Part shown: piece after piece, positions 1 to 64,000 of the stretch
Numbering within the stretch: the first letter of the stretch is position 1
How the letters are laid out: each line of letters opens with the position of its first letter
NCBI GenBank assembly: GCA_020796225.1
Contig: CM036759.1
Span: forward strand, 61,660,590 to 61,724,589
Length of the DNA stretch: 64,000 bases
Direction: 5' to 3'
Source of the DNA: Arion vulgaris
Taxonomy: Eukaryota; Mollusca; Gastropoda; Stylommatophora; Arionidae
Program-made: the position numbers and the translations under genes
The notes under the pieces: model-generated
What the model was told of the DNA's origin: nothing
The model's database searches: none
What the model saw: only the letters and a program-made list of their open reading frames with translations

Positions 1-170
1 CCTAGGGAGACCCTGAAACTAACTTTACTGAGAGTGACAAGACATATCGGTCTCAATTCTATGGAGATTGAGCAAGTTGCCCAGGACAGATCGGTTATAA
101 AGAAATTACTTGCATGCTCTATGTAATGTATAACGGTACGAGAGGAATTATTAACTATTATTAATATGAC
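1..170 (+). mobile_element. LINE 3' fragment (RT C-terminus, tail family 1)
   Basis: Reads like RETLKLTLLR...IGLNSMEIEQ and ends in a taacggtacgagaggaatta tail. The same end appears at 3980-4065, 53940-54090 and, on the minus strand, 61790-62190. Degraded; it lies in the AKT intron before the first visible exon. Confidence 0.6.
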
Positions 171-220
171 TACACTTGTATTTTGGTAATATAACTACAC
201 TTGTATGTTGGTATCCACAG

Positions 221-9250
<9,030 letters not shown>

Positions 9251-9550
9251 CCAGTGGCTGAGCTGGTATAAGATAATGCCTTACCAACGAGGTGATCGTT
9301 AACACATTACATATTGACATTGTCATAAACTCCCATCATTATTTATGTATTTCTGTGTGGACAAATGGTAGCGGATAATAATAGTTAACCCGTTCACTCT
9401 TCAGAGCTGATATACTGGCTTGTAGTATTTTTGAAGATGACTCAAAGACAGTTTACTTTCTCTTTCAGCATACATTGCAATATACATGTGTGTCGTGACA
9501 TAATGTTCTATGATAAAACTAGTCCGGGAAGAGGGGTCGGTGGGGTAGGC
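9251..9550 (+). other. Likely AKT 3' UTR
   Basis: Immediately follows the AKT stop codon and carries no recognised repeat. No clear AATAAA signal is visible near the stop; the polyadenylation site cannot be placed. Confidence 0.35.
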
Positions 9551-9832
9551 TGTGCACTGATGTCAAGACTGTGCATAGATGTGGCAGACTGCACTGGTAT
9601 GGCAGACCGTGCACTGATGTGACAGACTGTTACTGATGTGAAGACTATGCATAGATGGGGGGAGACCGTGCACTGATGTGGCAGACTTTGCACTGATGTG
9701 ACAGACTGCACCAATGAGGCAGACTGTGCATAGATGTGGCAGACTGTGCACTGATGTGAAAACTGTGCATAGATGTGGCAGACTGTGCACTGGTGTGAAG
9801 ACTGCACCAATGAGGCAGACTGTGCATAGATG
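9551..9832 (+). repeat. ~19-20-bp minisatellite
   Basis: Irregular units of gcagactgtgcatagatgtg and gcagactgtgcactgatgtg. Long minus-strand frames here are artefacts of the repeat. Confidence 0.85.
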
Positions 9833-10236
9833 TGTTATGATTGTCTCATAAGATCAGATTTTGTTATGATTGTCTCATTAGATCAGATTTGTTATGATTG
9901 TCTCATTAGATCAGATTTGTTATGATTGTCTCATTAGATCAGATTTGTTATGATTGTCTCATTAGATCAGATTTGTTATGATTGTCTCATTTGATCAGAT
10001 TTGTTATGATTGTCTCATTAGATCAGATTTGTTATGATTGTCTCATTAGATCAGATTTTGTTATGATTGTCTAATTAGATTAGATTTGTTATGATTGTCT
10101 AATTAGATCAGATTTGTTATGATTGTCTCATTAGATCAGATTTGTTATGATTGTCTCATTAGATCAGATTTGTTATGATTGTCTCATTAGATTAGATTTG
10201 TTATGATTGTCTCATTAGATCAGATTTGTTATGATT
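9833..10236 (+). repeat. 27-28-bp minisatellite
   Basis: About 15 units of tgttatgattgtctcattag with atcagatt. It directly abuts the preceding array. A last partial echo (gttatgattgcc) appears at 10555-10590. Confidence 0.92.
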
Positions 10237-10740
10237 ATTAGAAGAAACGTCTGGTCAAATGGATTAGATCGCGGCTCCCGTATGGGAAATCAGTGTTCAA
10301 CCCATGGATTTATTTAGGCCATTTATTTTTTCTGTCGGGAACATAAAAAAATCTTAATCTGGACAGTTTTGAGAAGACTAGATTATGGCTATGCAGTCAT
10401 TAAATTCCTCAGGCTCATGCCCTCCCCCACCCTGTCCTACACCACCCTAAAAAGCGGTATTACAGGCAGAAACAACAGTTTTTAAAATATTTTGTTCATG
10501 ATCACTACATATTTTATTTTTATTTTTCATGTTTGCACCTCATATTTGAGATATGTTATGATTGCCTTTTTACATTTGTTATGATTGCCGCTTATATGGG
10601 AGATGATTTGTCTGTGATTTTGTTGAGTTTATTATACTGACCTCTACATCCGAGGGTGGACATGGAACAACTTAGTAAAAGTTATTCTAATTAAGCTTAT
10701 AGTTAACACATCTGTGTATGTGTGTTATATCTTTGTATGT
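10237..10740. other. Intergenic, unassigned
   Basis: No element or gene recognised. Fragments such as tctcgtatgggaaatcagtg show no clear identity. Confidence 0.3.
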
Positions 10741-10765
10741 TGTTTTATATATATATATATATGTG

Positions 10766-10797
<32 letters not shown>

Positions 10798-10975
10798 ATA
10801 CCCTGCTGTGTTGTTATATATATATGTGTGTGTGTATCAGATATACTATTGTGTTGCTATATATGTGTAGGTGTGTTATATCTATATGTTATATATATGT
10901 ATATGTGTGTTATATTATATGTTATGTATATGTGTGTGTGTTATATTTATATGTTATTATATATATGTGGTGACA
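10741..10975. repeat. TA/TG-rich microsatellite tract
   Basis: Mixed (TA)n and (TG)n runs with tgtgtgtgtgat and tatatatatgtg, low complexity. A second looser TG-rich tract continues at 11210-11575. Confidence 0.9.
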
Positions 10976-11205
10976 TCTGTGGCTTAGGGGATAGTGACTC
11001 GATATTAACCCCGACGTTCTGAGTGCGAATCACGCCCGGACAGTTTGGTTGCAAATTGTTTTGCATGGATTTTTACAAAAGGACAATGGTGCCACCCGTT
11101 CAGAAAGCAATGGCAAACTACTGAACATATTAATGCCTAGTTAAACCACAAACAGCGTTAAAAGCTGGGGTTGATTTGCAAAGTCTTGTAAAGGATATGC
11201 AATTA
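10976..11205 (+). mobile_element. SINE-C copy
   Basis: tRNA-like head (catctgtggcttaggggata, then gagtgcgaatcacgccc), then a body with ggatttttacaaaaggacaa, cagaaagcaatggcaaacta and aaagtcttgtaaaggata. Other copies are at 25430-25560 (-), 44470-44720 (+) and 52685-52890 (-). It interrupts the TG-rich tract. Confidence 0.7.
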
Positions 11206-11679
11206 ACTTTATATATATGTGTTTGTGTGTCAGATATCCTTCTGTGGTAAATACTTGTGTGGGATATTTTTCTATGGATGATATGTGTGTGTGTTTGATA
11301 TCCTTCTGTGTTTTTTGTATGTGTTTGTAATATCCATCTGTGTTGATATATGTGTGTGTTATCTGTTTGTGTTGATATATACGTGTAATATATGTCTGTT
11401 AATACATGTGTGTGTTATCCATCTGTGTTGTTAAATGTGTGTGTTATCCATCTGTGTTGGTACATGTGTGTCTGTTATATGTCTGTGTTGTTATATGTGT
11501 GTGTGATGTCCTTCAGTGTTGATACACGTGTGTGTGATATCCTGCGAGTGATATATGTTTGTATGATAACCTTCTGTTCTGACCAATAAATACAGGGCAG
11601 CAGAATTCAGGAATTCAGTTTTATTACAGGTTCATTTTTTTAAAATATATATATAATATAAATGGAACAGAAAAGTACT

Positions 11680-13885
11680 CTATGTGTTGAGGTACTTTAT
11701 GTGATGAGGCACCATATGTGTTGTGGTACCCTATGTGTTGAGGAGCCCTATGTGTGGAGGAGCCTATATGAGGAGGTACTTTATATGTGGATGAGCCCTA
11801 TGTGTGGAGGTACTTTATGTGTGGATGAGCCCTATGTGTTGAGGTGCTTTATGTGTGGAGAAATTATATGTAATGGCAAACCATATGTGTGGAGGTACTT
11901 TATGTGTTGAGGAGCCCTATGTGTGAGGTACTTTATGTGTTGAAGCACCATATGTGTTGTGGTACCCTATGTGTTGAGGAGCCCTATGTGTGGAGGAGCC
12001 TATGTGAGGAGGTACTTTATGTGTGGATGAGCCCTATGTATGGAGATATTTTATGTGTTGAGGTACTTTATGTGTGGAGTACTTTATGTGTGGAGGTACC
12101 CTATGTGTTGAGGTACTTTATGTGTTGAGGTACTTTATGTGTTGAGGTACTTTATGTGTGGAGGTACTTTATGTGTTGAGGAACCCTATGTGTGGAGGTA
12201 CCCTATGTGTTGAGGTACTTTATGTGTTGAGGTACTTTATGTGTGGAGGTACTTTATGTGTTGAGGAACCCTATGTGTGGAGGTACCCTATGTGTTGAGG
12301 TACTTTATGTGTTGAGGTACTTTATGTGTTGAGGTACTTTATGTGTGGAGGTACCCTATGTGTGGAGGTACCCTATGTGTTGAGGTTCCCTATGTGTGGA
12401 GGTTCTTTATGTGTTGAGGAACCCTATGTGTTGAGGAACTTTATGTGTTGAGGTACTTTATGTGTGGAGGTTCTTTATGTGTGGAGGTACCTATGTGTGA
12501 GGTTCCTATGTGTTGAGGAACCCTATGTGTGGAGGTACCCTATGTGTGGAGGTTCTTTATGTGTTGAGGAACTTTATGTGTTGAGGTACTTTATGTGTGG
12601 AGGTACTTTATGTGTGGAGGTACCCTATGTGTTGAGGTACCCTATGTGTTGAGGAACCCTATGTGTGGAGGTACCCTATGTGTGGAGGTTCTTTATGTGT
12701 TGAGGAACTTTATGTGTTGAGGTACTTTATGTGTGGAGGTTCTTTATGTGTGGAGGTACCCTATGTGTTGAGGTTCCCTATGTGTGGAGGTTCTTTATGT
12801 GTGGAGGTTCTTTATGTGTTGAGGAACCCTATGTGTGGGGTACTTTATGTGTTGAGGTACCCTATGTGTTGAGGTACCCTATGTGTGGAGGTACCCTATG
12901 TGTTGAGGTACCCTATGTGTTGAGGTACCCTATGTGTTGAGGTACCCTATGTGTTGAGGTACCCTATGTGTGGAGGTACCCTATGTGTTGAGGTACCCTA
13001 TGTGTTGAGGTACCCTATGTGTTGAGGTACCCTATGTGTTGAGGTACCCTATGTGTTGAGGTACCCTATGTGTTGAGGTACCCTATGTGTTGAGGTACCC
13101 TATGTGTTGAGGTACCCTATGTGTGGAGGTAGCCTATGTGTTGAGGTACCCTATGTGTTGAGGTACCCTATGTGTTGAGGTACCCTATGTGTGGAGGTTC
13201 TTTATGTGTTGAGGAACCCTATGTGTGGGGTACTTTATGTGTTGAGGTACCCTATGTGTTGAGGTACCCTATGTGTTGAGGTACCCTATGTGTTGAGGTA
13301 CCCTATGTGTGGAGGTACCCTATGTGTTGAGGTACCCTATGTGTTGAGGTACCCTATGTGTTGAGGTACCCTATGTGTTGAGGTACCCTATGTGTGGAGG
13401 TACCCTATGTGTTGAGGTACCCTATGTGTTGAGGTACCATATGTGTTGAGGTACCCTATGTGTTGAGGTACCCTATGTGTTGAGGTACCCTATGTGTTGA
13501 GGTACCCTATGTGTTGAGGTACCATATGTGTTGAGGTACCCTATGTGTGGAGGTAGCCTATGTGTTGAGGTACCCTATGTGTTGAGGTACTTTATGTGTT
13601 GAGGAACTTTATGTGTTGAGGTACCCTATGTGTTGAGGTACCCTATGTGTTGAGGTACTTTATGTGTTGAAGTACTTTATGTGTGGAGGTACTTTATGTG
13701 TGGAGGTACCCTATGTGTTGAAGTACTTTATGTGTGGAGGTACTTTATGTGTGGAGGTACCCTATGTATTGAGGTTCTTTATGTGTTGAGGAACCCTATG
13801 TGTGGGGTACTTTATGTGCGGATGTACTTTATGTGTGGATGTACCCTACATGTAGAGGTACCTTATGTGGGGTGACACCTTCCAT
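11680..13885 (+). repeat. 17-bp minisatellite, 2.2 kb
   Basis: About 130 units of ggtaccctatgtgttga, with variants gga for tga and tttat for ccctat. It is nearly homogeneous between 12840 and 13560, with more mixing at the edges. Every frame is open in places and no protein is supported. Confidence 0.97.
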
Positions 13886-13984
13886 AGAGGCACCCTACGT
13901 GTGTCTTGAGTGTCTTTTAGTTGGTTTGGTGTGTGCTTTTCTGTTATTGAGTACACCATTCCCAGGTGGTTTGTAATGTAGATA

Positions 13985-14095
13985 GGTATTCTTCTTCGAA
14001 CGCTCCATATCGATCACTTATTAAACCACTCTTTGTAATTTGTATGCGATCTGAGCCTAAGAGCGACTGTATGTTGTGCCAGTTATGCGCCTACA
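13985..14095 (-). mobile_element. SINE-B 3' end fragment
   Basis: The reverse complement of ttcttcttcgaacgctccat, then gagcctaagagcgac and cgcctacaagtg. Truncated where the 79-bp repeat begins. Confidence 0.65.
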
Positions 14096-14400
14096 AGTGC
14101 TAGTATCTGGCACTTACCAATTTCACTTCCATCTCCTTCACTCTGGGTAGGGATGGAGTTTTATAAACTAACAAAGTGCTAGTGTCTGACAGTTCCCAGT
14201 TTCACTTCCATCTCCTTCACTCTGGGTAGGGATGAAGATTTATAAACTAACAAAGTGCTAGTGTCTGACAGTTCCCAGTTTCACTTCCATCTCCTTCACT
14301 CTGGGTAGGGATGAAGATTTATAAACTAACAAAGTGCTAGTGTCTGACAGTTCCCAGTTTCACTTCCATCTCCTTCACTCTGGGTAAGGATGGAGATTTA
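14094..14400 (-). repeat. 79-bp tandem repeat
   Basis: Nearly four copies of gtgctagtgtctgacagttc with ccagtttcacttccatctcc and ttcactctgggtagggatga. Related single-copy sequence at 43785-43830 is part of a LINE, so the array arose from a transposon segment. Confidence 0.85.
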
Positions 14401-14640
14401 TCAATGTGTTCACACTCATCTATGCGAGCTGCTTCTCTTATGACATTGATGATATCTGCACTATCCATTGACTGCCCTTCCTTGACCACTCCTATGACAG
14501 CCATGTGATCTGTATGCTCATGTGATCTGTATGCTCATTGTCTTGTACTTCTGCATGCTCTGACACAACAATATAGCATAAATGGGTCATTCAAGATAGG
14601 CTCAATGTGTCACGACATTTCTGCCTTAAACCACCAGCCT
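14401..14640 (-). mobile_element. LINE RNase H-region fragment
   Basis: The minus strand reads GQSMDSADIINVIREAA-like, matching the segment SSMDKSDIINALKENI at 40970-41170 (-). Degraded. Confidence 0.5.
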
Positions 14641-14689
14641 GAATTTTCTTGAGCGTGTTCATTGAGGTGCTCAGTACACACACAATAAG

Positions 14690-15200
14690 AGGGTCTATGT
14701 GGTTAAGCTGTTGCCTTGCATTTCAAAGATAGTTGGTTCGAACCCAGACCACAACATTTTGTTCACAGGTGCATTTTTTCCAGAAATCCCTAGGATTGTT
14801 GCCAGAGCTACCAAATTTGTGCTTTGTGTAATACTCTCTGCAGTTTGTGTGCCATTTTTAGGAGAAGGACCGAGCCATAATGGGTAAAACCCGGTGCTAT
14901 GAAATCAATCCTTCATCTCTAGGCTCTAATGATCCACTCGCCGTGTGGTGCCAGAGCTCTAAGGAAAGCAAAGAATAGTACCACTGCAACCTACAAGGCA
15001 TGTCTTAAGAGGCAACTGATATAGGACCTAGGGAAGCTACCTAGTAAATAAAAAGCGTTGCAGAAATCGGAGTTGCTGGCCTACTTGTAGGCGCAGAACT
15101 GGCACAACATACAATCTTTCTTAGGCTCCAATCACATACAAATCACACAGAGTGGTTAACAAGTAGTCGATATGGAGCGTGTGAAGAAGAAGAAGAAGAC
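14690..15200 (+). mobile_element. Full-length SINE-B
   Basis: The most complete copy. tRNA-like head with A box tatgtggttaagctgttg and B box ggttcgaaccc, then attgttgccagagctacc, gtgtggtgccagagctc, gcaaagaatagtacc, aaataaaaagcgttgcag and ggcctacttgtaggcgc, and the tail gaagaagaagaaga. The head places transcription under RNA polymerase III by family knowledge. Confidence 0.8.
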
Positions 15201-15480
15201 ACACACATCTGTCCTATCCAGCGCCAGTATTTATTCTTAAACATTTGTTCCACTTGTTTGGTTCTTGTCATGAGTTTCTCATGGCTGTACTTGTGCAGCC
15301 TGTGCAAGCATACATTTATAAAAGCCTATTTCTTTTTTGTTAGTTGTCTCTGAGTTAACGAGCCTTACATAAACAACTGACTTGATATTTCTGTTTATGA
15401 TCATTAGTTTTGTAGTAGGTTTAATTTCTTTTGATTTCTATACTTCAACTGCAGCAAATGGGGAGTAAAAGATGCTTTTG
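15201..15480. other. Intergenic, unassigned
   Basis: Simple AT-rich DNA between the SINE and the trinucleotide tract; nothing recognised. Confidence 0.3.
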
Positions 15481-15482
15481 AT

Positions 15483-16110
15483 ATGTTTGATGTTTCATCA
15501 TGGTGACGATGATGGTAGTGGTGGTGTTGATGGTGATAGTGGTGCTCATGATGACTGTAGTGATGATGATCATTATCGTGTTGGCGATGGTCATGGTAGT
15601 AGTGGTAATTATGATGATGATGGTGGCTGTAGTAGCGATGATGATTTCGGTGTTGGAGTTGATGTTGGTATGGATGATTATAGTGTTGGCAATGAGGATG
15701 ATGGTGGTGGCAATGAGGATGATGGTGGTGATGACAGTAGCAGTCATGATGGTGGTGGTGGTGATGTTGGCAATGGTGATGACATGGTGGTGATGATGAC
15801 AATGGTGATGACATGGTGGTGATGATGACAATAATGATGGTGATGTTGGCAATTGTGATGACATGGTGGTGATGATGACAATGGTGGTGATGGTGACAAT
15901 AATGGTGGTGATGTTGGCAATGGTGATGACATGGTGGTGATGGTGGCAATGGTGATGACATGGTGGTGATGGTGACAATAATGGTGGTGATGTTGGCAAT
16001 GGTGATGACATGGTGGTGATGGTGACAATAATGGTGGTGATGTTGGCAATGGTGATGACATGGTGGTGATGGTGAGGGTGATGATGGTGGTTATTGTGTT
16101 GGCAATGATA
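15483..16110. repeat. TGG/TGA trinucleotide-rich tract with 39-60-bp larger units
   Basis: Built of gatggtggtgatgatgac-type steps, with a larger unit ggtgatgttggcaatggtga tgacatggtggtgatgg after 15800. Minus-strand frames give poly-His/Ser proteins that are artefacts. Confidence 0.9.
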
Positions 16111-16304
16111 ATGATGCTAATGAAGGCCATATTAGTCAGTGAGTTTGCAGATATATGTAATCCAATGCAGATCAAGTTGGAGAGTACACATACTAAAATG
16201 ATGTATATGAGAGAATATTTCATGAACAATTGTGTGTTGGTCAGTGAGAAGGAGAGTAGGATGACCAAAGGAAAGTGGGAGCAAGACAGTGAAAAGATAA
16301 ATTG

Positions 16305-16720
16305 GTGGTCTCTGTGTCTTATAGGTAAGATACTAGCCTCTCGTTCCAAAGGTACTCGGTTCACTCCCTCGTGGAGCCATCAGGATATTTTTCAGATTTC
16401 AGTATAGATGGGATCAAGTTTCTAGTCCTATCAGATGGATTATAAATGTAGGTGTAGTGTTCATGTTGAGCACTTATAAAAACCGAGTTCAAAATCGAGT
16501 AGAGCAGACTAGAAAGCTGCTGCCCTGGCAAAATTCATTTGAAAGATTTTTTAAAATGAAATTCCTACCAAAATATTTTTACCGTCTTCTAAATTACATT
16601 GGGGTGCTACCTTGCCGGTGCTACGAAGTTTGTGCGCTGCCACTGAGATCTTTCTGTGTAAGAAAGAGATTGAAACATTCATGGTTACTTCCTGAAATGC
16701 AATGATGATAGTCCAATCAA
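16305..16720 (+). mobile_element. SINE-A copy
   Basis: Head tctctgtgtcttataggtaa and ggttcactccctcgtggagc, body with gccctggcaaaattcatttg, and tail caatgatgatagtccaatca atcaatc. Nearly full length. Confidence 0.8.
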
Positions 16721-16769
16721 TCAATCTTCAGCACAGATTGGGGGCCAGCATAGTAGCTGTCTGTCCCCA

Positions 16770-17140
16770 CTTGTTAGAGTTAGTTAGTTAGTTAGTTTGT
16801 TCCTTTCGTGCCAAAGGCGGCACATAGGGCAAAGGTTTTAGATCTCCGTGTGATGCGGTTCGTTGCTAGCAGTTGGAGATCTTGTATGGTTTTACATCCC
16901 AATAGTTTATTTTCTTGTTGGATGGTTCTTCGAAGAGGTCTTTGGTCTTTCACGTTTTCTTTTCCCAACTGGTGTTAGAGGTCTGCACCATATTTATCAA
17001 TATTAGCCACTGTCAGTCATCATATATTGAATAATGTATTGCCAAATATAAATGCTTTTTGACTTTGTGTAGACACTTGTATTTGACTGCATGATTATGT
17101 GTGTCTGCATCAGTGGCTATGCACTTAATAATCTTATTAT
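16770..17140 (-). mobile_element. Probable LINE fragment, weak
   Basis: Contains cttcgaagaggtctttggtc and similar stretches that read as LINE-like on the minus strand, but no domain can be named with certainty. Confidence 0.3.
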
Positions 17141-17705
17141 TCACACAGAAGATGAAAGACTGGACAGAGAGATAGAGGCTAGAGTGCAAAAGCAAATCGT
17201 AACCTACCAGCTAGCCCCATTGTTAAGGGACGCAAAATCTCACTGACAGCTAAACAACAAATGATCAACAGCATTTTCATACCTACTTTATGTTACCAGA
17301 GTCAATCATGGACAATGAGCTAAGAGCAGTTGCAAAAAATAACTACATGTGAAATGCGGTGACTGCGAAAAGTTACAAACAGCACCAGAAAAGACAGTCA
17401 CCAACATGAGCATTAAAAAAAGTTGGCACTGAACCTTGTTTTAATTACATTGAGAAACTAAGAATGAAGTGGTTTGGCCACTAAGAATGCATTCAAATTC
17501 CACAATATTCAGTCTTTCTACAAGAGAACATCGAAAGAAGGCGAGAGGAAAAGCACGAAAAAGATGGTTAGAGGGCATAGTAGAATCCTGTCAAAGAGCA
17601 AAAATAATAAATCACCCAGGCCACCAGAAAAGCGCAAGACAAATACAGAAAATCATGACACTGGGCAGCAACCGGTAGCAGTGTGGCAACAAAAGAAGAA
17701 GATTC
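17140..17705 (+). mobile_element. LINE RT C-terminal fragment
   Basis: With several frame breaks it reads RLDREIEARVQKAN, KISLTAKQQMINSIFIPTL, CYQSQSWTM, MKWFGH and REHRKKARGKARKRWLEGI. The 3' end (caccagaaaagcgcaagaca ... gaagaagatt) recurs at 63555-63700. Confidence 0.7.
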
Positions 17706-17830
17706 ACACTTCACCCCTAGGGAGGCATAGATCCGCAACCAAGGCCTTCCTACCCAATGCCATCTTTTCCAGATCTCTCCACTCTCTCCCCATTTTCTTG
17801 CAACCTGATTTTCTTTTGAATTTTATAGGA
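17705..17830 (-). mobile_element. LINE 3' end, inverted relative of 1030-1200
   Basis: The plus strand gcaaccaaggccttcctacc and ccactctctccccattttct are reverse complements of the LINE at 1085-1190. It meets the plus-strand LINE head on at gaagaagatt. Confidence 0.65.
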
Positions 17831-18059
17831 TAGCTTCACGAATCCCTCCTTGCTGTGTCCTTCTTCTTCCTTGGGTGTCGAGCTATGAATTTTCCTGGTT
17901 TGGGTTTCTGTAGCTATCTAGTGTTTGTATAGGGTGGGGTAGCTAGCCCCACTTCCAGCCTCCTGTCGCCTCTTGCGACATGTGGGGTGGGTAACAGTGG
18001 CTCTATTCTTTACACCTCTAATTTGTGCCCATTTAACCACTCAGGCATCTTAATAATCT

Positions 18060-18954
18060 ACTGATTAGTAATACTCAGGAGTTAGACAAGGATGTGTATT
18101 ATCACCACCTCTGTTCATCACATACATCGATCTAATTTGTAAAATAGTTAACACTAGCAAAGGGAACAACCTTGGAGACTCTTAAGGCGGGATACTCACC
18201 CATAACATTGGTTGTCTTTTTTTTAAATTAACAGAAACAAATTAGCAAACATATTGTCATACAATTTGGCCACATGTTGCAAAAGACATTGTTATTGATG
18301 ATAAACAACGTTTAGTGTATGCAGGAAAAGGCCTTCGACAGAGTTGATAGAAACAAACTATGGGATTGTCTACGAAAATATGGAATCAGCAATCATCTCA
18401 TCAAGGTCTGCAAGAGTTTATGCATTTCAAATAAAAGTTACATAAGAACAAAAGCCGGAACATCAAAAACATTCATAGTAAACTCAGGAGTTAGACAGGG
18501 ATGTGTGCTCTCCCACTGCTGTTTATAACATACATGGACAACATAAGTAGAGAAGCAGGAATAGAGGAAGAAAATAATATTTCAGAACTTTTATTTGCAG
18601 ATGACCAAGTACTGATTGCAGAAAATGGAGAATCTCTCCAGAACCATTTGAGCTTAGTTAACATCAAGGGTGAGAGTACAACATGAAAATAAATATAATA
18701 AAGACAGAGACAATGGCAATAAGCAGAAAACCTTACAATAAAACTCCAGAACGTTGAAATAAAACAAACAATTGAGGGCAAATATTTAGGAGCACTTTTC
18801 ACAGCAGATGGAAGTATCGATAGCGAAATCAGCAATCGTTGCACAAAAGCTAACCAGGTACTGGGGCAGTTAACACCACTGTTGTCACATAAAAAGATAC
18901 CGCTAAAAACTAAAGCAAATCTCCTAAGAACAATTTTCTGGTCAACACTATGTT
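18060..18954 (+). mobile_element. LINE RT core fragment (interrupted copy, 5' part)
   Basis: Reads KAFDRVDRNKLWDCLRKYGI, then GVRQGC, then LLFADDQVLIAENGES (the F-ADD catalytic motif) and KYLGALFTADGS. A partial upstream duplicate (actcaggagttagacaagga) is at 18075-18160. Resembles RTE/BovB-like or related LINEs; clade not certain. Interrupted at 18955 by another LINE. Confidence 0.8.
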
Positions 18955-19738
18955 CTTTCTTTCTTTTCTCCAATCCTGTTTGCCTCACAGTGTCAGTTCA
19001 AGAAGAGATTTCTAAAACTGGCCTTCCGTCGCCTGTGTTATCTCTGAGGTCCATCTTTTTTGTGTGGCCGGGCCTTTTGCTTTGTACCCATTGTATCAGA
19101 GCAACATTACTCTTTGGGGTGCACTGTCTGTTGGTAATCTGCTTATGTGGCTGAACCATTAAATTTCATTTCTCAACCGGTCTCTTCTTGTTACACCCAG
19201 CATTCTGCGTAGGCACTACATCTCTGTCGTGACTAGTTTTCTTCTATCATTTGTTGTCAGTGTCCAGGTTTAGCACTGGTAACATAATGTGGGGAGAAAG
19301 ATTGTGTTGAACATTGCTCTTTTGTGTTCATTGTGACATGTTTACATTTTAAAAGTGGCACCATTTGTCCTAACATTTGATTTGCTTTGTTGCATCTGTG
19401 TTGAATTTCATTAGTTATTCTTCTGTTTGCTGAAAAACTGCTCCCCAGGTATGTGAAGTCTTTTACTTGTTTTAATGGGTTTCCTCTTGCGAATTTAGCA
19501 CTTTCCTCTCTGGCGAATGTCATTACTTCTGTTTTGTCTATGTTTATTCTCATGTTGTATTCATTACATGCTAACTGGAGTCTGTTGATGTGTTGTTGTA
19601 GCTGTTCTTCTGTTGTTGATATGATTGTCTGATCATCTGCAAAAAGAAATTCGTTTAAGAGTTCCCTGAGGTTGTTTCCTTCACTGGTGTTAGCTGTTTT
19701 ACAGATTTGGTCATTAAATGTGATGAACAGCAGCGGAG
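18955..19738 (-). mobile_element. 5'-truncated LINE inserted in another LINE
   Basis: A minus-strand copy reading INIDKTEVMTFAREESAKFA, QVKDFTYLGSSFSANRRI and QMLGQMVPLLKCKHV. Identical 11-bp flanks aacactatgtt lie at 18944-18954 and 19739-19749, a target-site duplication. The host LINE resumes on the other side. Confidence 0.85.
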
Positions 19739-20180
19739 AACACTATGTTACCAGTGTCAAACATGGCCAACAACAGCGGCTAATGAGCGGAAAATCATAA
19801 CGGTAGAAATGAGGTGTCTTGGAAGAGCTGCAGGTGTTACAGTAAGAGACAAAATTAGAAACGAAGAAATCAGAAGAAGACTGGATGTGAAACCAGTCAT
19901 GCAATTCAAAAAAGAACAACAGATTAAATGGTTTGGACACCTGACAAGAATGCCCTGGTATTGTCTACCACAGAGAGCCCCAGATAAAAAGTATAACGAG
20001 TACAAAGCAAGAGGAAGACCACGCAAAAGACGGAACGACGGCATCAAGAACAGCCTTACAAAATATGAATATCAGCTTACAAAGTGCCTTAAGACAAGCA
20101 CACACAAGATCATTATGCCCTCCACACCCTCCCTCTTCCCCTCCCAACACTTCTATAAAGAAATAAATGGTGGAAGAGAA
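19739..20180 (+). mobile_element. LINE RT C-terminal part (continuation of 18060-18954)
   Basis: Reads TLCYQCQTW, ITVEMRCLGRAAGVTVRDKI, QQIKWFGHLTRMP and KARGRPRKRRNDGIKNSL, ending aagaagaagtg. It completes the interrupted copy. A short further piece (NIRINIDKIEVMPFAREENA) follows at 20280-20360. Confidence 0.8.
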
Positions 20181-20399
20181 GAAGAAGTGCATGCATTGCA
20201 ATTATGCATCAAATTTCTTTTTGCAGGTAATCATATCAACAACAGAGGAACATCTACAGCAATACATTTACAGAACCCAGTTAACATGCAATGAAGACAA
20301 TATTAGAATAAACATAGACAAAATCGAAGTAATGCCATTTGCTAGAGAGGAAAACGCTGCCAATATCTCCATCGACAAACATCAATTGTTGTTATCGAA

Positions 20400-21230
20400 C
20401 CTCCAGGAATTATGGATGTCTATATTTAAGCGGGGAAAGTATCCAGCTTTGTTGCAGATCCAGAAGACTCCATCAACTCCAGGCGTGTAGTAATGTGCTA
20501 AATGTTGCGGAAACTCCTACGTAGGTAGAGTCTATTGGTAACCACTGCAGTACTTCCTCGTCTCTAGGGGGTAGATGTGCTAAAAGCATCACTTATTGGC
20601 CACACTGGACAATCTGCATGTAATTATAGTACAAAGAACCACTTCCACGATTGCTCTAGATAAATCACTCGTTGACCACTCTATGTGACATTTATGTGAT
20701 TTCATCAGAGTACTGGGCGACCACCTTCACGGACAGACGGAGGGTTGCCTTCATTTGATCTAAGCCAGGGTACGTTCGCATGATGTGGACGTCATCCTAC
20801 ACATGTAGGACGGTCTCGTCCGAAAAGTACGATGAATAGATTGTTGGTTTGATCTATTTTTTTTAAAACCCGGACTCTACGTCATTTCTCTACAAATTCC
20901 ATGTACCGCCTCTACAGATGAACATCTGTTAATAGTTATAAGATTCCACTCCCTTGTCAAAAGTATGTGAGTTACAACCATTCTACCACTCCATTAAATT
21001 CCGTTTTTCCTAAATTCCATTGCCCACTAAAGTCACTGAAGCAAATCTATCACAGGAGAGATAATGTCTCTAACGTAAGTAACAGTTGTTGACCAGGGCA
21101 GGAGGAAAGGTTTAATTGTAGAGAGTTGAAATATATATCAAATTAACACAAGAACAAAATCAGACATAGAGTCATTGTTTCCACAAACAACAAATCCACT
21201 ATTATTTCTGTGTACAGTTCTCTATGTGTG
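20400..21230. other. Intergenic, unassigned
   Basis: No gene or element recognised with confidence. It has a short tract, acggacagacggagggttgc, and otherwise ordinary sequence. Confidence 0.3.
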
Positions 21231-21234
21231 CAAT

Positions 21235-21675
21235 TGTCTTCTGTGTCTCCAGTTACCGTAGCTGCAAATCCGCTGATCCAGCAAAACTCATTTAAAAGAT
21301 TAAAATAAAATTCGAACAAAGATTTGCACCATCTTCAAAATTACACCGAGGACCCTCGCCAGTGCTGCGGAGTTCATGCACTTGTGGTGATATATTTCTG
21401 TATTAGTAAGAGATTTGAGCACACGTAGTTATTCATTAGAAACGTTTGAATGTCTCCGTATGTAGTCGTCCATATGTTTTTGCTTCTTTAAATTCGTCAC
21501 TCCTGTTGTTCGTTTGCTTGATAAAGGCCTTGTTGGTTTGAAACGTTGCTGTATATTGTCATTGTTTTTGTAATTTGTAAAACTACAGTACTTTGTGTTT
21601 TGCCAATCAAATAGTTTTACTGCAGTCTTATCGATATTGTAGTTATTCATCGAAGTGCAATGACGATGTTCATAT
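21235..21675 (+). mobile_element. SINE-A copy interrupted by a Penelope-like fragment
   Basis: SINE-A body (aaaactcatttaaaagatta, ggaccctcgccagtgctgcg) stops at about 21437 and its tail (cgaagtgcaatgacgatg) resumes at about 21650. The break is flanked on both sides by gtagttattcat. Confidence 0.75.
21437..21638 (+). mobile_element. Penelope-like element terminal fragment
   Basis: Shares cgtcactcctgttgttcg, cttgataaaggccttgttgg and gtaaaactacagtactttgt with 24260-24683 (-), 24834-25290 (+) and 30225-30430 (+). It is inserted into SINE-A with a 12-bp target-site duplication. Confidence 0.6.
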
Positions 21676-21684
21676 TAATGCGAT

Positions 21685-22057
21685 AGTGGGTTCAGAAGAA
21701 TTTGAGGGGTGTTCAGGCGATTAGGGATCGGTGGCTCCTTAAAGAATAAATTAATCCTAACTATTTTTAAATAAATTATTTTCGTGATTTTGCGATTGAA
21801 TAATCATTTAAAATTTGAATTCTGCATGAACTCATCTTATGCCCGTCTTACACCATCCATTTTTTCATCAATTTTCTATTTCATGCATATAATCATTTGG
21901 AAATTTATCATAGATGACATACATATCAATTTTCTGTGTCAAAGCGAAAAAAGAGCATGTATATATGTGGGGGATTTGGCAAACTGTTATAATGTGGACG
22001 GGGTGTTACAAAGTTTATGTTGTGCAAAGTGGGCTGAAAAGGTTTGGGAATCTATGT
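21685..22057 (-). mobile_element. hAT-like MITE, copy 1
   Basis: The reverse complement matches 32075-32415 along most of its length: catagattcccaaacc, gcccactttgcacaacataa, catgctcttttttcgc, gcatgaaatagaaaattgat. One end is degraded. Confidence 0.65.
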
Positions 22058-22437
22058 TCTAATGTCCTCAACTCGAATTGTATCTCTCATCGTTACTCCT
22101 GCAACTCTTCTCGTGCTTGACTGGGCTTGACAGACATCTTTTGTTATGATTTTCCGCTAATTAGCTGCTAGTTACTGTGAGCGACCACGTTCAAATATTG
22201 AAATAAGTAAAGCGAAAGACCCCTTTGAACTCAAGGGGAAGCGCTGAGACGGCAAGAATGAGGACAAAAAGACAGAGAAACTAACCTAATACTATATGTA
22301 TATTATGTTCCATTTCAGTGTCTGTGCTCGTATGTGTGTACGTGTGATGGATTGTGTTTTTTTATTTATTATTGTCCGCGGTAATATTTTGTTAAACGTG
22401 AAAACTGAGTCACAATGATCAAAATTATGGGCGCCAG
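22058..22437. other. Upstream region of ZW10
   Basis: No repeat family recognised in the 380 bases before the candidate TATA box. This region probably contains the ZW10 promoter. Confidence 0.4.
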
Positions 22438-22445
22438 TATAAAAG
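22438..22445 (+). promoter_or_regulatory. Candidate ZW10 TATA box
   Basis: TATAAAAG sits in gccagtataaaaggaac about 300 bases upstream of the ZW10 start codon and is followed by a GA-rich run at about 22457-22486. No initiator can be proven by eye, and the 5' UTR is unknown. Confidence 0.4.
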
Positions 22446-22741
22446 GAACTATACGGAGAGAGAGAGAGATAGTGTGAGAGAGAAATTGATAGTAAAATTA
22501 AAGGTTAATAGATCAGATTAAGTAAAAATTAATAAAACGGGAAAGTTTGATTTTGGCTGAAGTGAATGTTAACAACGGCTCGACACACTTATGTCATCCT
22601 GGCCACTTCCTGACAACTCGCTTGAAATTCAAGAATAATATTTTGTTCTCTCGTGTAACTGACAGTCTTCATGTCTGTCAATGTTTATTTCTGATTGTTT
22701 GTCACATACACTCACACCATAGCCACTGAATCTGAAGTAAA

Positions 22742-22781
22742 ATGTCGAGCTCATTTGTTGCCAAAATCATGGAGCATGCAG
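22742..22781 (+). CDS. ZW10: ZW10 exon 1 (start codon)
   Basis: Forty coding bases from ATG, reading MSSSFVAKIMEHA plus one base, before gtaaaag. Human ZW10 starts in a very similar way (MASFVTEVLAHSG). Phase 1 at the donor fits the exon 2 acceptor exactly, which together with the homology fixes this start. Confidence 0.85.
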
Positions 22782-25700
22782 GTAAAAGTGGTTATTAATA
22801 TTGATAGACATACTAGTGAGAGAAAGTGAAAAGAAAGGATTAAGCATGAATATAAAGAAAACAGAGGTTATGGTTGTCTCCAAGAAACAAGAAACACCAA
22901 CATGCAATATCAAAATAAATAACACAACACTGAAACAAGTCCATCGATTCAAGTATCTAGGAACATTCTTAACACCAGATGGAAGATGTACAACAGAGAT
23001 TAGGAGTAGAATAGCTCAAACGAAAGCAGCTTTTATGAAAATGAAGAACACACTATGCGTGAACTCACTACCAATGACACTGCGAAAACGAATACTCCAA
23101 TGCTATATTGAACCAATTCTGATGTATGGCAGCGAATCATGGACACTGAACAAACAATCAATACGATCATTGGAAGCCACAGAGATGTGGTTTTACAGAA
23201 GAATGTTGAGAATTCCATGGACAGCAAAGAAAACAAACGTTGAGGTTTTAAATCAGGTCTGCACACAAAGAAACCTTATCAAAAGAATAAGAATCCGACA
23301 ATCAAGGTTCTTCGGGCATATAATGCGAAGAGAAGGTTTAGAACATTTGGTGACTACAGGTAAAATTCAGGGAAGGAGAGATCGTGGAAGACAGAGGAGA
23401 AGATGTTAGATGGCCTGACATCATGGTTCGACAAAATATCGACGTCAGAACTGATTACATGCACCAAGCAAAGAGAGTTGTGGAGAGACATGATCGCCTA
23501 CGCCGGCAGGCATGGCACTGATTGATTATACTAAGTTCTCTGTTGTGTAGAGGCTAGATGCTCATCTCTTGTTCCAAAAGTACTCTGTTCTATCCCTCGT
23601 GGAGCCATCAGGATTTTTCAGAGATCCTGATCTCAGTGTAGGTGAGATCAAGTTCATAGTCCTATCAGAGACTGACAATAAAACGTAGGTCCCGTGTTCA
23701 AGTTGAACATGTTGTTAAAGAACTCAGTTCAAAATCGAGAAGAGCAGGCTGGAAAAATTAAAAACATAAGTTAGTACCAAATATTTTCACCAATTCTAAA
23801 TTACATCAGGGACCCTTGTCGGTGCTAAGGAGTTCGTGCACTGTCGCTGAGATCTTCCTGTGAAAGAAAGGAATCAGAGCACACATGGTGACATGGTCAC
23901 TCACCAAATTGCAGTGATGATGGTCCTATCAATCAATACTAAGCTAGTGAAGAAGAGTAGTATGCACAGTGTAATATTAATTTCTTTTTGTATTTCTATG
24001 GTAATAATAGAGCTGGTATGTCAAGTGGTTAGAAACTTTGCTATTCTATCAAAATAGACCAGGATTGTGTCCTAGTATGAGTACACTACATCAACCCAGA
24101 TGAAATTTACCATTTGTCTCGTTGAGTTATCTAGGTTATCTAGCGGAAATGTCAGTGAGATGAAGAACTAGCAAATACACCTAAATGCTGAAATTCAGTA
24201 CTGTGAGATCTCCAACACATCACCGGGTTAAAGCAATATATAAATAGGAGTACCTATACAGTGTGTAAATCGAAATAGGGGGAAGACTGCAGTAAAACTT
24301 GGTAAATAGTGAAACACGTACAAACAAAGTACTATAGTTTTACAAAATACAGAAACAGTGACGATAAACAGAACGTTTGACCAACAAGGCCTTTATCAAG
24401 CAAGCGAACAAACAGGAGTGACAAATTAAAATGAAACACAAATGGCGACCAAATACAAACGTATCTAAGGAAAATCTGGAATAAAACGAATAACGAAATA
24501 AATGTAACACAAAAAACAGGAATAGAACGGAAAAGAACAATGAAACATCTAGTAAATATATAACTTGAATACATGCAACATATACCATATAGATTACAAA
24601 GCATGGGAAGAGAAAGTACTAAGAAGCATAAGAATGTAATACGTTGAGCCGCGTGGTCGCAAGGTACCATACAAAGAAATCAACCGATTCTCCAGAGCAA
24701 ATCTACTACGATCATCAGAGGAACATGATCGGATGGCTGTGACCTGGACATCGCAAGCTCCTGAATGGCCAGTATCATTGAAATGGGTAGCTACAGGGTC
24801 ACAGAGCAATATATGCGGTTATATGGGATAGAAATCGGTTGATTTCTTTGTATGGTACCTTGCGACCACGCGGCTCAACGTATTACATTCTTATGCTTCT
24901 AGTACTTTCTCTTCCCATGCTTTGTAATCTATATGGGTTTATGTTGCATGTATTACATTCTTATGCTTCTTAGTACTTTCTCTTCCCATGCTTTGTAATC
25001 TATATGGGTATATGTTGCATGTATTCAAGTTATATATTTACTAGATGTTTCTTTTCCGTTCTATTCCTGTTTTTTGTGTTACATTTATTTCGTTATTCGT
25101 TTTATTCCAGATTTTCCTTAGATACGTTTGTATTTGGTCGTCCATTTGTGTTTCATTTTAATTTGTCACTCCTGTTTGTTCGTTGCTTGATAAAGGCCTT
25201 GTTGGTCAAAGCGTTGCTGTTTATCATCACTGTTTCTGTATTTTGTAAAACTATAGTACTTTGTTTGTACGTGTTTCACTATATACAGTGTGTATGTTAG
25301 TTTGATCTTAGTTGTTGCTACAATCAAAGAGTCATTGTGTTATTCAATATGCAAGCTCCATAATTTGGCTAACTTAGATTAAAATATTCAAATATGCAAG
25401 CCCATTGTCTGAAGAAAATGGAATATTCTTTACAGGACGTCGCCAACAACCTCAGTAAACGAATCTTCGATTTTCTACACACCCCCTTTATGTTCAGTAG
25501 TTTGCAGTTGCTTTCTGAATGGTGAAGTCTATTTTTACCATTCTTAAAAATGCATGGAGGATGAAGAAGAAGAGTGACAAGCAGCGATGAAGAATAAGAA
25601 GGTAGCCGGTCTCATTTGATTTGTAAAGCATATAATCTGACCACTTGATCTAAATACCAGTTGGATATAATTATAACATGTTGCAGTTAGCATGATCTTT

Positions 25701-28700
25701 GTTTGTAGAATATTATTTTTATAACCCAGTCAAGCTTGAACAGAAGACCTTCCATGACAAGTTGGATGTTCTCACGATGAAACTGAGTGAAATGGAAGTC
25801 GAGATGTTTCAACTAGCAGAGAGCAAGTATGTTCATTTTCATCCAAATTTCCTGACTGGCCAAAGTTTAATTCAGAAGGTCCATGATGTCCAGGATGAGA
25901 TGGCTACCATTGAGAAAACATGGAACACTCAGGTATGTTTACATATTTGTTAACTGTATAACTGTTTTCTATAAGTTATTATTGGCTCTTATGTATCATG
26001 GAAAAACTATTTTTCTTACTTCTACAGACATGTTGTATAACTGTTTTCCATAAGTTGTTATTATTGACTATGTGTCATGGAAAAACTATTTTTCTTACAG
26101 ACATTATGTTGTATAACTGTTTTCTATAAGTTATTATTGGCTCTTATGTATCATGGAAAAACTAACTTTCTTACTTCTACAGACCTCGTGTTGTATAACT
26201 GTTTTCTATAAGTTATTGGCTCTATGTATCATGGAAAAACTATTTTTCTTGCTTCTACAGACATTATGTTGTATAACTGTTTTCCATAAGTTATTATTGA
26301 CTCTATGTATCATGGAAAAACTATCTTACTTCACTATGACATTGTAAAATACACTTTCTATATCATCTGTGTCCCGTTTGACGCATACAGCTTTTCTTTG
26401 TTGCCATTCTGTCCCGTTTGATAAATAAGACTTCCACAAGAGATTTTCTTTGTGGCCATTCTGTCCCGTTTGACACATACGACTTCCACAATATATTTCC
26501 TTTGTTTTCTGTTCTGTCCCGTTTGACACAAGGCTTCCACAATATATTTTCTTTGTTGCGGTTCTGTCCCATTTGACACATACGACTTCCACAAGATTTC
26601 CTTTGTTGCCGTTCTGTCCTGTTTGACACATAAGGCTTCCACAAGAGGTCCTAAACACTCAAGTCTCATCTCTGTCGCACAAAAGCACACTCATCTATCA
26701 TTCATTAAAGTTTGCAATACTATGAATCTCGGTTGACTTACACATAGTAACAGTCACTCGCCCATGTGTTGCCATGGCCGCAAGGAAGCAAAGAATAGCA
26801 ACACTGCGACTTACAAGGTATGTTGTAAAAGGCGACTGAGGTGGGGTTTGACGTAGGGCTGGCTACCCTATCCAGTAGAAACTTTTAGCCACAAAATCCA
26901 ACCATAAATAAGTCACAAAAATAAAATAGTAACTGCCAACCAAGGGAAAAGGAAGTTCTTCTAGAAGAGGTATGATGCGATGCAGAGAAAGCCACCAGGA
27001 AGCTGCATTGCAGAGTATCTTCCTTTCACTTAAGAAAAGATCTAGAATTGGCACCTGGAATGTTAGAAATATGTATGATATGGAATGATTTGGAGGCATA
27101 GATCAACAATATAAAGAAGAGCTGCAGGAGATAGGAAGACTTGGCATAAGTTGATTGAGGTTCTATGTCCCAATCGGGGATAAAAGTACTTGACAGAGAG
27201 AGAGAATAAGTGTCACTAATCAGCCAGTTTCAGGTTATGTAAAAGTTTGTCATCAAATAGCTTGTCCTGAGCAGAACTTTGCCACCCCAACAGTCCTTCA
27301 GAGTTTCTCTCTCATAGGCCAGATGTCCTGCCTCTGCAGCCGTCATGTTCAAACCATCAGTTACATCCTAAATCCATCTTCTCCGTGATATTCCTCTTCT
27401 TATCTTTGCCGGTATGCCTCCTTCCATAATAGTCTTCTCCAGCCCTTCATGTCTTTATATGTCCAAAATACCTCAATTTTCTCTTTCTTATTTTTAGCAT
27501 CAGCCAGTTTTCTTCGAATTTAGTTCTGTTTCTTCTGTTTGTTCTCTTCTCTGTCCATGATATACAAAGGACTCTTCTGTGGCACTTATATTCAAAAGCA
27601 CATATATGTTTTTCGACTATCTTATTAAATGTCCATGATTCACACCCACACGTTGCCACTGGGAATGTAAAAGCACAGAAAAATGTAGCTTTTCTTAAAA
27701 TTACAGAACAAATATTCCCTGACACACAAAACTGTCAATGATGGTGTGCTTTCTCATTCCTTCCTTGGTTTATCATTAACAGGTTAAAGGTCAGCTCTCG
27801 CTGTCAACTGGAGAGTTCCACAACCTCAACCAGGAGCTTTCAGCAGCTAAAACTGTTCATGCTGGTCTAGCCTACCTAGCAGATATCTATGAGTTGTTAG
27901 AGGTGGGTTTGTATCTGTGTTTAAGTATCATCGCTTCAACAAGCATAGTATAATACTAATAGAAATAATACATTCAGTCCAGAGGCACCATTTAGCTGTA
28001 CGGTTATTGGTTACTGAACTGATGGCATTGTACTTATGCATCAATTAAATCAAGGAAGGTGATAGGCTGCGCTATCTTGGAATAACCTTTGATTGTAATC
28101 TATCTTTCAAACATCATGTTGAACAGATGATACAACATTACAAGTGCGGTCTTGCGGCTCTCAAAGTTATGGTAGCTGTACACCTTTAGCAGATACTACT
28201 TTGGTAGCTGTACACCTTTAGCAGATACTACTTATCCTTTTGTTCGATCGACTGGTTATGTCCGTGTTAGATTACAGACTCTGCATTCTCACGATATCAA
28301 GATCCCAATGTGAACGACTCGAACATGTTCAGAATGAAGGTATGCGTTTAGTCTTGGCTGCCTACAGATACTCCCATTGTGATGATGAGATATATGCTTG
28401 GCCTTCGGTCACTACGTTCCCGGCATACAATTGCCCAAACCAAGGCATATATATGGGTTACTGCAGGTAAGAGACATCCACTGCACAAGAACACTAATGC
28501 TGTTAAGGGCACGAGAATCAAGCTGGCATGTCGTGGATGGCACAGGCTGAAGGAACAATTGGCCAGGTGACTACGGTTGCGACCCTACAAAAAGGGGAAG
28601 AATGTATCCCAACTGATTGTAGCATGACCAACTATCACAACGTTATTGTTACCCTTGAAAGAGAATATAGAGATTGGGGCAACATGAAGGCTGAACTCGC

Positions 28701-31700
28701 TGTTAAGCAACTGATAGAAGAAAGCGCAAGGGCTGATGATGTTATTGTATATACCGATGGTCTGTGCATCGTGGTGAGAAGTCAGACTGGGGTTTCTTGG
28801 CTAACGTGCATCATAGGGTTGTTGCAGAGGGAAGTGGAGCGTACAGGACAACTACTTCTAGTATGTGGATGGAGGTTGAGGCTATTACTGCTGCCCTCCA
28901 TTGGCTCTCTGGGACTTCATTTACTGGGGCCGTTGTATCTGACTCGGTCAATGCTTCACAAGATCCAGAAGGGCAGGTTTCTGTATGAGTGGATGTCGTC
29001 TATAGAAGTTCCTAACCTCCAGAGGCGTACGTGGATATACTGTCCTGGTCATGCAGGTGTTTGCCGCAATGAGAGAGCGGACAGGCTTGCATCGATTGTT
29101 GGGGAGTTGAAGATGGATAAGAGGGAATTTTCTTCGGTCTCTTCGCGATTGCCTGTTGGAGGACACTAAAATAGATGTTGAATCAATCCAATGATTTAAG
29201 CTGTTTGGAGTTACCCATTGCATAAGTAGAACTGGATGCCTGAGGGGGAGAGTGAGGAGTTTGTTTAATCAGCGAACCATGGGAGCCATCAGTGATGTCA
29301 GTTTAATAACCAATAACAGCAGGGTGTTTACTCTTGGGATCTTTGCTCTTAATGAGTACTTCAGTATCTGGAATTTTGTCCCGTCCGTTTAATTTTAGTA
29401 GTCTGCGTAGAGAACGTGTGTGGAAGTTGATTAAGATATACATAAGTAGATTACAGACATTGCCTTGGTACCCGATGTGCTTACTGTTGTCAACAGACTT
29501 CAGCCAGATCTCTAGAAAGCAAAAAGTACAGCCAGGCAGCTGTAACATTACTGAAGTTGGAAGCTTACATGAAACAACCTCTGATAGAACAGAATGACAA
29601 GATCACCATTCTTGCAGCCATGAAGACAGAGTTTAGGGTAAGTTGGTTTGGTTATAGATGCTCAATTAGTCCTACTGTTTTGTTTGTATGTTTGATGAGT
29701 GCAGTAGATTCCATCTCACTGTGACATTGCAAGTAATGAGAGTGCTGATGTCTTGGCTAAGAACGGCAGAGCCACAGAGCAAATTTACCAATCTTTTCAA
29801 GCGGTCAAAACCTTCATACAGAGAAAATCTGCAGTAGACTGGAAGACTGGATATGATTATGAAAAAGACTTCCTCAAAGGCCTAAGCAGAACAGACCAGG
29901 TCATTATAATTCGCCTTCATACCAGACACCGCAGACACTTACATAGACTAGGAATAAGTCAAACAGCTTTCTGCCATTATCAGCAGGCGGAACAGACACC
30001 GGAGTATGTCCTGCAAGGCTGTCCTCTCCTGGGTGAGCTGGGAGGCAACATCTGGCCACACCTAGTCGACCTAAAAAACAAGCTTTGGGAAACCTGAGAG
30101 ACCCAAAGCTGACTGCCCAGTTTGTGATCCACTGTAAATTAAGTGTAAGACCAGAGATCACTGAAGAATTGGTTATTGGTTACTAAACTGACGTCATTGC
30201 ACTTCAGGCAGACCCATAGTTTTTTTTACCATTGTAATATCTTTGTCCAGGTCCATATGTAGTGTCCATATGAAATTCGTCAGTCCTGTTGTCTCGTTTT
30301 CTCGATAAAGGCCTTTTGGTTGAAACATTATTTTTGTATTTTGTAAAGCTAGAGTACTTTGTTATTACGTGTTTTGCCATTCTACATAGTTTTACTGTAG
30401 TCTCCATATATATTGTTATTACTGGAACTACGGAGTTTGTGATTTGTACAATACTCTCTGCAGGTTGCGTGCACCTTTCTGCAGAGACGGACCAAACCAT
30501 TTGGGGTAAAATAGGGTGCAATGAAATCAGCTTTAAAACCTCTTTTTCTCACATGTGGTGCCGGGCCCGAAGGAAGCAAAGAATAGTACCACTGCGGACC
30601 TACAATGCATGTCATAAGAGGCGATTAATGTAGGACCTAGGGATGCTACCCTAGTAAATGAAAAGCATCGGATGTGCTGGCCTACTTGTATGCGCATAAC
30701 TGGCACAATCGCTCTTAGACTCAGATCACAAACAAATCACACAGAGTGGTTAACAAGTGGTTGATATCGAGCGTTCAAGAAGAAGAAAACCTCTTTTCTG
30801 AAGTGATATAACATAATTACATATAATTGATATCAGATTTTCTCTGTGCTTTATTCCTGTAGATTCGGTTTGCAACTCTAGAATGTAACCTTTCCGACTT
30901 GTGGCATGACTTGCTGAAGTGGACTGTGAAAACTTCACCCGAGTCTAGTAACGGTGCAGCAACCTTGAACGAGATCTCCATCTCTGTTACATGCAATGGA
31001 AGTGATTCTTCAGAACTTGATGAGTTAGTGGAAGGTCTCTACATTTCCAACCTTCTAAGTGGTAAAATGAAAGCATTTGCAAATATGTTTCAAGAACATG
31101 TCATTCCTCTAATACTTGACAACGTACATTTGAACATCACTTTAAAAACATTAAAACAGACGAAAACTTTAAGTATAAGATGTCATGATGTACAATCCAG
31201 TGATACAAGTCAGGAATCTGCTAAGAATTATCCAACAGGGGAAAAAATGTACATTCATATATTCGGAAATCTTATGAATATTCTAGATTACTTGCAGAAG
31301 TTGTTTCTTCATGTTGAGTACGGACGGAATGAAGCGACAACGATGCTAGATGTATCATCTGCTTCAGAAACCAATAGTACATCTTCGAGTTTTTCTAAAG
31401 GGACACTAATGTCACTGCTGGGACAGTCTGTCAGTTCATGGTTATTGGACTTGCTGCAGAAAACTGTTTTGGCAAAGGCAATTCCTTCAAGTGCCAAAGA
31501 TCTGGCAGGATTTAGCGAGGTTATTGGGGTGACGCAGCTGTTACAAGGTGAGTTATCAACTATCTATGCTCACCAGTCACAGTATTTATTTTGTTCTTCT
31601 TCACCTTTTAACTTCCAACGGAGAACAGGTTTTCAACAAACTTTTTCCAGCCCTTCCTCTCTCTTGCCATCTCTTCCAATTCTTTCCTTGTCTTGCCTAT

Positions 31701-34700
31701 CCTTTTAATAATAGTAGTACTTTCCATGTTTGTTGAAGTTTTGTTTAGTTTATCTTTTCTACAGGGTGAGATAGCCAGCCCATGACCTACCCTTCTTTGT
31801 CACCTCCCATGACATACTATCCTTTGTCACCTCCCATGACCTAGTCTCCTTTGTCACCTCCCATGACATGCTTGGCAGTTACACATTGCTGTATATTCTT
31901 ACACATCACTTGGGCGGGCCCCTAAATTAGTCGCCTCTTATGACATACCTTGTAGGTCACTGTGTTAATATTCTTTGTTTCTCTTGCGGACTCTGGCAAC
32001 ACACTGACAATTTGTATTGTTAAATAGAATCTATTCATCTGTGTTTGTTTTAATATTCTTCTTTTGCTCTACATCATAGATTCCCAAACTTTTTCCGCCC
32101 ACGAACCCACTTTGCACGGCATAAACTTTGTAAAACACACACACACACACACACACCCCCCAACATGTGCATGCTCTATTTCCACTGTGACATAAAAAAT
32201 TGATAAATATTTGTCATATGTGGTCAATCTTCAAATGATTATATTCATGAAATAGAAAATTGTTCGTGTAAGATGGACCTAAGATGAATTAAAATGCAGA
32301 ATTCAAATTTGTAATGATTATTGAATCTCAACCCCCTCCCCTCCCAATCCATGCTTCTGAACCAACCCACTATCGCCCCCCTGGATGGCTTCAGCACCCA
32401 CTTTTGGAACACATGCTCTACATCAGCCGCTTGTTAAACTAACCATTCATGACTATTCCTGAATTCATAGATGGCGAATGTAAAAAATACCACATCAAAT
32501 GTTGGATGTTTCATCACCATCATTTCTTGTTATGCCAAAGAGCACATAAGACAGATAATACATTTCCTCTTAAAAGAGCAGTTTTTCTGTAGCTATTGTC
32601 AGACCATCCAACATCTTCTCCCTTGATCACTCCTTCCTTGCATTTTATCCATTGCCACAAAATGTCCTAAGAACATTGATTGCCTGAGTTTTATTTTTTC
32701 TATCAGGTTTCTCTGTGTGCATGCCTCTTTTAAAACTTCATCAATTATTGTCTTCGGTCCATGGACTTTTTAGCATTTTTTTAAAAACCTCATCTCTGTG
32801 GCTTCCAGCTATTTTATTGATTGTGTGGTCATTGTCCATGATTAGCTGCCAAACATAAGAATTGGTTTAATATGGTCTTACTGACAGTCAAACACTTTCC
32901 TCGCTGTACATTTATTTCTCTTTAATGATCCGTTTAACACCGTATATTTTTAGCTTGGATCTACACCAAAGAGCCTTTTGTACCTTGCAACTTTTTCTGA
33001 CTGAGTGCGGCATTCCTTTTTGCATCGTATGTTCAACACTCTTTAATTATCTTTTTAATGCCGTATATTTGGACTTGGATCTACGCCAAAATTGTATTTA
33101 CTACTTTGCAACCTGGCTGAGGTCATTCTGCAATAGGAAAATTCTCAACCCATCTAGGACTAGTCACTTGAACTGTCACTTTTTGGCTGCTTCGTGCGTT
33201 CATTTAACAATCATTTTTTGCCGTATATTTGGGTTTTATGATCTTTGTCTAAATGTAAGTCCTTTCTGACTATGTGAGGTCATTCTATATAGAAATGTGT
33301 TTTCCTATGGTTACAGCACTAGATGATTTGGTATAGACTTTGCCTATTCAAGTCAAACTTGTTTTTTTCTTCTAACCAGATCAACTACTAAAGCTAAGAT
33401 TCATTCAACCAGACAACACAGTACTAATGCAGTATGTACAAAACATTAATATACTTTTGCCAACAAAAAAGTCAGACCACTCTAGAGAAAGCTCATTCTC
33501 TTATGACCTCTGACCTTCACGACACAGTTGCAGTAGCAGAAGATAAGCCAATAGGAGAATGGCCACCTTTGACCCGTGGTGGGGTCAAGAAAAGTCAGCG
33601 ACTAGACAGTGCTGTCGAACACCAGCTTAGTGACAACACGCTCAGGATGCCCAAGTGCAGGATTAGGTATTTGTCAATGCAACACTCTATTTTTCCCTTT
33701 TAGTTAAATCTACATTCCCCCACATCTACTTTCTCCTCACATCTACTTTCTCCCTCACATCTACTTTCTTCTCACATCTACTTTCTCCCTCACATCTACT
33801 TTCTTCTCACATCTACTTTCTCCCTCACATCTACTTTCTCCCTCACATCTACTTTCTTCCTCACATCTACTTTCTCACATCTACTTTCTCCCTCACATCT
33901 ACTTTTCCCTCTGAACTAATTTCTTCTCATCAAATCTATTTGTCCCCCTCATCAAATCTACTTGCCCCCCTATATGTATCTCTCATCTTCTTCTTTCTTC
34001 TTCTTCGATCGTTCTAGGCCTGTTTTAATCATTCTCATTGTGATATATAAACAGCCAAACATCCGAACGTAATGTACGTGCACCAGCCTTCAGCACCTAT
34101 TGGAGCCCAGTTGCTTATCCTTCGGTGGGGTGTTCGTTTCAGCCAGCTTTTGATTTACTAGGGTGAGCTTTCCTAGGTACGATCAGCTTTGCCGTATTTT
34201 GGGCTTTGTGATCTACGCTGGGACAGTGAGTTACGCTGTTTATGCCCGTTCTGAATGAGAAATATTTCTCGGGGCTTGTAAGCTTATCCTTGGACGGCGT
34301 CTTACTCGTATAAGACACCGTGTAAAGTATCGGCCTTCGCCAATGTTCAGACCGAACTTCCTGTTTGATCCGTACATTGTCGGCCTTGCTTTACCGTACA
34401 TTTTTGAGTTTGATCCGGGAAGGAACATTCTCAGCCTCTTCTAGACGCGTATCGTGACGTGGCAATTTGCAATTAACCTCGAAAGCACTGGCATGGGGCC
34501 GAGTACAAACAATGTAGAGGGTCGTTTCAGTGGGCACTATGAGCGTAACTGAGGATTTTGCGCTCGCCGCCATCACCCGCCCCAGTTATTCGGGGATGTT
34601 AGTTACGACTGCAATCGAACCTTGCCCAGTTGCCCCAAGGCTGGCAGTTCCGTTAGGCATCACCAACCTCAGTTCTTCCGGGGATGTTAATTTTAATCGC

Positions 34701-37700
34701 ACAGTACCTTGCACGGTTTTCCCAGGGCGGGTAGTTTCGTTATGCACTAAACGCAACTTGTTCTTTTGCGCTCGGCAAACCTTGCCCAGTACATGTATCT
34801 GCACCAGGCTACCAATGCGGGGTCAGCTGCAATCTTCTCTCGCACCAACACGAGGGTAGACTTTCATTCTTTACGGTCCTGTCTTATTTATTCTTGCCGA
34901 CGGGCTGGCAATGTTTGCCCCTCCTCAGGGCTTCGAGCTTCGCCCTACGTGGGCATACGCTTGGTCACTGGATGCACCTCTCATCCATGTCTGAGACGTT
35001 TCGTTGCTGTTTCTTTGCGTTCAGGGACTTGGGCAATATCTTGTTGGACATCGGTCAGGAGAATTGTGCATTTTATTTGTATGTATCTTTATCGTATTTC
35101 CGTAATTGCACTGCTACCACTACCAGTAATTTCCTCTCCCGATCCCTGCCCTCTTAGCCAGACCAGAACCAGAGTCTGTTTCCAGGGTCACCGCGTGGAG
35201 GTTAGGGGCAGGGTCTTGGTTAGCGCGCCCTCTCGCTAACCCTGGCTCATGTTACCACCATGACCTCATGAGCCTTTTGACCCTGTATCTCTCATCTAAT
35301 CTACTTGTCCCTTCTCATCAAATCTACTGCCCTTCTCATCAAATCTACTGCCCTTCTCATCGTGTATGTAAGTCTATATTGAAAAACCAATAACCAGTAT
35401 GTCTATATGACAACATTCTCTATCTCTACAGTGAAAACATTCAAACTCTGATGATGTTGGCTTATGAAACACTTTGTGAAGCAACAGAGAGTTCTCCCGA
35501 GTGTGCTACCCAGATGTTCTATGCAGTTAGAAATATGTTTGAACTATTCTATCATGTAGTTCCCACATACCATAGCCAGAACTTTGAGGCATTTCCTCAG
35601 ATTGCAGGTATGTCTCCACACATCAGTCATCATAGTTTTTTTTTTGTAGTTAGACATGAAATACATGGCATATCCTTTAGTTATTGGTTACTAAACTCTC
35701 TGGGCAGACCCATAGGTGCTTAGTCTCCCCAACAGATATAGAAGAGTATGCATACTGTTGGTTCCCGTGGCTCACTGATTAAACATACTCCTCACTCTGC
35801 CCCTCTGGAATCCAGTTCTACCTGTACAATGGGTAACTCCAAACTGCTTAAATCGCTGGATTGATTCAACATCTATTTTAGTGTCTTCATCCAACAAGAC
35901 ACTCGCGAAGAGACCAAAGAACATCCCCTTATCCATCTTCAACTCCCCAACAATTGATGCTGTTGATGCAAGCCTGTCCGCTCTCTCATTATCGTAAACA
36001 CCTGCATGCCCAGGACAGTATATACATGTACGCCTCTGGAAGTTAGAAACTTCTATAGACGACATCCATTCATACCAAAACCTGCTCATTTAGATCTTGT
36101 GAAATATCGACTGAGAGTCAGATACAACAACGGTCCCAGTAAATGAAGTATAAAGTTTTATTTTTGGGGAAAAAAATCTAAAATATGTATTTGATATGTT
36201 TGTTACCTGTGTGGTGTCGGGACCCACAAGGGAAGCAAAGAATAGTACCACTGCGACCTACAAGACATGTCGTAAGAGGCGATGATGTAGGACCTAGGGA
36301 AACTACCCTAGTAAATAAAAAGCATTGCAGAAATTGGATGTGCTGGCCTACTTGTAGGCGCATAACTGGCACAATGTACAATCGCTCTTATACTCAAATC
36401 ACATACAAATCACACAGAGTGGTTAACAAGTGGTTGATATGGAGTGTTTGAAGAAGAAGAAATGTTTGTTTTGAGTCTTGTATTCACAATCTGTCATTCT
36501 AATCCATCCTTCAGCACTTCACCACAACAACTGCATGTTTATCGCACACCATCTCCTGACACTAAGCCACCAGTTTGCTCCCAAGTTACCCTCGCCAGAC
36601 AACAAAACCTTTGTGGATCTTATTGAAAAAATCAGACGGAGCGGGGTGGAGGTGTTCCTAGCTCAGTTGAACAGACAACGCTCTCTCTTGCTAGAATACT
36701 TAGGTGGGGCTGATGGTAAGTAACTTGTAGCTGTACAGGCTGCTGTGCTAGTCATAGATTCAGTGCTGTAAGTTAGAGTCTATTGTCTTTACTCAGGTCG
36801 ATGATGGAATTGGTTGTCCACTCTTGCCGTTGAGAGTAGGAGTGGGAGCATTAATTTGCGCTCCAGGGCCAGATGAGTTACATTTGTTGTGTTATATCCG
36901 TGTTTATTTAATGTGGTCTTGATAGTGTCTATCCATCTTTTTCTTGGTCTTCCCTTGGCTCTAGCACCTGATCTCTTTTTATTGTATGCTGTTATTGATG
37001 GTCGGTTGTATTACATTATCATTAAATGTCCAAACCACAGCATGTGTTGTCTTTCAATGTATTCGGTGCATGAAGTTATGCCCACTCTGCTTCTAAAGTC
37101 CTCATTTCATAGTCTTATCTTTCCTGGTGACCCCCACTGCCTTCCTCAAGCAGTTAGTTAGAGTAGCAGTAACTAATGTGTTTCTTTTATCATTCTCTGT
37201 GTTTTGTCGTTTATCGGTTTCTGAGATAGTGCAAGCCCTGTTGCTTGGTATTGTAGAGTTTTAAGACTTCTGTAACTCCATCAATCCCTATTTTTTCTTG
37301 GTTTGTCCCTTTTTCTTCTTTCATTTGTCCTTCTCTGCTTTTCGCTATTAGCCATCACATGTTTAACTGATGATCGGTTTCAAAGATAGTGGACATTCAG
37401 TCACTTGATATGCTGTGATATTGTTGAGTTTTAAGATGTCTGTAACTCCCATGTGTTGGTGGGGCTCACAAGGGGAGCAAAGAATAGTAACACTGTCCTC
37501 ACAAGTCTGCAACAGAACAATTTGTTAGAACAAGGGAGAAACATATAGTAACACTGCGACCTACAGGGCATGTAGTGAGAGGCAACAGTAAGGGTCTAGG
37601 GAAGCTACCCTAGTAAATATAAAGTGTCGCAGACATTGGATGTGCTGGCCTACTTGTAGGCGCATAACTGGCACAACATGCAATCGCTCTTAGGCTCAGA

Positions 37701-40700
37701 TCACATACACATCACAAATAGTGATTAACAAGTGGTTGATATGAAGCGTTCGAAGAAGAAGAATGATGTAACTCCATCAATCCATCTTTTTCTTGGTCTG
37801 CTCTTCCTCTTGAGGATTCGATTTTCAGGTTATACGCCCTTGCAACTGGTGTAGTCGGGTTCATTCTCACCAAGTGGCCAAACCAATTGAGTCTCTATTT
37901 TTCAATGAATCTAACAGGTGTTATTCAAACTGTTCTTCTTATTTCCTCATTTCTTATATGGTATCTTCTTGTTTTATTTACTGCTTTCCTCAAGCACAGA
38001 TTTCACAGATGGTAATTTTCCTTTCTTGTTCTTTTGTCAGTGCCCAAGTTTGGCACTGGTAGCACAACTTTGGTATGTACAGATTGCATTTCTCTCGCGA
38101 TCCCGTACAGATTGCATTTATAATTGTCTTTTAGTCTCTACTGGAATTGCTGGGTGTTTCAAGGTTGGGGTAAGTTGGTATGTAACATTGTTGGCTTGCT
38201 GGATTCTAGTTTCTATCTCTCTGTCCAGTCTACTATCAGACTTGAAGATACTTCTGAGGTATTTTAGTTCTCTTAAATGTGTTTGACCAACATTAATTCA
38301 GGAATGATTACACTCTCCAAATATATTCCAGCGATAAAATAAGTATTAAAAGAATGTTTCACTATTAGATCAGTGTGAGAGACATAATATTTTGTCGATA
38401 GATCAGTGCGAGAGACATAATATTTTGTCGATAGATCAGTGTGAGAGACATAATATTTTGTCGATAGATCAGTGTGAGAGACATAATATTTTGTCGATAG
38501 ATCAGTGTGAGAGACATAATATTTTGTCGATAGATCAGTGTGAGAGACAGATAGATCAGTGTGAGAGACATAATATTTTGTCGATAGATCTGTGTGAGAG
38601 ACATAATATTTTGTCGATAGATCAGTGCGAGAGACATAATATTTTGTTGATAGATCAGTGCGAGAGATAATATTTTGTCGATAGATCAGTGTGAGAGACA
38701 TAATATTTTGTCGATAGATCAGTGTGAGAGACATAATATTTTGTCGATAGATCAGTGTGAGAGACATAATATTTTGTCGATAGATCAGCGTGAGACATAA
38801 TATTTTGTCGATAGATCAGCGTGAGACATAATATTTTGTCGATAGATCAGTGCGAGAGGTTATTCCCTTTTTCATACCTCAAGATATATTGGGCAATACA
38901 GTGTTGGCCTGTATTTTTCATTGACCGCCGACACACGATGGAGATGTTGTCAACATCGTGTAGGCCGTCTTTACTTCCCAGTGCTTTTCCTGGTACCCAT
39001 TTAGGCTGGGTTGACCTGAGAGCTGTAATGGTCTGAAAGAAATTCCATGCCAACTGGAATTGAACCCAGACCACTATCCTAAGAAGCAAATCATTAACAA
39101 CTATGCTACTGTGGCTCTGACTGTTAGATCTGTGCGAGAGACATAAGAGGATGTTTTGTTGATAGATCAGTGAGAGACTAATCCAATATTTTGGTTGCAC
39201 TTTTGTATGAAATGTATTAACTTATATTAGGTCTACAAGGTTTGTTCTGTGCCTGGCTCTGCTTCTAGCAGAGTTGTGGTTGGTTAGTATCTCTTAGGAA
39301 GGGTGAAAAGTGAAAATTAATAGTCTGCTGATGACCTGTAGAACACACACGCTAACTCCACCTCACAGTGTTGTTGCCCAGGAAACTTCACATCTTCTTT
39401 GTTGTTTTTCTGTCAGTCATCAGATCACAGCATCAGTAGCTTCAATGAACTTCATGATTCATATCTTCTTTGTCATTCTTCTGTCAGTCATCAGATCACA
39501 GCATCAGTAGCTTCAATGAACTTCATGATTCATATCTTCTTTGTCATTTCTCTGTCATCAGATCACAGCATCATTAGCTTCAATGAACAGCATGATTCAC
39601 TTTGTTGTCATTCCTTTATTATCAGTCATAAGATCACAGTATGAGATAGCTTCAATGAACCTGTACGTTCTGCTTCTAGTCATCAAAAGGGTCTCTCAGG
39701 CTCAGAAGTCGACTTCCTCTGTATACCATGTTTTCTTACTGTTTTCCTTGTAGAGCTGACATGTTGAGAATTTATTGATGTGAGATGATATTGGACTGTG
39801 ATTTCCAACAGGATTTGGCCGTATGGAAGAGGAAAGCAGCCGAGAGAAGGCAGAGAAAGCTGTCAAACAAGTGACCTTACAACTCGGACATCTTCAGAAA
39901 ATTTGGAAACCAGTCTTACCAATCAACATTTACAAGAAAGCTATGGGTAAGTGCTATGCTATGTTATGCAATTGACATCATGGCACATTAGACATTCCCA
40001 TGCATGCTCTGTCCTCCGCTGGAGCAGCCATCGTAAAGTCCATTTGCTCACCGTACCCATGAGAAGTTGATTAGTATATCTTCCTCTCTCTATCATGAAG
40101 ACGACACTGTCTGGCATGTCCAAACTTAACTCCTAATTCTATTACGCATTCTTTGTCTGAGACCCGCCCGTATCAAATAATTGAGAGCGTACCGCATTGA
40201 TGACATCAGCTCTGTCCATACTTCTGCACGATTGAGTCTGGGAATTGTTTGTAAGAAAGTCAGCACGCTCGTTACCCTACACTCCAGCATGTCCATGTGT
40301 GTACAGTACAGCCAAGTCATTTTCTTGAGATGTGATCTCTGAATACTGTCCACCCATTCCATGCGCAGACTTCCAGATTCAATCCTTTGAAACAAATTCG
40401 AGTCTGATATGATAATCGTATGGGTGGACTGTTGCTCAGCCTTATCCAACAGTAATGGATGATAAATCAATCAGGAAATCACCATTAACATTGGACTGGC
40501 ATGTTGGGCTGCTGGATTTGTTGAGGCTGGGATCAGGGGACCTTTCCAAAGTGCAATGATGGTAGTTCTTTGATAACTTAGAAAGTGCCAATATTATTGT
40601 TCATTTGAGGATGATTGGACATGTCCATAATTGCTCCGATCTCCTCCTAAGCATATATTTCAGTGTGTTTAGACTAACAACTTCCATTCTGTGTTGATTG

Positions 40701-42660
40701 ATGTATCTACAGAGGTTTCTCTCGTGGTTTCCCATCTTGCCGCACCTATCAGTAGACATAACTTGCAGCACCTATCAGTAGACATAACTTGCCGCACCTA
40801 TCAGTAGACATAACTTGCCGCACCTATCAGTAGACATAACTTGCAGCACCTATCAGTAGACATAACTTGCAGCACCTATCAGTAGACATAACTTGCCGCA
40901 CCTATCAGTAGACATAACTTGCTGCACCTATCAGTAGACATAACTTGCCGCACCTATAGTAGGCATAACTTGCACAATTGATGTAGAGAATACCCTTGAT
41001 CTTCTTCGTTGAAATCTTCAGAGCGTATGTTTTCTTTTAGAGCATTGATAATGTCGCTTTTGTCCATAGAAGACCCATACTTGATCACATCATTGCTTGC
41101 CAGTGCATCCACTCTCTCATTGCCCTTCACAACAGAATGACCTCGAGCAAAGATACTAACCACAGGGCAATTACCAAAATATTCGCTGAGTTGAACATTT
41201 CAACTTTCTTTGTTTTTCTATTCTGATCGTGTATTTATTTATTTGTTCGAGCTTTCCTAGTACATCAGATTCTTGGAATATGGTCAGTTCTTGTTCACAC
41301 CCACACACGCTAAGTGGTTAATTTCTTGCGTTACGAATGTCATGAGTTTGAATCTCTACCGCACTGTTCTGCTCGCGAGTGCAATTTTTCATTAGATTAC
41401 CTAGGATTGTTGCCGGAGCTGCGGAGTTCATGCTTTGTGCAATACTCTCAGCAGATGGTGTACCATTTCTGTGAAGAGGGACTGATCGATATGGAGTAAA
41501 ACCCAGTGCAATGAAGTCAATCCTTGGACTTTAGACACCGACTCAATGAGCTTCGATTTGTTCATTTGAAGTGTTTTTTTGGTCAGAGCTTGTTATGATT
41601 TTATGAGGCTCCATCTCTCTCTGCAAGAGTGGTGAAGACTTCTATATAAACCATATAATCTTTTCTCCCAACATTAGACTAAAGAAATGGTATCTCTGAA
41701 GTTGGAGTAAGGCTCACTTGAATGATGAGGGACAATAGTGACAAGAAAAGCAAGCTGTCACGCAAAAATCAGTCTGAGGTGCCATGACTACCAGAATTAA
41801 TAGCGACCAAACAGAAAAAAATGAAATAGAGACCACAACAATATATGTCTTCAACAATAGCTTCACTTAGATCTACTGTCCTGATCATGCAGGTATTCAG
41901 GGGAGTGAGAGAGTGGACATGCTTGCATCGATTGTTGGGGAGTTTATGATGGATATGGGGGAAGTTCTTCAGTCTCTTGGCGACATACTGTTGGATGAGG
42001 ACACTAAAATAAAAGTTGAATCAATACAATGATTTGGGGTGTTTGGAATTGCACGCTGTACAAGTAGAGCTGAATGCTTGAGGGGCAGAGTGAAGTGTGT
42101 TTAACCAGCAAGCCACAGTAACCATCAGTATGCATACTCTTCTAAATCTGTTAGGGGAGACTGAGCACCTATGGGTCTGTCCGGAATGCTGTGAAGTAAG
42201 TTCATTAACCAATAACCAACAATTGCTAGAATAGCTGACATCTACAATTCACGTTTGTGAAAGGTTAACAATTTTTTTCTTATCTTCTTACACAGGTAAA
42301 CTGATTCAGGCAGTTGTTGGAAGCATAAGTGATAGCATCTCATCGCTTGAAGACATAGCCCAAGAAGCAACTCACAGATTAGATGTCCTTCTGGTGCTCA
42401 TAGAGCAGACAGCTGGAGAGATGTTGACCTCACCGGGAGAAGTGGCAGCCGCTGAGCTGCTCCGACATGTACCAGATTGGGCTAGGCTGACAGAGGTTAA
42501 ATTTATGTTGGCTGCCAGTTTGTCAGAAATTGCTGACCGCTGGGCAGAGGGTACAGGACCATTGGCTCTCTCATTCACTCCAATGGAGGTGAAGCAAATG
42601 ATCAGAGCACTTTTTCAGAACACAGACAGACGAGCAAATTTACTGGTTGCCATTAAGTGA
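22742..42660 (+). CDS. ZW10: ZW10 kinetochore / RZZ and NRZ complex subunit (ten exons)
   Basis: Coding exons are 22742-22781, 25730-25932, 27783-27902, 29497-29637, 30863-31547, 33380-33666, 35432-35607, 36515-36715, 39812-39946 and 42296-42660, giving about 783 codons (human ZW10 has 779). ZW10 is the Rod-ZW10-Zwilch subunit that recruits dynein and Mad1-Mad2 to kinetochores. In interphase it acts in the NRZ tether for Golgi-to-ER vesicles. Family landmarks: the N-terminal SSFVAKIMEHA, the LSTGEF segment, the exon 5 middle region, [54 protein letters not shown], and the C-terminal EIADRWAEGTGPLA and IRALFQNTDRR. Nine of ten exons join in phase. Exon 6 carries a 1- or 2-base discrepancy (see its entry). 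Introns are full of repeats. Confidence 0.96.
22795..23530 (+). mobile_element. LINE RT C-terminal fragment, best preserved
   Basis: Starts 14 bases after ZW10 exon 1. An uninterrupted frame of about 200 codons runs to 23409: SMNIKKTEVMVVSKKQ, QVHRFKYLGTFLTPDG, MYGSESWTLNKQSIRSLEAT, MWFYRRMLRIPWTAKKTNVE, RFFGHIMRREGLEHL, RDRGRQRRR. This is the post-RT thumb and C-terminus of an RTE/BovB-like LINE. Its intact frame suggests a younger insertion. Confidence 0.85.
23543..23936 (+). mobile_element. SINE-A copy (ZW10 intron 1)
   Basis: Head tctgttgtgtagaggctaga, then ctatccctcgtggagccatc, a body with agatcctgatctcagtgtag, and tail gcagtgatgatggtcctatc aatcaat. Confidence 0.8.
24260..24683 (-). mobile_element. 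Penelope-like element terminal region, minus arm
   Basis: One arm of an inverted repeat with 24834-25290. On the minus strand it contains cgtattacattcttatgctt, tttcttttccgttctattcc and gcttgataaaggccttgttg. Confidence 0.75.
24660..24809 (-). pseudogene. Penelope-like GIY-YIG endonuclease C-terminal fragment
   Basis: The minus strand reads DPVATHFNDTGHSGACDVQV, then DRSRFALENRLISLYGTLRP. This matches the end of the Penelope GIY-YIG endonuclease, where HFN-x-GHS and E-x6-L-x-TL-P are typical. It identifies the element but is only a fragment. Confidence 0.7.
24834..25290 (+). mobile_element. Penelope-like element terminal region, plus arm
   Basis: Starts inside the endonuclease 3' coding end (aatcggttgatttctttgta) and continues through the non-coding end. 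It carries an internal tandem duplication of about 75 bp (24880-25030) that the minus arm lacks. Confidence 0.75.
25430..25565 (-). mobile_element. SINE-C fragment (ZW10 intron 1)
   Basis: The reverse complement shares ctttctgaatggtgaagtct atttttaccattc with 44580-44650. It lacks the tRNA-like head. Followed by a gatgaagaagaagag tract. Confidence 0.6.
25730..25932 (+). CDS. ZW10: ZW10 exon 2
   Basis: A 203-bp exon after ataacccag, ending CAG before gtatgt. It reads KLEQKTFHDKLDVLTMKL through MATIEKTWNTQ, the N-terminal helical region of ZW10. The combined length with exon 1 is 243 bases, in frame. Confidence 0.9.
25950..26345 (+). repeat. ~75-bp tandem repeat (ZW10 intron 2)
   Basis: Five units of ttgtataactgttttctata with agttattattggctcttatg and catggaaaaactatttttct. 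Most units also end with an acceptor-like tttcttacttctacag. Confidence 0.88.
26346..26650 (-). repeat. ~60-bp tandem repeat (ZW10 intron 2)
   Basis: Five units of ttctgtcccgtttgacacat with acgacttccacaaga. The open frames are artefacts. Confidence 0.85.
26750..26880 (+). mobile_element. SINE-B fragment
   Basis: gtgttgccatggccgcaagg, aagcaaagaatagcaac, then gtagggctggctaccctatc. Degraded. Confidence 0.55.
26880..27200 (+). mobile_element. LINE endonuclease-start fragment
   Basis: A reading with breaks gives KRSRIGTWNVRNM-like (the APE endonuclease start GTWNVR) and then TWHKLIEVLCPNRG, the LINE C-terminal sequence. This looks like an internally deleted element. Confidence 0.5.
27240..27735 (-). 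mobile_element. LINE RT C-terminal fragment (ZW10 intron 2)
   Basis: The minus strand reads VATCGCESWTFNKIVEKHI, CHRRVLCISWTEKRTNRRN and RKRKLRYFGHIK. It ends about 45 bases before exon 3. Confidence 0.7.
27783..27902 (+). CDS. ZW10: ZW10 exon 3
   Basis: A 120-bp, phase 0 exon between cattaacag and gtgggt. It reads VKGQLSLSTGEFHNLNQEL onward to ADIYELLE. The human counterpart has HVSTGEFTDLKQQL. Confidence 0.93.
28010..29300 (+). mobile_element. LINE with RT end and RNase H domain
   Basis: With frame breaks it reads DRLRYLGITFDCNLSFKHHV, VMSVLDYRLCILTISRSQCE, VYTDG, MEVEAITAALHWLSGTSFTG, YCPGHAGVCRNERADRLAS. The RNase H residues (D, E, D, and the GHAGV...NERAD end) are recognisable; this is typical of I/Ingi-like LINEs. 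Relatives at 35680-36150 (-), 41860-42220 (+) and 61140-61690 (+). Confidence 0.75.
29300..29440 (-). mobile_element. LINE fragment before ZW10 exon 4
   Basis: The minus strand reads RLLKLNGRDKIPDTEVLIKS, matching KLDRHNKIPDTEVLTRAKIP at 62845-62910 (+). Confidence 0.65.
29497..29637 (+). CDS. ZW10: ZW10 exon 4
   Basis: A 141-bp, phase 0 exon between gttgtcaacag and gtaagt. It reads TSARSLESKKYSQAAVTLL through ILAAMKTEFR. It matches the ZW10 segment KKYVTAAQRL and sits just after a minus-strand LINE fragment. Confidence 0.92.
29695..30110 (+). mobile_element. LINE RNase H tail and CCHC-like fragment
   Basis: Reads SHCDIASNESADVLAKNGRA (RNase H end), IIIRLHTRHRRHLHRLGI and CHYQQAEQTPEYVLQGCP. 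It has a continuous frame of over 110 codons. Located in ZW10 intron 4. Confidence 0.7.
30225..30430 (+). mobile_element. Penelope-like element terminal fragment
   Basis: cgtcagtcctgttgtctcg, ctcgataaaggccttttggt tgaaac, and gtaaagctagagtactttg match the other Penelope ends in the window. Confidence 0.6.
30430..30790 (+). mobile_element. SINE-B copy, headless (ZW10 intron 4)
   Basis: cggagtttgtgatttgtaca, ggggtaaaatagggtgcaat, gtgccgggcccgaaggaagc, ctagtaaatgaaaagcatcg, then ttcaagaagaagaaa. Lacks the tRNA-like head. Confidence 0.75.
30863..31547 (+). CDS. ZW10: ZW10 exon 5 (long middle exon)
   Basis: A 685-bp exon after attcctgtag, ending CAAG before gtgagt. It reads IRFATLECNLSDLWHDLL through IGVTQLLQ. 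It covers the divergent middle of ZW10. Only the ends align readily from memory, so the family assignment of this exon leans on position and phase. Confidence 0.9.
31740..32010 (-). mobile_element. Degraded SINE-B and short CTTTGTCACCTCCCATGAC repeats
   Basis: Three copies of tttgtcacctcccatgac precede a minus-strand SINE-B remnant (cgcctcttatgacatacctt gtaggtc). Confidence 0.5.
32075..32415 (+). mobile_element. hAT-like MITE, copy 2 (ZW10 intron 5)
   Basis: 341 bp flanked by the 8-bp duplication ctctacat at 32067-32074 and 32416-32423. The ends catagattcccaaac and ttttggaacacatg are imperfect inverted repeats. No transposase. Confidence 0.75.
32510..32930 (-). mobile_element. LINE fragment, weak (ZW10 intron 5)
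   Basis: The minus-strand pieces recall LINE C-termini (spacing of a GHIMR-like and a WTEDNN-like segment), heavily broken. Confidence 0.4.
32930..33260. repeat. Imperfect direct repeats with gccgtatattt
   Basis: Three diverged copies containing ccgtatatttttagcttgga tct and gccgtatatttggacttgg. Origin unknown. The motif recurs as gccgtattttgggctttgtg at 34190. Confidence 0.45.
33380..33666 (+). CDS. ZW10: ZW10 exon 6 with apparent frameshift
   Basis: A 287-bp exon between tctaaccag and gtattt. Its first part reads QLLKLRFIQPDNTVLMQYVQ and NINI in the frame set by exon 5. From about 33456 the homology (CQQKSQTTLEKAHSLMTSD and onward to MPKCRI) continues in another frame, while the first frame meets a TGA soon after. 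Exon length and neighbouring phases agree that one base is extra or two are missing. The break falls at a TTTT run near 33455-33459. It could be an assembly error, a polymorphism or a true disabling change. Confidence 0.88.
33710..33965 (+). repeat. 18-19-bp pyrimidine-rich repeat
   Basis: About 11 copies of ctcacatctactttctccc, then looser tcatcaaatctacttgcccc copies that are split by the insertion at 33989. Confidence 0.88.
33989..35283 (-). mobile_element. Composite retroelement with 14-bp target-site duplication
   Basis: Flanks tgtatctctcatct at 33975-33988 and 35284-35297 are identical. The minus-strand 3' end is cgatcgaagaagaagaaag. The 5' end (about 35100-35283) carries a module also seen at 45970-46200 and 47510-47680 (ggtgaccctggaaa, ggctaagtgggtaggga-like). 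The interior is GC-richer than its surroundings and on the minus strand reads RLVHNETTRPGKTVQGTVRL and EELRLVMPNGTASLGATGQG, a protein I do not recognise. Confidence 0.8.
35432..35607 (+). CDS. ZW10: ZW10 exon 7
   Basis: A 176-bp exon between atctctacag and gtatgt. It completes Ser, then reads ENIQTLMMLAYETLCEATES and [20 protein letters not shown], both strongly ZW10-like. Donor phase is 1. Confidence 0.95.
35680..36150 (-). mobile_element. LINE RNase H 3' end (ZW10 intron 7)
   Basis: The minus strand reads FWYEWMSSIEVSNFQRRTCI, YCPGHAGVYDNERADRLAST and FKQFGVTHCTGRTGFQRGRV. It ends at gttattggttactaaact (as plus strand), the shared 3' end of this family. Confidence 0.75.
36205..36470 (+). 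mobile_element. SINE-B copy (ZW10 intron 7)
   Basis: gtgtggtgtcgggacccaca, gcaaagaatagtaccactgc, ctagtaaataaaaagcattg, ggcctacttgtaggcgcata and the tail gaagaagaagaaat. It ends about 45 bases before exon 8. Confidence 0.8.
36515..36715 (+). CDS. ZW10: ZW10 exon 8
   Basis: A 201-bp exon between catccttcag and gtaagt. It reads [20 protein letters not shown], then FVDLIEKIRRSGVEVFLAQL, ending LGGAD. Human ZW10 reads [20 protein letters not shown] here. Confidence 0.96.
36780..37440 (-). mobile_element. LINE C-terminal fragment (ZW10 intron 8)
   Basis: The plus strand ctatccatctttttcttggt cttccc and aatgtccaaaccacagcatg are reverse complements of GRPRKRW- and MLWFGHL-type LINE ends. Broken. Confidence 0.55.
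37445..37770 (+). mobile_element. SINE-B copy with internal insert
   Basis: tgttggtggggctcacaagg, gcaaagaatagtaacactg, then about 60 extra bases, then gcgacctacagggcatgtag and the usual 3' half with tail gaagaagaag. Confidence 0.7.
37770..38290 (-). mobile_element. LINE RT C-terminal fragment
   Basis: The plus strand ccatctttttcttggtctgc, accaagtggccaaaccaatt and cagtgcccaagtttggcact are reverse complements of LINE C-terminal motifs. Confidence 0.6.
38365..38865 (+). repeat. 33-bp minisatellite (ZW10 intron 8)
   Basis: About 15 units of gatcagtgtgagagacataa with tattttgtcgata. Because the unit is 33 bp, both strands stay open and yield false 11-residue repeat proteins. Confidence 0.95.
38880..39125 (-). 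mobile_element. SINE-D (tRNA-headed)
   Basis: The minus strand has a tRNA-like head (gccacagtagcatagttgtt, then gggttcaattcc) and a body with ctaaatgggtaccaggaaaa. It interrupts the end of the 33-bp array, whose unit reappears at 39120-39200. Confidence 0.6.
39395..39660 (+). repeat. ~75-bp tandem repeat before ZW10 exon 9
   Basis: Nearly four units of tcatcagatcacagcatcag with tagcttcaatgaacttcatg and cttctttgtcattcttctgt. Each unit has a pyrimidine tract followed by gtcag. Confidence 0.88.
39812..39946 (+). CDS. ZW10: ZW10 exon 9
   Basis: A 135-bp exon between tttccaacag and gtaagt, phase 1 to 1. It reads GFGRMEEESSREKAEKAVKQ through [11 protein letters not shown], matching human VLPVNIYCKAMG. 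Confidence 0.95.
40055..40510 (-). mobile_element. LINE RNase H fragment (ZW10 intron 9)
   Basis: The minus strand reads IIISDSNLFQRIESGSLRME, WVDSIQRSHLKKMTWLYCTH and then a broken GHAGV...NERAD end. Confidence 0.7.
40735..40975 (+). repeat. 26-bp minisatellite (ZW10 intron 9)
   Basis: Nine units of cctatcagtagacataactt gccgca with gcagca and gctgca variants. Confidence 0.95.
40976..41280 (-). mobile_element. LINE RNase H fragment
   Basis: The minus strand reads VSIFARGHSVVKGNERVDAL and SSMDKSDIINALKENIRSED, the end of an RNase H domain and what follows. Confidence 0.65.
41285..41530 (+). mobile_element. SINE-B 5' half
   Basis: Head acacgctaagtggttaattt, B-box-like gagtttgaatctct, then ctaggattgttgccggagct and gagtaaaacccagtgcaatg. 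The 3' half is missing. Confidence 0.65.
41860..42220 (+). mobile_element. LINE RNase H 3' end (ZW10 intron 9)
   Basis: With breaks it reads CPDHAGIQGSERVDMLAS, VGEFMMDMGEVLQSL and ends cattaaccaataaccaacaa. It ends about 75 bases before exon 10. Confidence 0.65.
42296..42660 (+). CDS. ZW10: ZW10 exon 10 (C-terminus and stop)
   Basis: A 365-bp terminal exon after cttacacag. It reads KLIQAVVGSISDSISSLEDI through LLVAIK and the stop TGA at 42658-42660. It contains EIADRWAEGTGPLA and IRALFQNTDRR, the most conserved end of the family. Confidence 0.97.
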
Positions 42661-43400
42661 ACTAGGAACAGACACTCACACATCAACACTACCACCATTT
42701 ATGGTTCATCAGAATTATATCATTGCACTCCGGACAGGTTCATAGGTACTCAGACTACCCCTCAACATATCCATCAGTAGAAGGAGACTGATCACTCCTG
42801 TTTTCTCCAATCCTGGTTTGTCTCACAGCACCAGGATAAGAAGAGATTTCTAGAACAAGCCCTCGTGTGCGCTTCATAAATAGTGTCTTTTGTCGCCTCT
42901 GTTATCTCTGAGGTCTACCTTTTGAGTGGCCAGCCTTTTGCTTTGTATACACTGTATCGGAGTAACATTGCTCTTTGAGGCACACTGTCTGTTGGTAATC
43001 TGCTTATGTGGTCGAACCATTTAATTTGTTGTTTTTTTTTATGTTCGGTACTGATGGTGTACCCACTTGTTTCCTGATGTCTTCATTTCTCACCGGTCTC
43101 TTCTTGTTACCCCCAGCATTCTGCGCAGACACTTCATCTCTGTCGTGACTAGATTTCTTCTGTCATTTGATGTCAGTGTCTAGGTTTGGCACTGATAGCA
43201 TAATATTGGGAGAAAGATTGTGTTGAACAATTCTCTTTTAGTGTTCATGGTGACATGTTTGTATTTTAAAATTGACGCCATTTGTCCTATTATTTGATTT
43301 GTTTTATTGCATCTGTATTGGATTTCATTAGTTATTCTTCCATTTGCTGAAAAATGTTACCTAGGTATGCAAAGTCTTTGACTTTTTTTTACTCCTATTC
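42661..43400 (-). mobile_element. LINE RT C-terminal fragment after ZW10
   Basis: From about 42790 the plus strand repeats the 18955-19738 family: cctcacagcaccaggataag, cgcctctgttatctctgagg, ctgtttgttggtaatctg-like, agaaagattgtgttgaaca. The first 130 bases would be the ZW10 3' UTR. Confidence 0.65.
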
Positions 43401-43439
43401 TGTGTTGATTAATCAACAGTCTACAAATACCAACACAAG

Positions 43440-43735
43440 ACGATTACTATAATATGAGCAGATTGGAACAAATTGTCATTCTGCGCCTTAGAACAGGACA
43501 CAATCAACTCCCCAGCCACATATAAACAAAATTCAAGATTAATGATTCAGCCATGTGGACAGGCACACCAGACTGCAGAGCACATACTTCAAGACTGCCC
43601 CGAATATGATACACTGAGGCAAACTCACTGGCCTAACGAAACAACACTGACAGAAAACTACACAGACCTCTGTCTGAGCTACAAAAGACAGTGAAGTTTA
43701 TACAAGAGACAACATTTAATATATAGACAATATTT
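43440..43735 (+). mobile_element. LINE CCHC-like tail fragment
   Basis: Reads LRLRTGHNQLPSHI with a break, then MIQPCGQAHQTAEHILQDCP and ending EYDTLRQTHWPNET. Same domain as 1960-2260. Confidence 0.65.
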
Positions 43736-43784
43736 CAAGCGAGCGGAAGGAAGAATCAAAGGTCTTATGCCTTTAGCAAAGTAT

Positions 43785-44285
43785 TCATGTTTGGCATCTC
43801 TCAGTTTCACTCTAGATAGGGATGTGGATTCATGCAAGTCTGTACACAAATAATCTATTCAATCTGCCTCTTTCATGGCATTGATGATCTTTAACTTTTC
43901 CATTGCCCGTTCTTCCTTGATCACTACTTTATCGACTAGCCGAGTCAGTTCTTTCATTTTCTCATCCTGTCACCTAGTTTGTGTTTACTTCTATCTATTC
44001 TCTAAGCCTGTTTTATCTTTCAGTGTCAGGTCGAAACAATGAGACACCTGGAGCGAGCCTCTCTATGCACCTTGTCTTTCTTTTCTCCAGTCCTGATTCG
44101 CCTCACAGCACCAGGGTAAGAAGAGATTTCTAGAACATCCTTTGTGTATGCTTCATAAACAGCATCTTTCGTCGCCTCTGTTATCTCTGAGGTCCACCTT
44201 TTGCGTGGCCGGCCGTTTGCTTTGTATCTACTATATCGGAGTAACATTGTTCTTTGAGGTGCACTGTCTGTTGGTAATCTTATTT
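43785..44285 (-). mobile_element. Two degraded LINE fragments
   Basis: 43785-43990 relates to 14100-14640. 44060-44285 reads on the minus strand SRYKANGRPRKRWTSEITEA and TKDAVYEAYTKDVLEIS, a LINE C-terminus. Confidence 0.6.
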
Positions 44286-44469
44286 CTTATGTTTTCTTAA
44301 TTTTGCTAGTTATGGTGCTCTCATTTAAGTTTAACATAAAATGGTTTAGCACTCTCTTTTTGTTTCTATCAAGTGTAGAAGGAATACGCAGATACTTTGA
44401 GGTTACCACCGAGTGAAACAGAAATAGACATGATGAGCAATTTCATTTTGTTATTTGCTTTTGTCTCTA

Positions 44470-44720
44470 TATTATTTGGGCATCTGTAGCTTAAGCAGTA
44501 GTGAGCTTGATCACAACCCAAGCATACCTGGTTCAAACTCTGCGGCTGACAGTTTGGAAACAAGTTTGTCCATGTTGATTTTTACGAATGGTAAAAATAG
44601 ACTTCACTGTTCAGAAAGCAATGGCAAACTATAGAACGTATAAGTGGTGCCTAGAAAATTGACGACTTATATACTGTGGTTCATGGCAAAGTCCTATGAA
44701 GGAGTTGCCACAATTTTCAT
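44470..44720 (+). mobile_element. SINE-C copy
   Basis: Head gggcatctgtagcttaagca, B box ggttcaaactc, then atgttgatttttacgaatgg, cagaaagcaatggcaaacta and ggcaaagtcctatgaagga. Confidence 0.75.
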
Positions 44721-44879
44721 TTTCTCTATATTTTTCCTACTTCTCTTTTATTCTCATGGACTTTTGTATATTTTCCTATTTTATTGTTTGTGTGGTTGAT
44801 TGTAAAGATATTTACCAGTGAGTGAAGGTATACTGTTTTTGTTGAATAAAGATAACTATATTTGCGTTTATTTTCTGGT

Positions 44880-45510
44880 TTCTTTGTTTGAAGAGTGGAC
44901 GTGAGTGTGTGTCTATACACAACCTTGTCTAAGTGGTTATGCCGTTCTGTAGGTCCTGGGCTCGAACGGCATACCCAACAAACCACAGAATGAGACACCA
45001 CCTGTGCACTAGATTCAAGATATGCACAACCGACCTGTGACTTATGTATGATAGCAGAGCATGTCCTACAGAACTGTGCCCAGTATGCAGACCTGAGAAG
45101 AAAGAGGTGGCCCACTTACACCAGCGTCCAAGACAAACTGTGTGGCTGACAATCTGAGACGGATGGCTGCCTTTATTAGAGAATCCGAAATTCCAATCTA
45201 GTGAGAACACAGATTTCCTAATTTTCCTAGAACTTTATTTTCTTGAAGATCATTTACTTGCTCATCAGTCTCAGAGCACACCTCCATAGAATGGGTCTCA
45301 GGGACTCGGCTACATGCAGCTGTGGAGCACCAAAACAGTCCCCAGAGGACATCCTGTCCTGAGCTGTGTAAGAATGGAAATCTAGTCAACAGAAACAACC
45401 CTACAAAACAAATTATGGGGGACTGGTGATGACCTCAAGCGCATTGCCCTATTTATGACATATACCGGAGTAGTCGCATAGCAGAAGTTGATCGCAGAAG
45501 AAGAAGACTG
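44880..45510 (+). mobile_element. Two LINE CCHC-tail remnants
   Basis: 44930-45180 has a broken CAYDS-AEHVLQNCAQY-like motif (tgatagcagagcatgtccta). 45240-45500 has a second, ending gcagaagaagaaga. Confidence 0.45.
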
Positions 45511-45792
45511 TCCATGAAACACACTAACAAATGTTGATAAATATGTTTATTATATATTGACATTATTAGACATTTACTTGGTGTCTATAAAAATTATTCA
45601 TCAAAATCAAGTCATCTACAAATATTATGAGGAAGTTTTCAATTCATGAAAATAACGATATCAAAATGTTAGGTGTATGATCAGATGGTCAAGATACTAC
45701 TCCACCTCCATGTGATGACCTATGACATAGTGAATGAGATAACAGAAGTCAGTGGACCAGAGTGTGTATTATCTCAACACATTACCTCAAAA
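45511..45792. other. Intergenic, partly related to the 5' module
   Basis: gatcagatggtcaagatact actccacctcc at 45680-45715 resembles the 45985-46020 module. An open frame of about 60 codons here has no recognised family and is probably accidental. Confidence 0.3.
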
Positions 45793-46782
45793 CAGCGGCG
45801 GCGGCTCATGGTCATTTTTGGTGGTGGGGCCAGACAAAAATTTTGGAAAAATGGTTTTTAGGTTTATATTTTAATATTTACTATTATTTGTCTATTCCGT
45901 GAAGTTATTCCCCCTTTACTATAATGATTTGGCGCCGCATGCGCAAATAACAAACGGGACAACATTGCGCCAGGGTAAGTCAGCTGGTACTGATCAAGAC
46001 CCTACTCCACCTCCTCGTGGTGACCCTGGAAATAGACAAAAGATCATGTCTGGCTAAGTGGGTAAGGATAGAGAGAGAGCTTCTCTGGTATAGGTAATAA
46101 AGCAAATGCAGACACGCCTCTTGGGTCCTAAATACTAGTGAATGCATGCATCTTCTGCCGATGTCTAATGAAAAAAGTTGCATAAATGCAAAGCAAACGT
46201 ATATGAATAAAATGAAATAAATTGTTTTGGCAATTATTATTAAAGGTAGCGGTCGAAGGTAAGAGGTCGTAATGTTACATCGTCAGTAGAGAATTTTAAA
46301 ACGACCCGATAAAATATAGTGCGCTGATATATACGTCAAGCGTTATAGAGAAGCTGAATTTGAGACCGTATATAATAGTTTTTAAATAATAATGTTTATA
46401 TATTATTATGATTGTTATATTATTATGATATAATATTTATATTTTAGTGTTAAATATTCAACATTCAAAGCTAATCAGTGTCAAGTTAACAATAATAATT
46501 ACGAACAAAATTTTTAAAATAATTAGTACACGTTAATTATTTTTGGTTTGGTAGGCCTGTTCTTACTGGCCCCTAATGACCATGAGTGTATACTAATTGG
46601 AGGAAAAATAGGTTGAATTTTAGATTTCAGAATGTGTGTGATATTTTAGCGCTATATATCAACTTTCAAAGCTGATCAGTTTTCTGTTGAAAGTAATAAT
46701 TATAAACAAATAATAAGTACACGTTACTCAATATTTTTGGTGGAGCCTGGCCCCACTGGCCCTTAATGACGAGCGGCCCCTG
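45793..46782. mobile_element. hAT-like non-autonomous element, 990 bp
   Basis: Ends cagcggcggcggctcatggt and the inverted cctggccccactggccctta-atgacgagcggcccctg. Flanks cctcaaaa (45785-45792) and cctcaaca (46783-46790) are a 7-of-8 match. The interior has two copies of an attttggt-ggg-cctg-cc segment and a nested 5' retroelement module at 45970-46200. No transposase frame. Confidence 0.65.
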
Positions 46783-46799
46783 CCTCAACACATCACACA

Positions 46800-47165
46800 T
46801 TACCTCAACACACATTACCTAAACACATTATTTTAATACAGTTTGCAATACACCGATTACGTAGAACAGAGGAACTGAGATGGTATGATAAGATTACAAA
46901 CGAGGGGGTCAGAGAAAGAACTAAACAGATACCAGCGGAGAAAGAGCTATGAAAGAGATGCTGGCGATGGATAGGACACACATTGAGAAGACCAACTGAA
47001 AGCATTGCAAGACATGCAATGTTTTGGAACCCGCCAGGGAAAGAGGAGTAGGGGATGGTCTAGATATACCTGGAAAAGAGAGCTTGAGACTGATATGAAA
47101 AGGATAGGTAAAACATGAACAGAATTGGAATGGTAAAGCTGTGCTCCGTTGGGGGCTTAAAGACG
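46800..47165 (+). mobile_element. LINE RT C-terminal fragment
   Basis: Reads LRRTEELRWYDKITNEGVRE, RCWRWIGHTLRRPTESIARH and MFWNPPGK, ending near gacgaagaag. Related to 740-1200. Confidence 0.7.
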
Positions 47166-47254
47166 AAGAAGACAAATAAACTGATGACACAGCAACAAAG
47201 ATGTGTTGAAAATGGTTGCTGTTTGGTGGAATGGTATGTAAGACGAAACATCTC

Positions 47255-47505
47255 AGCTTATCAATACCTCATTCTATCAAAACATCAGCCTATCAATAAA
47301 AAACCTCAGTATATCAATGCCTCAGCTTATCAAAACCTCAGCATATCAATGCTTCAGCTTATCAATGCCTCAGCTTATCAATACCTCAGCATATCAATGC
47401 TTCAGCTTATCAATGCTTCAGCTTATCAAAACCTCAACAACCTCAGTATATTAATCAAAACCTCAGCCTATCACAGTCTCAGCCTATCAATATCTCAGTG
47501 AGGCC
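47255..47505 (+). repeat. ~16-bp repeat, first block
   Basis: About 15 irregular units of cctcagcttatcaatg. The same unit reappears at 50010-50060 (gcctcagcctatcagtgtct). Confidence 0.85.
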
Positions 47506-47509
47506 GCAG

Positions 47510-47690
47510 GTGCAATGAGTGACGACGTCGCGACAGGGTCAGTGAGCTGGCACTAACCAAAACCCTACCCTACCTTTTCCTGGAAGCCCTGGTAATAAGA
47601 CACCGGTTCTTGTCTGAATAAGTGGGTAGGGATCGAGGGAGAGCCACCATGCTGTATGATCGTAGTAGTTTGGATGCAATCACGAATTCT
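47510..47690 (+). mobile_element. Retroelement 5' module
   Basis: gggtcagtgagctggcacta, accaaaaccctaccctacc, ctggaagccctggtaataag and agtgggtagggatcgaggga match the 5' end of the composite element at 33989-35283 and 45970-46200. Confidence 0.6.
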
Positions 47691-47704
47691 ATATGATATG
47701 TTGG

Positions 47705-48108
47705 CAATATGGATCTCTGTAGCGTAGAGGTTAAGTGCTCGTCTCTTGTGCCAAAGGTATCAGGTTCGCTCCTTCATGGAGTCATCTGGATATTTTTCCA
47801 GATAGTCCTGATCTCAGCTTAGGTTGTATCGTGTTCCTAGTCATATCGGAGACTGATCCAATTTGAGCACGTAAAAGAACGTTTCGAAGTTCAAAATCGA
47901 GAAGAGCAGGCTGAAAAGTCGCTGCCCGGGCAAAATTCACTAGAAAAGATTAAAAATAAAATTTCTACAAAAATATCTTTAAAATTACATCAGGAACCCT
48001 CGCCGGTACTACATAGTTCGTGCAATGTCGATGAGATCTATCTGTGTAAGAAAGAGGTCAGAGCACACATGGTTACTCACCGAAGTGTAATGATGATGGC
48101 TCAATCAA
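47705..48108 (+). mobile_element. SINE-A copy
   Basis: Cleanest head: tctctgtagcgtagaggtta agtgctcgtctc and ggttcgctccttcatgga. Tail gtaatgatgatggctcaatc aatcac. Confidence 0.82.
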
Positions 48109-48112
48109 TCAC

Positions 48113-48390
48113 AGAAGAACAGAATTGCGGCACTAAAAGATCATTTAAAAGAACAGAATTGCGACACTAAAAGATCATTTAAAAGAACAGAATTGCGACA
48201 CTAAAAGATCATTTAAAAGAACAGAATTGCGACACTAAAAGATCATTTAAAAGAACAGAATTGCGACACTAAAAGATCATTTAAAAGAACAGAATTGCGA
48301 CACTAAAAGATCATTTAAAAGAACAGAATTGCGACACTAAAAGATCATTTAAAAGAACAGAATTGCGGCACTAAAAGATCATTTTAAAAA
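48113..48390 (+). repeat. 34-bp minisatellite
   Basis: Eight units of aaaagaacagaattgcgaca ctaaaagatcattt, starting right after the SINE-A tail. Confidence 0.95.
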
Positions 48391-48394
48391 AAAC

Positions 48395-48600
48395 AAACTC
48401 CAGAAGCACTTGAGCTTTCAGCTCTTCGGCTCGGTGCCATGGACATCGTAACCCTTCGGTTCGATGCCACGAACACCGTGAATCTGGGGAACCTGTGGCT
48501 TTTCTGCCAGCCCGCGGAATTGAACCCGCACTCACAGAGGGCTAGTCACCCGCAGTCCAACGCGCTACGAACACGCTGGGCAGGCGGGCGAAAAAGATCA
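48395..48600 (-). mobile_element. SINE-E (tRNA-headed)
   Basis: The minus strand starts gcccgcctgcccagcgtgtt cgtagcgcgttggactgcgg and has gggttcaattcc, then a tail with ccgagccgaagagctgaaag. It has the box A and B of a tRNA but a long unrelated 3' body. It interrupts the 34-bp array (aaaagatcatt resumes at 48592). Confidence 0.65.
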
Positions 48601-49225
48601 TTAAAGAATGTTTATCATGCGATGCGTACGGAACGACATGACTAAAGGCAGAAAAGCCGATAGAGAAGTTGCACTTCACTAATTAACTCTGACCTTAAAA
48701 GTATCAATGGTACGAGGACTCAAGGCAAGAGTTACACGGACAACAGGTTTCCTGCAATGATCACACTTGGAGGATCTAATCTTCAAGTACCTCTGAAGTC
48801 GGCATGGCTGTCCATATGGTTGAGGGATGCCTGCAAAAGGGTAATATAGGCCCACGCAAAAATCAGTCAGAAGCGCATTACCATGCGTCCTGACTTTTCG
48901 CCTGAATTAACAGCGGGCGTACGAGAGAAGAAGAAAACGAACAGAATCTCAGAGATTGCTTTCACACACGTCTCCTAGCCGACGTCCAAAGATTCATAGG
49001 TACAAGTGTACTATAGCTGAATCGCTAAACGTAGCACAGTCGTAAACGCGAACTCCCAGCAAGCAAAGTCGTCAAACAAAAGCTGCCAGCTCAAGGCGGG
49101 GCCCCGGCAATATAAGGCCGATTAGCTCAGACTGGCTTGTGTATATGTTTGATAGAACACTAAGCGTATTTGCAATTTTAATCAATTCTATGAGTCCATG
49201 GTTATTTATTGATGAAAAATATGAA
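48601..49225. other. Intergenic with a degraded retroelement 3' end
   Basis: cacgcaaaaatcagtcagaa gcgcatt at 48855 resembles 41761-41790 and ends agaagaagaaaac near 48940. The rest (to 49225) is unassigned. Confidence 0.35.
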
Positions 49226-49227
49226 TA

Positions 49228-49550
49228 ATACAGATATTTCTTAGCTTTAAACTGAACTTGTTACATAATACTGATATTTCTTAGCTTTAAACTGAACTTG
49301 TTACATAATACTGATATTTCTTAGCTTTAAACTGAACTTGTTACATAATACTGATATTTCTTAGCTTTAAACTGAACTTGTTACATAATACTGATATTTC
49401 TTAGCTTTAAACTGAACTTGTTACATAATACTGATATTTCTTAGCTTTAAACTGAACTTGTTACATAATACTGATATTCCTTAGTTTTAAACTGAACTTG
49501 TAACATAATACTGATATTCCTTAGTTTTAAACTGAACTTGTTACATAATA
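49228..49550 (+). repeat. 40-bp minisatellite
   Basis: Eight units of ctgatatttcttagctttaa actgaacttgttacataata; the last two share ctgatattccttagttttaa. Confidence 0.95.
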
Positions 49551-50100
49551 TAACCTTGATTTAGCATTTTATGTTGTTTTTAAAATAAATTCGTCTTTAT
49601 ACAACAATACTGGAATGCGAGGTCACGTGACGGTTGTGGTCTTATTTCCTCTTATTATTACATCAAACGGTCGGCCGTATATTATCGAAGGCCATGCTCT
49701 AGGCAAGTGACTAGTACTCTTGAGTCGTATCAAAACGCAAGGGAAGGCAACAGTTAACTTTGAAACAGAAGCCATGCGTTGGTAACGGAAATCTACACAT
49801 TTCCGTACATCACCGTTGGTGATATACGGACATCTACAAATCTGAGGTGGTCAGACCAGATCTGGAGAAAGATGTGGCTAGACTGCGGTGATACTAAGTA
49901 AATTGTCGTTTAAGGACAAAGACACGTGTGTATAGTACATGTATCACATAAGTAAGCAATAATTTAATAACATATAAAACTAACTGGGTTGGCGAAGTGT
50001 GCAGTCTACCAAACGCCTCAGCCTATCAGTGTCTCAGCCTATCAAAACCCCAGCATATCGAGGTGACAATGTTGGACCAACTTAATCGTATCTCGACCCG
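49551..50100. other. Intergenic, mostly unassigned
   Basis: Contains an isolated second block of the 47255-47505 repeat at 50010-50060. aagatgtggctagactgcgg tgatactaag at 49869 resembles LINE RNase H sequence at 61150-61190. Confidence 0.35.
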
Positions 50101-50104
50101 CCCG

Positions 50105-50335
50105 TATGGTGCCGGGGCCACAAGGAAACACAGAATAGTACCACTGTGACCTACAAGGCATGGCTAAGATGCGACTGATGTTGGACCAACGGAAGTTACC
50201 CTAGTAAATAAAAGCATCGCAGAAATCGGATGTGCTGGCCTACTTGTAAGCGCATAACTGGCACAACGTGCTCTTAGGCTAAGATCACACGGAGTGGTTA
50301 ACAAGTGGTCGATGTGTAACGTTCGAAGAAGACAA
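50105..50335 (+). mobile_element. SINE-B copy, headless
   Basis: tggtgccggggccacaagga, agaatagtaccactgtgac, ctagtaaataaaagcatcgc, ggcctacttgtaagcgcata, ending gttcgaagaagac. Confidence 0.78.
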
Positions 50336-50530
50336 AGTATCTCGTCCAGATCATAAATTAAAGCTCATAAACACTAGTCTCACGTCAAATACACATCTCA
50401 AAAATGAACTGTTGTTTCACAGAGGATATTTGTAAAGTGTCTCGGTCCGGACTCGAACCGACGACCTCAGTTAAGCAAATACAACCAAGATATGCACAGA
50501 AAACTAGACATTATTCATAGCATCAAAAGT

Positions 50531-52545
50531 TGGACTACAGATAAGTTACGATAAGACAAAATATAATGTGGACTACAGATAAGTTACGATAAGACAAAAT
50601 ATAATGTGGACTACAGATAAGTTACGATAAGACAAAATATAATGTGGACTACAGATAAGTTACGATAAGACAAAATATAATGTGGACTACAGATAAGTTA
50701 CGATAAGACAAAATATAATGTGGACTACAGATAAGTTACGATAAGACAAAATATAATGTGGACTACAGATAAGTTACGATAAGACAAAATATAATGTGGA
50801 CTACAGATAAGTTACAATACGACAAAATATAATGTGGACTACAGATAAGTTACGATACGACAAAATATAATGTGGACTACAGATAAGTTACGATACGACA
50901 AAATATAATGTGGACTACAGATAAGTTACGATAAGACAAAATATAATGTGGACTACAGATAAGTTACGATAAGACAAAATATAATGTGGACTACAGATAA
51001 GTTACGATAAGACAAAATATAATGTGGACTACAGATAAGTTACGATAAGACAAAATATAATGTGGACTACAGATAAGTTACGATAAGACAAAATATAATG
51101 TGGACTACAGATAAGTTACGATAAGACAAAATATAATGTGGACTACAGATAAGTTACGATAAGACAAAATATAATGTGGACTACAGATAAGTTACGATAA
51201 GACAAAATATAATGTGGACTACAGATAAGTTACAATACGACAAAATATAATGTGGACTACAGATAAGTTACAATACGACAAAATATAATGTGGACTACAG
51301 ATAAGTTACGATAAGACAAAATATAATGTGGACTACAGATAAGTTACGATAAGACAAAATATAATGTGGACTACAGATAAGTTACAATACGACAAAATAT
51401 AATGTGGACTACAGATAAGTTACAATACGACAAAATATAATGTGGACTACAGATAAGTTACGATAAGACAAAATATAATGTGGACTACAGATAAGTTACG
51501 ATAAGACAAAATATAATGTGGACTACAGATAAGTTACGATAAGACAAAATATAATGTGGACTACAGATAAGTTACGATAAGACAAAATATAATGTGGACT
51601 ACAGATAAGTTACGATAAGACAAAATATAATGTGGACTACAGATAAGTTACGATAAGACAAAATATAATGTGGACTACAGATAAGTTACGATAAGACAAA
51701 ATATAATGTGGACTACAGATAAGTTACAATACGACAAAATATAATGTGGACTACAGATAAGTTACGATAAGACAAAATATAATGTGGACTACAGATAAGT
51801 TACAATACGACAAAATATAATGTGGACTACAGATAAGTTACGATAAGACAAAATATAATGTGGACTACAGATAAGTTACGATAAGACAAAATATAATGTG
51901 GACTACAGATAAGTTACGATAAGACAAAATATAATGTGGACTACAGATAAGTTACGATAAGACAAAATATAATGTGGACTACAGATAAGTTACGATAAGA
52001 CAAAATATAATGTGGACTACAGATAAGTTACAATACGACAAAATATAATGTGGACTACAGATAAGTTACGATAAGACAAAATATAATGTGGACTACAGAT
52101 AAGTTACAATACGACAAAATATAATGTTGACTACAGATAAGTTACGATAAGACAAAATATAATGTGGACTACAGATAAGTTACGATAAGACAAAATATAA
52201 TGTGGACTACAGATAAGTTACGATAAGACAAAATATAATGTGGACTACAGATAAGTTACGATAAGACAAAATATAATGTGGACTACAGATAAGTTACGAT
52301 AAGACAAAATATAATGTGGACTACAGATAAGTTACGATAAGACAAAATATAATGTGGACTACAGATAAGTTACGATAAGACAAAATATAATGTGGACTAC
52401 AGATAAGTTACGATAAGACAAAATATAATGTGGACTACAGATAAGTTACGATAAGACAAAATATAATGTGGACTACAGATAAGTTACGATAAGACAAAAT
52501 ATAATGTGGACTACAGATAAGTTACGATAAGACAAAATATAATGA
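50531..52545 (+). repeat. 38-bp satellite-like array, 2.0 kb
   Basis: About 53 nearly identical units of gtggactacagataagttac gataagacaaaatataat. Two principal unit types differ at gataag versus aatacg, with one gatacg hybrid and one gttgac variant. Confidence 0.97.
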
Positions 52546-52684
52546 AAACATATATGACAAGTATAATGCATATATCACCCTTGAAATCAAAATGATAAAA
52601 AATAATATAACAATTCAACTATTTGTTTAGTGGCAATAAGATTATGCCGAATTGTCAAAGCAACATCAGTTTTTGAAATCGTGA

Positions 52685-52890
52685 CATATCCTTTACAGGA
52701 CGTAGCCATCAACCATAGTAAACGAGCAGTTAATTTTCTAGGCACCACTTATACGTACGGTAGTTTAACATTGTTTTCTGAAAGGTGAGGTCTTTTTTCC
52801 CTTTCATAAAAATCCCACGGAAACGAATTTACTTCCAAACTGCCGGCCGCGAAGTTTGAACCAGGTACCCTTGGGTTGTGATTCATATGA
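52685..52890 (-). mobile_element. SINE-C copy
   Basis: The reverse complement of tcctttacaggacgtagcca, ctaggcaccacttatacg, tttctgaaaggtgaggtctt and gaagtttgaaccaggta. tRNA-like B box present. Confidence 0.7.
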
Positions 52891-52979
52891 TATAACATCA
52901 GTTTTTAAAAGTCTAAATAAAATATGAAAATCCAAGTTATATAGTTTTACAAGTACATTACAAATTGTCAATTCAAATG

Positions 52980-53120
52980 TTGTATCAGTTGTAACATATG
53001 GCAGCGAGAGTTGAACAATTATTCAAGATAAAGAAAGTAAGATGAATGCATTTGAAAATAAATGCGAAAAATAATGTACATAAAATGGAACGATTTCAGA
53101 AGAGCTGATGAAATCAGAGA
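52980..53120 (+). mobile_element. LINE fragment seeding the 76-bp array
   Basis: Broken frames read TYGSES, MNAFENKCEK and ADEIREMSGQ-like, matching the minus-strand LINE at 61860-62190 (LNAFENKYLRKIM, SDEIRDMSGQPLV). Confidence 0.7.
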
Positions 53121-53890
53121 AATGTCTGGTCAATCACTAGTAACAATTGTTATAAGTAAGAGAAGATGAAGATATGTTGGGCATACTGTGGGAAGAAATG
53201 TCTGGTCAATCACTAGTAACAATTGTTATAAGTAAGAGAAGATGGAAATATGTTGGGCATACTGTGAGAAGAAATGTCTGGTCAATCACTAGTAACAATT
53301 GTTATAAGTAAGAGAAGATGGAAATATGTTGGGCACACTGTGAGAATAAAATGTCTGGTCAATCACTAGTAACAATTGTTATAAATAAGAGAAGATGGAG
53401 ATATGCTGGGCATACTGTGAAAAGAAATGTCTGGTCAATCACTAGTAACAATTGTTATAAGTAAGAGAAGATGGAAATATGTTGGGCATACTGTGAGAAG
53501 AAATGTCTGGTCAATCACTAGTAACAATTGTTATAAGTAAGAGAAGATGGAAATATGTTGGGCATACTGTGAGAATAAAATGTCTGGTCAATCACTAGTA
53601 ACAATTGTTATAAGTAAGAGAAGATGAAGATATGTTGAGCATACTGTGAGAAGAAATGTCTGGTCAATCACTAGTAACAATTGTTATAAATAAGAGAAGA
53701 TGGAAATATGTTGGGCATTATGTAAGAAGAAATGTCTGGTCAATCACTAGTAACAATTGTTATAAATAAGAGAAGATGGAAATATGTTGGGCATTATGTA
53801 AGAAGAAATGTCTGGTCAATCACTAGTAACAATTGTTATAAGTAAGAGAAGATGGAAATATGTTGGGCCTACTGTGAGAATAAATGATCA
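53121..53890 (+). repeat. 76-bp tandem array derived from LINE RT code
   Basis: Ten units of aatgtctggtcaatcactag with taacaattgttataagtaag and agaagatggaaatatgttgg. One unit still reads MSGQSLVTIVISKRRWKYVG with breaks. The 76-bp period is not a multiple of three, so the array is non-coding. Confidence 0.92.
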
Positions 53891-54354
53891 AAGAATAACA
53901 AAACAAGCATTAAAGTAAGACTTACACTTCAATGCCTGCTCAAGAAAGAAAAATGTCATAAGATAACCTTGAGACGAACTTGACTGAGAGAGGCAAGAAA
54001 TATCGGACTCAATTTCATAGAAGATTTGGAGAACTTGCTTGATGTAGCGTATACAGATACGGAGAGGAATACAAGACAGATATAACCAAGAAAGGACACT
54101 GTCCTAGGTTGAAAGGCCGTGCCTAGGCTTTGCTTAATAGATACTCAATCACCTAGCTAATGATTTCCAGATGAAGAGATGAGGCTACGTACAAGATACG
54201 AAGAGGAATACATGACAGATATAACCAAGAAAGGATACTGTCCTAGGTTGAAAGGGCGTGCCTCGGCATAATAGATACTGAATCTTCTAGCTAATGATTT
54301 CAAGATGAAGAAATGAGATTACTGTACTACACGCTTGAAATGAATATACGTCAT
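53891..54354. other. LINE tail and a ~120-bp direct repeat downstream of the K2P stop
   Basis: LINE 3' end at 53940-54080 (gacgaacttgactgagagag). Then two copies of ggaatacaagacagatataa ccaagaaagga at 54072 and 54203. It would be the 3' UTR side of the K2P gene; no clear poly(A) signal was found. Confidence 0.5.
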
Positions 54355-57300
54355 TCATATTACTTTTTTTGAACCAGATATCCTTCTTTTTAGAGGCTTC
54401 CCTAACGATGCCAGATATTCAAGTACTTCTAGGAAAAGCTCAAGTGTGGCGTTGACCATAATGTTGTATATTGGCATACCTATTGTTGCATATATAACAA
54501 TGAACGTGTAAAATGAAGGCTTTGGAAGAATGTCTCCGAACCCTGTGGTAGACAGTAGAACGTATATGAAATAAAGTGAATCCCAGAACTCTACTTTAGT
54601 TTCCCATGTGTAGAAAACGATACTGCCCATGAATACGTAAAGTATATTCAAACTGTAGAGAAAGAACAGAGGCATATGGAACTTCTCAAGTACAGGCACT
54701 GCCGGTTTCTTATCCTCCTGTCTTGAGAAACCCAACCCTGCAAAACCTGAAAACGCGCTGTAGTCGTGGCGAAGAAGAGGAGTTTTTTTCGTAATCGCTG
54801 CAAACTGTTTCGCCCTTCTGAGGTTAAAAGATAAACCTCGTCCAGAAACAAATTCTTCTTCTTCGTCGTCGTCATCATCATTATTATCGTCATCAAAATC
54901 AAGGAGTCTCCCTGAAGAATATATTGTACACATTTCATCTTCATCTTCTTCTTCGTCGTAATTCATGTTGATATCAAGTGACTCTTTCATCTTCTGACTC
55001 TTGGGGACTTCCTTCAATGTGTTATCTAGCCATTTCTTCGTGTTACTTCGCTCTTTTATCGTCTGAATGTTGGGGATTTCATGCAGTGTAGTGTCTAGCA
55101 ATTGATTCGTTTTACGTCGCTCTCTTATCGTCTGACTGTTAGGGATTTTCTGCAGTGTAGTGTCTGACAACGGCTTGAAATTAAAGAGCCGTTCTTGGCT
55201 TTTACCACGTAATTCTGCAGGAGGGAATTCACTATAAGAAGGGCATCTGTCCACGTTCCCGTGTACCATGTGATTATGCTGCCCCCATGCTTTTAGTGGT
55301 ATGTCAGTGTTCTCTTCTTTGATTCCAACGAAGGTGGTGCCAGACTGACGCACGACGCCACACGAAACATTTTTACAGAAGAATTGTGAAGAATGGTTGC
55401 CATTTATACACCCTTGGCAACTTATTGCTTGTTTGGTTACGCTTCCGGTTGGCCCACATTTTCCACAACAAACCTGTCGGACGGATGTGTCTCTTGCATC
55501 GGTTACACAGAATGTTCCGGATTTGTCTCTCACTGTGAATCCATCATTGACTGACAAAAACTGATCGATGGCTTCTAAACTGGGCTGAGTAAAGTTTGAA
55601 GATTGTCGAAACTTGGATGAGATTCCACTTCCCTGACTTGTTTCTCCTGAACCCAGCATGTTTATGGTACGGAAGGCTTTGTGCATCACCGCGCATATCT
55701 GATCTTTGTTCGACTTGCTAATTATGCGTGGGGATGAAGCTTGAGAAATGGAGTCTGACTTGAGTCTTTGTTTGTGTGTGTCTACTTCTTCCAGCTGAAG
55801 GGCATGATCTAAAGAAGAGGCAAGTGTGTTTATTCTTTGGTTTACTTCCGTGATTGACCTAGTTTTACTGGAGTGAGCGCTGCTGTCATTTTCTCTGAGC
55901 AGAAACCTCCCAGGTTCGTGATGGGATATTCTGATAAGTTGTCTGCAGCTCGGGACATGCATAATTGACTGTTTGCCCAAGTGTGTGATTGTGCTAGCTT
56001 TTTTGCTTGAGTATTGGTCAGATTCAGAACGAGTTTGATCTTGGCTTATACCACGTATGTGATCCATGTCACTGTGGTACTTCAGTTCTTCTGACTTGTG
56101 GAAAGTGTTTGAAAGTGGGTCGCCAGGATCGTGGGTGTAAGCAGTGACCTGTACATGTGTGGGGGTCATCTTGTGAACGAATTTGTGGGATATGGGGTGC
56201 CCTGATGTGCTGGTCAGGTAATTTTCTGATTGGCGGGTCAAGCAGTATCCTGATGTGTCAACAACATTGTGTCCTGATTTATGTGAGAAGTCTTGTACCG
56301 ATGTGTGGGTCATGTCTTGTACCGATGTGTGGGTCAAATCAGATACGGATGTGCGGGCCAAGTCATGCACTGATGTGTAGGCCATATCTTGCCTTGATGT
56401 GTGGGTCAAGTCATGCCCTGATGTGTGGGCCGTATCTTGCCTTAATGTGTGGGCCAAGTCATGCCCTGATGTGTGGGCCGTCTCTTGCCTTAATGTGCGG
56501 GCCAAGGCATGCACTGATGTGCAGGAAACCTTGTTCACCGACGCACTTGCATTATTTTTCTGAATCTGGACATTGTTCTCAGCCAAGTCAAAACTCGTAG
56601 GAGGATCTCTGTTGCAGACCTCACTTAGACTGATAAGGTTACCGTTAGTAGTTAAACATTTCAATTTCTGACCAGTTTGTGCTACCTCTAGAGCCGTAGT
56701 AGTCCCACTGCAAAGTTGAGAACCACTGAAAACAATGTTTCTTTGATCTCCTTGTGCATTGTCTTTGTCAATGTCTTGTGGCACAAAATCTATCATTGTT
56801 TTGAGGTTTGAACCTGCGAACGTTTGATTATAAGATTTGCGATTTTCTCTGACATCCTCAACCGTGTTCTTCGTGTTTGCGGAACTATGTATTGAAAATG
56901 TGTTCGTGGGATAAAGCTTAGGTGAATCATTGACGACCGACTTGTAGCCAGTACGTTTTCTCATGCCTAGTCTGAGTGTATCACTGATCTGAGAAACGAT
57001 ATCGCTATGTGTCCATTGACTAGTAATACTCGTCTCTGTCTGCTCACTAATAATATTCGTATTTTCATCCATGTAACAGAGCTCGCACGTTCTTTGCTTG
57101 ATTTGATTGTTGTCGTCAGATTGTTCTTCTCTTGTTTGAAACTCCTCACTTGCTGCTACATGTCTCCCCTCCAGCAGATTCTTCTTTTGAATAAGTTTAG
57201 ATTGTGTCATAAAGTTAGAAGTCGGTCTCGTGACAGAAATATGTTTGTGTTCAGACTCGAGAATCGTGTACTGATTCACCAGTTCTTGTGTCTTGTTCTG

Positions 57301-60300
57301 TCCTAGAGCGGATTCTGGTATGGGTTCATTGTTCCCAGGTAGTGAAACATTGACGCTGTCCAGACCTATCTCCGACCATTTCTTTATAACCAGAGCCGAA
57401 CTATCATGATGAGATTCAGAGTTTAAGAAATTCTTCCTTTCTGTGGAATCTTTAAGACAACCATTTGGATGAACGTTTGTCTGCACTAGTTTACATGTTG
57501 CTCTGTGTTCTTGTGACTTGTTATCTGTCGGACAAGGGTCTGTTTGAGTGAGCATATCACTACTAGTTGTAGAAAACTTGTTAGTACTGATAGGTCCGTT
57601 GTCCATTGCACACCTTGAGAAACTAAGAATCGGTGTAAATTTAGTTAAACAACCGTTTCCTGGTCGATTATCTGTCGTAGAAATGTTCGAGTTTATGGGG
57701 TTATGACCAGTGACCAAACAGTCTCCGGAGAATGTGCTCTGTGCATGGTCACGCAAATCAGTTGGAGGAATGTCAGCAACATTTGAGTACAATATGTCTT
57801 GAGTTGGAGGAATGTCAGCAACATTTGAGTACAATCTGTCTTGAGTTGGAGGAATGTCAGCAACATTTGAGTACAATCTGTCTTGAGTTGGAGGAATGTC
57901 AGCAACATTTGAGTACAATCTGTCTTGAGTTGGAGGAATGTCAGCAACATTTGAGTACAATCTGTCTTGAGTTGGAGGAATGTCAGCAACATTTGAGTAC
58001 AATCTGTCTTGAGTATTCCGTTCTGTCTGTGTCGGTCTTCTAACTATGTTTTTCACATTTGTCGAAAGAGCGGTAATCCCTGCACATGTTGTGGACGGTG
58101 ACACACTAGTAGCATTCTCCAGCAGCCATGTAGGTTCATATTTATGATCAAGTTCTGTTCTCGGACGTTCGGGTCGTGGTAGAGGTATCAAGTGTTCTTC
58201 TATCCGTTGTGATGCGGGTAACATTAAAGCATACATCTTCTGTCCATGCTGATGTGGAATATGTTTAATATGTCCTTCTGCATTCGTTGAATTAATCATC
58301 TCATTGTTTCTCCCTGTCAACGTAGGAACTGTAGAGGAATCGTGTCTTTGTTCTGCTTGGCCTGTACATCTGAACAGATAGACACCCTGGGGTGCACGCA
58401 TATCAATGACGTCATCAGTACGTGTATTCTGCGTGCTACTCTCGTTTTGTTCCACGTATCTACACATGTGTACATGGTGTTGTAGTGGACGCATGTGCGC
58501 TTGAATTATTTTGTTGTTCCCTGCTGTATTGTTGGGACAGAAGATCTGAATTTCATGATGACAAGGCATATTTGATGATGTCGATCTGGTACTAGGCACT
58601 GTTGTATCTTTGGAAGTGAAAACCTGTGCCTGGTGCTTTAATGGAACTGCGGCTCTGGGCACATGTATCTGATGCTCTATTGGAACTGTGGCTCTGTATA
58701 CATGTGCCTGATGTTCGAGTGGAACTGCGGCTCTGGGCACATGTATCTGATGCTCTATTGGGAAATGTGGCTCTGGCCACATGTGTCTGGTGTTCTAATG
58801 AAACCATGGCTCTGGGCACATTGGCCTGGTGTTCTAATGGAACCATGGCTCTGGGCACATTGGCCTGATGTTCTAATGGAGACATGGCTCTGGGCACATG
58901 TGCCTGGTGTTCTAATGGAACCATGGCTCTGTATACATGTGCCTGATGTTCGAGTGGAACTGTAGCTCTGGATACATGTGCCTGGTGTTCTAATGGAACT
59001 GTGGCTCTGGGCACATGTGTCTGGTGTTCTAATGGAGACATGGCTCTGGGCACATGTGTCTGGTGTTCTAATGGAACCATGGCTCTGTATACATGTGCCT
59101 GATGTTCGAGTGGAACTGTGGCTCTGGATACATGTGCTTGGTGTTCTATTGGAACTGTGGCTCTGGATACATGTGCTTGGTGTTCTATTGGAACTGTGGC
59201 TCTGGATACATGTGCCTGGTGTTCTATTGGAACTGTGGCTCTGGATACATGTGCCTGGTGTTCTATTGGAACTGTGGCTCTGGGCACATGTGCCTGGTGT
59301 TCTATTGGAACTGTGGCTCTGGATACATGTGCCTGGTGTTCTAATGGAACTGTGGCTCTGGGTATATGTGCCTGATGTTCTAAAGGAACTGTGGCTCTGG
59401 GTACATGTGCCTGGTCTTCTATTGGAACTGTGGCTCTGGATACATGTGTCTGGTGTTCTAATGGAACTGTGGCTCTGGGTACATGTGCCTGGTCTTCTAT
59501 TGGAACTGTGGCTCTGGATACATGTGCCTGGTGTTCTAATGGAACTGTGGCTCTGGATACATGTGCACTATGCTCTAATGGAACCATGGCTCTGTGTACA
59601 TGTGCCTGGTGTTCTAATGGAGCTGTGGCTCTGGATACATGTGCACTATGCTCTAATGGAACCATGGCTCTGCGTACATGTGCCTGGTCTTCTAATGGAA
59701 CCATGGCTCTGTGTATATATGCACTATGCTCTAATGGAACCATGGATCTGGATACATGTGTCTGGTATTCTAATGGAACTGTGGCTCTGTGTACATGTGC
59801 CTGGTCTTCTAATGAAACTGTGGCTCTGGATACATGTGCACTATGCTCTAATGGAACCATGGCTCTGAGTACATGTGCCTGGTGTTCTAATGGAGCTGTG
59901 GCTCTGGATACATGGACCTGGTGTTCTATTGGGTATTCCTTCATGATCTCAAATCTCTGCGGATATGGATAATGTTGTCTAATTTGAGTAGAGCTTGATA
60001 CCACATCCGATTTTGTTGCATGCCCAACATCTTCTTGGGACAATGGGGTGACATCCTGCACATCAAATGTGACAGTTGCCTTCATATCATTGTGTCCTAA
60101 ATCCTTGTGTCCTGTTCTGCATAAGACTTCTTTGGCGTAATCGAAACTAACATACTCCATACATTTGATCATCTCTTCTGAAGACATACAAGAAAACTGA
60201 TTACATAATAACAAAGCATCCTGGCAATTTCTGATCCGGTAGTGAGGAAACTCTGGTGCCGTCTTACCTTTACGGGCTTCAATACTTGCATGAAGAAGGT

Positions 60301-60647
60301 AATCAATGCAGGAACGTGTGCTGTTAAGATACTTAGAACTCTTTGTTATATTTGAAAGTTTGTAACCACTAGCAACAAGACGCTGGTATTTCAATCGATC
60401 TCTTTTCGACATTAAATAAATAGGATCTTGTGCGTTGTCAATGCCAGTGCTATCAGAACCTTCAGTCTCTGACTCGCTGAGTAAGAGGGTCTTACTCCAG
60501 GAGTGTCGTTTACGATAATGAGTATTTTTATTTTCATTATCGTCATCGTCGTCATCGTCACTTTCGTCATCATCATCGTCCTCCTCTGCAGCCTTCTTCT
60601 TCTTGGCTTTCGACTTGGCAGAAGTTGGCTTTTTATCTTTGGTATAG
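54355..60647 (-). CDS. K2P giant terminal exon: ~1,990-residue loop, TM3, pore 2, TM4
   Basis: A 6,293-bp exon read as minus strand. In exon residue order: basic run KSKAKKKKAA (about 11-20), acidic Asp-rich run (21-37), a Cys-containing helical segment (79-200), 13-residue repeats (about 238-676), 14-residue repeats (about 877-962), 8-residue His/Ser/Thr repeats (about 1375-1505), a cysteine cluster (about 1722-1765), three 23-residue repeats (about 1824-1890), an acidic tract (about 1894-1932), TM3 (about 1993-2014), pore 2 TTGFGD (about 2033-2038), TM4 (about 2045-2072), and the tail ending KKVI. It stays open for more than 2,000 codons apart from a single one-base shift at about 58760. 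That strongly suggests selection on the reading frame. The stop codon is the complement of 54355-54357. Confidence 0.87.
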
Positions 60648-63600
60648 CTAGTGATGTTGATTGAAACAATAAATGTGTGTTACTAGAATAATAGAAAGTT
60701 GATTAGAACAATAAATTTGTGTTACTAGAATAATAGAAAGTTGATTAGAACAATAAACGTGTGTTACTAGAAGAATAAAAGTTGATTAGAGCAATAAACG
60801 TGTGTTACTAGAAGAATAAAAGTTGATTAGAACAATAAACGTGTGTTACTAGAAGAATAGAAAGTTGATTAGAACAATAAACGTGTGTTACTAGAAGAAT
60901 AGAAAGTTGATTAGAACAATAAACGTGTGTTACTAGAAGAATAGAAAGTTGATTAGAACAATAAATGTGTGTTACTAGAAGAATAGAAAGTTGATTAGAA
61001 CAATAAACGTGTGTTACTAGAAGAATAGAAAGTTGATTAGAACAATAAATGTGTGTTACTAGAATAATAGAAAGTTGATTAGAATAATACATGTGTGTTA
61101 CTAGAAGAATAGAAAGTTGATTAGAACAGACCGGATCAGATCTGAAGAAAACCGTGGGGAGGCTGCTGTGATACTAAGTACTGCTGCCCTCCATTTGCTC
61201 TCTGAGACTTCATTTACTGGAGCCGTTGTTGTATTCAACTTATAGTCGATGCTTCACAATATCTGAAAGGACATGTTTCGGTATGATTGGATGTCGTCTA
61301 TAGAAGTTTCTAACCTCCAGCGGCTTACGGGGATATACTGCCCTGGGCATACGGGTGTTTGCGGTAATGAGAGAGCAGACAGGTTTGCATCAACATCATC
61401 GATTGTTGGGGAGTTGAAGATGGATAAGGGGATGTTCTTCGGTCTCTTCATGACTGTATGTTGGATGAGGATACTAAAATAGATATTGAATTGATCCAGC
61501 AATTTAAGCAGTTTGGATGTATCCGTTGTACAGGTAGAACTGGATACCTGAGGGGCAGAGTGAAAAGTTTGTTTAATCAGCAAACCACGGGAACAATCAG
61601 TGTGCATTCTCTTTGATATTTGTTGGGGGAGACTGAGCACCTATGGGTCTGCCCGGAGTGCAATGACGTCAGTTTAGTAACCAATAACTAATAGCGACGT
61701 TTCGGTCGTAGACCTTTGTCAGGAACAAATACAAACAAGGAACACTAAATAAACTCAAACATAGGTTTCAATGAGAGTAGAGATATAATAATAATAATTC
61801 CTTTCGTACCGATATACATTACGCAAGCAATTTCTGCATATCGCTCTATCCTGGACAACTTACTCAATCTCCTCCATGGAAATGAGACCGACATTTCTTG
61901 CCTGTCTCAGCAACGTTCGTTTCAGTGTCTCCTTACGTCGTCTACTCTTTCTTGAACCCTTTGCATCCCACTTCAATACCTGCTTTGATATTCTTTGATC
62001 ATTTCTTCTCAAGGTGTGTCCAACATATCTCCATCTTCTCTTTCTTATAACAGTTGTTACTAGTGGTTGACCAGACATGTCTCTGATTTCATCACTTCTC
62101 CTGCATTCGTTCCATTTTATGTTCATTATTTTTCGCAGATATTTATTTTCAAATGCATTCAACTTGCTTTCTATATCATTTTCCAACTCTCGCTGGCATA
62201 TGTTAGGATTTATACAACTCTCGCTGGCATATGTTAGGATTTATACAACTCTCGCTGGCATATGTTAGGATTTATACAACATTTGAATTGAAAATTCGTC
62301 ATCTAGTTCTAATACTACAAATGAGACGATTCAATTAGGATGTAGTATAGGTCAAGTGGGCGATTCTTTTTTGTGACGGTGTGTAATTATGGCGCGGGAT
62401 GGGGCGGTGATGAACAAATGTGACGAAGGGCGAGCTAGTCAAAATCGGTTTAAATAGTAAATAGGCCAAAATGCAAAGCGTACCTGGCAAATTTTGATTT
62501 GTCAATGGTGCTGCTTTTATCTTGAACACCCTGTATATAACTTACAGTTCCATATTTTATCTAGCACCTTCACACATAGCGTCGATTGTAGTAGACAACT
62601 ACTATTCGTTCGTTTCATAGTTACACATACGTGTTTCGTTTCATCTGATACATTCAGTGTACTGTTGCTAGGAGCTCAAGAAAACTAAACAACTTCCACA
62701 CATGCTGTCTAAGCACATGCTGTATAAACACATGCTGTCTAAGCACATGCTGTATAAACACATGCTGTCTAAGCACATGCTGTATAAACACATGCTGTCT
62801 AAGCACATGCTGTATAAACACATGCTGTCTAAGCAGAATACTAAAACTAGACCGACATAACAAAATTCCAGATACCGAAGTGCTCACAAGAGCAAAAATC
62901 CCAAGCGTCAACACCCTTGTGCAGAAGGCCCAAGTGAGATGGGCCGGTCACGTTGCTCAGATGTCTGATTAACGCATCCCAAAACAATTGATGTATGGCG
63001 AGTTTGAAGGGGACAGACGTTCTGCTGGTGGACAGAAAAACACTTTAAAGACACTCTTAAAGTGTCTATGAAATGCTTGGATATAGATACCACGTGCGGG
63101 GAATCCCTAGCGCAAGATCGTCAAATGTGGCGCTGTAACAACACAAGAGGAACCCACATAGCTGAGAATCATTACACACAGAAAACGAGCTGCGTGAAAA
63201 GACAGAACACACAACACCCACATGTCTAACCTTGATCACCTGACGCAGGGGATTGTGTTCTAGGATTGGACTCTACAGTCACCTCCGCACACACCAGAGA
63301 GGTGCAGCCGCACGCGTCTGAGGCTGTTGTCATCATCGCTTACGATGGACGGCTATTTAAAAAAAAACCTGATATGAGCTAGATGTGGACGGTGTTACTA
63401 TTGTCAGAGTCATAAATTGAAAGGTACTTCTACTGTTTAGTCAAGGTGGCGGACAAGACGATATTCATCCCAAAAATGTATGTATGAAAGAGTTGAAACT
63501 TTTAAAAGCTGATGTTACTTTGACAATTGGTAGCATAATTTCTTTTTTTAACATTATGACTAGAAAAGGATACCCAAAGAGCAAAAATAACAATCACCCA

Positions 63601-63904
63601 AGCCACTAGAACAGCGCAAGACAAAACCAGAAAACCACGCTACTTAGCAATAACAACCTGCTAACAGTGTGACGACCAAAGAAGAAGATTGATACTCATA
63701 ATATAAATTATGCAAAGATGATCGTTGTGTTTGATGCTTACGGTTTTATCAATCTTTGGACAAAGCCCCAGGCTGAGAATATCATCTTGCTGCATGAAGC
63801 ACCAACTTCTGAGCTGAGAGTGAACAACAATGGCATCCCGTTCAGACCGTAGATGACAGTGCCTAGTCTGCCGTTGACTGTAGCGGGCACAATGTTACCC
63901 CAGC
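54355..63904 (-). CDS. Two-pore-domain potassium channel with giant TM2-TM3 loop, 3' portion
   Basis: Exons read on the minus strand are 63904-63742 and 60647-54355. The first gives the end of pore 1 (GWGNIVPAT) and TM2. It ends CC before gtaagc and joins in phase to C-TAT at the ctag acceptor of the second exon. The first exon starts inside the first glycine codon of the filter, a splice position I recall as conserved in K2P genes. The second exon encodes about 2,096 residues: roughly 1,990 of loop, then TM3, pore 2 (TTGFGD) and TM4 and a very short tail. K2P channels carry background potassium current. The WET-x2-EF segment before pore 2 and the long loop recall TRESK (KCNK18), but subfamily placement is uncertain. 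TM1 and the first half of pore 1 lie beyond base 64000. One base-level frameshift occurs near 58760. Confidence 0.88.
54963..55185 (-). repeat. Coding repeat: three 23-residue units in K2P loop
   Basis: Units LSDTTLQKIPNSQTIRERRK, LLDTTLHEIPNIQTIKERSN and WLDNTLKEVPKSQKMKES, each near 69 bp apart. Amphipathic and charged; function unknown. Confidence 0.8.
56130..56525 (-). repeat. Coding repeat: ~15 octapeptide units in K2P loop
   Basis: 24-bp units such as HTSGHDLA, HTLRQDTA, HTSVQDMT, becoming irregular toward the 3' side. Rich in His, Thr, Ser and Asp. Confidence 0.85.
57755..58015 (-). repeat. Coding repeat: six 14-residue units in K2P loop
   Basis: 42-bp units TQDRLYSNVADIPP, five identical in protein and one with Ile for Arg. 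Almost identical DNA suggests recent expansion. Confidence 0.92.
58615..59940 (-). repeat. Coding repeat: ~34 units of 13 residues in K2P loop
   Basis: 39-bp units with consensus RATVPLEHQAHVS. Changes are T/M/A at position 3, L/I at 6, H/D/Y at 8 and variable 13. One unit near 58760 has an extra base that shifts the frame. Confidence 0.93.
60652..61125 (-). repeat. 41-42-bp minisatellite abutting the K2P acceptor
   Basis: About 11-12 units; minus strand taacacacatttattgttct aatcaactttctattcttctag. The last, diverged unit (attgtttcaatcaacatcac tag) is the acceptor of the giant exon. Confidence 0.9.
61140..61690 (+). mobile_element. LINE RNase H 3' end (K2P intron)
   Basis: With breaks: STAALHLLSETSFTGAVV-like, RYDWMSSIEVSNLQRLTGIY, CPGHTGVCGNERADRFASTS, and the 3' end gtttagtaaccaataacta. 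Confidence 0.75.
61690..61760 (-). mobile_element. Penelope-type terminal motif
   Basis: The reverse complement reads cctgacaaaggtctacgacc gaaacgtcgc, a helix flanked by CTGA and GAAAC, as in Penelope-like ends. Hammerhead-like but with A where an active core has G. Confidence 0.45.
61790..62190 (-). mobile_element. LINE RT C-terminal fragment (K2P intron)
   Basis: A continuous minus-strand frame of about 108 codons: ENDIESKLNAFENKYLRKIM, SDEIRDMSGQPLVTTVIRKR, RWRYVGHTLRRNDQRISKQV, RRKETLKRTLLRQARNVGLI. Parent sequence of the 53121-53890 array. Confidence 0.8.
62187..62282 (+). repeat. 31-bp repeat, three units
   Basis: tctcgctggcatatgttagg atttatacaac three times; the last part continues into the LINE-like aacatttgaattg. 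Confidence 0.93.
62283..62690. other. K2P intron, unassigned
   Basis: cggtgtgtaattatggcgcg with ggatggggcggtgatgaaca suggests a transposon-like patch, but no family is recognised. Confidence 0.3.
62695..62838 (+). repeat. 30-bp repeat, about five units
   Basis: cacatgctgtctaagcacat gctgtataaa repeated; inside it, cacatgct recurs every 15 bases. Confidence 0.95.
62840..63170 (+). mobile_element. LINE RT C-terminal fragment (K2P intron)
   Basis: Reads KLDRHNKIPDTEVLTRAKIP, AQVRWAGHVAQMSD then, after one stop, IPKQLMYGEFEGDRRSAGGQ and TTCGESLAQDRQMWR. Classic LINE C-terminus. Confidence 0.75.
63171..63740. other. K2P intron with one LINE 3' tail
   Basis: 63555-63700 matches 17595-17705 (agcaaaaataacaatcaccc, agaacagcgcaagacaaaac, gaagaagatt). 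The rest is unassigned. 63905-64000 is the start of the next upstream intron. Confidence 0.45.
63742..63904 (-). CDS. K2P exon: end of pore 1 and TM2
   Basis: A 163-bp exon after ctgtacacag (minus strand), ending CC before gtaagc. With the split Gly codon it reads GWGNIVPATVNGRLG, then TVIYGLNGMPLLFTLSSEVG (TM2), then AWGFVQRLIK. K2P pore 1 normally has GYGN; tryptophan at the tyrosine position is unusual. Confidence 0.88.
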
Positions 63905-64000
63905 CTGTGTACAGAATCATCGAATGTCACAACAAGAGAATCGTAATCAGACACTATCAGAGTATCATATTTAGTCAGAGACTATCATAGTATCATATTT

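Follow-up and report, generated by a model that had tools for sequence, protein, structure and literature searches.

A divergent two-pore-domain potassium channel gene of Arion vulgaris with a proposed giant, probably facultative cytosolic arm between its pore halves

Can the two pore halves of a two-pore-domain potassium (K2P) channel be separated by about 1,990 residues? This question is raised by a locus of Arion vulgaris, where a long open exon ends in the second pore of such a channel; an earlier note on this DNA had read the locus as a K2P channel with a TM2–TM3 loop of that length. The locus was analyzed within a window of 64,000 nucleotides (contig CM036759.1, positions 61,660,590 to 61,724,589), and its features are collected in Table 1. 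We favor, with a probability of about 0.58, a divergent K2P channel whose TM2–TM3 loop has grown into a giant, probably facultative cytosolic arm.

Table 1. Features of the K2P locus, in positions of the window
Feature	Position	Strand	Remarks
K2P exon: end of the P1 filter, (G)WGN, and TM2	63742..63904	-	Pfam Ion_trans_2, E = 1.6e-5
Intronic 42-bp array with 11 pyrimidine-rich acceptor-like AG/TAAC motifs	60656..61128	-	
Giant exon, 2,096 residues (1,988 before TM3, then TM3-P2-TM4 and stop)	54355..60647	-	start 60647 placed by phase; weak acceptor
15-bp acidic repeat (poly-Asp), close after TM2	60539..60580	-	
Candidate internal donor AAG/GTAAGA	60266..60267	-	top-scoring among the 309 GTs of the exon
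39-bp (13-aa) in-frame tandem array, 34 units read out	58625..59932	-	holds the single-base shift near 58.76 kb
42-bp (14-aa) in-frame array	57760..58014	-	
24/48-bp (8/16-aa) in-frame array	56300..56525	-	
69-bp (23-aa) in-frame array	54982..55165	-	
Candidate internal acceptor, exon start 54817	54818..54819	-	in phase with the TM2 exon; score 3.53, mid-reference; 45-residue loop
Candidate internal acceptor, exon start 54757	54758..54759	-	in phase; score 0.75; 25-residue loop
TM3, P2 (TTGFGD), TM4 and short C-terminal tail	54355..54681	-	Pfam Ion_trans_2, E = 9.6e-10; best solved relatives THIK-1 and TWIK-1

Translation of the frame showed that the coordinates, the strand, and the open exon of about 2,096 codons with one single-base shift, as described in the earlier note, are correct at the DNA level. 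The exon would contribute its full 2,096 residues if entered at 60647. Two stop-to-stop frames of the minus strand, 58592–60679 (695 aa) and 54355–58794 (1,479 aa), overlap within the 39-bp array. The 13-aa motif (PLEHQAHVSRATV-like) of the former resumes in the latter with its register unchanged; therefore, the two were read as a single open frame, broken near 58.76 kb by a shift of one base. Read literally, the assembled sequence stops the long frame 685 residues past the 63742/60647 junction, and downstream of the shift 1,468 codons are still open. The end of the exon was likewise as described, with TM3, a TTGFGD pore, and TM4 followed by the stop.

A search of the TM3–P2–TM4 part against K2P families confirmed its identity. 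This second pore, with its GFGD filter, matched Pfam Ion_trans_2 (E = 9.6e-10), and its best solved relatives among the best 60 of 73 matches were THIK-1 (KCNK13, 7.6e-9) and TWIK-1 (KCNK1, 1.7e-8). The first pore filter followed by TM2 also matched Ion_trans_2 (1.6e-5), and its best solved relative among 15 matches was TASK2 (0.0025). The WGN of this exon aligns with the YGN of TASK2 and the FGN of TREK, placing a Trp in the first filter, (G)WGN, at a position that is Tyr or Phe in the aligned K2Ps; a full-text literature search for GWG together with selectivity filter and potassium channel returned no match. Exon 63904–63742 seems to begin inside the codon of the first filter Gly, a presumed residue since the upstream exon lies beyond the window. 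The positions of TM1, the cap, and the P1 pore helix also fall beyond the window end at 64000. The Pfam scan took in three stretches of the locus, so another TM3 exon could lie in between. No relative was found among viral contigs, seven loci in bacterial and archaeal genomes (all with bacterial titles) matched the pore part, and Rfam gave nothing at the gathering threshold. Judged by its sequence, the gene is a K2P channel gene, divergent and metazoan.

Several measures bear on whether the long frame is coding. In the codons outside the arrays, no stop was found in frame (0/1,440), compared with 5.6% in the five other frames; assuming independent codons, the log10 P of such a stop-free run is about −36. 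The periods of the arrays within the exon were all divisible by three (5/5), compared with 13/44 elsewhere in the window (Fisher p = 0.0045). Three-base periodicity was above that of most null stretches in four of the five segments examined, all of which avoid the four large arrays; here, 3/102, 5/102, 4/98, and 4/102 null stretches reached the value of the segment; for the fifth segment (55170–56290), 14/98 did so. The null consisted of mutually overlapping stretches of matched length from 9.5–25 and 43–54 kb, and among the segments one contains TM3–TM4 and one the small acidic repeat. When codon usage was scored after training on 641 neighboring codons, even TM3–TM4 went unrecognized, so this test was uninformative. 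No other part of the window resembles the exon at the DNA level (best E 0.31), so the exon is not a copy of a local repeat. The stop-free codons outside the arrays, together with array periods divisible by three, place the frame beyond chance. We conclude that the frame was translated, at least up to recent times, and that its repeats tolerate change.

The arrays make up 1,966 of the 6,293 exon bases, so the term "repeat scaffold" used in the earlier note suits about one third of the exon and not the remainder. The 39-bp array has 34 units, and 150 differences were counted among them, of which 49 were synonymous (45.4 expected), and by this synonymous share purifying selection on the array residues was not seen. 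The window as a whole is very rich in minisatellites, with 44 arrays outside the exon covering about 14.5 of 57.7 kb, the highest-scoring being a 38-bp array of 53 copies at 50531–52544. Open frames resembling the ends of non-LTR reverse transcriptases were noted by eye at 22786–23409 (+) and 61860–62240 (−).

In K2P channels, the TM2–TM3 loop is cytosolic. The predicted arm starts Lys-rich, turns Asp-rich, and ends near a second acidic tract, which precedes TM3 and resembles the poly-Asp tract after TM2 (62.5% match over 16 aa). Ser and Thr together account for 18.0% of the arm, and CxxC occurs three times, compared with 0.7 in shuffles. Its charge-hydropathy is borderline, with 9 of 20 blocks of 100 residues on the disordered side. 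Single-sequence structure models were of low confidence for the first 238 residues of the arm (mean pLDDT 43.6) and poor for TM3–TM4 (55.6), and the low-confidence TM3–TM4 model gave no match to PDB structures. The first 233 loop residues had nine weak matches to PDB sequences (best E 0.028), on the Lys/Asp-rich start. Pfam hits to Lysostaphin_N, TX13_rpt, QLQ, and PBP1_TM, which fell in repeat or acidic regions, were under the curated cut-offs and were set aside as low complexity.

The link between the TM2 exon and the giant exon was proposed in the earlier note from their phase. The phase holds: the TM2 exon (63904–63742), with the donor ACC/GTAAGC at 63741, joins 60647 in phase (CC + C). 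The acceptor speaks against the junction, with a score of −2.2, under all 14 reference acceptors (−0.23 to 6.85), whereas the acceptor of the TM2 exon scored 1.75, within the reference range. The score is a simple one, and the acceptors used as its reference were picked by eye within AKT-like and ZW10-like genes of the opposite strand. These genes are represented by AKT-like kinase exons at 218–9196 (+), with six clear tblastn matches to human AKT1, and by ZW10-like exons at 25702–42657 (+), where some matches are weak. The 60647 acceptor is the AG of the last, shortened unit of the intronic 42-bp array; splicing into this array would meet a stop after 7 residues from each of the first ten sites and after 90 residues from the last. 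At the other end of the exon, neither AATAAA nor ATTAAA was found on the minus strand within about 2.3 kb past the stop (54355–52000), and a donor-like AAA/GTAATA was seen by eye just before the stop; therefore, a further 3′ exon is possible. Exons above 300 nt reportedly splice poorly if they are not flanked by short introns (PMC12457776), which counts against the long form, although the giant exon may be terminal.

The weak acceptor gives room to a K2P channel of ordinary length, in which the TM2 exon would normally be spliced to 54817 or 54757, leaving 45 or 25 loop residues, and the long frame would be a minor or tissue-specific 3′-splice-site extension. The score at 54817 lies in the middle of the range of the 14 local acceptors and this site is in phase, in contrast to the −2.2 of 60647. 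The spacing between the P1 and P2 filters would be 146 via 54817 and 126 via 54757, near the 127 of THIK-1 and the 108 of TWIK-1 (hand-counted from alignments), compared with 2,089 when the entire exon is retained. However, the exon is not enriched in acceptor-like sites: 5 of its 521 AGs score at least 3.53, whereas the window rate (177/8,122) predicts about 11. Moreover, a scarcely translated segment would not remain stop-free over 1,440 codons. We regard this alternative as possible, at well under even odds. Another arrangement would enter at 60647 and remove an exitron from donor 60267 to acceptor 55808, 55214, or 54737, leaving a loop of about 150–500 residues; the splice would take out the frame shift and three of the five arrays (four with 54737). 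This donor is the strongest donor-like site in the exon; 6 of 8,011 GTs in the window score as high, and 0.23 such sites would be expected in the exon. Four acceptors are phase-compatible with it (60177, 55808, 55214, and 54737), and the last three score 4.55, 3.6, and 2.15. Known exitrons are free of stops, occur within long exons, and tend to encode disordered segments (PMC4484396). According to the same paper, however, their splice sites are weaker than those of other introns, so that a strong donor is no special mark; one donor against 0.23 expected is weak evidence, and a phase match arises one time in three. An exitron of this size appears unlikely. A separate 90-nt in-frame stretch at 60267–60178 (−), lying between the strongest donor-like site and an acceptor scoring 3.98, is a possible tiny exitron. 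The candidate internal splice sites are about as common as expected by chance and prove nothing, yet they forbid assuming that all 1,990 residues are retained.

The shift within the 39-bp array could also be real. The assembled sequence would then encode half a channel, reaching to TM2 plus 685 residues, and the long form would be recently broken, being lost, decayed, or dominant negative. The shift is present in the assembled sequence; however, the 1,468 codons past it remain open, and assemblies often carry single-base errors in repeats, which leaves this explanation quite improbable. The least probable of the alternatives is that the long frame is part of a separate transcript, which starts independently and does not include the TM2 exon. 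The TM2 exon lies 3.1 kb away and is linked by phase alone, but the frame continues into TM3–P2–TM4, by itself half a K2P channel. Taken as a whole, the K2P gene and a frame of some 2,000 codons running into TM3 stand from the earlier reading, whereas a loop of 1,990 residues in every channel is uncertain, given the weak acceptor and the in-phase alternatives.

Among known channels, human TRESK (KCNK18, K2P18.1) has a TM2–TM3 loop of 121 residues and a C-terminal tail of 29 residues (PMC10206819). The predicted channel resembles TRESK in its proportions only, with a long TM2–TM3 cytosolic loop and a very short C-terminal tail of about 15 residues past the TM4 helix of a low-confidence model, provided that the protein truly ends at the 54355 stop. 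The loop of the giant exon, counted up to TM3, would be some 16 times longer, and the pore halves match THIK, TWIK, TASK2, and TREK chains among the matches listed; no TRESK chain was found among the 15 first-pore matches or the best 60 of 73 second-pore matches. The loop contains no strict PxIxIT and no LxVP calcineurin motif, and its relaxed motifs (one broad PxIxIT versus 2.1 in shuffles; one LxLP versus 0.6) are close to or below the shuffled counts. A TRESK-like calcineurin regulation was therefore rejected as a demonstrated feature. The long exon with in-frame tandem repeats also recalls repeat-grown disordered exons and exitrons (PMC12457776, PMC4484396), with the difference that here the exon separates one pore half of a channel from the other. 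In the titles and abstract openings searched, no K2P loop longer than that of TRESK was named.

Under our preferred reading, the giant, probably facultative arm, the loop would have expanded into a single giant exon as tandem repeats multiplied in frame and other sequence was inserted, and at least one transcript would translate the long segment. Between its pore halves, each subunit would carry an arm reaching about 1,990 residues at most, with two arms per dimeric channel, and the arm could act as a flexible cytosolic tether and as a platform for docking and phosphorylation. Because in-phase, arm-skipping acceptors adjoin TM3, how much of the arm is kept probably differs between splice forms. 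A regulatory or clustering role, as the earlier note supposed, may be envisaged. More tentatively, and with rather long odds, the choice between 60647 and 54817/54757 might form a splice switch that toggles the K2P channel between a normal short loop and an arm of ~2,000 residues, perhaps tuned by the acceptor-like repeats upstream.

Should splicing remove the arm, the locus would be an example of how reading an exon alone can mislead. If it is translated, the loop would far exceed the 121 residues of TRESK, the longest K2P TM2–TM3 loop met in the literature covered, and the two K2P pore halves would be able to fold and assemble across an insertion of 2,000 residues. The channel would then offer a natural test of how a leak channel can be gated through TM2–TM3 by a cytosolic arm and of how a linker becomes a regulatory domain as its repeats grow.
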